Origin: Spinacia oleracea
Taxonomy: Eukaryota > Streptophyta > Magnoliopsida > Caryophyllales > Amaranthaceae
NCBI RefSeq assembly: GCF_020520425.1
Contig: NC_079487.1
Span: forward strand, 11,703,501 to 11,767,500
Direction: 5' to 3'
DNA length: 64,000 bases
The position numbers and the translations under genes are program-made. Every line of letters starts with the position of its first letter. Position 1 is the stretch's first letter. The notes below the pieces were generated by a model. That model was not told the DNA's origin. It searched no databases and was given only the letters and a program-made list of their open reading frames with translations. Shown here piece by piece: positions 1-64,000 of this stretch.

Positions 1-1253
1 CACAGCTTACTCTTGACTGAACCCGTAGGGTCACACAAATAGTACGTAAACGGATCAAGTATTTAATGGCATTAAATACTCCATCTATGAATATTCGGAA
101 CCGACGGATCTTGGTTTCAGTGGGAGCTAAGATCGTCACAGGCAAGGAATGAATACTCCGGAAACGATGATATTGCCGGAAACGGAAATATGGATCGTAT
201 CGGAAATATAAATATTATCCAAGTCGTAGATGTTGCCGGAAACGGAAACATGGTACGTGTCGGAAAATATTATCGGAAATGGAAATATTGCCAGAATCGG
301 AAATATTGCCGGAAACGGAAATATTGTCAGAATCGGAAATATTACCGGAATCGGAAAATAATTCCGGAAACGGAAATATTAAATATTTGTTCGAAACGGA
401 AATTAATTCCGGAATCGGAAATATTAAATATTGTTCGTATCGGAAATGAATTCCGGAATCGGAAAATTTAATCGGAAGCGCATCGTACGAATAAGCATCG
501 GACGAGGCCTGCCGGACGAGGCCCAGCACGAAGCCAGGCCATCGCCCAGCAAAGCCAAGCGCGCCGCACAAACAGCCATGCCAGGCCCAGCGCAAGGCCA
601 GGCCCAGCAGGCTGCGCGCAGCGCGCAGCGCGCACAGCGCGCACAGCACACGCAGCGCGCGCGGGCGCTGAGTGGGCTGCTGCTCGCGCGCACGCATGGG
701 GCCCATCGTGGCTGCCGTGCGTGTGTGTGCAAGTGTTTGTGTTCGTGCACGTTTCCTAAAACATGCAGAGTTCGGTTAATGATTAAATTCCTAATTCTAT
801 TTGATAAATTAATTAAATTAGAGTTCTTGTAGAATTCTAGGTTTAATTAATTTGTATCTGAATAGGATTTCGATTCCCTTTCCATACCGCTATAAATATG
901 AGGCTAGGGCTCACAATTTATAACACAAGTTTCAAAGTATTCAAAGTGAGTTTTGAGAGAAAAATTCAGTCACACATTTGCCTATAAAGTGCCGAAAATA
1001 ATAGTACCTTAAGGGCGATTCTAGTTGGTCAATCTTAAGGCGGATCCGGACGTGCTGTGGACTATCTACGGAGGGACGACACTTGGAGTCCTAAAGACTT
1101 GTTCTTGTTCGGTTCGGGCGCAGCTAGGGAAGGCACGCAACAAAGAGTATGCATCTAATCTATGCTAAATGATTATGTGTAAATAATATGTTTTCCTGGG
1201 TTTATGGTTTTTCCGCATGATTTATGAATTGTCATATGTATCATAACCTAACA
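1..1253 (+). repeat. Copia-A 5' LTR (partial)
   Basis: Matches 9157-10409 base for base apart from one substitution that I saw. It ends ...TAACA at 1253, directly before the PBS. U3 holds an array of CGGAAA / GGAAATATT motifs (about 135-475), then a GC-rich stretch of GCCCAGC-type repeats (about 500-700). A TATA box, TATAAATA, lies at 891-898, so transcription should start roughly 30 bases further on. The downstream part, including 994-1150, is the most conserved between the three Copia elements. Confidence 0.95.
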
Positions 1254-1254
1254 G

Positions 1255-1268
1255 TGGTATCACGAGCC
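1255..1268 (+). promoter_or_regulatory. Copia-A primer binding site (initiator tRNA-Met type)
   Basis: TGGTATCACGAGCC begins one base after the LTR end. The first 8 bases complement the 3' end of initiator tRNA-Met. The usual plant PBS continues GAGC directly; here one extra C separates TGGTATCA from GAGCC. The same form occurs in Copia-B and Copia-C. Confidence 0.85.
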
Positions 1269-4156
1269 CCTTATTATTTTCATAATCTAAATTGCATGAA
1301 CATGGTTAAATATTACAAATTTGCAAGAATTAAAAGGGGTGATTAATTTTCGTAATTGTTAATTAATTGCAAATTGCGTTTATTTAATTATACGTACGCA
1401 GTTTTTCGGCAGTTTCTTCGTTACTCATCCGAATTGAGTGATTTTTGTGTCAATTCCGCATGTAAAAGGCATTCTAAAATTTTGACAAAAACAGTATTTT
1501 TCTGCCGAACCCAGAATTCTCAAATTCGAAGCCTAACTATGACTTTTCGAAGGTTTTAGTTTTTCGAATGCAAAATTTCGTAAATTTAAGATGTTAAATT
1601 AAATATTTGCGATTCTTGTTGATAAATCTTGAATTTTTGATTGACCTACTGCATATGTTTAACAAGTTTGAATGCCTAGTCTTGTTAATTATGCAATCTA
1701 ATTTGTAATTATGATTAATTTGTTGAAAATTAGAATAATTTAGAATTAATTTGATTTTCATAATTAATTGTAATTTAATTAGAAACCTATGATTAAAAAC
1801 CACCATAAAAATTGTAAATTTACGATAAATTTTAAATTTTTATGACCTAGACTTGAATCCATATCAATCGGAAATCAATGGGATAATAAATTTTCGATTT
1901 TTTCGCCCTAAAATTATGAAATTAATAATATTTATTAATTTGTCATTAATTTTAAATATAAATTTTAAATTTTTTATGCGATTCGTTCATATAACTTGCA
2001 CGCACAAAGCAATGGACGCTTCGTGTTACCCTTAAGGGGTGTTGCATAATGCGGGCATGCGACGACGAGCAAGGGAGCTCGTCGCCCATGCGGCACGAAT
2101 GCAATGAGCAAGGGCGTAGTGCACGAGCACAAGGCAGCAGCCCTGCCTTGTGTCGTGTGCCACGAGCAATGAACGAATGGGCATGGGCGAAGGGCGAGCC
2201 AAGGCAGTCGCGTGTGGGCAGCAAGCGAGCTGCGCCACAACGCGCGCTGCCTCGCACAAGAGCGCGCAGCGAGCGCAAGCTCGCGTGCCACGAGCGCTGC
2301 GCCCAGCATTACTCGCGCGCACAGCGAGCGATGTCGCCCGCCCAGCGAGCGATGTCGCGCCCCCAGCGAGCGATGGCTCGCGCGCACAGCGAGCGATGTC
2401 GCGCGCCCAGCGAGCGATGTCGCGCGCCCAGCGAGCGATGTCGCGCGCCCAGCGAGCGATGGCTCGCGCGCCCAGCGAGCGATGGCTCGCGCGCCCAGCG
2501 AGCGATGGCTCGCGCGCCCAGCGAGCGATGTCGCGCGCGCGCACTGCGAGCGATAGCTCGCGTGCGATGAGCGCTGGCGCACGCAGCGAGCACCAATGCG
2601 TGCGGAGGCTTGCGATAGGGAAGCAGCAGCTATGCGACGAGCGCATGGGCTGCGCGCACATGGCCAGCAATGGCTGTGTGCGTACGGCCCATGGGCGTGC
2701 AACGCGTAGGGTGTTTGCGTTACGATTAGATCGTTTTGAATGTTTAATTTGAAAATTTCAGTTCACGTAATTTTAATTAATTTTAAAATTAATAATTTAA
2801 ATTATTTTCTTGGATTTTAATTTTGAATATTATAATTATAATAAATGTTATTTATTCTAATTATTTTACTAAAATTAAAATCATGAATTAATTTAAATAC
2901 GACTGAAATTAAATTAAATTTTTGGATTCAATTATAAATTGATATGAGCTTTAAATTTTAATTAAATTTGTATGTTTCCGGTTGGACTAGAAATACATTT
3001 TTATGTTTAAAATTAGTAAAGCATATAAATTTATTGGTTTAAGTGGGAGCGCTTTTTAGTCATAAACTCTTGATTAGGTCTACAAATCGTTAAGGTTAAA
3101 ACAACTTGATTAGAATTAATAAGGACTGAATAATTGGTAGATTATTGGTGCCCTTGATTAATTGCTGCAAATGTTTACGTGATGCATAATGTGTTTTACT
3201 AACCAGCTATGTGGGCCATTCATGATAATGAATGGGTGAATGGTATATATTGTATATGTACTGTTTTGCAGGTTATGAAGTGACTAGTATGGCCCAAATA
3301 GGATAGAAAATATGGTATGCGTACCATTAATTTGAATGTAATTGGTCTAAAGTACCAAAGTTATTTTTCAATTCAAATATGGTCTGCGAACCATCAAATA
3401 GTTGTAATTAGTTATAGCTTACCTATTTGAAGAAAATGGTGCCTCCCACGGAGATTTTCAAGACGGACTTTGAAGTCAAAGCTTCAAGATGAAGTCGGGC
3501 CATACTAGATCACAAATATCTTATGCATGTTTTAAGTTATTTATTGTTTTAAATATGTCTTAAAATGCATGAGATCAAAAGCTTGATTATGTTGCATGAT
3601 TAAGGATTTTAGTTCACTTAAAATCTAACCAACATAGTAAGAGCCTTAAGTTCCAAACTTAAAAATTGAGTTAAAAGGTGCCATGCCAAAATATACACTT
3701 GCTTGGATATCCTTTACATCAATCTAGTAATAGTTTTCGCTCAGCGAGGTGTTACTTATTGGTCCTAAAGGGGCAAGGTACACAAATAATTGTGAGTACA
3801 TGTTAGTTTTGGTGAAACTCAACGATATAAGTAAGGAGTCCTTTTATGTCGTGGCAAATTCGATAGGTTTACCTAATAAGTTCTTAGACGTACCTATCAA
3901 CCAAGAATAGTTTCTAGACTATTAGCAAAAGGCTTTTGCTTACCTAAGATGTTCTAGGATTAAGTCGACAAACTGTGCTTAGTTCTTCAATGATTTTAGG
4001 ATCTTGGAATCATTTTATTCACACCTGCCGGAACACATAATTTGAATAAAATGCTTAATAAACATTGAATTATGCATGTATGCTAGAATTTAAGTTTATT
4101 AAGAGAAACTGTGAATGGTTATTTATTTGTTTATTCTTTTCAATTGTAGTTTTAAT
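1269..4156 (+). other. Copia-A 5' leader, about 2.9 kb, non-coding
   Basis: This AT-rich leader between PBS and gag is broken by one GC-rich block (about 2010-2720) that contains the hairpin minisatellite. Short ORFs in it are not conserved and run through the repeat on both strands, so I regard them as chance. Two places look like 3' splice sites: TACTGTTTTGCAG before 3273 and TTCTTTTCAATTGTAG just before the gag ATG. The leader may therefore be spliced in part; this is inference only. Confidence 0.7.
2313..2565 (+). repeat. Hairpin minisatellite in Copia-A leader
   Basis: Tandem units of 21-23 bp share the core GCGAGCGATG followed by GCTCGC or TCGCGC. The GCTCGC form is a perfect 6-bp stem (GCGAGC/GCTCGC) with a GATG loop; I count four such units here, mixed with the shorter GATGTCGCGCG variant. 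The array has no stop codons in several frames, which produces long Ala/Arg/Ser-rich shadow ORFs on both strands. Confidence 0.9.
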
Positions 4157-7100
4157 ATGGCAAACAACAATCAAAACATCATCATGGGTTCTGAGCTTAT
4201 GGTCAAGCTGAACCTGACAAATTTTCTTGAATGGGAAGCTAAGCTAGTTGAAATAGTCAAACTCAATGGACTAGAGTATGTACTGTCACATCCCATGCCA
4301 AGCTACTATGCCAGAGACATGACCCCTGAGAGATTTTACGCCTGGGATGCAGATCTCAAAAAGGTTATGAGTCTCATGCTGAACAATATCCCTGATGATT
4401 GGGCTAAAAGGTTTGTAGCCTATGAACCTTTTACGCTCATCAAGAATCTGAGGGATATCTGTCGTGGAAGTACGGAGGACAGGGACCTGAACGTCCATGA
4501 ATCAATGTCTGGTCTAAAGGTTAGTTCTCCCAACAGGTGTTATAGGATGGAGGTCCAAGAAACACATGTTCAGCTCCTTCGCACTAAACAGAGGGTAGGC
4601 GTCCCACTGAGGTTCCATGTGGATCTTATGTGTTCATATTTTGATCGCCTAAGTCTACTAGGAACACCAATAAGCGAAAGGATGGCAGTCTCTGTCTTGC
4701 TCAATTCACTGCACAGTGGGTTTGGTCGCTTCAAGCAACTATACCTAAGTGAACCAAGAGAAGAAACAGTTGCAGAATTTATTCACCTTGTCAGAAAGGC
4801 TGAAATAGTACTGGACTGTGAAGCCAAAGATTTACTCAAGGCTAGAAAGAGACCATTCAAGGAAGGTGGAAAGTCCAAGGGCAATGCTAAATCAAAGCAG
4901 GACAAGTCCACATCAAGCTGTCTTTATTGTGATGGAATAGGCCATTACAAAAGAGAATGTCCAAAGCTAAAGGAAGATCAGAAGAACGGAACAGTCGTTC
5001 CATCTTCAGGTATTTTCGTTATAGACTGTATACTTGCTAATTCAACTTCTTGGGTATTAGATACAGGTTATGGCTCACACTTATGTTCCAATCCACAGGG
5101 ACTAAGAAGAAGTAGAAAGTTAAGCAAGGGTGAAGTCGACCTACGAGTGGGAAATGGAGCACGGATTGCTGCATTAGCTGTAGGAACTTACTATTTGTCG
5201 TTGCCCTCCGGGCTAGTTTTGGAACTGGAAGAATGTTTCCATGTTCCAAGTCTTACTAAAAACATCATTTCAGTTTCTTGCTTAGATGCTAAGGGATTTT
5301 CCTTTTTAATAAAAGACAATAGTTGTTCGTTTTATTTTAAAGAGATGTTTTATGGATCTGCTAGATTAGTCAATGGACTTTATTTATTAGATCACGACAA
5401 ACAAGTATATAACATAAATACCAAAAGGGCCAAAAAGGATGATTCAGATCTCACCTATCTGTGGCATTGTCGATTAGGCCATATAAACTTGAAACGCTTA
5501 GAAAGACTTCAAAAGGAAGGAATTCTAGAACCATTTAACTTAGAGGATTATGGTAAATGCGAATCATGTTTACTTGGCAAAATGACAAAGCAACCTTTCT
5601 CTAAAGTTGGAGAAAGAGCAAATGAACTATTGGGTTTAATCCATACAGATGTATGTGGACCAATGAGTACAAATGCTAGAGGTGGTTTCAGCTACTTTGT
5701 CACTTTCACTGATGACTTCAGTAGGTATGGTTATGTCTACCTAATGAAGCATAAGTCTGAATCCTTTGACAAATTCAAGGAATTTCAGAGTGAAGTAGAG
5801 AATCAATTAGGCAAGAAGATTAAGGCACTGCGGTCTGATAGGGGCGGTGAATATCTGAGCTATGAATTTGATGACCATCTGAAAGAATGTGGAATTCTAT
5901 CAGAGTTGACTCCTCCTGGAACACCACAATGGAACGGTGTGTCGGAACGGAGGAACAGAACCTTGCTAGACATGGTCAGGTCAATGATGGGTCAGGCCGA
6001 ACTTCCATTAGAATTTTGGGGACATGCACTAAATACAGCTGCACTCACTATAAATAGAGCTCCGTCTAAAGCTGTCGAAAAGACTCCATACGAATTATGG
6101 TTTGGAAAGCCTCCAAATGTGTCTTTTCTTAAGATTTGGGGATGTGAAGTATACGTCAAACGATTAATTTCAGACAAACTTCATCCAAAATCTGACAAAT
6201 GTATCCTTGTGGGCTATCCAAAGGAAACAAAGGGGTATTACTTCTACAATACATCTGAGAACAAAGTGTTTGTTGCTCGAGATGGTGTCTTTTTGGAGAA
6301 AGATCACATTTCCAAAATGACAAGTGGGAGAAAAGTAGACCTCGAAGAAATTCGAGTCGAACAACAAACTCTAGAGAATGCTCAAGATGACATTCAGGAT
6401 GAAACTCAGAGATCTTTAGAAGAATCTGGTGAGAATCATGGTCAATCTAGAAATGTTACCCCGCGTAGATCGCAAAGATATAGATCTCAACCGGAAAGAT
6501 ACTTAGGTATTTTGACGAACGAGAGCTATGACGTTCTATTACTTGAAAGTGATGAACCTGCGACTTACAAGCAAGCTATGACGAGCCCTAGCTCCAAGCA
6601 GTGGCAAGAAGCCATGCAATCTGAATTAGACTCCATGTCTGAAAACCAAGTATGGGATTTGGTCGATTTGCCAGATGGCTACCAAGCCATTGGAAGCAAA
6701 TGGGTTTTCAAACTGAAAAAGGACAAGGATGGGAAACTTGAAGTTTTCAAAGCTAGATTGGTTGCAAAAGGTTACAGGCAAGTCCACGGTGTGGATTACG
6801 ATGAAACCTTTTCACCAGTTGCAATGCTAAAGTCTATTCGAATAATGTTAGCAATCGCTGCATATTACGATTACGAAATATGGCAGATGGATGTCAAAAC
6901 TGCTTTCTTAAACGGCGTTTTAACAGAAACTGTGTTTATGACACAGCCTAAAGGTTTTGAGGATCCAAAGAATGCTAAAAAGGTATGCAAGCTAAAGAAG
7001 TCAATCTACGGATTGAAGCAGGCATCCAGGAGCTGGAATATACGTTTTGATGAAGCAGTCAGTGACTTTGGTTTCATCAAGAACGCGGACGAATCTTGTG

Positions 7101-8134
7101 TATACAAGAAGGTCAGTGGGAGCAAAATTGCTTTCCTAGTATTATATGTCGACGACATATTGCTTATCGGAAATGACATTCCTATGTTGAACTCTGTCAA
7201 GATTTGGCTTGGGAAATGTTTTTCGATGAAGGATCTAGGAGAAGCACAGTACATATTGGGCATCAAGATTTACAAAGATAGATCTAAAAGGATGATTGGA
7301 CTTAGTCAAAGCACTTATATCAATAAGGTGCTTGATAGGTTCAAGATGGCGGACTCCAAGCGAGGCTACCTACCCATGTCTCATGGAATGACTCTAAGCA
7401 AGACTCAGTGCCCAAAAACACTTGATGAGCGTAGACGAATGAATGGGATTCCATATGCATCATTGATTGGTTCAATAATGTATGCTATGATATGTACACG
7501 CCCGGATGTTGCGTACGCACTCAGTGCTACGAGCAGATACCAGTCAGACCCAGGAGAGGCGCATTGGACTGCTGCCAAGAACATTCTGAAGTACCTGAAA
7601 AGGCACAAAGATGACTTCCTGGTCTATGGTGGAGATGATGAATTAATTGTTAAAGGCTATACGGACGCAAGTTTCCAAACCGACAAAGATGATTTCAGAT
7701 CACAGTCTGGGTTTGTCTTCTGCCTCAACGGAGGAGCAGTAAGCTGGAAAAGTGCTAAGCAAAGCACCATTGCGGATTCTACAACTGAAGCGGAGTACAT
7801 TGCTGCACATGAAGCAGCAAAGGAAGCTATATGGCTAAGGAAGTTCATAGGAGAACTTGGTGTAGTCCCCTCCATTAAAGGACCAATAGCCCTGTATTGT
7901 GATAATAACGGAGCTATTGCACAGGCAAAAGAGCCTAGACACCACCAGAGAGTCAAGCATGTACTTCGTAGATTTCACCTTCTACGAGAGTTCGTTGAAA
8001 GAAAAGAAGTCGAGATAAGCAAAATTGGAACTGATGACAACATATCAGATCCATTAACTAAACCTCTGCCGCAAGCGAAGCACAACTCGCACACTGCAGC
8101 TATGGGAATCAAGCATATTGGAGAATGGCTTTGA
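4157..8134 (+). CDS. Copia-A gag-pol polyprotein, intact, divergent gag
   Basis: A single open frame of about 1325 aa from the ATG at 4157 (MANNN), the start shared with the other two copies. An in-frame ATG at 4115 would add 14 residues but is not conserved. Gag ends with a CX2CX4HX4C zinc knuckle at residues ~255-268 (CLYCDGIGHYKREC). Protease has DTG at ~302 (DTGYGSH, where the other copies have DTGCGSH). The GAG-pre-integrase His/Cys motif starts at ~435. The integrase DDE triad is near residues 497, 561 and 597. RT has YVDD at ~997. RNase H spans ~1165-1300 with TDAS, TEAEY and YCDNN. I see no stop, frameshift or catalytic loss. From the residues just after the zinc knuckle onward it is almost identical to Copia-B and -C, but the gag is homologous only distantly. 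Confidence 0.95.
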   Translation: MANNNQNIIMGSELMVKLNLTNFLEWEAKLVEIVKLNGLEYVLSHPMPSYYARDMTPERFYAWDADLKKVMSLMLNNIPDDWAKRFVAYEPFTLIKNLRDICRGSTEDRDLNVHESMSGLKVSSPNRCYRMEVQETHVQLLRTKQRVGVPLRFHVDLMCSYFDRLSLLGTPISERMAVSVLLNSLHSGFGRFKQLYLSEPREETVAEFIHLVRKAEIVLDCEAKDLLKARKRPFKEGGKSKGNAKSKQDKSTSSCLYCDGIGHYKRECPKLKEDQKNGTVVPSSGIFVIDCILANSTSWVLDTGYGSHLCSNPQGLRRSRKLSKGEVDLRVGNGARIAALAVGTYYLSLPSGLVLELEECFHVPSLTKNIISVSCLDAKGFSFLIKDNSCSFYFKEMFYGSARLVNGLYLLDHDKQVYNINTKRAKKDDSDLTYLWHCRLGHINLKRLERLQKEGILEPFNLEDYGKCESCLLGKMTKQPFSKVGERANELLGLIHTDVCGPMSTNARGGFSYFVTFTDDFSRYGYVYLMKHKSESFDKFKEFQSEVENQLGKKIKALRSDRGGEYLSYEFDDHLKECGILSELTPPGTPQWNGVSERRNRTLLDMVRSMMGQAELPLEFWGHALNTAALTINRAPSKAVEKTPYELWFGKPPNVSFLKIWGCEVYVKRLISDKLHPKSDKCILVGYPKETKGYYFYNTSENKVFVARDGVFLEKDHISKMTSGRKVDLEEIRVEQQTLENAQDDIQDETQRSLEESGENHGQSRNVTPRRSQRYRSQPERYLGILTNESYDVLLLESDEPATYKQAMTSPSSKQWQEAMQSELDSMSENQVWDLVDLPDGYQAIGSKWVFKLKKDKDGKLEVFKARLVAKGYRQVHGVDYDETFSPVAMLKSIRIMLAIAAYYDYEIWQMDVKTAFLNGVLTETVFMTQPKGFEDPKNAKKVCKLKKSIYGLKQASRSWNIRFDEAVSDFGFIKNADESCVYKKVSGSKIAFLVLYVDDILLIGNDIPMLNSVKIWLGKCFSMKDLGEAQYILGIKIYKDRSKRMIGLSQSTYINKVLDRFKMADSKRGYLPMSHGMTLSKTQCPKTLDERRRMNGIPYASLIGSIMYAMICTRPDVAYALSATSRYQSDPGEAHWTAAKNILKYLKRHKDDFLVYGGDDELIVKGYTDASFQTDKDDFRSQSGFVFCLNGGAVSWKSAKQSTIADSTTEAEYIAAHEAAKEAIWLRKFIGELGVVPSIKGPIALYCDNNGAIAQAKEPRHHQRVKHVLRRFHLLREFVERKEVEISKIGTDDNISDPLTKPLPQAKHNSHTAAMGIKHIGEWL

Positions 8135-8987
8135 TGTCTCTGTTTAATGTTTTAAAGTTTTAGAGTTTAAATCTTTGTAAAACATTATTGGTTAATCATT
8201 CACAATAAATGAAAGGAATTCATTTTTCCATTTAATTTGTGGTTTATTAAATGATGAGTCCCTTCAATTTGACGATATATTCAAGATAGACTGTCAGGAC
8301 CAGTCCTGTGACTAAGAAATGTCTATCAAGTGAACTTGAATGTCAAAGGTTGAAAATGGTCCCTAATCGGAGTTTTCTATAAAATTGGACGCATAGAAAA
8401 CGTTAGACGATTAGAATGCAAGATGACTAGTAGTTCTGTTTCTTGAACTATGTGGACATGGCAATGTCATAATCATTTGCATAGATACTTACTTTGGGAA
8501 GACTAGTATCGGACAAGGCCTATGAAACTTTACTGTAAGAGAAGAAAGTCTGTCATAAGTAAATTTCATTAAATTATTAGACACTAAATCCTCAATACCT
8601 GAGTGATTTGAGATTACTTGTTTGAGAACTGGTTGCTTTGACGTTGACCAACCGTCGCACCGTAAAAGGAGGCTATAAAGGCAACGCTCAGGTAATCACC
8701 TATCAAACGAAGTCTAATCTCAAGATCGCAAGATTGGGATTGTCCTCCCATAAATCGGGATGAGATGCTTAAAAGTTGTACAAGGCCACTCGGAGAGCTA
8801 GAAACTGTGAAATGCATGGCCGTGCTCGGATGAATCATAGGCTATGATTATCTGTTTATTCGATCAGTTGAACTCTGAAACCGAGGAACACCTCTGGACA
8901 TAATAAGGATGACAACTCTTACCTTATGTTCAAGAGCAAGCATCGAGCGACAAAGGAATTAGGAAATGCACACTTGTCCCTAAGGAC
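8135..8987 (+). other. Copia-A 3' untranslated region
   Basis: About 850 bases between the polyprotein stop and the polypurine tract, with no coding potential that I can see. Copia-C keeps the same length of sequence. Copia-B lacks the equivalent of 8689-8919. Confidence 0.8.
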
Positions 8988-8998
8988 AAGTGGGAGAC
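8971..8998 (+). promoter_or_regulatory. Copia-A hairpin and polypurine tract
   Basis: CACTTGTCC (8971-8979) and GGACAAGTG (8984-8992) form a perfect 9-bp stem with loop CTAA. The 3' arm runs into the purine-rich tract AAGTGGGAGA (8988-8997), which directly precedes the 3' LTR and should prime plus-strand DNA synthesis. The arrangement is the same in Copia-B and Copia-C. Confidence 0.85.
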
Positions 8999-10409
8999 TG
9001 AAGGAAATAATGCCCTTGGTCCAAGTATGCATTCTATATTAAGTCTAATAAATGCGGTTCAGTATTAATTAACAAGTTAATAATTCAGTGAGATCAAGTG
9101 AGCTGAATGCCTAGCTAGAGGCCGCTTCAGTTCAAGTGGAATTAATGATATTAATCCACAGCTTACTCTTGACTGAACCCGTAGGGTCACACAAATAGTA
9201 CGTAAACGGATCAAGTATTTAATGGCATTAAATACTCCATCTATGAATATTCGGAACCGACGGATCTTGGTTTCAGTGGGAGCTAAGATCGTCACAGGCA
9301 AGGAATGAATACTCCGGAAACGATGATATTGCCGGAAACGGAAATATGGATCGTATCGGAAATATAAATATTATCCAAGTCGTAGATGTTGCCGGAAACG
9401 GAAACATGGTACGTGTCGGAAAATATTATCGGAAATGGAAATATTGCCAGAATCGGAAATATTGCCGGAAACGGAAATATTGTCAGAATCGGAAATATTA
9501 CCGGAATCGGAAAATAATTCCGGAAACGGAAATATTAAATATTTGTTCGAAACGGAAATTAATTCCGGAATCGGAAATATTAAATATTGTTCGTATCGGA
9601 AATGAATTCCGGAATCGGAAAATTTAATCGGAAGCGCATCGTACGAATAAGCATCGGACGAGGCCTGCCGGACGAGGCCCAGCACGAAGCCAGGCCATCG
9701 CCTAGCAAAGCCAAGCGCGCCGCACAAACAGCCATGCCAGGCCCAGCGCAAGGCCAGGCCCAGCAGGCTGCGCGCAGCGCGCAGCGCGCACAGCGCGCAC
9801 AGCACACGCAGCGCGCGCGGGCGCTGAGTGGGCTGCTGCTCGCGCGCACGCATGGGGCCCATCGTGGCTGCCGTGCGTGTGTGTGCAAGTGTTTGTGTTC
9901 GTGCACGTTTCCTAAAACATGCAGAGTTCGGTTAATGATTAAATTCCTAATTCTATTTGATAAATTAATTAAATTAGAGTTCTTGTAGAATTCTAGGTTT
10001 AATTAATTTGTATCTGAATAGGATTTCGATTCCCTTTCCATACCGCTATAAATATGAGGCTAGGGCTCACAATTTATAACACAAGTTTCAAAGTATTCAA
10101 AGTGAGTTTTGAGAGAAAAATTCAGTCACACATTTGCCTATAAAGTGCCGAAAATAATAGTACCTTAAGGGCGATTCTAGTTGGTCAATCTTAAGGCGGA
10201 TCCGGACGTGCTGTGGACTATCTACGGAGGGACGACACTTGGAGTCCTAAAGACTTGTTCTTGTTCGGTTCGGGCGCAGCTAGGGAAGGCACGCAACAAA
10301 GAGTATGCATCTAATCTATGCTAAATGATTATGTGTAAATAATATGTTTTCCTGGGTTTATGGTTTTTCCGCATGATTTATGAATTGTCATATGTATCAT
10401 AACCTAACA
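8999..10409 (+). repeat. Copia-A 3' LTR (1411 bp)
   Basis: Begins TGAAGGAAATAATGCCC and ends CATAACCTAACA, giving the expected TG...CA ends. TATA box at 10047-10054. CGGAAA-rich array at about 9290-9631, GC-rich U3/R segment at about 9655-9850. It matches the 5' LTR except for one base. Confidence 0.96.
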
Positions 10410-10414
10410 GTTAG

Positions 10415-10531
10415 TCCACAAATATCTGAACCACCGGAAATAACATTTACCACTTTACTGAATGGTGGTGGGTCTGGTCGCTCGCTGCTTGTCGCTGGGC
10501 CGGGCAGGGTGGTTTGCTCTTTGGAAAATGT
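10415..10531 (-). pseudogene. Gypsy gag-protease junction, separated by an in-frame stop
   Basis: The reading frame of gag continues past the TAA at 10532-10534 without a shift and encodes a Pro/Ser-rich linker followed by VNVISGGSDICGL, the usual start of the protease region in Tat elements. It then meets the Copia-A LTR. Either the stop is a simple nonsense mutation or it is a readthrough site between gag and pol. With only one copy here I cannot tell. Confidence 0.7.
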
Positions 10532-11887
10532 TTATTTTCCCTTGTCGCTCAACAGTTCCTTTAGATGCCCCCGTTTCAGGAGGTATGCGACTTCCTTTCT
10601 GAGGGAGATGCACTCCTCGGTTGTGTGTCCGTTGTCGCGGTGGAAGTCGCACCATTTGCTCATGTCCTTCATGGAGTCCGGTCTGTCGTTCTTCCGGGGC
10701 CATCTGACTGTTCCACCTACATTTTGAAGGGCGTTCATCACACCTCCAATGTCGACGTTGAAGCCGTAGTCGGAGATGTTAGGGTGTTCGACCCGCTCGT
10801 TCCTGTAAACATTGTTAGTATCATAATACTTATTGACACTTTGTACCTGGTTTTGCCGAACATATGGTTGGTGTCGCCAATTGTTGTTCCTTGGGGTGTA
10901 CGATCTTCTGTCGCTGCTGCCCCCTATCGATCGTTGAGATGCTGTTCGGATAACCTCGTCGTCTTCGATTCGCATCTGGGCGGTGGCCCTTGATCGCACC
11001 TCTTCGAAAGTTGCACAGGGGTATTTGGTTTTTTCCCGGTATAGCTCCGAATTGGGGATGAGGCCTCTCTTGAACGCCTCAATAGCAGTCCTGACATCAC
11101 AATTTTTTATACCAATTTTTTCACAATTAAAACGGTTAAAATAATCGCGTACCGACTCGGTTGGCCCTTGAACCAACCGATAGAGATCACTGGTTTGTTT
11201 TTCTAACTGGCGACTGCTGGCGAATTGTTGATAGAAGGCGTTGATGAGGTCGGACAAACAGGAGATGGATTTGGGAGGGACGTTCGTGAGCCATTCCAAA
11301 GCTGCTCCATCAAGGGTGCCGCCGAATGATTTGCACATAACAGGTTCCACTAGGTCGTGCGGAATCCCGATCTGCCACATGCGCTGCTTGTAGAAGTTGA
11401 CGTGCCTATAGGGGTCGGATATCCCGTCGTACAGGGTGGTCCAGGTTGGGAGCCGGAGTGTGTGCGGAACTGTCACTCTAGCGATCGCTTCGCAGAACGG
11501 CGACGCGGCATACCCGTCGGTCGGCTCGGTCTCCACTGGTGTAGGTGCCCCGGGGAACCTGGTCATCAACTTCATCAGGCGGGAATAGTGCTTTGTCATG
11601 CGTGCATCCATCTTGTTCAGGCGTTGGGTCACCGGATCGGGAGCTTCTTTGTCTTCTTCCTCACGGGTTTCCTCCTCATCGTCGGTCACATCTTCAAAGT
11701 CATCGGGCATCTCGAACGTTAGCTTTTTTGGCTTCCCACCTTTGTAGCGGGACTGGTGCTTGTTGCTCTTTACAGATTCGAGCTCTTTCTGGAGGGTTTC
11801 ATTGGATGCCCTCTCTTGGGCTAGCTCGGCTTGGGCTTTCTCGTAAGCCGCCTTCATCTCTGCGATCGTCATCTCTCCAGTAGTCAT
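10532..11887 (-). CDS. Gypsy (Tat-type) Gag, 451 aa
   Basis: The open frame starts at ATG 11887 (MTTGEMTIAEMK), close behind the PBS, as expected for gag. The N-terminal ~60 residues are a charged coiled-coil-like segment, followed by an acidic stretch. The capsid-like retrotrans_gag region covers roughly residues 140-290 (ALEWLTNVPPKSISCLSDL, FNRFNCEKIG). The C-terminal CX2HX3GHX4C knuckle is WCDFHRDNGHTTEEC. It packages element RNA in the cytoplasm in related families. The frame is unbroken, but the element cannot be complete because Copia-A interrupts it. Confidence 0.88.
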   Translation of the reverse strand: MTTGEMTIAEMKAAYEKAQAELAQERASNETLQKELESVKSNKHQSRYKGGKPKKLTFEMPDDFEDVTDDEEETREEEDKEAPDPVTQRLNKMDARMTKHYSRLMKLMTRFPGAPTPVETEPTDGYAASPFCEAIARVTVPHTLRLPTWTTLYDGISDPYRHVNFYKQRMWQIGIPHDLVEPVMCKSFGGTLDGAALEWLTNVPPKSISCLSDLINAFYQQFASSRQLEKQTSDLYRLVQGPTESVRDYFNRFNCEKIGIKNCDVRTAIEAFKRGLIPNSELYREKTKYPCATFEEVRSRATAQMRIEDDEVIRTASQRSIGGSSDRRSYTPRNNNWRHQPYVRQNQVQSVNKYYDTNNVYRNERVEHPNISDYGFNVDIGGVMNALQNVGGTVRWPRKNDRPDSMKDMSKWCDFHRDNGHTTEECISLRKEVAYLLKRGHLKELLSDKGK

Positions 11888-11922
11888 GGTGAAAGGGGTG
11901 CTTTTGTGTAAAACCTAGTTAA

Positions 11923-11945
11923 TGTCCCCACAGACGCCGCTAAAC
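11923..11945 (-). promoter_or_regulatory. Gypsy primer binding site (probable)
   Basis: On the minus strand GCGGCGTCTGTGGGGACA follows the proposed LTR end within a few bases. It resembles the GGCGCCGTCTGTGGGGA-type PBS common in Tat elements, with changes in the first bases. The match to a specific tRNA was not checked. Confidence 0.55.
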
Positions 11946-12630
11946 TGTTTATGCCAAAATTCGTATGGGGGCGACTTTCGGCTAGGGTCGACACTAACTA
12001 AGCAAAGAATCAACGACACAAATAAAGAGACACGACACAGAGGAGTGTTGACGCGGAAAACCCAGGAATAAGGTAAAAAACCGCGGATAGCTATGAGGCT
12101 ATCAATCCACTAAGTATCTTATATGATTGTTTATGCTTTTCTTTCTGAGAATCGATATCCAAAATCTCAAGTACAATAATGAATACTGAAACAGTTTATA
12201 GCTTAAGAGTTTTTGTGCTTGAGTCAACGTGCTTTGCTTATCATTATCTTCGTCCTTTTATAGGATATTCTCAACGGTCTAATCGGTTGAGAAAATCCCA
12301 CAAAGATAGGAGTATCTTTGTCACACGTCTCTTCAGCCTTCAACTGCTTCCGCGCTTCTCGCGTGTGTCTTGGACTCGTTCTTGCTAGCTTGACGGCGCT
12401 GCCTATCATGGGCTTTAGGTCAACTTATCTTCATCAACCCGTTTCTCGAGGACGTGTCTCAGTTGCCTGTACTTTGTCGCCTGTCCTTCGTCGGTTATAC
12501 CTCGTCGTACGATGCTACGTCGGACGTATCTCCCTGGAGCTGTGTTTACCTGCGACACGACAGGACCTGGCTGACACGACATGATCAAACGTTAGAACGG
12601 TTATGTCGTTAGTCCAAAAGTGGGATAACA
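11946..12630 (-). repeat. Gypsy 5' LTR (about 685 bp, boundaries proposed)
   Basis: On the minus strand it would run from TGTTATCCC (12630) to ATAAACA (11946), ending just before the PBS. A TATA box (CCTATAAAAGG on the minus strand, 12254-12264) lies inside, in the right orientation for minus-strand transcription into gag. The right boundary rests only on the TG...CA ends with short inverted termini, because no second LTR is in the window. Confidence 0.6.
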
Positions 12631-13239
12631 GTAATGTTGTCTGAATCTGTTATACTAAATTCATGACAATGCAGCATAAACAGGTATTTAGGTTACTGGT
12701 TTAATTGTTCAATATATTTGGCTATTTTGGTGTTCTAGTAAGATAGAGAGCTCTACTTTTAGAGCTGAATGGGTGCACATTTTGGACAGCCATTGTGTAC
12801 TACAACTCGGAATGTACTGAACTAGCTTTGTGGTCCTCTGTACTAGGTCGGACATATGCCAAATTTTTGTCTATAGCTTACTGTAACGATCTTGCTAATT
12901 CTGGTCTGACATATTGGTTTTTTTTTTGGCAATATAAGCATATCCGGGATATTTTGACTTAGATATGTATATACTGATGCTGAAGTAATCAGTTGTTTTA
13001 CCAAGTATTAAAGTAAATCTTAATAGGATGTATATATCCTTGAGTAACAAATATAATTGGTAATGTCGATAACTCGATACATATTGCATATTTGCATACT
13101 CTTGACTGTTATGAATTTTGCGTCCCTAACTAAGCCCATGTCGTTGCTTATTAGGAACTCCCTTGTCTGACAAACATAGATTAGTGAAGGAGTTAAGTTC
13201 ATTTGTTGATTGGCTTAATTATGATTAGAGTCCTTGTAT
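12631..13239. other. Unassigned AT-rich sequence
   Basis: I see no gene, tRNA or transposon end here; only short ORFs without recognisable motifs. It may be a degraded intron or intergenic DNA flanking the Gypsy insertion. Confidence 0.5.
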
Positions 13240-13718
13240 AGTTCTTTTTTAGTACTCTATGCCATGAATTTAAACACTGCTTAGGTTGCTACCAGAGTCA
13301 AGTATGTTTGCAGGCTTACACTATCAGCTCTACTGATACTAGCAAAGTCAAGTATGTCTGCAAACAGTTCCCCCCAAAATTAAGAAATACAAGGAAGCTA
13401 TCAACAAATTTCAAACTTTTGCAATGACAAGTTGACCTCGATCTATATACTCACAGCCTTTTAATTGAAAGTAATTTATGGACCCTGGTCTTAGTTTTTA
13501 ATTTAGATGCAGAACATAGTTCTTTTGTAGTACTCTATTCCATGAACTTAAACACTGCTTAGGTTGCTACCAGAGTCAATTATGTTTGCAGGCTTACAAT
13601 ATCAGCAAATTTCAAACTTTTGTAAAGACAAGTTGACCTCGATCTATATACTCACAGCCTTTTAATTGAAAGTAATTTATGGACCTTGGTCTTAGTTTTT
13701 AATTTAGATGCAGAACAT
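13240..13718 (+). repeat. Local tandem duplication, two copies
   Basis: Copy 1 is 13240-13517 (278 bp) and copy 2 is 13518-13718 (201 bp). Both begin AGTTCTTTT.TAGTACTCTAT and end TTTAGATGCAGAACAT. Copy 2 lacks about 77 bases in the middle, between an ATCAGC and an ATCAACAAATTT context, and otherwise differs at a handful of positions. Confidence 0.9.
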
Positions 13719-14780
13719 AATCTACATTATTATGGGATATTAAATTAAATCCCAAATAGGAAAGGAGTTTAATAAGCAGTATATCTTCACAAGATAACAA
13801 AATCTTATGCAAAGTATTAAAGGAAATTATAACCAATGTATGTAAAATCCTTGAATAAGGTAGAGAACAATACTAATCACTATGAGTAATGACAAATACT
13901 GATAACAATTCCTGAGTAAGACATGATTTTTTCATAGGATTTCCCAACATCGGATCATCTCCGAGTGAAATTTATGTGGTTGGGTTTATTGTCGATGAGT
14001 TTGCATCAGAAAACTTCTTCTAGCAAACTTTGAACAAATAAAAAAAAGGAAATAAGAGTCTTCCTGATTTTCTATATCTTTAGCTCTTTTGTTTTTTCTA
14101 CCACCTTAGGTGCCAGAGTAGTGGAGTAGAACTTGAGCTTGATATTCCTCTTAATTTCCTATTTACTTAGAATGTGTAGTTTTGTTGAATTGTCTCAATG
14201 TCAAGATTCTTGAGCTTGACAAACGATTTCACTATTTCACATGCCCTTTTAGTATGTGAATTTCTCTCAACCTGGTAGTAGTAACACCTTGATAATACGG
14301 TGTAATTACCATGCCCCTCATATTTGATTTCCCCAGCGGAAATAACCCTATGGAAAGCAGTGTGAGGGGCGCAACTAGCTTCTCACTTCTCATCTAGCTC
14401 AATTAGTCAATTATTGAGTTGAATTCAACACTTTTTGAAGCCGCAAATGCAACTGCTCTTGGTACTTGTTACATTTTGTTTTGCCTATATTATTCTACCT
14501 ATTTTCTTTACATTGTGTACTTGTTACATTTATTTTTACTTATTATATTGCATTTTTCTTTGAAGGTCGTCCAACGTGATAAAGGTGCAACGAAAGAATA
14601 AAGCAACCTGGGACACTTGTGCTTCATATTAGCTACTACAAACAATCGTCTAGATCCTAGTTGGTTATTCTAGGCTTTAGTTTCTTTTACTATGAATTTT
14701 AGTTTTTCTAGGCTTTAGTTTCTTTTACTATTGATTTTAGTTTTATAGGCTTTAGTTTCATTTATCTACTATGAACCATC

Positions 14781-14783
<3 letters not shown>
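13719..14783. other. Unassigned AT-rich sequence with a short internal repeat
   Basis: No coding region recognised. At about 14665-14755 a phrase of the form CTAGGCTTTAGTTTCTTTTA occurs in two to three adjacent, slightly diverged copies. No other structure seen. Confidence 0.45.

Positions 14784-14839
<56 letters not shown>
14784..14839. repeat. (AT)n microsatellite, about 28 units
   Basis: Uninterrupted TA dinucleotides. The length is likely variable between individuals. Confidence 0.95.
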
Positions 14840-14840
<1 letters not shown>

Positions 14841-15484
14841 CCAGATCCTAGTTAATTAGTAACATGATCGAATGTAATATGGATTTTTACTACTTATTGG
14901 TGATTAATAAAATATTATTATTTGCAAAAAAAAAATGTTGATCGTTTGAAGATGAATTGTGTATGTATATCGAAATTCACGTTTCATCAATTTTGTTGCT
15001 TTAATTTGAATTAATAATACATAGATGAATGAATCCTAACACTTTAAAACATGCAAACTTCAATTTACTATTGCAGCAATAGTGTGATGCCGATTTTACC
15101 CTCACACATATCTCTTTACTACTCATTTGCCCTTCTATCCAGATCGCGCCACCTGCACTCATCAGTCATCATTCACCGTTACTATTGCGCACTTCTCCCT
15201 CTGCAGTCTTCACTGCTTCCCTTCCTCTCCTTTTTTTTAGGGTTTTTTCTTTCGTCGTCGCCCTTTCGCTGCCTCCATTTCTGAATTTTTGAATCTTATC
15301 GCTATCAATCCGTCTCTTTCTCCTTGGTATGATTCTCCTTCTCTGGATTTTTTGAATTAGGGTTTTTTTGTTGCTTTTAATTGTTGATTTTGTTGAGTGA
15401 CGGCTGGTTTAATTGAATTGGAGTATTGATTTGGTGTTTTTGTTTCCTTTATTTTTCTTGATTTCTGGGTATTAGTTTGGGGAT
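14841..15484 (+). other. Upstream region of the kinesin-like relic
   Basis: 15040-15330 is pyrimidine-rich with the TTAGGG-type phrase common in plant 5' UTRs. It is followed by a GT-rich stretch resembling a 5' UTR intron (possible donor at CTTG|GTATGA near 15326). It probably is the old promoter and leader of the broken gene downstream. I found no TATA box that I would defend. Confidence 0.35.
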
Positions 15485-16355
15485 ATGGCTACAAAAGCGC
15501 CACCAATCACAGGTTTACGCCTGGATGCTTCCGCGCCATCTACAACAAACGGCGCTTCTCATAGGCTTTATGTTGTTAGAGTTTGTATGAGGTCTTCTTT
15601 CTTTTGCAACAATGGTAACTTACCCACCTTTAATTTTGTCTTTAATTTGGTTTTTATGCATATTTTGGGAACATTGGTAATCACCCACCTTCAATCTTCT
15701 ATGTAATTGTTGTTTAATTTGATTTTTGTTCTACTTTTAGCTCATAGATATGATAGGGGACTGCCTCTTTTATCTTGTAGTTGTTGATTTTTAAATGCCG
15801 GTTATAATTGGTAATTTGAGTTTGGGTTTAATTAATGTGGTGGGGCAGTTTAGTATAATGGTTGCTACTTTGATGAATTCAGTTATTGGGTTGTAATGTT
15901 TGATTAGGTTTCAGTGGAGAATTTGATGAATTGAGTTGTTGTTTTTTTAATCATATTTCTATTGAATTAATGCTTGTTTTGTTAGTGTATGCTTCAAATT
16001 AGATACATAATGCATTGCTTACAGTTGGAGCATTGAGATTGAGTGGAGTTCGGTCGATGTAGTGATTGTATTGGTAACGGCAGACAAGGTGTTTGGGCCG
16101 AATGCGTCAACGGAGGAGGTTTACAATATTGCTGCTCGGCCTATTGTTAAAATTTCAGTGGATGGTGTTATGGTATGAATTGTATTATTCTTGATTAGAA
16201 CGAGATTTGTTCAATGAAATGGATTTATAGTTTTTATTTTATGTTTGAGCTTTTAAAATGTCTCAATTGAATGTTAGCGATATTGAAATGCAATGTTGAT
16301 CATGCAGGAACCGTGTTTGCTAATGGTGTCACCAGTAGTCGAAAAACACACACAT
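15485..16355 (+). pseudogene. Kinesin motor-domain N-terminal fragment, broken
   Basis: Three exon-like blocks keep their introns: 15485-~15590 (MATKAPPITGLRLDASAP..., identity unclear), 16025-16172 and 16308-16355. The second encodes VFGPNASTEEVYNIAARPIV and the third VFANGVTSSRKTHT, together the kinesin motor segment around the P-loop. Wording is closest to plant KIN-7 type motors. Lesions: the P-loop GVTSSGKT is GVTSSRKT (the essential Gly is Arg), one base appears lost at the exon 2/3 junction so the frame shifts, and no later motor exons follow. Retained introns mean a DNA-level copy, not a retrogene. It could be a transposon-captured piece or a decayed gene. Confidence 0.72.
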
Positions 16356-18215
16356 GTAAGTGCTTAAGTAGCAGCCTTTGATTGCCTACATTTTGTGTTT
16401 AATTAGATATTTATTCCTGGTTCATGTATTTAATTACCTTAGATTGTCTGTAATCCGTAAGGAAAATTGAGATTGATGAATGAACCAATCTGTGACAAAT
16501 AACAACATCTCTGCATATGTTACTCATTAGGCGAGAAAGTTAGGGATAATCAGACAACTGCGACTTGCCTATCTAAAGATATGATTAAACGACTTAGATA
16601 AGAATTGGTTTGTTTTCAGTTGCTTTTCTAAACTCAATATTGCGGCTTTGGTTTGAATGAATGGGCTACGTCATTTGGTTTAGTTCATTGACCCGATTAG
16701 AATTCCACCAATCTTGTTCTTTTTCCACCATTGTGTAAAGAACCAGCTGACCACAACAGATAAATAAGATAGAAACAACAAATACGAGAAGAACATGAAG
16801 ATTTTGATAGATGAATACTCAAGAACAGATTACAGAAGTAGTAACTTGAGGCTACAAATCTCCAAGTCTGTAGCTTTAGGCTACAAATCTCTATTCCTAA
16901 CACCAAAATTCCATGCTTTCTCTCTCCTTGTGCTTCACTATTTATCCTCTAGCCTTGCTGCAAGTACAACCCTTTAATTACTCTGTTGTCTTGTTGTCTT
17001 CTTTTGTTCTGTTGTAGTGGTAACGACTCCAACCTCTTATTCTTGCTCTCTGATTGCCTCTGCTGTCCTTTCTGTTTAGGTGGGTTCATTACACACTGAA
17101 ATCTATATTCCCATTGATAGAATGAGTGGAGCTGCTAGCCTATAATAAGATGTCAACATTTAATAGGATGTCAACATTTTGTATGCTGTGTTGCTTAGTT
17201 TGCTTTGGTGTGAGGTAAACAAACTCTATTTAGGATGGTGGTTTTGTCCCTTTATAGATTTATCTGGATGATAATGTTAACTATCCCCTGATGTTGGATG
17301 TTATGACATATGGTGGTTTCTTGAAAATGATCTTGTTAATTTTTGGATACAAAATTTTGTTAATTTTCAGATACAAAATTCTTATTAATTCTCAGATACA
17401 ATCACATAGTACATAATCATGTCGAAATAGGCAATGCCAACTAGCTTAGTTGTCTATATTATTTCCCTTTGTGGCTCCATATACAATAAATATGGAGCTT
17501 CAACATACCCCGTACTTCCGTAGTACAATGTTGTGGTATTTGCATTTCATTTCATTTGCTTGGTAGGATGTGAACACATTGTTATTCAAACACTTTATTG
17601 TTTTTTGTGGTATATAGACTGCTCTACATGTTGGGAGTTACATATTAACAATGATGAGCACGAGTGTTGTTTTACTAGCTGTAGTTCAATTGTCGGGTTA
17701 GCACCTCATTTATGTACAATACATATATCCCCATTCTTAATTTAGGAATGTCATAGGCTGATTCCATAACATCTTCATGAAGTAAAGGTTGTGAGATGAA
17801 TGACTTGATCTGGTATAGTTGTCTTGGTGGGGTCATAATTGGGAATATGGTAGGGGCAAACATGGTTATGGATGAACATAGCTAAGATGGTCCAAGGAAT
17901 ATTGTAATAACTGGGAGGTACTATGCCTGATGCTGATAGTTATTTCCTCTTTATGCTTGACATGTAATTCTCAATTTCTCACGAGAGTCATGAAGATCGG
18001 TGATTATCTTTCTTTCTGCTTGATGTGAGAGTAATATGGAACAGTATACTTCTTGGATATGAGAGCCTTTTTTTTTCGTTGCAAGATTGGTCGACTTTGA
18101 GCTATGTAAAAGTTATTCAATTTTGTCAAGAGTACATTTTATATTTGCTAAAATCATTCAATAATTGTCTTGTTTTTGTAAAGAGAAGATACAAGGAATA
18201 TCCTATGATCTTGTG
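16356..18215. other. Unassigned sequence after the kinesin relic
   Basis: No further motor exons recognised. GGCTACAAATCTC occurs twice near 16850-16890 and GATGTCAACATTTAATAG-like words twice near 17145-17180. ORFs are short and without motifs. Confidence 0.45.

Positions 18216-18291
<76 letters not shown>
18216..18291. repeat. (TA)n microsatellite, about 38 units
   Basis: Long pure TA tract. The sequence that starts directly behind it (GGTTTAGGCTCACGTGAGAA at 18292) reads like a transposon terminus, and such ends are often found next to TA tracts. I could not identify the partner end. Confidence 0.92.
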
Positions 18292-18292
<1 letters not shown>

Positions 18293-21200
18293 TTTAGGCT
18301 CACGTGAGAAGGGGATGTTACGTGAGAAGCGTGAGGAGTATTATACACCGTTGGATTTAATAAGATCTGATGGTTACGGATCAACGCGCATCATTAATGG
18401 CTAATCGGTAAATCTAAAACAAACTGACATGAGTGAACGAGTACACCTTGACACGTGGTATATGTAATTATGTACCCACCTACCATCTAACCTCTCTTCA
18501 CTCTCCCTCCTCCACTGCTCTATATCTTCTCGACTCCTCTAAAATCATACAAACATCTTTCTTACTCAAATATTGTAGTCAATTTCCATTGATCCAAAAT
18601 TTAAGGTGAGAAGTATAGATACATTGAGTAACCATAGGAGATACATCAACATTGTATAACAGATACACCAATAGCGTATTAGAGATACATTAGTAGTGTA
18701 CTAGAAATTCAGTTCTATTTCTTTCCATAATCTCTTATATCACACAAACAACAACAATCATGATGGTTTGGGATTGTTTGTTTTACTTGTGAAAGATGAG
18801 TGGTGGGTGTGATTATTTTAACTTTGATGCTCGTTATTATTTATTTGATATGATAATCTAGAATTTTAATGTATATTAGATGATGTATCTTGTAATGTAT
18901 ATGTGATGTATTTCTAATACATTTTCGTATCTGCGTATTTAATTTGAGATTGAGGATGAAGAGTTGGAGGAGAGATCAGGGAGCGAGGCTTGGGCTAGAT
19001 CAGAGAGGATTGCTTGAGAAATGGAGGAAGAACTGCTTATGTACATGGTGGATGATAATGGAAGAGAGGGGAAGAGGGGGAAGCTTGAGGTAGGAGAGAG
19101 AGAACTAGAGTGATGCTGTGGGAAGCAGCCAAATTAGTTGAAATAATTAGGGGGTTTTGGGTTTGGTCCGTGGGTGGATAGAGATTTCATTTTATGGTTC
19201 ATCGCACGAGCTGGGATGGTTGGAATTACGGATCGTTAGATTCATTAGTTTGTGTCTGTGTGTGTATATATTTCTTATCAATTTCCTGCATGCTTTCATT
19301 TCTTTAAATAACTTACGAGGTAACGACAAGGAAGAGAATGTTTGCACGCTGATATCATTATATAAGCATGAGCTACATGACAATGTTACATTGTCTTAAA
19401 GGATATATTTAAAGGATGTAGTAACTGGTAAGTGGGTGTCCGAGAAAAAGTAACCTCTATTGGTTGTTTTTTGTCTAAGTTTAAAAGGTTTAGCTGAACA
19501 AGCAACCATTGAGTCTGCATCCAAGCTAGGCTATTACAACAATCTAGATTGATTTCAAAAGAGACATCTCTTATCTGGTTAGCTACTCAACCCTGAACCC
19601 AGGGAGAGTTTCATTGTGGAAGAGTTCCTTTTAAATGACTTGGGGTCAATTAAAACAACTTAGGTGATGCAAGATTTAGTTCTCACAATCCTCAAGGACC
19701 TCAACTAATTGAATCTCTAAAAGATACGAAGTAATTGACAAACACTTCTTTTAAACATAGTTCAAAACTAATATTGTTTTTGAACTTTTCTTTGGGAAGG
19801 GAAGGGATAGAAAAATTTCTAAAAGACACGTGAAGATAGATAGAGATAAATAAGGTGAGGGTGGAGAAAGAAAGATAGATTGGGATAGAGACCCAATAAT
19901 TTGTTTAATGAAAAAACACCAACACAAGCAAGTGGGAAGACATCATTTTTTCTATTTCCTTCTACCATGGTGTCTCATATTCATATTCTTGAATTACTCT
20001 CTTAGGGATATATTGGAAATTGGATTATATCTTTGGCTATTTGTAACTGTTGCTTTCACAAGTGATAACGTAGAGGCTTAGAGTTACCTCTCAGGGTTAT
20101 AGAATGACAAAGGGCACAAAGTAGAAAAAGCTCATACCTTATCCCAATATAGGTGCTGAAAATTAATGTAGTCACTGTGTCTTTCTATTATTGCCATGCA
20201 CTGGAAACAAAATTGTTGGATATCATCCACTTTGTAAAGTTTCAATATTGACTTTTCTCGTTTCATAATCTTTCTACACCATATGATCTTGAATTCTCTT
20301 TTGGGTTGGCAGCAAATTTTATTGGATATCAAATGCTTGTGCGAGCTTCTTCTGTAGTTTTCTTCTTTTGAATGTAAAAGTTACCTACTAATGGTCAAAT
20401 TAGTTTGGCCAATACAAATGGCAGTATTTTGTTGGGTTATGTCATCTGTTTTCTTCTAATTTTGTTCTTCTGATTGTGCAACTTTTGATTTGGGAAGTTG
20501 GGGTACCTATTTGTTTTTGGGTGTAATGAATGATGTTGAGGTTTATATTGTAATTTGGTGGTACCAACTTTTTATCTGACTCTTTGAGACATGTTATCTG
20601 TTTAATTTTTTGGAATTTGGTCAATCTGTGTGTCGCACTGAAATAAGATAAGGGTAAAAGACGAAAAAAGGAAATTGTTTTGCAATCTTTATGGCTGTCT
20701 ATATACACTATAAACCAACTTGGATGTCGTAGATCTAAGAAAAACTATTATCAATATATTATTAATTTACTTTTCAAGTGAACTTCATTAAATTATCTTT
20801 AGATCAGCTTGGCCTACTTCTTTTAGAAATAAGAGTGATAGTAGTTGAGAGGGTAACCCTTGGGTGAGATAGATAGATAGACATACATAATGATTCATTA
20901 TGCTCAATAAATTTCCGTCCACTGTTGTTTTATCTGAATTATATGTTGTTCAAATGCCTTTAATTTTATATATTTTAGATGATCAAACGGAGGGAGTAAT
21001 TATTAAATAATTTGATTATCGCAGGTTGAAGAAATTTTGTTGGCTCTAGGAAGATATGAGGAGATATGATGGTATATCCTGGACATAGTGGCCGGTGGGA
21101 GGCACTCTCAAATAAATATCGCCAAAAGAGGAAAGAGTGCAGCGTTGATGAGTTAATTGGTTTAATGTTTAGAGAATAAGTGGTAGAGAAGTGTGATTGA

Positions 21201-21488
21201 GTGATTCTGGTTACAGTTACACTATACGACTATATAGACACTTGAATTTGTGTAAGCTACTTAAAGTGATTTTGGTTACAGTCGAGGGTTGCTTGAAACA
21301 AGGTTCTTGAGTCTAATGTGACTAATACCTAAGCTCGGATGTAATAAACGCCTTTTGGTAAGTAGTGCCACGGTTCTTTTTAGGGGAACATACAACAACT
21401 ATTGATTTTATGTTCCAAGGAATACCCATCGTACCTTTTGGATCCCTTATGGCTTATGTATTAGGGATATATATGTATGTAACCTAGA
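18292..21488. other. Unassigned sequence, possible degenerate transposon
   Basis: 18292-18380 has two CACGTGAGAA/TACGTGAGAA phrases. 18600-18950 has several ATACATC/GATGTATC words in both orientations. Near 20990 the phrase ACGGAGGGAGTA resembles the ends of Stowaway-type MITEs, but without a matching partner. No gene recognised in this 3.2 kb. Confidence 0.4.
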
Positions 21489-21497
21489 TTAAATAAA

Positions 21498-23441
21498 CGG
21501 TTTTTTCATGAAATACCCTTGAGGTTTGCAATAATGCATCAAATACACCCGCGTCTTTCGAATCACATAATATACCCCTATTTTTGCCTAAGTTTGCACC
21601 AAATACCCTTAATCTGATCTTCCGTTAGTCCTCCGTTAAGTCATGTCTGTAATTCAAAATATACCCCTATTTTTAAACTTATTGCACAATGTACACCTAT
21701 TTGTGAACTTAGTTGCACCAAATACCCAAAATGCAGGAATTTGAATTTAACGGCTAGTATTAAACCTAGGGATCAAAATATAGCCGTTATGTTCTTGTTG
21801 CTTAATTATAAATCGGAAGAATGAAGTAATGAAGGTATGAGGGCGTGGGATTTTTCATCTTTATGTAAGCAAACCACCAATCACCCCTCTTATATGAATT
21901 AGTTAAAGAATTCTAAGGTATCACTATACAATTATACAAGTAACAAAAAATGAATCTCCTAGTTTTTGCAAAAGCTTAGCAATAATTAAGAAAATGATGG
22001 ATTCAAAGTGTCTTTGACTCGCTTGTTATCACAATTCACAAAGACTCGTCAACCAAAGACTCATCAACGAAACAAGTAATATCTACAATGTAATATCTTG
22101 TTGGAACAACCCGTATAAGCATGTTGTACTCTTTCTCAAATGTAATATCTTGCTGTACTCTTTCTCAAATGTAATATCATCCTGGACAACCATAGAAAGA
22201 ACTACAATGGCAAACCCCAAATTGTTGGTCAGGGTAATACAGGGATAAGATGCTAAATGGTAACCAAAAGTTTCAGGTTGAAACTAAGCTAAGCTATCTT
22301 CTTCCTCAACACACACACTCTGAGATACCCACACAGAGTTGCATAACTTCATTTTGAACTCCAACAACAGGCATTCATGGTTTCAGTCAGCATGGCAGCT
22401 TCTTTCCTCGGTGGCCCACTCTTGCATTATCAATTGATAGTGCATCTATTCCCCTAGGAGTAGCATAATCAGAGCCATCATCAGAATCTGAATTCAATCG
22501 GCTAATTGTAGTATCGTACACCCGAAGGCGCATTTTCACAAACACTTAGTGTTCATTCGCCGCCGAACAAAGTCTCTGCACCTCCCCAAATGGCTCAATA
22601 TCAAACTGAGCATCAAATATGACATCATTAACAACAAGAAATGGAACTATGATTTCATTTTGAAATATACAGTAGAATTTATGTTGTTGTGCTTATGTGC
22701 TTGTACGACTTCAAAAATCAGTTACCCATAAAACCACCGGAAAACACTAACAAAGAACGCCACAATAGCAAACCCCAAAAGAATATGAGTAAGATCAAAA
22801 TTACGAGTAATGTATTGAAGAATTTTGCCAATTTCGAGCAATTATTGAAGAATTACGAGCAAACCCCGAAATCACCAATTTCGCCAATGTATTGAAGAAT
22901 CACGAGCAAACCCCAAAATCACCAATTTCGCCATTTTCTTGTGAAAATTTTCCTTTTTGAAGAGATAGAGAAAGGCTGACGAAGCCAATTTGAGGAGCTT
23001 CATGGTGGCGAGGGCGGAGATCCAACGCAATTGAGAAGGGGATCTTTCGAGAGTTTGGAAGAACCGTCGCCGGAAATGGAGAAAACGGATCGGAGAGTTG
23101 ACCGGGACGGTGCAATCGAGGAAGTCGAACATTGGGCCTAGGTTGGCGACGGTAGCGGGGGCGAAGGTAGTGACGGCGGTGATGCGTAGTGTTGGTTCAG
23201 TGGGGAGGGTTGGTTGGGTTGAGTTGGAGGAGAGAGTAAGTTGCAGATGAATGGGGATTTAAGTGAAAAACAACAATAAGGGCAAAAACGTAAACACTTG
23301 CTAACGGAGACTTAACGGACGTTATGTCCGAGTGCATCTGGTGCAAACTTAGCAAAAATAGGGGTATATTATGTGATTCGAAAGACGCGGGTGTATTTGG
23401 TGCATTATTGCAAACCTCGGGGGCATTTCATGAAAAAACCG
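21498..23441. mobile_element. MULE-1: Mutator-like element with captured gene fragment
   Basis: Terminal inverted repeats of roughly 100 bp begin CGGTTTTTTCATGAAAT at the left and end ATTTCATGAAAAAACCG at the right; both go on through GCAAACCTC and the ACCAAATAC-type motifs. A perfect 9-bp target duplication TTAAATAAA flanks it (21489-21497 and 23442-23450). The 1944-bp body encodes no transposase, so it is non-autonomous. It carries part of a homoserine kinase gene near its right end, which makes it a Pack-MULE. Confidence 0.92.
23098..23250 (-). pseudogene. Homoserine kinase N-terminal fragment inside MULE-1
   Basis: The minus strand from about 23250 reads through a Ser/Thr/Pro-rich transit-peptide-like stretch into PTLPTEPTLRITAV and TTFAPATVANLGPMFDFLDC. 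This is the start of the mature GHMP-type homoserine kinase (threonine biosynthesis, plastid), where VTTFAPATVANLGPGFDFLG is typical. Two changes are visible in this short stretch (GPGFD to GPMFD, LGC to LDC). After DCTV the similarity stops and unrelated sequence follows. No start codon lies in frame at the expected place. It is a captured, non-functional piece. Confidence 0.78.
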
Positions 23442-23450
23442 TTAAATAAA

Positions 23451-23555
23451 TATAATGTTTCTTGTTATCTACTCATGCTTTCAACTATTTTCGTACATTA
23501 ATTAGGCTTCTGATTTGCATAGCGTTTTGACAAATAGTTTCATATATATTGGGGG
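23451..23555. other. Short spacer between MULE-1 and the Helitron end
   Basis: AT-rich; presumably belongs to the Helitron body, into which MULE-1 would then be inserted. Confidence 0.4.
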
Positions 23556-23588
23556 ACCGTGCGCGCTAGCGCACGGGCCAACAACTAG
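23556..23588 (+). mobile_element. Helitron 3' terminus
   Basis: CCGTGCGC (23557-23564) and GCGCACGG (23569-23576) form a perfect 8-bp GC-rich stem with a GCTA loop. Eleven bases later comes CTAG (23585-23588), followed by T. A hairpin shortly before CTRR at an A/T insertion point is the known Helitron 3' end. The 5' TC end was not located, so the element's extent to the left is open. Confidence 0.8.
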
Positions 23589-23639
23589 TTATATATATAA
23601 ATTTGTATTGTATATATAGGTGAAAGAAGCGTTGAGAAC

Positions 23640-24036
23640 AATGCACAACAAATGATGTTTGGAATAAGGACGCAAAAAAGCGTCGACAATTTTTTTTAAT
23701 CCCGGTTTAGATCTAAGTTTCTTGACGCCTAGAAAAAATTTTAAGACGTTGTAAGGCGTCGAGAATCTCGACACCCTGATCATTTTTGGACAGCGAAGGT
23801 CGTCACAATTGTCGACGCAAGATACAAATTTAAGACGTTGGAAGGCGTCAACATTCACGACGCCCTGCTTGTTGTCTGGGCAGCTGAGGTCGTCCCAATT
23901 CTCGACGCCTTTAAGCGTCGCGAATTCTCGACTTGCATTTTCTCGACGATATTGACAGGTGTCGAGGCCATTTTTCTCGACGCCTTTCGGCGTCGTTAAT
24001 AAGCCGCGTCGCCAAAACACGGAAATTGTAGTAGTG
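23640..24036. mobile_element. CACTA-type right end with subterminal repeats
   Basis: Ends GGAAATTGTAGTAGTG at 24036, the complement of CACTACTACAATTTCC. Upstream, GACGCC/GGCGTC and TCTCGACG words occur many times in both orientations (23667-24010), as expected for CACTA subterminal binding sites. No matching left end was found in the window; the Helitron insertion or a deletion may have removed it. Confidence 0.72.
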
Positions 24037-24739
24037 TGTATCAAACGTTTTCTCAGTGCTTATGACAAACTTGATAGATGATCTTTTGTGGACTAAGGAT
24101 TATCGCGCAATCTTGTTCTTTGACACAAACTTATAGGAAATCATCAAAAAGGCTTGGAATCCTGCAAACAAGTTACTTATTTGTACATTACAGAGAAAAA
24201 AACTAGGAATTAAAGAAAGAAAGAACTACATTATAACCCTAATCTCACGTACACCAAGTAATCAAAGAATATAAAACAATGTTCTTAATCAGCAACTGCC
24301 CTTCCAGTGAGTATAAAGCTTAATCAAATGCAGGGTAGAACTTTAAGAATACAGTTTATGTTCATCAGGCATTTGAATCTCATGGAATAACATGGCCGTG
24401 TAAAATCATTCAGTAGTGAAGTAGGGAGAATTACATGGTCTGCAAGTAATCATCTCTGCATCTTCTGTCAACTAGAACTGTCACAAGAAAAGCTACTGAA
24501 ACTAATGTCCTCTTATGTAACAATACTTGTTCGTGTTCACATTTTTTTATTTTATTATGTTAATCATTGAACAATTCACATTACAATTGCATATACAGAA
24601 AGGTCTATAGCCTCTGTACTTATTTATCTCCACTATATACAGTTGCATCATTCATCATTATTTTATCAAACAACACATGAAAGATCTGTTGAGCAAAATG
24701 AAGCATGATAAATTACCTTCAATAATTTCAAGTCGGAAA
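24037..24739. other. Unassigned AT-rich sequence
   Basis: No ORF with a recognisable motif. It may be intron or 3' flank of the pfkB relic that follows on the minus strand. Confidence 0.4.
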
Positions 24740-24809
24740 CTAAACTGTCAGAAAGCCTCCCACAAATGCATTGCCTGCACCGGTTGTGTCCAATGGTTTG
24801 ACTTTCACA
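24740..24809 (-). pseudogene. pfkB-family sugar kinase exon relic
   Basis: On the minus strand a 3' splice-like site (TTATATTAG) precedes an exon reading VKPLDTTGAGNAFVGGFLTV and then a stop. This is the pfkB signature 2, DTTGAGDAF, the anion hole and catalytic base of ribokinase/fructokinase-type enzymes. The catalytic Asp of GAGD is Asn here, and nothing recognisable of the remaining kinase fold precedes it. I therefore treat it as a dead fragment. Confidence 0.65.
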
Positions 24810-25776
24810 CTAATATAATAACACAAATAAATTGCAATGATTGAATCACAAGCAGACCTCAAATTGAAGGTTTGTCTGAAGGGAACCAGTAACTCCAACA
24901 TAGACCTCAAATTGTAAGATTCCATAGATTCACAAAACAAAACCCTAAATAATTAACCAAAAACTGCAAATGAACAGGAATTATAGTAATGAGTTTCAGT
25001 AACTCAACAAATTATATAGACGAACATATATATATTAAGTCTAATTAACAAATTTTGGTTCCATAAGAAACCAGTAATTCACAAACATTAAAAGAATAGG
25101 CAAAACCACAAACATCGCTAATTCAAAATAATACGAATTACAAATCAGTTGCTTATGGTAAACAAATGAATTACAATTTAAATGAAAAATAACATTAATT
25201 GAGCAAATAATACGTATCTTATCACTAAAATACAGTAACGTGAGATGACAAATAATGATGAACTAGTAATTCAGATGCCAGCAAAATAAAAAGATAAGAA
25301 GTTGAGCATATACGATACCATATGAACTTCGAATATGAGAAAATATGTGCGATTGGACCAAATTTCAGGCGAACTTAACCAAATTTCAGACAAACTCAAT
25401 CAAAACGCATAAAGTTAGGGTTTATGAACAGAGAAGTTGAAGATGGAGAGGGAGAGAGAAAGCTAAACTGGAGATTTAGGGGAGGGAAAGAGAAATTGAG
25501 AAGAGAAAGCTAAATTGAAGAATCTTAGAAAGCGCAATTGTGGACGACGAAAGGAATTTGGCATTTTTTATTTGTATTTTTAATAAATTTATCGAAGAGG
25601 GCGAATTCTATGTAGTCGCCCTTTTTATTATTATCAGAGATGGCAAAATCATTTTTCTCCCTCTTTGTTTTAACCAATCAAGGCAATATTTGTTCGTCCT
25701 ATTTATTTGTTCTACTAGGACAATTTTAGAGTTTTCTTTTTATTTATTAATGTTGTTCCTAGGTTTTGGTTGATGA
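24810..25776. other. Unassigned AT-rich sequence
   Basis: ACCTCAAATTG occurs twice near 24855 and 24903. 25430-25520 is rich in GAGAGA/GAAAG. No gene recognised. Confidence 0.4.
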
Positions 25777-25985
25777 CACTACTACAAAAATGGAATAAGA
25801 AACCAAACCTATAGTACCACATAAGTCACTTATATGGTTTCTTAGATAAAGAAACCATTTATTTAAAATATATGGTTTCCTAGATAAATAATAAGACAAC
25901 ACACACTAAAGATATTTGGTTTCTTAGATATAATACACTTTTAGTGGGAATCAAAGGTACCATGATTCATATAATATGGTCTCTT
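25777..25985 (+). mobile_element. CACTA-type left end with subterminal repeats
   Basis: Starts CACTACTACAAAAATGG, a common plant CACTA terminus. GGTTTCTTAGATA / TGGTTTCCTAGATA words recur at least four times in 25840-25985, in one case facing GAAACCAT. No right end of this family was found. It could be the left end of CACTA-1 further right (same orientation), but the intervening LINE relic and the distance make that uncertain. Confidence 0.65.
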
Positions 25986-26593
25986 AGTATTTTTTCTTTA
26001 ATTATGATTTTTTTAAAAAATTTAGTAGATTTTTTATTCATGCCACGTTTTTCAAGCACTAGACCCATGATTCCACAATCTAACACCAGCTAACATATTT
26101 ATTTCTCTTAATTAAAAAAGATAAAAAAAAAAAACTAAAAAGAATTTCAATCAAAACACAAGAGGTTGGCGCCACCTACACTTCACTTTATACCAGTTAC
26201 TCCGTAACAGAGTACTAACGCCGCGCCGCCGAATCCCCAAACTACAACCAAAACACAAACGTGAACAACGATATTGCCGCCACCACACTTGCCGTAGAGA
26301 TTCCAGGTCGCCGGAGACGAGGTCCTTCAAATCGGTTGGTATTTTCTCCCTTATTTTCTTTTAGTTTCTCGTTTTTTTGGGAAAGTTGCATAAACCTACA
26401 AAACCTCCATCTCCGCCACTACAGGTGTTTTCCGTTCGTCGCAACCACTATCTAACATCCGGTTCTGCAATTGTAGATTTGTAGGTAATATATCTTTCAA
26501 TCTCTTTCTCCTAATATTAATTCTACAATTTGCTCTTCTACCAAAATTATAAAACTGAATTTGATTTTTAATTTTTTTTCCTAATATTTTTTC
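25986..26593. other. Unassigned sequence with a 5'-UTR-like stretch
   Basis: 26160-26450 is C-rich with ACCACAC and CGCCGG words and short ORFs, like a plant 5' UTR and first exon (possible donor TCG|GTTGGTATTTTC). I recognise no protein. Confidence 0.35.
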
Positions 26594-27123
26594 ATCTTTT
26601 TATGATACACAATCAATATGATGTGTAATGTGATATTTTTTTTAATCGATTGTCGTTGGTCCTGTTTTTAAGAACTTATTGATGATTTTGGTATTGTGAT
26701 AATGTGATAATGTCCGGGCCTTCGTGTGGTTTTATTGGAGGAGTTGGGGGGGGGGGGGGGGGGGGGGGGGGGGTGGTACTGCTGCAACGAGTACCCGCAG
26801 TAGCAGCGTAGAGTTGGTGTGGGTGTAGTTTAATATGTTCTGTTTCTTTTCTTTTTCGCATTTTCCTGTTTTGTGTGATTTGCTTCCTTTCTTTCTTGTC
26901 TTGTGTGTGTTTTTGATATCTTCCAATATATGGAGCTAGACTCCTCTTTTCGCACCCAAAAAAAAAAATGTCTTGCCAACTGTGATGATAATTTTTGTTT
27001 ATCTTTTTATGATACACAATCAATATGATGTATGATGTGATTTTTTTTAAAAAATTGATTGTCGTGACTTGGTCCTGTTTTTAAGAACTTATTGATGATT
27101 TATAGTATGCTATTGTGATAATG
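26594..27123. repeat. Two dispersed copies of a ~115-bp segment
   Basis: 26594-26704 and 27001-27123 both run from ATCTTTTTATGATACACAAT through CCTGTTTTTAAGAACTTATT to ATTGTGATAATG, with small indels. The 300 bases between them include the poly-G tract and a CT-rich region. Confidence 0.85.
26746..26773 (+). repeat. Poly-G tract, 28 G
   Basis: Uninterrupted G28 followed by TGGT. It produces a Pro-rich shadow ORF on the minus strand. The length is likely polymorphic or affected by sequencing error. Confidence 0.9.
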
Positions 27124-28452
27124 TTTTGGCAACTGTGATGATATTCTGGTGCTATTGAGAGTTGAGTGAGTACCGAGTAGCAAATTGGCAATTGTAGTGG
27201 AGAAGGGCGAAAAGTTCTTGTCTCTTTATTGTTGATTTTTTGTTATTTCTAGCTTTGATGTGCTAGTGTAAATACAGGGGGATAGGATATTTGATAATTA
27301 AGATAGCTAAATAGAAAATGGGAAAAAGATCACCTTCATGTCTATATATAAATGGGTTTTGATAGTCTAGGATATAGGATAAGATAGCTAAACAGAAAAT
27401 TAAAAGAAACCCCTTTATTGATGATCATAATGAAGAATATTTATGCTTGAATTGCTAGATTGCTAAATTCAGTAAATACAAATAAAGTGTAACTATGTGC
27501 ACCTGGTCTTCTATTTTAAGTGGCACTACATCAACAACGATGTCAAAATAGAGATATTTTCCCTCCTGCCACCTATGATCACCTGCATTATTAATATTGT
27601 ATGAGTATTTGGGTACAATCAAGTATTGGAAACTTTTAAACTCATGCTATATGTTTGCTCTGTAAAGAATCACACACCTCTAGCTGAATATTCCTTTTTT
27701 CCGCATTCAAAATTTTAAAATGAAGAGATTGCGAAGAATCACCGATGGCTGTTGATAAACCAAGTTAAGTTCAATATAGAAAAACAATTGTCATATCATA
27801 AAAGCAGGAGCAATAATACTTTCTGGTGAATGGTGCAAAAATATGGAATTATGCAGGCATTGAAACATAATGAACATGATGATTTTTGTTGATGTTTATG
27901 AACAATCTCAAACAAGCTTACTTATCAGATTGACTTATTAGATAGATAATAGAAAACTCATAAGCACTATATAGAACAATGTAAACAAAGTATAATGACA
28001 TTCCTCATTCGATATCCTGGGTCTTACTGCTAAGCTGTCTTTTCTTTGTTCGTTAGTGCGTAAATCTGATGTATAAATGTTAATGGCTGTCAAGGGGATA
28101 CAGAAATGAAGAAAACAAACATAAGCAAGGGGATAAAGAGGAGCTTAGTAGTTTAATCAATGTGAAATGGATGGGTATAATGGATGTTGAATCAGTTAAA
28201 TGGGTGGTGAATGAAAGCTAAAATTCTGAGGGAGCAAGCAAACATGTTTGAGGGAACTTTGTATTCACTTTGTCCCATATATTTTCCACTTTTTGGGTTT
28301 GGAATATACTCCATTTTAATGACAATTCTTAAATGTGAATGGAAAATTGTTTTGGATAGGGATGACGTTTGTGAAAGTAAAAGGTGGAAAACTGGTGGCG
28401 GGTACTTTTTGGTTCGAGTTAATTGTTTGTCGCGTCATTTTTTGGTTTCGTG
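27124..28452. other. Unassigned AT-rich sequence
   Basis: No gene recognised. 28260-28320 (TTTGTCCCATATATTTTCCA) resembles an internal part of a Stowaway-type MITE but lacks clear ends. Confidence 0.4.
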
Positions 28453-28870
28453 TTAGAAAATGATAGTCCGTGAACCAAACTTTAGTTTTTTGGGTGACCC
28501 AAGGTTACCACAGCTTTTCAATTCAGTGATCCCAGTTGTCTGAATACAATCTTCAAAATCCCTTGTTTCTGTAATCTGAACTTGCCTTCTATTTACCCTA
28601 TCACCTGAGTACAACACAGAGTTGAAATCTCCCATGATTAGCCATGGCCTGTTCAAAGCTGCACTGAGATTCACTAGCTCAGTCCACAGTGGTCTCCTAT
28701 GCTCAATGGTGTGAAGCCCATACACTGCAGTGAAGCACACACTAAACAACCCATCTTTATCACTCAGTTCACCATGGATAGTCTGGTCAGTCTTCCTACT
28801 CAACTGAAAGTTCACCCTATTATGTTTCCATCCAATCCATATCCTACCTTTAGGAGAACAAGCATAGTTC
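28453..28870 (-). pseudogene. LINE (L1-type) endonuclease fragment
   Basis: The minus strand encodes YACSPKGRIWIGWKHN, then SVCFTAVYGLHTIEHRRPLW and NRPWLIMGDFNSVLYSGDR, the middle of the apurinic endonuclease (endonuclease/exonuclease/phosphatase) domain of plant L1 LINEs. GDFN is the conserved catalytic block. No reverse transcriptase part is present and the frame decays towards 28453. Copia-B is inserted in it at 28870; a little more of the fragment may continue on the far side, at 39157-39185, on the minus strand. Confidence 0.8.
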
Positions 28871-30241
28871 TGAAGGAAATAATGCCCTTGGTCCAAATAT
28901 GCATTCTATGTTAAGTCTAATAAATGCGGTTCAGTATTAATTAACAAGTTAATAATTCAGTGAGATCAAGTGAGCTGAATGCCTAGCTAGAGGCCGCTTC
29001 AGTTCAAGTGGAATTAATGATATTAATCCACAGCTTACTCTTGACTGAACCCGTAGGGTCACACAAATAGTACGTAAACGGATCAAGTATTTAATGGCAT
29101 TAGATACTCCATCTATGGATATTCGGAATCGACGGATCTTGGTTTCAGTGGGAGCTGAGATCGTCACAGGCAAGAAATGAATACTCCGGAAACGATGATA
29201 TTGCCGGAAACGGAAATATGGATCGTATCGGAAATATAAATATTATCCAAGTCGTAGATGTTGCCGGAAACGGAAACATGGTACGTATCGGAAAATATTA
29301 TCGGAAATGGAAATATTGCCAGAATCGGAAATATTGCCGGAAACGGAAATATTGTCAGAATCGGAAATATTATCGGAAACGGAAATATTAAATATTTGTT
29401 CGAAACGGAAATTGATTCCGGAATCGGAAATATTAAATATTGTTCGTATCGGAAATGAATTCCGGAACCGGGAATTTAATCGGAAGCGTATCGTACGAAT
29501 TAGCATCGGACGAGGCCTGCCGGACGAAGGCCCAGCACGAAGTCGGGCCATTGCCCAGCAAGCCAAACGCGCGCCACAAGCCCAGCCAAGGCAGCGCCCA
29601 GGCCCACCGCAAGGCAGGCCCAGCGCGCGCCAAGGCCACGGCTGCGTGGGCCTCGTGGCGTGGGCTGCTGCTCGCACGCACCCGCATGGGCGGCCCTCGT
29701 GGCTGCCGCGTGTGTGTGTGTGTTTGTGTTCATGCACGATTCCTAAAGCTATTAGGATTTGGTATATGATTAAATTCCTATTCCTAAAAGGATAAATTAA
29801 TTAATTAGAGTTCGTATAGGATTCTAAGTTTAATTAATTCGTATCCTACTAGGATTCCAATTCCCTTTCCATAACTCTATAAATACGTGCCTAGGGTCAC
29901 ATATTTTCAGAGATTAATTCAAGTATTTCAAAGTGAGTTTTGAGAGAAAAATTCAGTCATATTTCTTACCTAAGAGTGCCGAAAATTCTAGTACCTTAAG
30001 GGCGATTCTAGTTGGTCAATCTTAAGGCGGATCCGGACGTGCTGTGGACTATCTACGGAGGGACGACACTTGGAGTCCTAAAGACTTGTTCTTGTTCGGT
30101 TCGGGCGCAGCTAGGGAAGGCACGCAACAAAGAGTATGCATCTAAATTATGCTATATGATTATGTGTAAATAATATGTATTCCTGGCTAAATGGTTGTTT
30201 CCGCATGATTTATGAATTGTCATATGTATCATAACCTAACA
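28871..30241 (+). repeat. Copia-B 5' LTR
   Basis: TGAAGG...TAACA ends. TATAAATA at 29878-29885. CGGAAA/GGAAATATT array at about 29185-29480. The GC-rich segment after it (29505-29720) differs in sequence from that of Copia-A. Confidence 0.96.
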
Positions 30242-30242
30242 G

Positions 30243-30256
30243 TGGTATCACGAGCC
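30243..30256 (+). promoter_or_regulatory. Copia-B primer binding site
   Basis: TGGTATCACGAGCC, one base after the LTR, identical to Copia-A. Confidence 0.85.
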
Positions 30257-33180
30257 CCTTATTATTTTCATAATCTAAATTGCATAAACATGGTTAAATA
30301 TTACAAATTTGCAAGAATTAAAAGGGGTGATTAATTTTCGTAATTGTTAATTAATTGCAAATTGCGTTTATTTAATTATACGTACGCAGTTTTTCGGCAG
30401 TTTCTTCGTTACTCATCCAAATCGAGTGATTTTTGTGTCAATTCCGCATGTAAAAGGCATTCTAAAATTTTGACAAAAAAGAGTATTTTTCTGCCGAACC
30501 CAGAATTCTCAAATTCGAAGCCTAACTATGACTTTTCGAAGGTTTTAGTTTTTCGAATGCAAAATTTCGTAAATTTAAGATGTTAAATTAAATATTTGCG
30601 ATTCTTGTTGATAAATCTTGAATTTTTGATTGACCTAATGTATATGTTTAACAAGTTTGAATGCCTAGCCTTGTTAATTATGCAATCTAATTTGTAATTG
30701 TGATTAATTTGTTGAAAATTAGAATAATTTAGAATTAATTTGATTTTCATAATTAATTATAATCTAATTAGATACCTATGATTAAAAACCACCATAAAAA
30801 TTGTAAATTTATGATAAATTTTAAATTTTTATGACCTAGACTTGAATCCATGACAATCGGAAATCAATTCAATAATAAATTTTCGATTTTTCGCCCTAAA
30901 ATTATGAAATTAATATTATTTATTAATTTGTCATTAATTTTAAATATAAATTTTAAATTTTTATGCGATTCGTTCATATAACTTGCACGCACAAAGCAAT
31001 GGACGCTTCGTGTTACCCTTAAGGGGTGTTGTATAGTGCGGGCATGCGACGACGAGCAAGGGAGCTCGTCGCCCGTGCGGCACGAATGCAATGAGCAAGG
31101 GCATGGTGCACGAGCACAAGGCAGCAGCCCTGCCTTGTGTCGTGGGCCACGAGCTATGAACAAATGGGCATGGGCGAAAGGCAAGCCAAGGCAGTCGCGT
31201 GTGGGAAGCAAGCGAGCTGCGCCACGACGCGCACTGCCTCGCGCAAGCGCGCAGCCTCGCACGCAGCGAGCGCAAGCTCGCGTGCCACGAGCGCTGCGCC
31301 CAGCGATTGATCGCGCGCAATTGCTCGCGCGCACAGCGAGCGATGGCTCGCGCGCACAGCGAGCGATGGCTCGCGCGCAGCGAACGCTGGCGAGCGCGCA
31401 CAGCGAGCGATGGCTCGCGCGCACAGCGAGCGATGGCTCGCGCGCACAGCGAGCGATGGCTCGCGCGCACAGCGAGCGATGGCTCGCGCGCACAGCGAGC
31501 GATGGCTCGCGCGCACAGCGAGCGATGGCTCGCGCGCAGCGAGCGCTGGCGAGCGCGCACAGCGAGCGATGGCTCGCGTGCGTCGAGCGCTGGCGCGCGC
31601 GCAGCGAGCACCATAGCGTGCGATGGCTTGCGATGGAAGATGCAGCAGCTATGCGACGAGCGCATGGGCTGCGCGCACATGGCCAGCGATGGCTGTATGC
31701 GTGCGGCCCATGGGAGTGCGATGCGTAGGGTGTTTGCGTTGCGATTAGATCGTTTTGAATGTTTAATTTGAAATTTTTCAGTTTACGTAATTTTAATTAA
31801 TTTTAAAATTAATAATATAAATTATTTTCTTGGATTTTAATTTTGAATATTGTAATTATAATAAATTTTATTTATTCTAATTATTTTACTAAAATTAAAA
31901 TCATGAATTAATTTAAATACGACTGAAATTAAATTAAACTTTTTGGATTCAATTATAAATTTATATGAGGTTTAAATTTTAATTAAATTTGTATGTTTCC
32001 GGTTAGACTTGAAATACATTTTTATGTTTAAAATTAGTAAAGCATATGAATTTATTGGTTTAAGTGGGAGCCCTTTTAGTCATAAAACTCTTGATTAGGT
32101 CTACGAAACCTTAAGGTTAAAAAAACTTGATTAGAATTAATAAGGACTGAATAATTGGTAGATTATTGGTGCCCTTGATTAATTGCTGCAAATGTTTACG
32201 TGATGCATAATGTGTTTTACTAACCAGCTATGTGGCCCATTCATGATAATGAATGGGTGAATGGTATATATTGTATATGTACTGTTTTGCAGGTTATGAA
32301 GTGACTAGTATGGCCCAAATAGGATAGAAAATATGGTCTAAAGTACCATTAATTTGAATGTAATTGGTCTAAAGTACCAAAGTTATTTTTCAATTCAAAT
32401 ATGGTCTGCGTACCATCAAATAGTTGTAATTAGTTATAGCTTATCCTATTTGAAGAAAATGGTGCCTCCCACGGAGATTTTCAAGGCGGACTTTGAAGTC
32501 AAAGCTTCAAGATGAAGTCGGGCCATACTAGATCACATTTATCTTATGCATGCTTTAAGTTATTTATTGCTTTAAATATGTCTTAATTATGCATAAGATT
32601 GTGGCTTGATTATGTTGCATGATTAAGGATTTTAGTTCACTTAAAATCTAACCAACATAGTAAGAGCCTTAAGTTCCAAACTTAAAAATTGAGTTAAAAG
32701 GTGCCATGCCAAAATATACACTTGCTTGGATATCCTTTACATCAATCTAGTAATAATTTTCGCTCAGCGAGGTGTTACTTATTGGTTCCAAAGGGGCAAG
32801 GTACACAAATAATTGTGAGTACATGTTAGTTTTGGTGAAACTCAACGATATAAGTAAGGAGTCCTTTTATGTCGTGGCAAAATCGATAGGTTTACCTAAT
32901 AAGTTCTTAGACGTACCTATCAACCAAGAATAGTTTCTAGACTATTAGCAAAAGGCTTTTGCTTACCTAAGATGTTCTAGGATTAAGTCGACAAACTGTG
33001 CTTAGTTCTTCAATGATTTTAGGATCTTGGAATCATTTTATTCACACCTGCCGGAACACATAACTTGAATAAAATGCTTAATAAACATTGAATTATGCAT
33101 GTATGCTAGAATTTAAGTTTATTAAGAGAAACTGTGAATGGTTATTTATTTGTTTATTCTTTTCAATTGTAGTTTTTAAT
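30257..33180 (+). other. Copia-B 5' leader, about 2.9 kb
   Basis: Closely similar to the Copia-A leader over its whole length except in the GC-rich minisatellite block (about 30990-31740). The same candidate 3' splice sites are present before the gag ATG and near 32292 (GTTTTGCAG). Confidence 0.7.
31320..31600 (+). repeat. Hairpin minisatellite in Copia-B leader
   Basis: 23-bp units, each with the stem GCGAGC-GATG-GCTCGC joined by GCGCACA. I count nine units with the perfect stem, plus interspersed variants GCGAACGCTGGCGAGC and GCGAGCGCTGGCGAGC. This is the longest of the three arrays. Confidence 0.92.
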
Positions 33181-36100
33181 ATGGCAAACAACAATTCATT
33201 CAACATTCGATCAATTCTCGAAAAGGAGAAGTTGAACGGGAAAAACTTACTTGACTGGCAAAGGAACTTGCAAATAGTTCTTATGCAGGAAGAAAAGGAG
33301 TATGTCCTAGATGAGGCGATGCCCGAAGCCGCAGGCGACGGGGTCACTCAGGCAGCCCTCAATCGTTGGATTGATGCCAACAAGGATGTGAAATGTCTAA
33401 TGCTCGCCACCATGAGTGCGGATCTGCAGAAAACGTTCATCAACTCAGATGCTTTCACAATCATCAATGAGTTGAAGAACATGTTCCAAGATCTGGCTCG
33501 AGTCGAAAGATTCGAGACTCATAGGCAAATTCTTGAGACCAAGCTTAAGAAAGGCGAGCCCGTAACTCCACATGTTCTCAAAATGATTGGACTCATTGAG
33601 AATATGAGTCGGCTGGATCAGCAATTTTCTCAGGAAATGGCTATAGACACCATCCTCCATTCTCTTCATAGCGGGTATGATCAGTTCAAACTGAACTACA
33701 GTATGAATAGTCTGGACAAAACGCTCACTGAGCTTCACGGTATGCTGAAGACCGCTGAAAAGACGCTCAAAAGTGATAAGCAGTATGTGCTTATGGTGCG
33801 TGGGGGCAAGTTCAAGAAATCAGGAAAGAAGAGGAATGCTAAGAAAGGTGGCAACAAGGCCAGCCCAACTAAGCAAACTGGCGCCAAATCTGTAAAGAGG
33901 AAGGTCAGTCAACCCACTTCTGAATCCGAATGCTTCTACTGCAAGAAGAAGGGGCATTGGAAGAGAGATTGCTTGAAGCTAAAGGAAGATCAGAAGAACG
34001 GAACAGTCGTTCCATCTTCAGGTATTTTCGTTATAGACTGTATACTTGCTAATTCAACTTCTTGGGTATTAGATACAGGTTGTGGCTCACACTTATGTTC
34101 CAATCCACAGGGACTAAGAAGAAGTAGAAAGTTAAGCAAGGGTGAAGTCAACCTACGAGTGGGAAATGGAGCACGGATTGCTGCATTAGCTGTAGGAACT
34201 TACTATTTGTCGTTGCCCTCCGGGCTAGTTTTGGAACTGGAAGATTGTTTCCATGTTCCAAGTCTTACTAAAAACATCATTTCAGTTTCTTGCTTAGATG
34301 CTAAGGGATTTTCCTTTTTAATAAAAGACAATAGTTGTTCGTTTTATTTTAAAGAGATGTTTTATGGATCTGCTAGATTAGTCAATGGACTTTATTTATT
34401 AGATCACGACAAACAAGTTTATAACATAAATACCAAAAAGGCCAAAAAGGATGATTCAGATCTCACCTATCTGTGGCATTGTCGATTAGGCCATATAAAC
34501 TTGAAACGCTTAGAAAGACTTCAAAAGGAAGGAATTCTAGAACCATTTGACTTAGAGGATTATGGTAAATGCGAATCATGTTTACTTGGCAAAATGACAA
34601 AGCAACATTTCTCTAAAGTTGGAGAAAGAGCAAATGAACTATTGGGTTTAATCCATACAGATGTATGTGGACCAATGAGTACAAATGCTAGAGGTGGTTT
34701 CAGCTACTTTATCACTTTCACTGATAACTTCAGTAGGTATGGTTATGTCTACCTAATGAAGCATAAGTCTGAATCCTTTGACAAATTCAAGGAATTTCAG
34801 AGTGAAGTAGAGAATCAATTAGGCAAGAAGATTAAAGCACTGCGGTCTGATAGAGGCCGTGAATATCTGAGCTATGAATTTGATGACCATCTGAAAGAAT
34901 GTGGAATTCTATCAGAATTGACTCCTCCCGGAACACCACAATGGAACGGTGTGTCGGAACGGAGGAACAGAACCTTGCTAGACATGGTCAGGTCAATGAT
35001 GGGTCAGGCCGAACTTCCATTAGAATTTTGGGGACATGCACTAAATACAGCTGCACTCACTATAAATAGAGCTCCTTCTAAAGCCGTCGAAAAGATTCCA
35101 TACGAATTATGGTTTGGAAAGCCTCCAAATGTGTCTTTTCTTAAGATTTGGGGATGTGAAGTATACGTCAAACGATTAATTTCAGACAAACTTCATCCAA
35201 AATCTGACAAATGTATCCTTGTGGGCTATCCAAAGGAAACAAAGGGGTATTACTTCTACAATACATCTGAGAACAAAGTGTTTGTTGCTCGAGATGGTGT
35301 CTTTTTGGAGAAAGATCACATTTCCAAAATGACAAGTGGGAGAAAAGTAGAAATCGAAGAAATTCGAGTCGAACAACAAACTCTAGAGAATGCTCAAGAT
35401 GACATTCAGGATGAAACTCAGAGATCTTTAGAAGAATCTGGTGAGAATCATGGTCAATCTAGAAATGTTACCCCGCGTAGATCGCAAAGATATAGATCTC
35501 AACCGGAAAGGTACTTAGGTATTTTGACGAACGAGAGCTATGACGTTCTATTACTTGAAAGTGATGAACCTGCGACTTACAAACAAGCTATGACGAGCCC
35601 TAGCTCCAAGCAATGGCAAGAAGCCATGCAATCTGAATTGGACTCCATGTCTGAAAACCAAGTATGGGATTTGGTCGATTTGCCAGATGGCTACCAAGCC
35701 ATTGGAAGCAAATGGGTTTTCAAACTGAAAAAGGACAAGGATGGGAAACTTGAAGTTTTCAAAGCTAGATTGGTTGCAAAAGGTTACAGGCAAGTCCACG
35801 GTGTGGACTACGATGAAACCTTTTCACCAGTTGCAATGCTAAAGTCTATTCGGATAATGTTAGCAATCGCTGCATATTACGATTACGAAATATGGCAGAT
35901 GGATGTCAAAACTGCTTTCTTAAACGGCGTTTTAACAGAAACTGTGTTTATGACACAGCCTGAAGGTTTTGAGGATCCAAAGAATGCTAAAAAGGTATGC
36001 AAGCTAAAGAAGTCAATCTACGGATTGAAGCAGGCATCCAGGAGCTGGAATATACGTTTTGATGAAGCAGTCAAGGACTTTGGTTTCATCAAGAACGCAG

Positions 36101-37146
36101 ACGGATCTTGTGTATACAAGAAGGTCAGTGGGAGCAAAATTGCTTTCCTAGTATTATATGTCGACGACATATTGCTTATCGGAAATGACATTCCTATGTT
36201 GAACTCTGTCAAGATTTGGCTTGGGAAATGTTTTTCGATGAAGGATCTAGGAGAAGCACAGTACATATTGGGCATCAACATTTACAGAGATAGATCTAAA
36301 AGGATGATTGGACTTAGTCAAAGCACTTATATCAATAAGGTGCTTGATAGGTTCAAGATGGCGGACTCCAAGCGAGGCTACCTACCCATGTCTCATGGAA
36401 TGACTCTAAGCAAGACTCAGTGCCCAAAAACACTTGATGAGCGTAGACGAATGAATGGGATTCCATATGCATCATTGATTGGTTCAATAATGTATGCTAT
36501 GATATGTACACGCCCGGATGTTGCGTACGCACTCAGTGCTACGAGCAGATACCAGTCAGACCCAGGAGAGGCGCATTGGACTGCTGCCAAGAACATTCTG
36601 AAGTACCTGAAAAGGCACAGAGATGACTTCCTGGTCTATGGTGGAGATGATGAATTAATTGTTAAAGGCTATACGGACGCAAGTTTCCAAACCGACAAAG
36701 ATGATTTCAGATCACAGTCTGGGTTTGTCTTCTGCCTCAACGGAGGAGCAGTAAGCTGGAAAAGTGCTAAGCAAAGCACCATTGCGGATTCTACAACTGA
36801 AGCGGAGTACATTGCTGCACATGAAGCAGCAAAGGAAGCTATATGGCTAAGAAAGTTCATAGGTGAACTTGGTGTAGTCCCCTCCATTAAAGGACCAATA
36901 GCCCTGTATTGTGACAATAACGGAGCTATTGCACAGGCAAAAGAGCCTAGACACCACCAGAGAGTCAAGCATGTACTTCGTAGATTTCACCTTCTACGAG
37001 AGTTCGTTGAAAGAAAAGAAGTCGAGATAAGCAAAATTGGAACTGATGACAACATATCAGATCCATTAACTAAACCTCTGCCGCAGGCGAAGCACAACTC
37101 GCACACTGCAGCTATGGGAATCAAGCATATTGGAGAATGGCTTTGA
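33181..37146 (+). CDS. Copia-B gag-pol polyprotein, open frame
   Basis: About 1321 aa from the ATG at 33181 (MANNNSFNIRSILEKEKL). The open frame extends 31 codons further upstream but without an ATG there. Gag has the LNGKNLLDWQRNL and LHSLHSGYDQFK blocks typical of plant Copia gag (UBN2-like) and the knuckle CFYCKKKGHWKRDC. Protease DTGCGSH, integrase, RT (YVDD) and RNase H follow as in Copia-A. No stop or frameshift. Two changes near integrase motifs stand out: SDRGREY where A and C have SDRGGEY, and FTDNFSRY where they have FTDDFSRY. The first replaces a conserved Gly next to the catalytic Asp and may weaken integration. Confidence 0.95.
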   Translation: MANNNSFNIRSILEKEKLNGKNLLDWQRNLQIVLMQEEKEYVLDEAMPEAAGDGVTQAALNRWIDANKDVKCLMLATMSADLQKTFINSDAFTIINELKNMFQDLARVERFETHRQILETKLKKGEPVTPHVLKMIGLIENMSRLDQQFSQEMAIDTILHSLHSGYDQFKLNYSMNSLDKTLTELHGMLKTAEKTLKSDKQYVLMVRGGKFKKSGKKRNAKKGGNKASPTKQTGAKSVKRKVSQPTSESECFYCKKKGHWKRDCLKLKEDQKNGTVVPSSGIFVIDCILANSTSWVLDTGCGSHLCSNPQGLRRSRKLSKGEVNLRVGNGARIAALAVGTYYLSLPSGLVLELEDCFHVPSLTKNIISVSCLDAKGFSFLIKDNSCSFYFKEMFYGSARLVNGLYLLDHDKQVYNINTKKAKKDDSDLTYLWHCRLGHINLKRLERLQKEGILEPFDLEDYGKCESCLLGKMTKQHFSKVGERANELLGLIHTDVCGPMSTNARGGFSYFITFTDNFSRYGYVYLMKHKSESFDKFKEFQSEVENQLGKKIKALRSDRGREYLSYEFDDHLKECGILSELTPPGTPQWNGVSERRNRTLLDMVRSMMGQAELPLEFWGHALNTAALTINRAPSKAVEKIPYELWFGKPPNVSFLKIWGCEVYVKRLISDKLHPKSDKCILVGYPKETKGYYFYNTSENKVFVARDGVFLEKDHISKMTSGRKVEIEEIRVEQQTLENAQDDIQDETQRSLEESGENHGQSRNVTPRRSQRYRSQPERYLGILTNESYDVLLLESDEPATYKQAMTSPSSKQWQEAMQSELDSMSENQVWDLVDLPDGYQAIGSKWVFKLKKDKDGKLEVFKARLVAKGYRQVHGVDYDETFSPVAMLKSIRIMLAIAAYYDYEIWQMDVKTAFLNGVLTETVFMTQPEGFEDPKNAKKVCKLKKSIYGLKQASRSWNIRFDEAVKDFGFIKNADGSCVYKKVSGSKIAFLVLYVDDILLIGNDIPMLNSVKIWLGKCFSMKDLGEAQYILGINIYRDRSKRMIGLSQSTYINKVLDRFKMADSKRGYLPMSHGMTLSKTQCPKTLDERRRMNGIPYASLIGSIMYAMICTRPDVAYALSATSRYQSDPGEAHWTAAKNILKYLKRHRDDFLVYGGDDELIVKGYTDASFQTDKDDFRSQSGFVFCLNGGAVSWKSAKQSTIADSTTEAEYIAAHEAAKEAIWLRKFIGELGVVPSIKGPIALYCDNNGAIAQAKEPRHHQRVKHVLRRFHLLREFVERKEVEISKIGTDDNISDPLTKPLPQAKHNSHTAAMGIKHIGEWL

Positions 37147-37768
37147 TGTCTCTGTTTAATGTTTTAAAGTTTTAGAGTTTAAATCTTTGTAAAACATTAT
37201 TGGTTAATCATTCACAATAAATGAAAAGAATTCATTTTTCCATTTAATTTGTGGTTTATTAAATGATGAGTCCCTTCAATTTGACGATATATTCAAGATA
37301 GACTGTCAGGACCAGTCCTGTGACTAAGAAATGTCTATCAAGTGAACTTGAATGTCAAAGGTTGAAAATGGTCCCTAGTCGGAGTTTTCTATAAAATTGG
37401 ACGCATAGAAAACGTTAGACGATTAGAATGCAAGATGACTAGTAGTTCTGTTTCTTGAACTATGTGGACATGGCAATGTCATAATCATTTGCATAGATAC
37501 TTACTTTGGGAAGACTAGTATCGGACAAGACCTATGAAACTTTACTGTAAGAGATGAAAATCTGTCATAAGTAAATTTCATTAAATTATTAGACACTAAA
37601 TCCTCAATACCTGAGTGATTTGAGATTACTTGTTTGAGAACTGGTTGCTTTGACGTTGACCAACCGTCGCACCGTAAAAGGAGGCTATAAAGGCAACGCT
37701 TACCTTATGTTCAAGAGCAAGCATCGAGCGACAAAGGAATTAGGAAATGCACACTTGTCCCTAAGGAC
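37147..37768 (+). other. Copia-B 3' untranslated region with 231-bp deletion
   Basis: Matches Copia-A 8135-8987 except that the counterpart of 8689-8919 is missing; the junction is at 37700/37701 (GCAACGCT|TACCTTATG). CT occurs at both break ends, so short microhomology may have guided the loss. Confidence 0.85.
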
Positions 37769-37779
37769 AAGTGGGAGAC
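37752..37779 (+). promoter_or_regulatory. Copia-B hairpin and polypurine tract
   Basis: The same CACTTGTCC/GGACAAGTG stem with CTAA loop, merging into AAGTGGGAGA (37769-37778), directly before the 3' LTR. Confidence 0.85.
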
Positions 37780-39151
37780 TGAAGGAAATAATTCCCTTGG
37801 TCCAAGTATGCATTCTATGTTAAGTCTAATAAATGCGGTTCAGTATTAATTAACAAGTTAATAATTCAGTGAGATCAAGTGAGCTGAATGCCTAGCTAGA
37901 GGCCGCTTCAGTTCAAGTGGAATTAATGATATTAATCCACAGCTTACTCTTGACTGAACCCGTAGGGTCACAAAAATAGTACGTAAACGGATCAAGTATT
38001 TAATGGCATTAGATACTCCATCTATGGATATTCGGAATCGACGGATCTTGGTTTCAGTGGGAGCTGAGATCGTCACAGGCAAGAAATGAATACTCCGGAA
38101 ACGATGATATTGCCGGAAACGGAAATATGGATCGTATCGGAAACATAAATATTATCCAAGTCGTAGATGTTGCCGGAAACGGAAACATGGTACGTATCGG
38201 AAAATATTATCGGAAATGGAAATATTGCCAGAATCGGAAATATTGCCGGAAACGGAAATATTGTCAGAATCGGAAATATTATCGGAAACGGAAATATTAA
38301 ATATTTGTTCGAAACGGAAATTGATTCCGGAATCGGAAATATTAAATATTGTTCGTATCGGAAATGAATTCCGGAACCGGGAATTTAATCGGAAGCGTAT
38401 CGTACGAATTAGCATCGGACGAGGCCTGCCGGACGAAGGCCCAGCACGAAGTCGGGCCATTGCCCAGCAAGCCAAACGCGCGCCACAAGCCCAGCCAAGG
38501 CAGCGCCCAGGCCCACCGCAAGGCAGGCCCAGCGCGCGCCAAGGCCACGGCTGCGTGGGCCTCGTGGCGTGGGCTGCTGCTCGCACGCACCCGCATGGGC
38601 GGCCCTCGTGGCTGCCGCGTGTGTGTGTGTGTGTTTGTGTTCATGCACGATTCCTAAAGCTATTAGGATTTGGTATATGATTAAATTCCTATTCCTAAAA
38701 GGATAAATTAATTAATTAGAGTTCGTATAGGATTCTAAGTTTAATTAATTCGTATCCTACTAGGATTCCAATTCCCTTTCCATAACTCTATAAATACGTG
38801 CCTAGGGTCACATATTTTCAGAGATTAATTCAAGTATTCAAAGTGAGTTTTGAGAGAAAAATTCAGTCATATTTCTTACCTAAGAGTGCCGAAAATTCTA
38901 GTACCTTAAGGGCGATTCTAGTTGGTCAATCTTAAGGCGGATCCGGACGTGCTGTGGACTATCTACGGAGGGACGACACTTGGAGTCCTAAAGACTTGTT
39001 CTTGTTCGGTTCGGGCGCAGCTAGGGAAGGCACGCAACAAAGAGTATGCATCTAAATTATGCTATATGATTATGTGTAAATAATATGTATTCCTGGCTAA
39101 ATGGTTGTTTCCGCATGATTTATGAATTGTCATATGTATCATAACCTAACA
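37780..39151 (+). repeat. Copia-B 3' LTR
   Basis: Starts TGAAGGAAATAATTCCC (the T at this point is a change; the other LTRs have TGCCC). TATAAATA at 38789-38796. Ends TAACA at 39151. Confidence 0.96.
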
Positions 39152-39156
39152 AGTTC

Positions 39157-41030
39157 ATCTCCCAAAGATATCCTGAATCTGTTTAGCGGGTACTATCAAT
39201 TGTTTTCATCTTTCATTATTGTAATATTTTAAGCAGTTGTGCTTACCATATACCGGACCAATAAACTCAAACCAAGACTAATCCAAAATGGCATTACCTT
39301 TTTTTTAAGGCAATGGCATTACCTGATGTTAACCCTACTCTTGGACCTGAAAATGATGTATGCCTAACATTGATGAATTATTCCTGTTAAACTAATTAAC
39401 AAAAACTCGAATGTAAACCCCTGCAAATTTGATCTGAAACATCCTTAAAATAAATCGAATAACTCTTGCTGGGGATGACCAGTTATTTCTTTGACTTGTT
39501 TGCCACATGTGGTGATGGGTTCTGTAAGTTTGAAGTTGCATTTTGGAGATCGTTTTGGGTCAAATATTTGGGGTGGTTTTCTGACTTGCTAATCGCGTTG
39601 CTTATTTTGTATGTAGTAAATAAAACTGTACTGATTGAGTCCTTGTGTCTTGTTGCTTTATCTTCTACATCTTTCCAGATGCTATGCCTGTGATTATGTT
39701 TTTAACCTTTAAAAATTTGGATTTTGGAACTTGTATGCTATTGTGATTATTTGCAATATGTTAAATGTTATCGCAATGTTTCAAATTAATTTAAACTTCA
39801 ATAAGTGTTTAGCTATTTTATATTCATTTGCTCAAGAAACTAAACAAGAAACATTGCCAAGAGACATATTATGATTGTTTATAGACCCTTTTAGGAATCA
39901 AGAAATACAATCTCACCTTAGTTTTTTTATCCCTAATAGGATCCAGGAAAGTCTAAATGTCGTCATATGGTTTCAGGATACTGATCGGAGTCGTTAGGAT
40001 TCACGGCAGTACAGTACCGAAGCAGAACACAATGAAATTGCTAGAATAACAACCTGACTGCAGATTTTTCTTGAATGAATAAGTTAGCCATGTCAAAGTT
40101 GCTATCAAGAATCTATTCATTGCTCTACAAAAAGCTGTATTCCTTTAAACAAACAAAAAAAAGTTTACAGTCCTTTAAACAAACAAAAAAAAGTTTACAG
40201 TCCATTAGATAATTATTAAAACTTGCAAAATAAATTCATCCAGTATAGTTCTATATGTTCACATTTGACGCATATACGGAGTACATCTTAAGTATAGGAT
40301 TCACACATGGCAAGCTATAATTTGTTTATTATTAGAAAGAGATTCAACAAAAAGCACTCTAACTTGAGAAAACTGATATGATCTGCTATCTTTCAGCAGA
40401 TGTTAAGAATTTAAACATCACTGAGTAATTAAATCATAAAAAAGAATTAGAATCATAATCGTTAATTAAATAGAGTGAAATTAGCTTAGGATTTCTGGAA
40501 ACATGTTATACCTCCTGAATTTGACATTAGTCAAGTGAGGCAACAAATAGTGATACTGTGAGATACGATCAAGTAGAGGAAAATGGAGACATAGAGTCAA
40601 CCTTGATTACCAGACATTGAAGTATGACAGACCTGAGAAGTTGATTAGATGTAGAGAGAAATATGATCACGCAGTGGAAAGTCTTGGTATCTACCTACAG
40701 CATGCATATGTAAGAATAGAATCCACTCTAAACCCTAAACCAACTCAGCAAATTATGCTAGCAATAAAATTAATCAGAATTTTATTAGGCTTGGAATGGT
40801 TGAACTGTGTGATGGATGTAGGGTAGAGTGGTTGTAGTCCTGTAGAGTTCTTTTTTGGCAATGCATTTGGTGAAAAGTTCAGCTTTCTAAAACAATTTAG
40901 CTCCCAGGTTATTATTGGCGGTTTTGTTTTTAAAGAACACTAGTTTAGCACCCTGTGATACACTGATAAAATAAAATCTTTGTAAAACTTTAGCTTCTTC
41001 ATATTTTCAAACAGATCTCCAGTAATGCTT
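39157..41030. other. Unassigned sequence between Copia-B and the CACTA-1 transposase
   Basis: No gene recognised. 40141-40200 is an exact duplication of a 30-base unit (TCCTTTAAAC...TTTACAG). 41020-41080 looks like an intron 3' end before the transposase ATG. If CACTA-1 starts in this interval its terminus is not obvious; CACTAGTTTAGCACC at 40927 is a weak candidate only. Confidence 0.4.
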
Positions 41031-41080
41031 CTTCTAGCTTTTTGTGTTTTATTTTTATCTTGTACACTTAATTTGTAGAA

Positions 41081-42446
41081 ATGGATAGAAGTTGGATATC
41101 AAATTCCAAACCTGGTGACCCGCAATATGAAGCTGGAATTAGGAATTTCATTAAATTTGTTGTTGAGCATGCTGGAGATCGTTCAAGGTTACCGTGCCCG
41201 TGTTTCAAATGCCATAATTTTTTGTATAGACCGGTTGATGAAATTCTCGGTCATTTGAGCAAGAATTCTTTTGATAAAACATATACTCATTGGATATGGC
41301 ATGGGTAAAATTATGAAGGAATCACTACTGGTAATTTTGGGAACAATGTTCATGAAAGTCCTAATGATGTTCAAGAATGTTCTAATCTTAATGAGGGTGG
41401 TAGATTAGGGGACATGATACGTTCAGCTCAAGATAAGTTTGATGAAAATCCTTCCGCGTTTCAAGGTTTGTTAAAAGATTCTGAAATGTCGTTATACCCA
41501 GGTTGCAAAAAGTATACAAGATTATCTGCTGTACTTAGATTATATAATGTGAAGGCGGGTCATGGTTTAACTGATAAGAGTTTTGAAGATATACTTGAAG
41601 TAGTCAAAGACTTCCTTCCGGATGATAATGTGTTGCCAAGCCGTAATTATGAGGCTAAAAAGACATTGACCCCGATGGGCTTGCCTTACCAGAAAATTCA
41701 TGCTTGTCCTAATGATTGTGTACTATACCGAAATGAAAATGAAGCGTTAGTAAATTGCCCAGTGTGCAATGCCTCACGTTATAAAGAGAAGGAAGGGGTG
41801 CCGGCTAAGGTTTTATGGTATTTTCCTATAATTCCAAAATTTAAACGTCTTTTTTCGAATGCAGAGGTTGCAAAGAAGTTGACATGGCATTACTATGGTC
41901 GGAATAAAAATGGGTTACTTAGACACCCAGTTGACTCGCCACAATGGAAGTTTATTGATGGAAAATTTCCCGAATTTCGTAAAGAAAAACGGAACTTACG
42001 CCTAGCATTGTCCACAGACGGCATGAATCCATTTGGTTCCCTTAGTAGCACCCATAGTACTTGGCCAGTAATGTTGATTACTTACAACCTACCTCCTTCG
42101 CTATGCATGAAACAAAAGTACGTGATGCTGTCATTGCTAATTTCTGGGCCAAAACAGCCAGGAAATGACATTGATGTGTACTTGGCGCCCCTTATTGATG
42201 ACTTGAAGATATTGTGGGACAAAGGTGTAGAAGTATTTGATGCACACCGAAATGAAATGTTTAACTTGAGAGCAATGCTGTTTTGCACCATTCAGGATTA
42301 TCCGGCATATGGTAATCTTTCAGGGTATACAGTGAAAGGGAAAACAGCATGTCCTGTTTGTGAGGATAGTATGGAGGGGAAACGGTTATCTGCATCTAAA
42401 AAGACAGTTTACCCAGTACATCGTAAATGGTTGCCTATTAATCATC
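41081..42446 (+). pseudogene. CACTA-1 TNP2-like transposase, piece 1 (N-terminal)
   Basis: A TTTGTAG acceptor-like site precedes the ATG at 41081. Residues 1-75 are the transposase-associated domain (MDRSWISNSKPGDPQY, LPCPCFKCHN, THWIWHG). A TAA at 41306-41308 interrupts the frame right after WHG; behind it the same frame goes on unbroken. The Transposase_21 (TNP2) domain follows: CPNDCVLYRNE, CPVCNASRYK, LSTDGMNPFG, YNLPPSLCMK, CPVCEDSMEG. The piece ends in a Pro codon at the MULE-2 junction. Confidence 0.9.
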
Positions 42447-44100
42447 CGGTTTTTTCATGAAATGCCCCTGAGGTTTGCAATAATGCACCAAATACCCCTG
42501 CGCGTTTCAAAATTCATAGAATACCCCTATTTAAACTTAAAGTGCACCAAATACCCTTGGATTTAACGGCCGTTAGTACTCCGTTAGCGTTAATTTACGT
42601 TTATGCCCTTATTCACCCAATATTCTACATTTTAACTTTTAAAAAAAATCTAATGTCTTCTCTCTCATCTCATCTCCTCTGTTCTTCTTAATTACTCGCC
42701 CCTCTTCTTCTTCTTCTTCTTCTTCTTCTTCATCGTTTCTCTTCTCTCGCCACCGTCTTCTCCTTCCTTTGCTGCTGCCGCGCTTAGTCCTCTCCTTTCG
42801 CCGCCAACCTTCAACCTTCGTCGGCGGAAATGGCGAAAATGGTGGATTCGCAGAACTACCGAGCTTGTATTTCTGAGTAATTTGAGGTGAATTAATGCCA
42901 ATCCTAATTAACACTTAATGAACCCTAATTAACTCTAAATCCCCTCTCTCCTCTCACCCTCCTCTCTCCTCTCAATCTCACATCTCTTTTTCCTGGGTAT
43001 CAAAATGGTGAACCCAACCACAATTTTTCCTTCTCAAACCATCTTCATCAAAAATCAATTGCTAACTCAAATCCCAAATAATCGAACCCAAATTTTCTAG
43101 TGAATTGAAATCGTGAATTGAAGTTTGATGAACAAGGGGAGGTTTCTGTTAGGTATGGTGATGATGAATATTATGAACAAAGATGAAATTGAAGATGAAA
43201 TTGTGGATTTGTGGGTTAGGCATGTGCCCATGAACATGAATTCAGTTAGGGTAAGGTGATGATGAAGACAGTAGGACATGAATTCATATTTCTGTTGAAA
43301 TTGAAGATGCTGAATTCGGATTTCATGTTGCCCCTATTTTCTGGGCTGATTTTTTTTGGAATTCGGGGGTTGGATTCGAAGGACGGAGAACAAAAATTGA
43401 TAGTGTAGAGAGCATAGAGGGTAGCGCAACAATTAAGAGAGAATACATAACTAGATTTTCGTTTTTTTTTTTTTTTTTTTGCAGATTTTCGTTCTCGAAT
43501 TCGTTCTTCAGCATTTATGTTCTTCTCTTTGGTTCGAGGGAGCATATGAAATTAGAGGAGATTTTGGAGCAACATTTGTTTGTGTTTTTCAGATTTTGAT
43601 TTTCGTTGGTTTTCCTATTTTAGATTTTGGAGCTGAGTTCTTCGTGAGCATAGAATAGCAGCGGCAGCAGCAAGGGGCGAAAAACAACAGAATTTAGGTA
43701 GATTAGAGAGAGATTATAGACACTGGAATTCGAATTTGTAGTTTAGATTTTCGATTTTAGGAATTAAACTCTCAAAATTTAATATTCTCTTCTTCAATAT
43801 TATGGGTTTTGTTCTTCAATTTTCAGATGTATTGTTCTTCAAATTCAATTATTAATGGTATAAGCTGTTTGGGTATTTGGTGCAAAAAACTTTGTAAATA
43901 GGTGTATACTATGCAAAAAGTTTATAAATAGGTGTATTTGGTGAATTATAAACATGACTTAACGGAGGATTAACGGAAAGTCATAATAGGGGTATTTGGT
44001 GAACAATACGGAAAAAATAGGGGTATTCAATGAATTTTGAAACGCGCAGGGGTATTTGGTGCATTATTGCAAACCTCAGGGGTATTTCATGAAAAAACCG
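42447..44100. mobile_element. MULE-2: non-autonomous Mutator-like element in TNP2
   Basis: Terminal inverted repeats begin CGGTTTTTTCATGAAAT, as in MULE-1, and match for at least 85 bp. The 10-base TSD ATTAATCATC lies at 42437-42446 and 44101-44110. The 1654-bp body has no transposase. It contains a CTT repeat (42712-42731), a T19 run (43462-43480) and several short ORFs. Parts look like a plant 5' UTR with a first exon (MAKMVDSQNYRA near 42829), so gene capture is possible, but I recognise no protein. Confidence 0.93.
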
Positions 44101-44110
44101 ATTAATCATC

Positions 44111-45109
44111 CCTATCGCAAGAAGAGAAAGGCGTTTAATGGTGAACAAGAGTTTGAAGAACGTCCAAGGGTGTTGACCGGTATAGAGGTGTTTGAAAAGG
44201 TTAAAGACATCAAGATTACCTTTGGGAAGAAGCAAAAATCTGCCCTTGTTAAGAAGGGGTACAAGAAATGTTCTGTCTTTTGGCGCTTGCCTTATTGGAA
44301 ATTCTTATTTGTCAGACATTGCTTAGATGTGATGCATATTGAGAAGAATGTTTGTGATAGCTTAGTTGGAACACTCTTGAATGTGCCTGGGAAGTCAAAA
44401 GATGGTGTCAGTGCTAGAGATGACTTGATGGATCTGGGCATTAGAAAAGAACTTCATGTTGTGGAGCGTAACACTACAAAGTATCTACCTCCAGCAGCTT
44501 ATACACTTTCACGAAGAGAGAAAAAAATATTTTGTGAATGTTTAGCAGGAGTGAAAGTACCAGAGGGTTTTTCTTCAAACATTCGCAATCTTGTTTCATT
44601 GGAAAATTTAAAGCTTGTGGGTCTTAAGTCTCATGATTGTCATGTTTTGATGCAATATTTATTACCTGTGGCTATTCGATCCATTTTACCTAAAAATGTT
44701 CGATATGCCATTATCCGATTGTGTTCTTTCTTCAATGCGATGTACGAAAAAGTCATTAACCCTAAAGACTTGGATGATTGGGAAACTGAAATTGCTGTCA
44801 TTATTTGCCAATTGGAGATGTTCTTTCCTCCTTCATTTTTTGATATCATGGTTCATTTGCCTATTCACTTGGTGAGAGAGGTAAGATATTGTGGGCCAGC
44901 TTATTTGAGAGCGCAATGGGCTTTTGAAAGGCAAATGAAAACTTATAAAGGATATGTCAAGAATGCCTATTACCCTGAAGGTTGTATAGCTGAACGCCTC
45001 TTTTATGAAGATGCTGTTGGACATTGCAGTCAATATTTGAAAAATGCAAAGATAATCGGGATTCCTACATCTCGACATAGTGGAAGAATGGAAGGAAAGG
45101 GGACAATAG
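44111..45109 (+). pseudogene. CACTA-1 TNP2-like transposase, piece 2
   Basis: It continues the frame of piece 1 exactly when one TSD copy and MULE-2 are left out. It encodes the rest of Transposase_21 (FVRHCLDVMHIEKNVCDSLV) and the DUF4218 domain (FFPPSFFDIMVHLPIHLVRE, YYPEGCIAERLFYEDAVGHC). No internal stop. It ends at the Copia-C insertion. Confidence 0.93.
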
Positions 45110-46474
45110 TGAAGGAAATAATGCCCTTGGTCCAAGTATGCATTCTATGTTAAGTCTAATAAATGCGGTTCAGTATTAATTAAACAAGTCAATAATTCAG
45201 TGAGATCAAGTGAGCTGAATGCCTAGCTAGAGGCCGCTTCAGTTCAAGTGGAATTAATGATATTAATCCACAGCTTACTCTTGACTGAACCCGTAGGGTC
45301 ACACAAATAGTACGTAAACGGATCAAGTATTTAATGGCATTAAATACTCCATCTATGGATATTCGGAATCGACGGATCTTGGTTTCAGTGGGAGATGAGA
45401 TCGTCACAGGCAAGAAATGAATACTCCGGAAACGATGATATTGCCGGAAACGGAAATATGGATCGTATCGGAAATATAAATATTATCCAAGTCGTAGATG
45501 TTGCCGGAAACGGAAACATGGTACGTATCGGAAAATATTATCGGAAATGGAAATATTGCCGGAATCGGAAATATTGCCGGAAACGGAAATATTGTCAGAA
45601 ACGGAAATATTATCGGAATCGGAAAATAATTCCGGAAACGGAAATATTAAATATTTGTTCGAAACGGAAATTAATTCCGGAATCGGAAATATTAAATGTT
45701 GTTCGTATCGGAAATGAATTCCGGAATCGGGAATTTAATCGGAAGCGTATCGTACGAATTAGCATCGGACGAGGCCCGCTAGACGAAGGCCCAGCACGAA
45801 GCCAGGCCATCGCCCAGCGAGCCGCACGCAACGCACGCCTCGACCAGGCCCAGCGCAAGGCCAGGCCCAGCCAAGGGCGCGTGCGCGCACGCAGCACCGC
45901 ACATGGGCTGTGCGCTTGTCGTGGGCCGCAAGGCCTGCGCGGGTGCACGGCTTGTGCGATGCGTATGCCGGAAATCCTAATTCTATTGGGATTCGTGCGA
46001 AGATTAAAATCCTAATCTTATTAGAATTGCTTTGTTATTTAGAGTCCTAATAAAGTTCTAATTAACAAATCCACATCCTAGTAGGATTACAATTCCTTTT
46101 CCATACCTCTATAAATAAGGGCCTAGGGGTCATTATTTATACATAAGTTTTCAAGTATTCAAAACTAGGAGTTTTAAGCAGAAAAATCAGCCATAACTCT
46201 TGCCCATTTAGCTGAAAATAATAGTACCTTAAGGGCGATTCTAGTTGGTCAATCTTAAGGCGGATCCGGACGTGCTGTGGACTATCTACGGAGGGACGAC
46301 ACTTGGAGTCCTAAAGAATTGTTCTTGTTCGGTTCGGGCGCAGCTAGGGAAGGCACGCAACAAAGAGTATGCATCTAAATTATGCTATATGAATATGTGT
46401 AAATAATATGTATTCCTGGCTTAATGGTTTTTTCCGCATGATTTATGAATTCTCATATGTATCATAACCTAACA
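45110..46474 (+). repeat. Copia-C 5' LTR
   Basis: TATAAATA at 46110-46117. CGGAAA array at about 45420-45740. Its GC-rich segment (45770-45960) differs again from those of Copia-A and Copia-B, so this part of the LTR evolves fast while 46225-46370 is conserved in all copies. Confidence 0.96.
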
Positions 46475-46475
46475 G

Positions 46476-46489
46476 TGGTATCACGAGCC
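46476..46489 (+). promoter_or_regulatory. Copia-C primer binding site
   Basis: TGGTATCACGAGCC, with the same extra C as in the other two elements. Confidence 0.85.
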
Positions 46490-49175
46490 TCTTATTATTT
46501 TCATAATCTAAATTGCATGAACATGGTTAAATATTACAAATTTGCAAGAATTAAAAGGGGTGATTAATTTTCGTAATTGTTAATTAATTGCAAATTGCGT
46601 TTATTTAATTATACGTACGCAGTTTTTCGGCAGTTTCTTCGTTACTCATCCAAATCGAGTGATTTTTGTGTCAATTCCGCATGTAAAAGGCATTCTAAAA
46701 TTTTGACAAAAAAGAGTATTTTTCTGCCGAACCCAGAATTCTCAAATTCGAAGTCTAACTATGACTTTTCGAAGGTTTTAGTTTTTCGAATGCAAAATTT
46801 CGTAAATTTAAGATGTTAAATTAAATATTTGCGATTCTTGTTGATAAATCTTGAATTTTTTATTGACCTACTGTATATGTTTAACAAGTTTGAATGCCTA
46901 GCCTTGTTAATTATGCAATCTAATTTGTAATTATGATTAATTTGTTGAAAATTAGAATAATTTAGAATTAATTTGATTTTCATAATTAATTATAATTTAA
47001 TTAGAAACCTATGATTAAAAACCACCATGAAAATTGTAAATTTATGATAAATTTTAAATTTTTATGACCTAGGCTTGAATCCAAGATAATCGGAAATCAA
47101 TAGAATAATAAATTTTCGATTTTTCGCCCTAAAATTCGTTCATATAACTTGCACGCACAAAGCAATGGACGCTTCGTGTTACCCTTAAGGGGTGTTGTAT
47201 AGTGCGGGCATGCGACGACGAGCAAGGGAGCTCGTCGCCCGTGCGGCACGAATGCAAAGAGCAGGGGCATGGTGCACGAGCACAAGGTAGCAGCCCTGCC
47301 TTGTGTCGTGGGCCACGAGCTATGGATGAATGGGCATGGGCGAAGGCAAGGCATGGCAGTCGCGTGTGGGCAGCAAGTGAGCTGCGCCACAACGCGCACT
47401 GCCTCGCGCAAGCGCGCGCAGCCTCGCGCGCAGCGAGCGCAAGCTCGCGTGCCACGAGCGCTGCGCCCAGCGCTGATCGCGCGCAGCGAGCGATGGCTCG
47501 CGTGCATCAAGCGCTGGAGCGCGCGCAGCAAGCGCTGGCGAGCGCGCACAGCGAGCGATGGCTCGCATGCGTCGAGCGCTGGCGCGCGCGCAGCGAGCAC
47601 CACTTGTGCGATGGCTTGCGATGGGAAAATGCAGCAGCTATGCGACGAGCGCATGGGCTGCGCGCACATGGCCAGCGATGGCTGTGTGCGTGTGGCCCAT
47701 GGGCGTGCGATGCGTAGGGTGTTTGCGTTGCGATTAGATCGTTTTGAATGTTTAATTTGAAATTTTCAGTTTACGTAATTTTAATAAAGCTTAAAATTAA
47801 TAATTTGAATTATTTTCTTGGATTTTAATTTTGAATATTGTAATTATAATAAATTTTATTTATTCTAATTATTTTACTAAAATTAAAATCATGAATTAAT
47901 TTAAATACGACTGAAATTAAATTAAACTTTTTGGATTCAATTATGAATTTATATGAGCTTTAAATTTTAATTAAATTTGTATGTTTCCGGTTAGACTAGA
48001 AATACATTTTTATGTTTAAAATTAGTAAAGCATATGAATTTATTGGTTTAAGTGGGAGCCCTTTTAGTCATAAACTCTTGATTAGGTCTACAAATCCTTA
48101 AGGTTAAAACAACTTGATTAGAATTAATAAGGACTGAATAATTGGTAGATTATTGGTGCCCTTGATTAATTGCTGCAAATGTTTACGTGATGCATAATGT
48201 GTTTTAACTAACCAGCTATGTGGGCCATTCATGATAATGAATGGGATAATGGTATATATTGTATATGTACTGTTTTGCAGGTTATGAAGTGACTAGTATG
48301 GCCCAAATAGGATAGAAAATATGGTCTGCGTACCATTAATTTGAATGTAATTGGTCTAAAGTACCAAAGTAGTTTTTCAAATTCAAATATGGTCTGCGTA
48401 CCATCAAATAGTTGTAATTAGTTTTAATTATAGCTTATCCTATTTGAAGAAAATGGTGCCTCCCACGGAGATTTTCAAGACGGACTTTGAAGTCAAAGCT
48501 TCAAGATGAAGTCGGGCCATACTAGATCACATTTATCTTATGCATGCTTTAAGTTATTTATTGCTTTAAATATGTCTTAATTATGCATAAGATTGTGGCT
48601 TGATTATGTTGCATGATTAAGGATTTTAGTTCACTTAAAATCTAACCAACATAGTATAAGCCTTAAGTTCCAAACTTAAAAAATTGAGTTAAAAGGTGCC
48701 ATGCCAAAATATACACTTGCTTGGATATCCTTTACATCAATCTAGTAATAGTTTTCGCTCAGCGAGGTGTTACTTATTGGTCCTAAAGGGGCAAGGTACA
48801 CAAATAATTGTGAGTACATGTTAGTTTTGGTGAAACTCAACGATATAAGTAAGGAGTCCTTTTATGTCGTGGCAAAATCGATAGGTTTACCTAATAAGTT
48901 CTTAGACGTACCTATCAACCAAGAATAGTTTCTAGACTATTAGCAAAAGGCTTTTGCTTACCTAAGATGTTTTAGGATTAAGTCGACAAACTGTGCTTAG
49001 TTCTTCAATGATTTTAGGATCTTGGAATCATTTTATTCACACCTGCCGGAACACATAACTTGAATAAAATGCTTAATAAACATTGAATTATGCATGTATG
49101 CTAGAATTTAAGTTTATTAAGAGAAACTGTGAATGGTTATTTATTTGTTTATTCTTTTCAATTGTAGTTTTTAAT
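46490..49175 (+). other. Copia-C 5' leader
   Basis: Similar to the leaders of Copia-A and Copia-B but shorter, mainly because the minisatellite is contracted and a few dozen bases are missing just before the GC-rich block (around 47130). Confidence 0.7.
47470..47600 (+). repeat. Contracted hairpin minisatellite in Copia-C leader
   Basis: Only two units keep the perfect GCGAGC-GATG-GCTCGC stem, separated by AAGCGCTGG-type variants. It is the shortest array, in the oldest element. Confidence 0.85.
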
Positions 49176-52100
49176 ATGGCAAACAACAATTCATTCAACA
49201 TTCGATCAATTCTCGAAAAGGAGAAGTTGAACGGGAAAAACTTCCTTGACTGGCAAAGGAACTTGCAAATAGTTCTTATGCAGGAAGAAAAGGAATATGT
49301 CCTAGATGAGGCGATGCCCGAAGCCGCAGGCGACGGGGTCACTCAGGCAGCCCTCAATCGTTGGATTGATGCCAACAAGGATGTGAAATGTCTAATGCTC
49401 GCCACCATGAGTGCGGATCTGCAGAAAACGTTCATCAACTCAGATGCTTTCACAATCATCAATGAGTTGAAGAACATGTTCCAAGATCTGGCTCGAGTCG
49501 AAAGATTCGAGACTCATAGGCAAATTCTTGAGACCAAGCTTAAGAAAGGCGAGCCCGTAACTCCACATGTTCTCAAAATGATTGGACTCATTGAGAATAT
49601 GAGTCGGCTGGATCAGCAATTTTCTCAGGAAATGGCTATAGACACCATCCTCCATTCTCTTCATAGCGGGTATGATCAGTTTAAACTGAACTACAGTATG
49701 AATAGTCTGGACAAAACGCTCACTGAGCTTCACGGTATGCTGAAGACCGCTGAAAAGACGCTCAAAAGTGATAAGCAGGATGTGCTTATGGTGCGTGGGC
49801 GCAAGTTCAAGAAATCTGGAAAGAAGAGGAATGCTAAGAAAGGTGGCGACAAGGCCAGCCCAACTAAGCAAACTGGCGCCAAATCTGTAAAGAGGAAGGT
49901 CAGTCAACCCACTTCTGAATCCGAATGCTTCTACTGCAAGAAGAAGGGGCATTGGAAGAGAGATTGCTTGAAGCTAAAGGAAGATCAGAAGAACGGAACA
50001 GTCGTTCCATCTTCAGGTATTTTCGTTATAGACTGTATACTTGCTAATTCAACTTCTTGGGTATTAGATACAGGTTGTGGCTCACACTTATGTTCCAATC
50101 CACAGGGACTAAGAAGAAGTAGAAAGTTAAGCAAGGGTGAAGTCGACCTACGAGTGAGAAATGGAGCACGGATTGCTGCATTAGCTGTAGGAACTTACTT
50201 TTTGTCGTTGCCCTCCGGGCTAGTTTTGGAACTGGAAGAATGTTTCCATGTTCCAAGTCTTACTAAAAACATCATTTCAGTTTCTTGCTTAGATGCTAAG
50301 GGATTTTCCTTTTTAATAAAAGACAATAGTTGTTCGTTTTATTTTAAAGAGATGTTTTATGGATCTGCTAGATTAGTCAATGGACTTTATTTATTAGATC
50401 ACGACAAACAAGTATATAACATAAATACCAAAAAGGCCAAAAAGAATGATTCAGATCTCACCTATCTGTGGCATTGTCGATTAGGCCATATAAACTTGAA
50501 ACGCTTAGAAAGACTTCAAAATGAAGGAATTCTATAACCATTTGACTTAGAGGATTATGGTAAATGCGAATCATGTTTACTTGGCAAAATGACAAAGCAA
50601 CCTTTCTCTAAAGTTGGAGAAAGAGCAAATGAACTATTGGGTTTAATCCATACAGATGTATGTGGACCAATGAGTACAAATGCTAGAGGTGGTTTCAGCT
50701 ACTTTATCACTTTCACTGATGACTTCAGTAGGTATGGTTATGTCTACCTAATGAAGCATAAGTCTGAATCCTTTGACAAATTCAAGGAATTTCAGAGTGA
50801 AGTAGAGAATCAATTAGGCAAGAAGATAAAGGCACTGCGGTCTGATAGAGGCGGTGAATATCTGAGCTATGAATTTGATGACCATCTGAAAGAATGTGGA
50901 ATTCTATCAGAATTGACTCCTCCTGGAACACCACAATGGAACGGTGTGTCGGAACGGAGGAACAGAACCTTGATAGACATGGTCAGGTCAATGATGGGTC
51001 AGGCCGAACTTCCATTAGAATTTTGGGGACATGCACTAAATACAGCTGCACTCACTATAAAAAGAGCTCCGTCTAAAGCTGACGAAAAGACTCCATACGA
51101 GTTATGGTTTGGAAAGCCTCCAAATGTGTCTTTTCTTAAGATTTGGGGATGTGAAGTATACGTCAAACGATTAATTTCAGACAAACTTCATCCAAAATCT
51201 GACAAATGTATCCTTGTGGGCTATCCAAAGGAAACAAAGGGGTATTACTTCTACAATACATCTGAGAACAAGGTATTTGTTGCTCGAGATGGTGTCTTTT
51301 TGGAGAAAGATCACATTTCCAAAATGACAAGTGGGAGAAAAGTAGACCTCGAAGAAATTCGAGTCGAACAACAAACTCTAGAGAATGCTCAAGATGACAT
51401 TCAGGATGAAACTCAGAGATCTTTAGAAGAATCTGGTGAGAATCATGGTCAATCTAGAAATGTTACCCCGCGTAGATCGCAAAGATATAGATCTCAACGG
51501 GAAAGGTACTTAGGTATTTTGACGAACGAGAGCTATGACGTTCTATTACTTGAAAGTGATGAACCTGCGACTTACAAACAAGCTATGACGAGCCCTAGCT
51601 CCAAGCAGTGGCAAGAAGCCATGCAATCTGAATTAGACTCCATGTCTGAAAACCAAATATGGGATTTGGTCGATTTGCCAGATGACTACCAAGCCATTGG
51701 AAGCAAATGGGTTTTCAAACTGAAAAAGGACAAGGATGGGAAACTTGAAGTTTTCAAAGCTAGATTGGTTGCAAAAGGTTACAGGCAAGTCCACGGTGTG
51801 GATTATGATGAAACCTTTTCACCAGTTGCAATGCTAAAGTCTATTCGGATAATGTTAGCAATCGCTGCATATTACGATTATGAAATATGGCAGATGGATG
51901 TCAAAACTGCTTTCTTAAACGGCGTTTTAACAGAAACTGTGTTTATGACACAGCCTGAAGGTTTTGAGGATCCAAATAATGCTAAAAAGGTATGCAAGCT
52001 AAAGAAGTCAATCTACGGATTGAAGCAGGCATCCAGGAGCTGGAATATACGTTTTGATGAAGCAGTCAGTGACTTTGGTTTCATCAAGAACGCAGACGAA

Positions 52101-53141
52101 TCTTGTGTATACAAGAAGGTCAGTGGGAGCAAAATTGCTTTCCTAGTATTATATGACGACGACATATTACTTATCGGAAATGACATTCCTATGTTGAACT
52201 CTGTCAAGATTTGGCTTGGGAAATGTTTTTCGATGAAGGATCTAGGAGAAGCACAGTACATATTGGGCATCAAGATTTACAGAGATAGATCTAAAAGGAT
52301 GATTGGACTTAGTCAAAGCACTTATATCAATAAGGTGCTTGATAGGTTCAAGATGGCGGACTCCAAGCGAGGCTACCTACCCATGTCTCATGGAATGACT
52401 CTAAGCAAGACTCAGTGCCCAAAAACACTTGATGAGCGTAGACGAATGAATGGGATTCCATATGCATCATTGATTGGTTAAATAATGTATGCTATGATAT
52501 GTACACGCCCGGATGTTGCGTATGCACTCAGTGCTACGAGCAGATACCAGTCAGACCCAGGAGAGGCGCATTGGACTGCTGCCAAGAACATTCTGAAGTA
52601 CCTGAAAAGCCACAAAGATGACTTCCTGGTCTATGGTGGAGATGATGAATTAATTGTTAAAGGCTATACGGACGCAAGTTTCCAAACCGACAAAGATGAT
52701 TTCAGATCACAGTCTGGGTTTGTCTTCTGCCTCAACGGAGGAGCAGTAAGCTGGAAAATTGCTAAGCAAAGCACCATTGCGGATTCTACAACTGAAGCGG
52801 AGTACATTGCTGCACATGAAGCAGCAAAGGAAGCTATATGGCTAAGGAAGTTCATAGGTGAACTTGGTGTAGTCCCCTCCATTAAAGGACCAATTGCCCT
52901 GTATTGTGATAATAACGGAGCTATTGCACAGGCAAAGGAGCCTAGACACCACCAGAGAGTCAAGCATGTACTTCGTAGATTTCACCTTCTACGAGAGTTC
53001 GTTGAAAGAAAAGAAGTCGAGATAAGCAAAATTGGTACTGATGACAACATATCAGATCCATTAACTAAACCTCTGCCGCAGGCGAAGCACAACTCGCACA
53101 CTGCAGCTATGGGAATCAAGCATATTGGAGAATGGCTTTGA
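49176..53141 (+). pseudogene. Copia-C gag-pol polyprotein, two nonsense codons
   Basis: Starts at ATG 49176 like Copia-B and has the same gag type and CCHC knuckle. A TAA at 50535-50537 (GAA in A and B, in the GAG-pre-integrase region) and a TAA at 52479-52481 (TCA in A and B, between RT and RNase H) split it into three open segments. The RT motif YVDD reads YDDD at about 52153-52164. Several other private substitutions fit an inactive copy under no constraint. Confidence 0.95.
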
Positions 53142-53995
53142 TGTCTCTATTTAATGTTTTAAAGTTTTAGACTTTAAATCTTTGTAAAACATTATTGGTT
53201 AATCATTCACAATAAATGAAAAGAATTCATTTTTCCATTTAATTTGTGGTTTATTAAATGATGAGTCCCTTCAATTTGACGATATATTCAAGATAGACTG
53301 TCAGGACCAGTCCTGTGACTAAGAAATGTCTATCAAGTGAACTTGAATGTCAAAGGTTGAAAATGGTCCCTAGTTGGAGTTTTCTATAAAATTGGACGCA
53401 TAGAAAACGTTAGACGATTAGAATGCAAGATGACTAGTAGTTCTGTTTCTTGAACTATGTGGACATGGCAATGTCATAATCATTTGCATAGATACTTACT
53501 TTGGGAAGACTAGTATCGGACAAGACCTATGAAACTTTACTGTAAGAGATGAAAATCTGTCATAAGTAAATTTCATTAAAATTATTAGACACTAAATCCT
53601 CAATACCTGAGTGATTTGAGATTACTTGTTTGAGAACTGGTTGCTTTGACGTTGACCAACCGTCGCACCGTAAAAGGAGGCTATAAAGGCAACGCTCAGG
53701 TAATCACCTATCAAACGAAGTCTAATCTCAAGATCGCAAGATTGGGATTGTCCTCCCATAAATCGGGATGAGATGCTTAAAAGTTGTACAAGGCCACTCG
53801 GAGAGCTAGAAACTGTGAAATGCATGGCCGTGCTCGGATGAATCATAGGCTATGATTATCTGTCTATTTGATCAGTTGAATTCTGAAACCGAGAAACACC
53901 TCTGGACATAATAAGGATGACAACTCTTACCTTATGTTCAAGAGCAAGCATCGAGCGACAAAGGAATTAGGAAATGCACACTTGTCCCTAAGGAC
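53142..53995 (+). other. Copia-C 3' untranslated region
   Basis: Full-length counterpart of the Copia-A region; the 231 bases missing in Copia-B are present. Confidence 0.8.
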
Positions 53996-54006
53996 AAGTG
54001 GGAGAC
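53979..54006 (+). promoter_or_regulatory. Copia-C hairpin and polypurine tract
   Basis: The CACTTGTCC/GGACAAGTG stem is unchanged despite the age of the copy; AAGTGGGAGA at 53996-54005. Confidence 0.85.
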
Positions 54007-55371
54007 TGAAGGAAATAATGCCCTTGGTCCAAGTATGCATTCTATGTTAAGTCCAATAAATGCGGTTCAGTATTAATTAAACAAGTTAATAATTCAGTGA
54101 GATCAAGTGAGCTGAATGCCTAGCTAGAGGCCGCTTCAGTTCAAGTGGAATTAATGATATTAATCCACAGCTTACTCTTGACTGAACCCGTAGGGTCACA
54201 CAAATAGTACGTAAACGGATCAAGTATTTAATGGCATTAAATACTCCATCTATGGATATTCGGAATCGACGGATCTTGGTTTCAGTGGGAGCTGGGATCG
54301 TCACAGGCAAGAAATGAATACTCCGGAAACGATGATATTGCCGGAAACGGAAATATGGATCGTATCGGAAATATAAATATTATCCAAGTCGTAGATGTTG
54401 CCGGAAACGGAAACATGGTACGTATCGGAAAATATTATCGGAAATGGAAATATTGCCGGAATCGGAAATATTGCCGGAAACGGAAATATTGTCAGAAACG
54501 GAAATATTATCGGAATCGGAAAATAATTGCGGAAACGGAAATATTAAATATTTGTTCGAAACGGAAATTAATTCCGGAATCGGAAATATTAAATGTTGTT
54601 CGTATCGGAAATGAATTCCGGAATCGGGAATTTAATCGAAAGCGTATCGTACGAATTAGCATCGGACGAGGCCCGCTAGACGAAGGCCCAGCACGAAGCC
54701 AGGCCATCGCCCAGCGAGCCGCACGCAACGCACGCCTCGACCAGGCCCAGCGCAAGGCCAGACCCAGCCAAGGGCGCGCGCGCGCACGCAGCACCGCACA
54801 TGGGCTGTGCGCTTGTCGTGGGCCGCAAGGCCTGCGCGGGTGCACGGCTTGTGCGATGCGTATGCCGGAAATCCTAATTCTATTGGGATTCGTGCGAAGA
54901 TTAAAATCCTAATCTTATTAGAATTGCTTTGTTATTTAGAGTCCTAATAAAGTTCTAATTAACAAATCCACATCCTAGTAGGATTACAATTCCTTTTCCA
55001 TACCTCTATAAATAAGGGCCTAGGGGTCATTATTTATACATAAGTTTTCAAGTATTCAAAACTAGGATTTTTAAGCAGAAAAATCAGCCATAACTCTTGC
55101 CCATTTAGCCGAAAATAATAGTACCTTAAGGGCGATTCTAGTTGGTCAATCTTAAGGCGGATCCGGACGTGCTGTGGACTATCTACGGAGGGACGACACT
55201 TGGAGTCCTAAAGACTTGTTCTTGTTCGGTTCGGGCGCAGCTAGGGAAGGCACGCAACAAAGAGTATGCATCTAAATTATGCTATATGATTATGTGTAAA
55301 TAATATGTATTCCTGGCTTAATGGTTTTTTCCGCATGATTTATGAATTCTCATATGTATCATAACCTAAAA
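54007..55371 (+). repeat. Copia-C 3' LTR
   Basis: TATAAATA at 55007-55014. Terminal CTAACA is CTAAAA here, directly followed by the TSD. Confidence 0.95.
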
Positions 55372-55376
55372 AATAG

Positions 55377-56083
55377 GACATAAAAAAACTTGAATTGTCT
55401 TATGAAGAGTGGATCAAGGCCCACACCTATATACTTTTTAACGATGATGAAGTTTCACCATATGTTGAGAAGCACCTGGCTTACCTCAGATCCAAGAATC
55501 ATAAAGGAAATCAGAAATCAATACTTAATGAGCATAACAAATCATTTAGCAGTTGGTTAAAAGATCAAGTAATTAGGGAGCTTCAGAGTCCATCACATTC
55601 TATTTCTGATCGGCTTCAGAGTTTAGCCCAAGGGCCCAATTTCAGAGCATCCTTTTATTCTGGATATGTTTATAATGGTTACACATTTTACACTAAGGAA
55701 CAAGATGAAGTTAGTACTATGCAGAATAGTGGTGTAGTTGTGGAAGTCGAAGCTTTGCATTTTGCTAGTGCTAAAGACAATTCTCCTGCCTATGGAAAAA
55801 TGTGGTACTATGGGGTCATTCACCAGATATGTGAGTTGCAATATATTGATTTTACAATTCCAGTTTTTCGATGCAAATGGATTGACAACAACAATGGAGT
55901 TGATTATGAAGATAGAGGGTTTACTTTAGTTAATTTTGACAAGCTTGGTCATGAAGAGGATCCTTACATATTAGTTAGTTAGGCAAGACAAGTGTTTTAC
56001 ATAACTGATGTTGTGGATAAGAAAAAGGCAGTTGTTATAAAGCCAAGGCCTCGACATGACATTGGTGACTACGAGGATTATGA

Positions 56084-56123
<40 letters not shown>

Positions 56124-56136
56124 ATTGAGTTGGAGG
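55377..56136 (+). pseudogene. CACTA-1 TNP2-like transposase, piece 3
   Basis: It continues piece 2 behind Copia-C. A run of seven A at 55382-55388 puts the frame off by one relative to piece 2, so one A is probably extra. Then follow LSYEEWIKAHTYILFNDDEV and the DUF4216 domain (GVVVEVEALHFASA, WYYGVIHQICELQYIDF, FRCKWID). A TAG at 55980-55982 lies where related proteins have a Gln (..SQARQVFY). The end is a long Asp run coded by GAT repeats. Confidence 0.9.
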
Positions 56137-56154
56137 CACTAGTAGAAAAAACCC

Positions 56155-56530
56155 TTATTGCAGCGGGCTTTTAGACCCCTGTTGCAGCGTACATCGTATG
56201 CTGCAACTGGGGGGCCTGCAACAAGTCTGAACTTGTTGCAGCGTACAATGTTCGCTGCAAAAAGTGATTTGTTGCAGCGGGCTTTTAGATGTACACTGCA
56301 ACAAGTGCCAAAAAATTGGCAAAATTTTGGACTTGTTGCAGCGTACATATATATGTACGCTGCAAAAGACTCAACTTTTTGCAGCGTACATTTATTTGTA
56401 CGCTGCAACAAGTCTGAATTACTCAATTTTTTGCAGCGTACATTTATTTGTACGCTGCAACAAGTCTGAATTTTTGCGAAATTTTTTTCCCTTGTTGCAG
56501 CGTACAACATATATGTACGCTGCAAAAAAG
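56155..56530. repeat. CACTA-2 left subterminal array
   Basis: TTGCAGCGTACA and TGTACGCTGCAA alternate, often as facing pairs. 56336-56365 is a perfect 30-base palindrome with centre ATAT|ATAT. Two more near-palindromes with TTTATTT centres lie at about 56383-56410 and 56433-56462. These are the likely transposase binding sites. Confidence 0.9.
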
Positions 56531-56766
56531 CACTTTTGGCGGGAAAATTCTAATTTTGTTTAGGGATACCTAGAGTGCCTTGCACCAAATATAGAAACCT
56601 GTCAAAACAATAATAGAATAACGCAACCTGTATAACAAATATAAAAACAACAACTGGAGTTTTGTATACTATATATCCCAAAACCAAAGTGCACATATTA
56701 CATTTAAATATATGTTCCAATTTCAACATAAACATACATTTTAATATAAAATTTATTCTATAACAA

Positions 56767-56892
56767 CTAAACCAACTCGATCAAGCGCGCTAAAGCCAAT
56801 AATAAATACTTGTTGGTAAAAAACTTAGCCCATTGCTCACGAACCACATCAAATTCCTCGCATAAGGCGCAATCCTCGGAGTGTAGACCTTT
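56767..56892 (-). pseudogene. Possible C-terminal exon of a Ulp1-like (C48) protease
   Basis: The minus strand reads CALCEEFDVVREQWAKFF, then TNKYLLLALARLIELV and a stop. The EEFDVVREQWAKF phrase resembles the C-terminal end of Ulp1-type SUMO proteases, which several plant CACTA and Mutator-like families carry. The catalytic His, Asp and Cys would lie upstream and are not present here. The assignment rests on a short motif. Confidence 0.4.
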
Positions 56893-56989
56893 ACAAAAAC
56901 ATAAATTTAAATTAAACATTAGATTAAATACAAATTAAATATCACATTTTAACATTCAAGAAACTAATGACAATGTCCTAATAGTCTAA

Positions 56990-57745
56990 AATGAGTCCTT
57001 AGGTTCTTTAGTTCAAAGTTGGGAGCAAAAATGTCATTTTAGCCTAAATATGACCTATAACGACCCAATGAGCCTATAGGTGCATAAATAGATTGGAACG
57101 AGTCTTATATCGTTAAAATTATGCATATTAAACATGTAATAAGTTTTAAATGAGTCCTTAGGTTCTTTATTTTAAAGTTGGGAGCGAAAATGCCTTATTT
57201 TATCCTAAATATGACCTATAACGATCAAACAAGCATTAAATGGGTATAAGTAGATTAGAATAAGTCCTAGAAACTCAAAACTAAGCTTATTAACCATATA
57301 ATAATTTAAAAATGAGTCCTTAGGTTCTTAAGTTCAAAGTTGGGAGCAAAAATGTCATTTTAGCCTAAATATGACCTAAAACGACACAATGAACCTTAAA
57401 TATGCATAAATGGATTGGAACGAGTCTTATAAACTTAAAACTAAGCATATTAAACATGTAATAAGTTTAAAATAAGTCCTTAGGTTCATTATTTTAAAGT
57501 TGGGATCGAAAATGCCTTATTTTATCCTAAATATGACCTATAACGATCAAACAAGCATTAAATGGGTATAAGTAGATTAGAATAAGTCTTAGAAACTTAA
57601 AACTAAGCATATTTATCATATAATAAGTTTAAAATGAGTCATTAGGTTCTTAAGTTCAAAGTTGGGAGCGAAAATGTCATTTTAGCCTAAATATGACCCA
57701 TAACGACACAATGAGCCTTAAATGTGCATAAATGGATTATGTAAA
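56990..57745. repeat. 160-bp tandem array, five units, alternating two types
   Basis: The phrase GAGTCCTTAGGTTC (or a close variant) begins at 56993, 57152, 57314, 57474 and 57636, a period of 159-162 bp. Units 1, 3 and 5 share GTTCAAAGTTGGGAGC and TGTCATTTTAGCC; units 2 and 4 share ATTTTAAAGTTGGGA and GCCTTATTTTATCC. The array is therefore a dimer of about 321 bp, repeated two and a half times. Confidence 0.92.
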
Positions 57746-57757
57746 GTTTTACACCAA

Positions 57758-57760
57758 CCC

Positions 57761-57791
<31 letters not shown>

Positions 57792-57799
57792 ACACACAA
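57758..57799. repeat. C20 run followed by (CA)n
   Basis: 57758-57777 is an unbroken run of 20 C, followed by CA dinucleotides to about 57799. It lies directly beside the 160-bp array. Confidence 0.9.
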
Positions 57800-58341
57800 A
57801 CAAAAAGAAAATTGAAACAATACGAAGTACTAAAGACCTAAAGTAAAAAAGCTAATACTTGTCAGTTGTAACTTGTAAGTGAGCCGAAGTTAAACATATG
57901 ATATGAGTCGGCGAAGCACAAGCATCTTATTCATCTCACAACAAACAATAGTAAGAAAAACAACACTCACGGTGGATCCCCATACTGATGTTATATTTGG
58001 GAAGTCAAATTGCATATAGCCTACCTTTTATCATTCAGCATTCAAAGAGGCTGATTCCAAACTATTTACTATGAACACAACTTCTGAGACGAGAGGAGCA
58101 CTAGAGGAGTATTACTACTTTAGTAGCAATAATTAAATCCCGGGAGAGGAAAACAAAGTGGCATAAAGAGTGATATCAGTAACTAAGAATAAACGTTAAA
58201 GCATACGCAAAAAAGGCAAAGGTCAGTTACAGCAACCACACACAATGAAAAGTGATAGAAGAGGGCGAATCACATGTATACTCTCTCTATATATACGCTA
58301 GAAGGCCTAGAACAACATAACTACCAATGCTATAAGGGCAT
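57800..58341. other. Unassigned interior of CACTA-2
   Basis: AT-rich, no gene or repeat recognised. Confidence 0.4.
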
Positions 58342-58575
58342 GTGAACGAAAAAGAAAAAGAAAAGTTAGAATACTCAGCAAAACTTATTGGACTCAACAA
58401 TACCTTGGAAGAATTGAGTTGTGGTATATCTGAATTGAATCCCAGAACGAAGCTCAATTACTGGCTTTCACCTATTTGTGGAATCCATGAAATGGATGCT
58501 GATAAGCATGAAGCTTTCGCAAATTTAGATACAGAGTCAATGACATTCTGGAACTCGGCCTACACCACAATTTGA
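58342..58575 (+). CDS. Unrecognised 77-aa ORF in CACTA-2
   Basis: MNEKEKEKLEYSAKLIGLNN..., a charged, partly coiled-coil-like N-terminus and a C-terminus with CGIHEMDADKHEAFANLD. I do not recognise the family. The codon texture is more gene-like than that of its surroundings, so it may be a captured exon of a second host gene, on the strand opposite to SEH1. It could equally be chance. Confidence 0.25.
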   Translation: MNEKEKEKLEYSAKLIGLNNTLEELSCGISELNPRTKLNYWLSPICGIHEMDADKHEAFANLDTESMTFWNSAYTTI

Positions 58576-58751
58576 CAATAGAAGTTTGTTAACAGAAATC
58601 CGAACTTGTACTTAATAAGTTACAAGAGCAGCTGCAGAGGGCTCCGACTATTACAGATACTCTAACTAAACGAAAGCTCCTTAGATAAGTAGGCATCAAG
58701 TTAATGGAGCATTTAAATTTTTTTATTCAATTATTCAAGCAGGAAATATAC

Positions 58752-60241
58752 CTGAAGTTGCCAAGTGTTCAGTTCCAAAGGATTTTGGAGCTCATAGACT
58801 TTGGCATACCCATCTGAATATGCAACAACCTACAAGCAAAGAAATGCATGACACAATTATAAAGTCAGAGGATTTCACCATGCACCAAGAAGAACACATT
58901 CAGCAAGTTTTTTATTATCTAACACTTACCAACTTCAAACAAGTAGAGGATCCTCCAAATTGAATATCTAATACACGGGCACTTTTATTCTGAAACTTGG
59001 TACAGATCTTCCACTGAAGTGATTGCCCCTCTGAATGGAAAAGGGAAGCGCAAATGTTTTAGATTTTTAAATCATTCGTAACCATACACCAATAACACCA
59101 CTCTCGTATCAATTCTGAAATCAATGTCTTACTTATTACTAGTAGTCATTAGGGTAAAGGCCAAAAGGGTAGCATAAGATTTGTAAATCATTACTCTACT
59201 TGTAATGCGGAGATCTGAAAGTAGTTGGCAACATAATTCTCTCGGCTAGAAAGCTTACACGAGCATACAATTTCACAACTCATTCTTAAGAAGGGAAGTA
59301 CAGTCATTATAGAAAAGACAATATGGTGTAAATTGACATGTGCAGAAATGATTGCTTTGTATGAATGTAACAAGAGGTTTGAGTTAGTGTTACCTCCTGT
59401 AACTTCTTCCCATAATGATAACGTCCCATCATCCAAAATACACGCGATGGCATCTCCATACTCTGGAGGAACCCATGCCACCTTCACAATGCTACCCTCA
59501 TGCACCTAAAACCACAATCTAATCTCATGTTAATTGTCACATGAAAGTTGCATCATACTACTTCAGAAGCTTCAATGGAAGAAATTAGATATATACCCTC
59601 CAACTTAATTCTCAAAAACTCAACATAATTTTGATAAACCCCCAAATATTGATACACTGAAAAATGTTAAATTGAATCATAATTCGGAATTACATCAAAA
59701 TCTCACATACATTATAATTAGAGCTACCGGACCTTAGATGATCTACCGGGGATGATTCGACGAACACACAATCCGACCAAAACACCAATTTGACAGCTCT
59801 AAGATTAATAATTGTTAACATTTTTAAAATCGGAAAGATCACCATGCGCCATAGTATCAAGTAACCAACATTCACAAACTTCCATCATAAATTAAATTGT
59901 TTCATACATAGAACAACAAACATACTACTAGAAAGAAATAAAGTTCAGCAAATAAAAGATTGTATATTTAACTGAAAATATCATACATTATAGTATAAAC
60001 ACAAAGATGGGCAATTAAGAAATGAATTTGTCTCCAAAAAAAAAATTGCAATTGATTGGGAAAATAAGGAGGAGCAGACCTGAAAAGAGGAAGAAGGAGA
60101 GAAGGGAGAAGAGGAAGCAGGGTCAGGAGAATCGAAGATGGTGAGAAGACCATTGATTGAACCAGTAGCTAATCTTTGAGCGCTGTAATTCCAAGCTGAG
60201 CATACTGTTCCTTTCTCCAATGTCGCCACCGTTTTCTCCAT
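58752..60241 (-). pseudogene. SEH1: SEH1-like nucleoporin (WD40), first four coding exons, captured
   Basis: Minus-strand exons: 60241-60080, 59505-59394, 59030-58930 and 58829-58752, every intron with GT...AG. Together they are 453 bases, 151 codons, with no stop. They encode MEKTVATLEKGTVCSAWN and RLATGSINGLLTIFDS (WD blade 1), VHEGSIVKVAWVPPEYGDAI and LSLWEEVTG (blade 2), then LQWKICTKFQNKSARVLDIQFG and VVAYSDGYAKVYELQNPLEL. The order and wording fit plant SEH1, a seven-blade WD40 protein of the nuclear pore Y complex (and of the SEA/GATOR complex). A full SEH1 is about 320-360 aa, so roughly the N-terminal 45% is here. The remaining exons are missing; after exon 4 the sequence is unrelated. 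It could still be transcribed and spliced into a truncated product. Confidence 0.85.
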
Positions 60242-61790
60242 TGCTTTCTCTTTCTCAGTTGGGAGTGAGTTTGTTGGATACTGTTTGCAGTTGTTAGGTC
60301 AACATGGGCCATTGTTGACTTGAGCTGTGTATGGTCTGGTGTCAAAAAGTTAGCAACTTAATTAGTTCATATCTACTTAACAATCAGTATGTCATATAAG
60401 AATAACAAAAAACCTCAAACATCCACTAACCTCAATATAATACTAAAAACTATGTAAACCATGTAATAATACAAATCTTGAAGAAGAAAGAAGAGAAGCA
60501 TACATTTAGCAGCACATTCAGAAACACATTCAGTACAGGAATGAGTTCCAACTCCAGCAGCATTTCCAACACCAGCTGTCTTATTTAATCATTAAAAACA
60601 CCATCAATTTCTGAAACCTAATCTCGACGCCTCTCCATTTGCTTTGCTGGTGTTGAACAATGAAACCCAAATTATCACAAATCTATACTATTGTAGTGAA
60701 ATTGCAAAGCTATATTCAATCCTGAGACATTAACATCTCAATGAAAGAAGAATTTTAGTAAAGATGGATTCAATTCTTCTAATAATATGAAGTGAACATC
60801 CTAATTCCCATCAAATGACAGTATTACTTGATAAACATGGTATTTCTCAGCTCTAATCGTTCCCTAACTAAAACTTTAAGTCTTATTTTATTTTAACTTC
60901 TTCAAAGAGATTAAAGGCAAAATGATGGTTAACAAAACTTAAATAGTTCATATCTGCCATAAATTACTATATCATACAAGATTACTAAAACCTCTAACAA
61001 TCAGCAAATCCAACTTCAATCAACACTAAAAATTATGTAAATCTTAAAGAACAAATAAGAAAAGCATACCGATGCCTATACTTAAAGAGCAGTAGCATAA
61101 CCAAAAAGAATCAACCTCAACCCATATCCCAAAATCTAAGTGCAGAGTTTGCGGATGAAATCCTGATAATTAAGCGTCCTCAAATCCCTAATTCTGAACG
61201 AAAGAGGAAAAAAGGAAACCCTAGCTTAGTAGATCGTTCCCTCTTTCGATTAAAAAATAAAATGGAGCCAAAACCCTAAAATTTGGGGGAAAATAGTTAA
61301 TTCAATTTTACAAAAATTGAATAAGCCGAATCTTAAATTGAATAGAGATATATACCTCCGTAGTGCATAAATTCACTTAAATTTGAAGAAAAACGGGCGG
61401 TGGTGGTGGTGGTGAGAAACGCGATTGGTGAGAAACGGTGGTAGTTGAACCCAATTGGATCTCCATTGGAAGGTGGTGAGACGGTGGTGAACGCGGCAGA
61501 ATTTCGAGATTACAAATCCGTCTTACCCTTGGTGGCCGGCTTTCGTGAAAGAAAGGTACAGGTTCAGAGAATTGAAGATGGGAGGACTGAGAGGGTAGGC
61601 TGGTAGCTCACTAGCTGCTCGTGGTTTTTCTTGGAAGAGGAGAGGGTTTCGAATAAAGGTGGCGACTGGCGAGGAGGCCAGAACCACCGACGAGTAAGCT
61701 ATGGCGACGCAGGAAGGGTTTTTTTTTGGGGACTACGCAGGAAAAGGTAAGGGAAGAAGAGGGGAGTTAAGCGCGAGAAATGAAATTTTA
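60242..61790. other. CACTA-2 interior upstream of the SEH1 exons
   Basis: The first few dozen bases next to the ATG may be captured SEH1 5' UTR. The rest is AT-rich, with a GGT repeat at about 61396-61413 and a purine-rich GGCGACTGGCGAGGAGGCC stretch near 61660. No protein recognised. Confidence 0.4.
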
Positions 61791-61796
61791 ATATTG

Positions 61797-62030
61797 CAGC
61801 AAATTTTTTTTTGACCCGGGCTATTGCAGGGGGCTTTTAAATGTACGCTGCGACAAAAATAGGTTATTGCAGGGGGCTTTTAAATTGTACGCTGCAACAA
61901 ACTTTTTTGCAGGGAACAATTAAATTGTACGCTGCAACAACCCTTTAAAAGGTTTGACCCGCGTTGACCGACTGGTTATTGAAGCGTATTAATACATGTA
62001 CGCTGCAACAAGGGGGCTGCAACAGGGGTT
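61797..62030. repeat. CACTA-2 right subterminal array
   Basis: GTACGCTGCAACAA and its variants occur four times, with TTGCAGGG(G/A) words between them, mirroring the left array but sparser and more diverged. Confidence 0.85.
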
Positions 62031-62046
62031 TTTTCTACTAGTGAGG

Positions 62047-62201
62047 AAAACCCTAACACCAAGGTGGGTCACGTTGAGGATGATTGTTTTGATGATTCAT
62101 CGACATATGTACGTGTTGATCACGAAGAAGGGATAGAAGTTTGTAAAAGTGATGATGAGGGTGCATCTAAGAAACGTCGTCGGAAAAAAAATGAGGTGTG
62201 A
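62047..62201 (+). pseudogene. CACTA-1 TNP2-like transposase, piece 4 (C-terminal)
   Basis: Directly continues the acidic tail of piece 3 in frame once CACTA-2 and one AGG copy are left out: ENPNTKVGHVEDDCFDDS, then GASKKRRRKKNEV and the TGA at 62199-62201. KKRRRKK is a plausible nuclear localisation signal. Adding the four pieces gives a protein of about 1092 aa, a normal size for TNP2-type transposases. Confidence 0.85.
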
Positions 62202-62548
62202 TAAAATGACAAATGGATCTAATTTTTTGAATCTCCCCCACTTTTTATCTCTCAAGTTTTCTAAAGTTTTCTCTCACACATAGGACATGCTTTCTTGTAC
62301 ACAATCCTCACACCCTGGCCAACCTCAAACATGTTTTATATTACTATTTTGGTACGTGAAACCTATGATTGTAATTTTAGCAACACGCTCTTATGTTTTA
62401 TTATGCATACTTTTAATAGATATTATGTTTGTTATGCAGGTTTTCACTAAAAATAATATCTCATTGCTTATCCATACTATATACATACTTCAGGATTCTT
62501 GCTTAATTCAAAGTTCTTAACTTATAAATATTTCATTTTTGTAGGATC
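62202..62548. other. Spacer between TNP2 and TNPA-like gene, probable 5' UTR intron
   Basis: AT-rich; ends TTTCATTTTTGTAG four bases before the next ATG, a good 3' splice site. Confidence 0.5.
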
Positions 62549-63863
62549 ATGGCTAGAAAGATACATCGAGTACACCCACCTCAGAATGATGTAACAAATG
62601 AAGATGAAGATGGAGATGATTCTGATGTTGAACAAACTAGGCGTGAGGATGAGAGGGGTCGAACTGTACTTGCTGAGGTGGGGGATTCAATTAAAAAAGG
62701 GCATAAAATCCCTTTAGAGTGGGATCAAGTTACAAAAATACCATGCGGAGATCATAAAGATACCTTTTCCACATATCTCGGTGTAATTGCTCGTGAAAGA
62801 ATATGCATCACCTATAAAACATGGAAGGATGTTCCTAGAGAAGTCCAAAATGTAGTGTTTGAATCGGTTAAGGTAAATACATACTACCTAATTAGTGCAT
62901 GTTAACAACTTAAACTTTATACAGTGTTAATAATAATTTGTGGTAACAATGTTGAATGATGCAGAAAGGGTTCATAGTGTTAGAAGAGCGCAAAGAATAT
63001 ATCTTGAGGCAAGCTGATAATCGATGGAGAGCTTTCAAGACTAGGCTAAGAAAAAAGTGGATGTACCATAAAAAAACTGGAAGGCTAAGAAAGAAGCCAC
63101 CTGTCAAATATCCTTGGATATATCAAGCAATTTGGGACAAGTTTGTTACATGGAGTACTTCTGATGAGTTTAAGGTATTATTTGATTATCATTTTTTTTT
63201 AAAGTAAGAAATATATTGACTTTCATAATAGGTACACCTGACAACAGTAATATAAATATTTCCTATGTTTATTTTTAGAAGAAGTGTAGTACTAGTTGAC
63301 ATATCAACTGAGAACCGTAATTTCCTTCCCAACATTTCCTTCTCAATGTATATAATTTTAAAACAATTAGATATGTGCTTCTACTAACTGTGAACCATAT
63401 TTTTTTTTAAAGGAGAAGAGTGAAAAAGGTCGACAACGGTCAAATCTTAAGACGTCAAGCTATCGAGGTGGCTGACTTGGGTACCAATATTATAGAGACG
63501 AGATAGTAAGTTTGAGTTTTGAACTATAGTATTATAGCTATTTCTTGATTTAGTGTGGTGTTTGTGTCAGGTCATAATAACTAATTTAAGCCATGTGGGG
63601 TCAATCTATAACATGTATTCATTAAGTTTCTTTTCGGTTTGATGAATATTAAGACTTCTAGTGTGTACTAATTGTCTATCCACCATCTATCAATGACTTA
63701 ATAATTTATTCATTGTAAATGCCAGGCAAAAGAATTTCTGGCGAAAGGGATCCATGTCGATCAGATTCCCAGACACGAGGCTTGGTTACGAGCTCATGCA
63801 GTTGTGAAAAACGGAATATACATATTCAATAACCCAATTGATCAAGTGACCGCTAATGTAATT
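62549..63863 (+). pseudogene. CACTA-1 TNPA-like gene (Transposase_24, Ptta/En/Spm), one nonsense codon, runs off window
   Basis: Exons 62549-62872, 62965-63174, 63413-63505 and 63726-63863 all join in phase 0 with GT...AG introns. Encoded blocks: an acidic N-terminus, then IPLEWDQVTKIPCG, FSTYLGVIARERICITYKTW, VPREVQNVVFESV, then WRAFKTRLRKKWMYHKKTG, PWIYQAIWDKFVTWSTSDEF, EKGRQRSNLKTSSYRGG, and RHEAWLRAHAVVKNGIYIFN. These are the successive blocks of the plant Transposase_24 family, DNA-binding partners of the CACTA transposase that recognise subterminal repeats. A TGA at 63473-63475 stands where relatives have Trp or another residue after SYRGG. Further exons should follow outside the window. 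Confidence 0.85.
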
Positions 63864-64000
63864 GTAAGTATTTTTCTTGGCAACAAAAAAATAGTTGCAC
63901 ACAATTTATTACCAAAATAGTTATGGCTTTGTCTGCTTTGATTCTTTTTGGGTGGGACAATTTCTGATATTGTTTAATTACTTAATTTCCTTCATCTCTA
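63864..64000 (+). other. Intron of the TNPA-like gene at window edge
   Basis: Starts with the GTAAG donor after ...TANVI; nothing else recognised. Confidence 0.6.

Follow-up and report, generated by a model that had tools for sequence, protein, structure and literature searches.

Two divergent gag types on the shared leader and pol backbone of a spinach Ty1/copia family, probably exchanged as a block

We analysed a window of 64,000 nucleotides from the genome of Spinacia oleracea that carries three related Ty1/copia elements on the forward strand, here called Copia-A, Copia-B and Copia-C, all of which look like genuine insertions. Copia-A is truncated by the window start. Its partial 5' LTR (1 to 1253) is 99.9% identical to 9157 to 10411, ends in ...CCTAACA and is followed by GTGGTATCACGAGCC and a leader (1254 to 4156). 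A single open frame for gag, protease, integrase, reverse transcriptase and RNase H (4115 to 8134; domain order by Pfam) follows, and then a 3' LTR (8999 to 10409) and GTTAG, the 5' counterpart of which lies outside the window. This frame is open over 1,339 codons, so that Copia-A is not a non-autonomous, pol-less element of the Quinta type, and integrase precedes reverse transcriptase (Pfam rve at 507 to 604, RVT_2 at 844 to 1088), the order of Ty1/copia. Copia-B (28871 to 39151) has a B-type gag at 33181 to 33975, and Copia-C (45110 to 55370) has one at 49176 to 49970 and a pol with two stop codons private to C; the gag start codons are at 4157, 33181 and 49176. The LTR pair and short target duplication of Ty1/copia elements were found in B (5 bp, AGTTC) and in C (probably AATAG, the last LTR bases being altered), the 5' end of A lying outside the window. 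LTR pairs differ by 1 substitution in 1,252 positions in A (the first part of its 5' LTR being outside the window), 4 in 1,370 in B and 12 in 1,364 in C, which agrees with the initial annotation that A is the youngest copy of the three.

Several other features were observed in and around these elements. Copia-B lacks, at 37690 to 37780, about 230 bases that are present in A and C between pol and the 3' LTR. Beside Copia-A, a reverse-strand frame (10532 to 11887) contains a Retrotrans_gag domain (PF03732), pieces of a tnp2 transposase element (PF02992, PF13960) lie ahead of Copia-C on the forward strand (41414 to 45153), and tandem repeats with a unit near 160 bp occupy 56979 to 57739. The Copia-A leader holds 81 upstream ATGs and a GC-rich minisatellite near 2292 to 2595, with a unit of about 21 to 23 bp and a length that varies among elements; related repeats occur at 31212 to 31609 and near 47405 to 47598. 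Just 5' of the A gag start, a stretch at 4120 to 4156 resembles a splice acceptor, U-rich and then GTAG. The same stretch is found before 33181 and 49176 and in loci L061 to L064, and the leaders upstream hold 74 to 81 ATGs. Judged from such sequence features, the leader may be an intron of the Gag mRNA; a scan of the LTR and leader of A, B and C revealed no convincing common splice donor, one weak LTR site being common to all three copies and another present in A and B only.

The main difference among the three copies is confined to gag. The first 15 nucleotides of gag, ATGGCAAACAACAAT (4157 to 4171 in A), are the same in A, B and C and constitute the 5' exchange point, after which A diverges. 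The common stretch returns behind the zinc knuckle at AAGCTAAAGG (4964 in A, 33976 in B, 49971 in C), and identity resumes through the 3' exchange point, AAGCTAAAGGAAGATCAG (4964 to 4981). The A-type block, comprising the capsid and the CCHC knuckle (4919 to 4960) and recognized by windowed identity, profile and fold, therefore spans about 4172 to 4961, a little less than the 4157 to 4975 first assigned to it. In 100-nucleotide windows, gag DNA identity of A to B and C is 29 to 63% (29% comes from a 7-nucleotide end window, the others being 39 to 63%), near the level of unrelated DNA, whereas B and C are 98 to 100% identical. At the protein level A and B gags share about 30% of residues (29.6%), and the difference includes an insert of about 26 residues. 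The distant similarity and the two sharp breaks that the initial annotation had described were thus both confirmed.

Outside gag, the three copies had been called nearly identical. This holds for pol and the 3' UTR, where every pair is 96.5 to 100% identical per 200 nucleotides and where private sites over 3,803 columns number 19 in A, 23 in B and 30 in C, so that A is no more distant there; the A pol (protease, integrase, reverse transcriptase and RNase H, 4964 to 8134) is 98.3% identical to that of B in amino acids. It holds less well for the leader and LTR. Identity in leader windows is 87 to 100% and drops most near the minisatellite; over 2,669 columns there are 66 private sites in A, 28 in B and 38 in C. 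Ten A-private sites, with no B- or C-private site, fall within 65 leader columns at 3515 to 3580; 14 of 2000 label shuffles were as clustered. In the 576 leader columns just before gag, A, B and C have only three private sites each, which makes the 5' break sharp. Within the LTR, a block at 9718 to 10157 in A, sharp at its right edge (10158) and gradual at its left, is 36 to 89% identical per 40-nucleotide window between any two copies. This block does not follow the gag split, since B and C are as far apart in it as either is from A, and we propose it as a second exchangeable or fast-evolving module. Both gag junctions recur in the genome: the same two were present in 30/30 top A-type matches, the ATGGCAAACAACAAT start was present in all 30 A-type and all 30 B-type top-match loci, and the 3' exchange stretch CTAAAGGAAGA also occurs in L061 and L062, copies of the related family D described below.

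The A-type protein is still a copia-type Gag. Alone it falls under the Pfam cutoff (18 versus 27 bits), and hhalign against B-type gags gave 99.8; in fold comparison it matched the copia capsid best and also the Ty1' capsid, with the caveat that the models are helical. It is 32% identical to B gag and 18 to 31% to other copia gags, and thus shows little added similarity to B. Among public records, P0003 joins a B-type gag (98% identity) to this pol (99.3% to A), and A-type gag appears as short pieces only, P0041 spanning the 3' junction and P0042 lying on the leader side. None of 560 candidates in the public protein set (E 0.001) was a full-length polyprotein with an A-type gag; with gag alone, 3/303 candidates were retained, and P0043 is a 44% relative. 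Viral contigs were scanned and no relatives were found in them. The gag tree joins A-type gags to B with support 96/95. An alternative placement of A-type gags and P0043 outside the other ingroup gags was not rejected (AU p 0.13 and 0.16, 26 gags), which leaves the depth of the A/D gag branch uncertain.

Gags of the P0043 type define a sister family, D, of which at least 150 copies were scored in this genome. Four D loci were fetched and three were used in trees, the fourth being left out for a broken knuckle. The pol of D shares 81% of its DNA positions with A and B pol (four loci) and, in the one D copy compared as protein, 80% of its residues, while D gag is 40% identical to A and 29% to B, making it the nearest relative of A gag. 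The separate trees that the initial annotation had called for conflict: gag gives ((A,D),B) and pol gives ((A,B),D), with 100/100 at the deciding branch of each, and B-type gag is sister to the A/D gags (99/96). Such conflict, with breakpoints at the gag ORF, is the mark of a mosaic of the Ty1/Ty1' type, and the sharp breaks and the trees together give strong support to a recombination that replaced the capsid/nucleocapsid unit in full. Very fast divergence of gag in place would be in keeping with the long A/D gag branch, but it would require about 70% of residues to change and some 26 to be inserted while the adjoining pol moved 1 to 2%, and it conflicts with the fully supported gag and pol trees; we regard it as extremely improbable. 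Among the loci fetched, none combined this backbone with a gag intermediate between the A and B types.

Both types are abundant in the one genome, as in a Ty1/Ty1'-type mosaic. In 894 Mb there are 2,749 exact A-type gag starts, out of 3,459 when up to 3 mismatches are allowed. Exact B-type starts number 5,658, and A-type 3' junctions 2,451. The pol start common to both types (exact 26-mer from 4964) occurs 8,350 times. These totals are consistent with A and B together accounting for almost every copy that has this pol start, starts and junctions having been counted separately and not per copy.

Linkage of gag type to the rest of the element was assessed in two samples. The top-match sample took the best 30 loci per gag and is skewed towards close copies of the respective query; in it, median pol distances were 0.7% (A to A), 1.0% (A to B) and 1.1% (B to B), and median leader distances were 1.1, 2.1 and 1.9%. 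Its pol tree (30 A and 29 B copies, without L052 and L058), drawn from this query-biased set, did not reject a single clade for each type, and its supported branches forced two gag-type changes. The interval sample was picked by hand, at intervals, among the first 100 places listed for contig C1 and comprised 10 A and 10 B loci plus the three window copies. With L080 and L082 dropped, Kst was 0.95 for gag (full separation) and -0.03 for pol, and the pol result held under other row choices; with all rows, the leader was weakly associated with gag type (14/1000), an association that shrinks when rows are dropped. The interval-sample pol tree rejected single clades (p 0.001 and 0.0008), with three gag-type changes forced by supported branches. 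When the samples were pooled (40 A, 38 B), single clades were again rejected (AU p 0.02) and three changes were forced, with labels still clustered (14 changes versus 27 in shuffles). Gag substitutions were counted in the interval sample, because the top-match sample was chosen by protein similarity, which biases pN/pS low, and its pol counts were not used owing to length changes. A-type gags showed 49 nonsynonymous and 24 synonymous changes and 3 stops (9 copies, L071 dropped), and B-type gags 14, 12 and 2 (8 copies, L080 and L082 dropped). The interval sample being small and the other one biased, we draw no conclusion about selection.

These trees bear on which type arrived later. A single event could have placed a D-like gag on a B-type element, after which A-type copies spread; this is the view of the initial annotation, shifted to an earlier time. 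In its favour, the top-match sample does not reject a single A clade in pol, and the 16 copia relatives that fall in the ingroup of the gag tree all have B-like gags (42 to 52% to B, 25 to 31% to A), a count biased by their retrieval with B gag. Against it, the types interleave in the interval and pooled pol trees, the two oldest copies sampled are both A-type, and gag diversity is higher among A-type than among B-type copies (median 2.0% versus 1.1% after removal of the two oldest A copies and of two interrupted B copies). We therefore consider this history unlikely, and the earlier view of A as an odd, recent chimera does not survive the 2,749 A-type starts, the interleaving and the diverse A-type gags.

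The reverse history, in which A-type gag came first and a B-type gag was acquired later and overtook it in number, is a somewhat better candidate, if still rather unlikely. Sister family D carries an A-kin gag, B-type gag diversity is low, and two old A-type copies, L067 and L071, pair in pol (96/89 in the interval tree, 99/89 in the pooled tree) on a branch outside all other copies. However, these are two copies only, the branch joining the others is weak (89/78 and 96/75), B-type gag, as sister to the A/D gags, may always have been in the family, and a donor family combining B-type gag with another pol was not found in this analysis. The early branching of these two copies, weakly supported as it is, suggests that A may not be the newcomer; the evidence leans towards A-type being at least as old as B-type on this backbone, and B and C may equally be the recombinants. 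The initial annotation had named B and C as the recombinants for the case that all A-type relatives share this pol. This was largely what we found: the two junctions were the same in 30/30 top A-type matches, and 10/10 sampled A-type loci had this leader and a pol that differs from that of the window copy by no more than 10%. The sampling pattern contains the shared start, however, and could overlook A-type gags that sit on another backbone.

Our preferred interpretation is that this is a large Ty1/copia family in which two old gag types reassort as a block on a shared LTR, leader and pol backbone, probably by template switching; we consider this likely. RNAs of both types, having similar leaders, would be packaged together, and reverse transcriptase would change template within the short conserved sequence at either end of gag, so that capsid and nucleocapsid would move together and the enzymes would be shared. 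The A-type gag is kin of the D gag resident in the same genome. Exchange would have happened repeatedly, the two capsids apparently having passed between copies on more than one occasion. Co-packaging and template switching are a natural explanation given the similar leader and the short exchange points, and template switching is a plausible mechanism. Onsen is a copia family of Arabidopsis. Recombination during reverse transcription is documented for it (PMC5668417), which weighs somewhat against exchange in DNA, by ectopic gene conversion between integrated copies. Such conversion would have plentiful targets in thousands of near-identical copies and would leave equally sharp blocks; we judge it unlikely.

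The capsid gene acts here as an exchangeable cassette on a common retrotransposon body, on a scale of thousands of copies, and RT-based classification hides the history of gag. A long-lived capsid polymorphism, in which the Gags are too different to co-assemble, pol is pooled, and type-specific interference by the host or defective copies favours the rarer capsid, is a speculative and rather improbable extension. If the capsids do not mix, the family would offer a natural system for testing frequency-dependent selection on capsid identity in plants. The Gags of yeast Ty1 and Ty1' are closer to each other than the pair of about 30% amino acid identity described here. Gag-specific restriction in that yeast pair suggests frequency-dependent selection on capsid identity (PMC12530519).

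Gag-limited mosaics (yeast Ty1) and flank-conserved gag variants (Quinta) are already known. Among the titles and beginnings of abstracts listed, with most subscription papers outside the scope, we found no description of a plant Ty1/copia family polymorphic for two gags. In the einkorn wheat element RLG_Quinta, A and B gags share about 65% DNA identity between flanks above 90%, from which its authors infer template switching (PMC11302176). The spinach family resembles it as a plant element with gag variants between conserved flanks, and differs in that Quinta is a non-autonomous partner of centromeric Cereba, whereas the present family belongs to Ty1/copia, carries pol in frame and has more deeply divergent gags. 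Rice CR2-Osj-B likewise combines gag and pol of different ancestry, but there the exchanged part is gag plus protease at 71 to 87% DNA identity (PMC4079200). Athila recombinants of Arabidopsis also have gag and pol of different ancestry, the exchanged part including only a portion of gag (PMC2410132). Tnt1 subfamilies show similar modular evolution, in which the coding body is conserved and an LTR block varies, although in Tnt1 the variable module is U3 (PMC1838419), and here gag also differs as a block. A close parallel is Ty1/Ty1' of Saccharomyces, in which gag is divergent while LTR and pol are nearly identical, and the types coexist and recombine (PMC7055915). Spinach shares with it a gag-limited mosaic on a common LTR and pol, with both types in one genome. 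It differs in that the gag in yeast came from another species, that copy-number control in yeast depends on gag type and no restriction factor is known here, and that the spinach Gags are about 30% identical in amino acids and borne by copies in the thousands.
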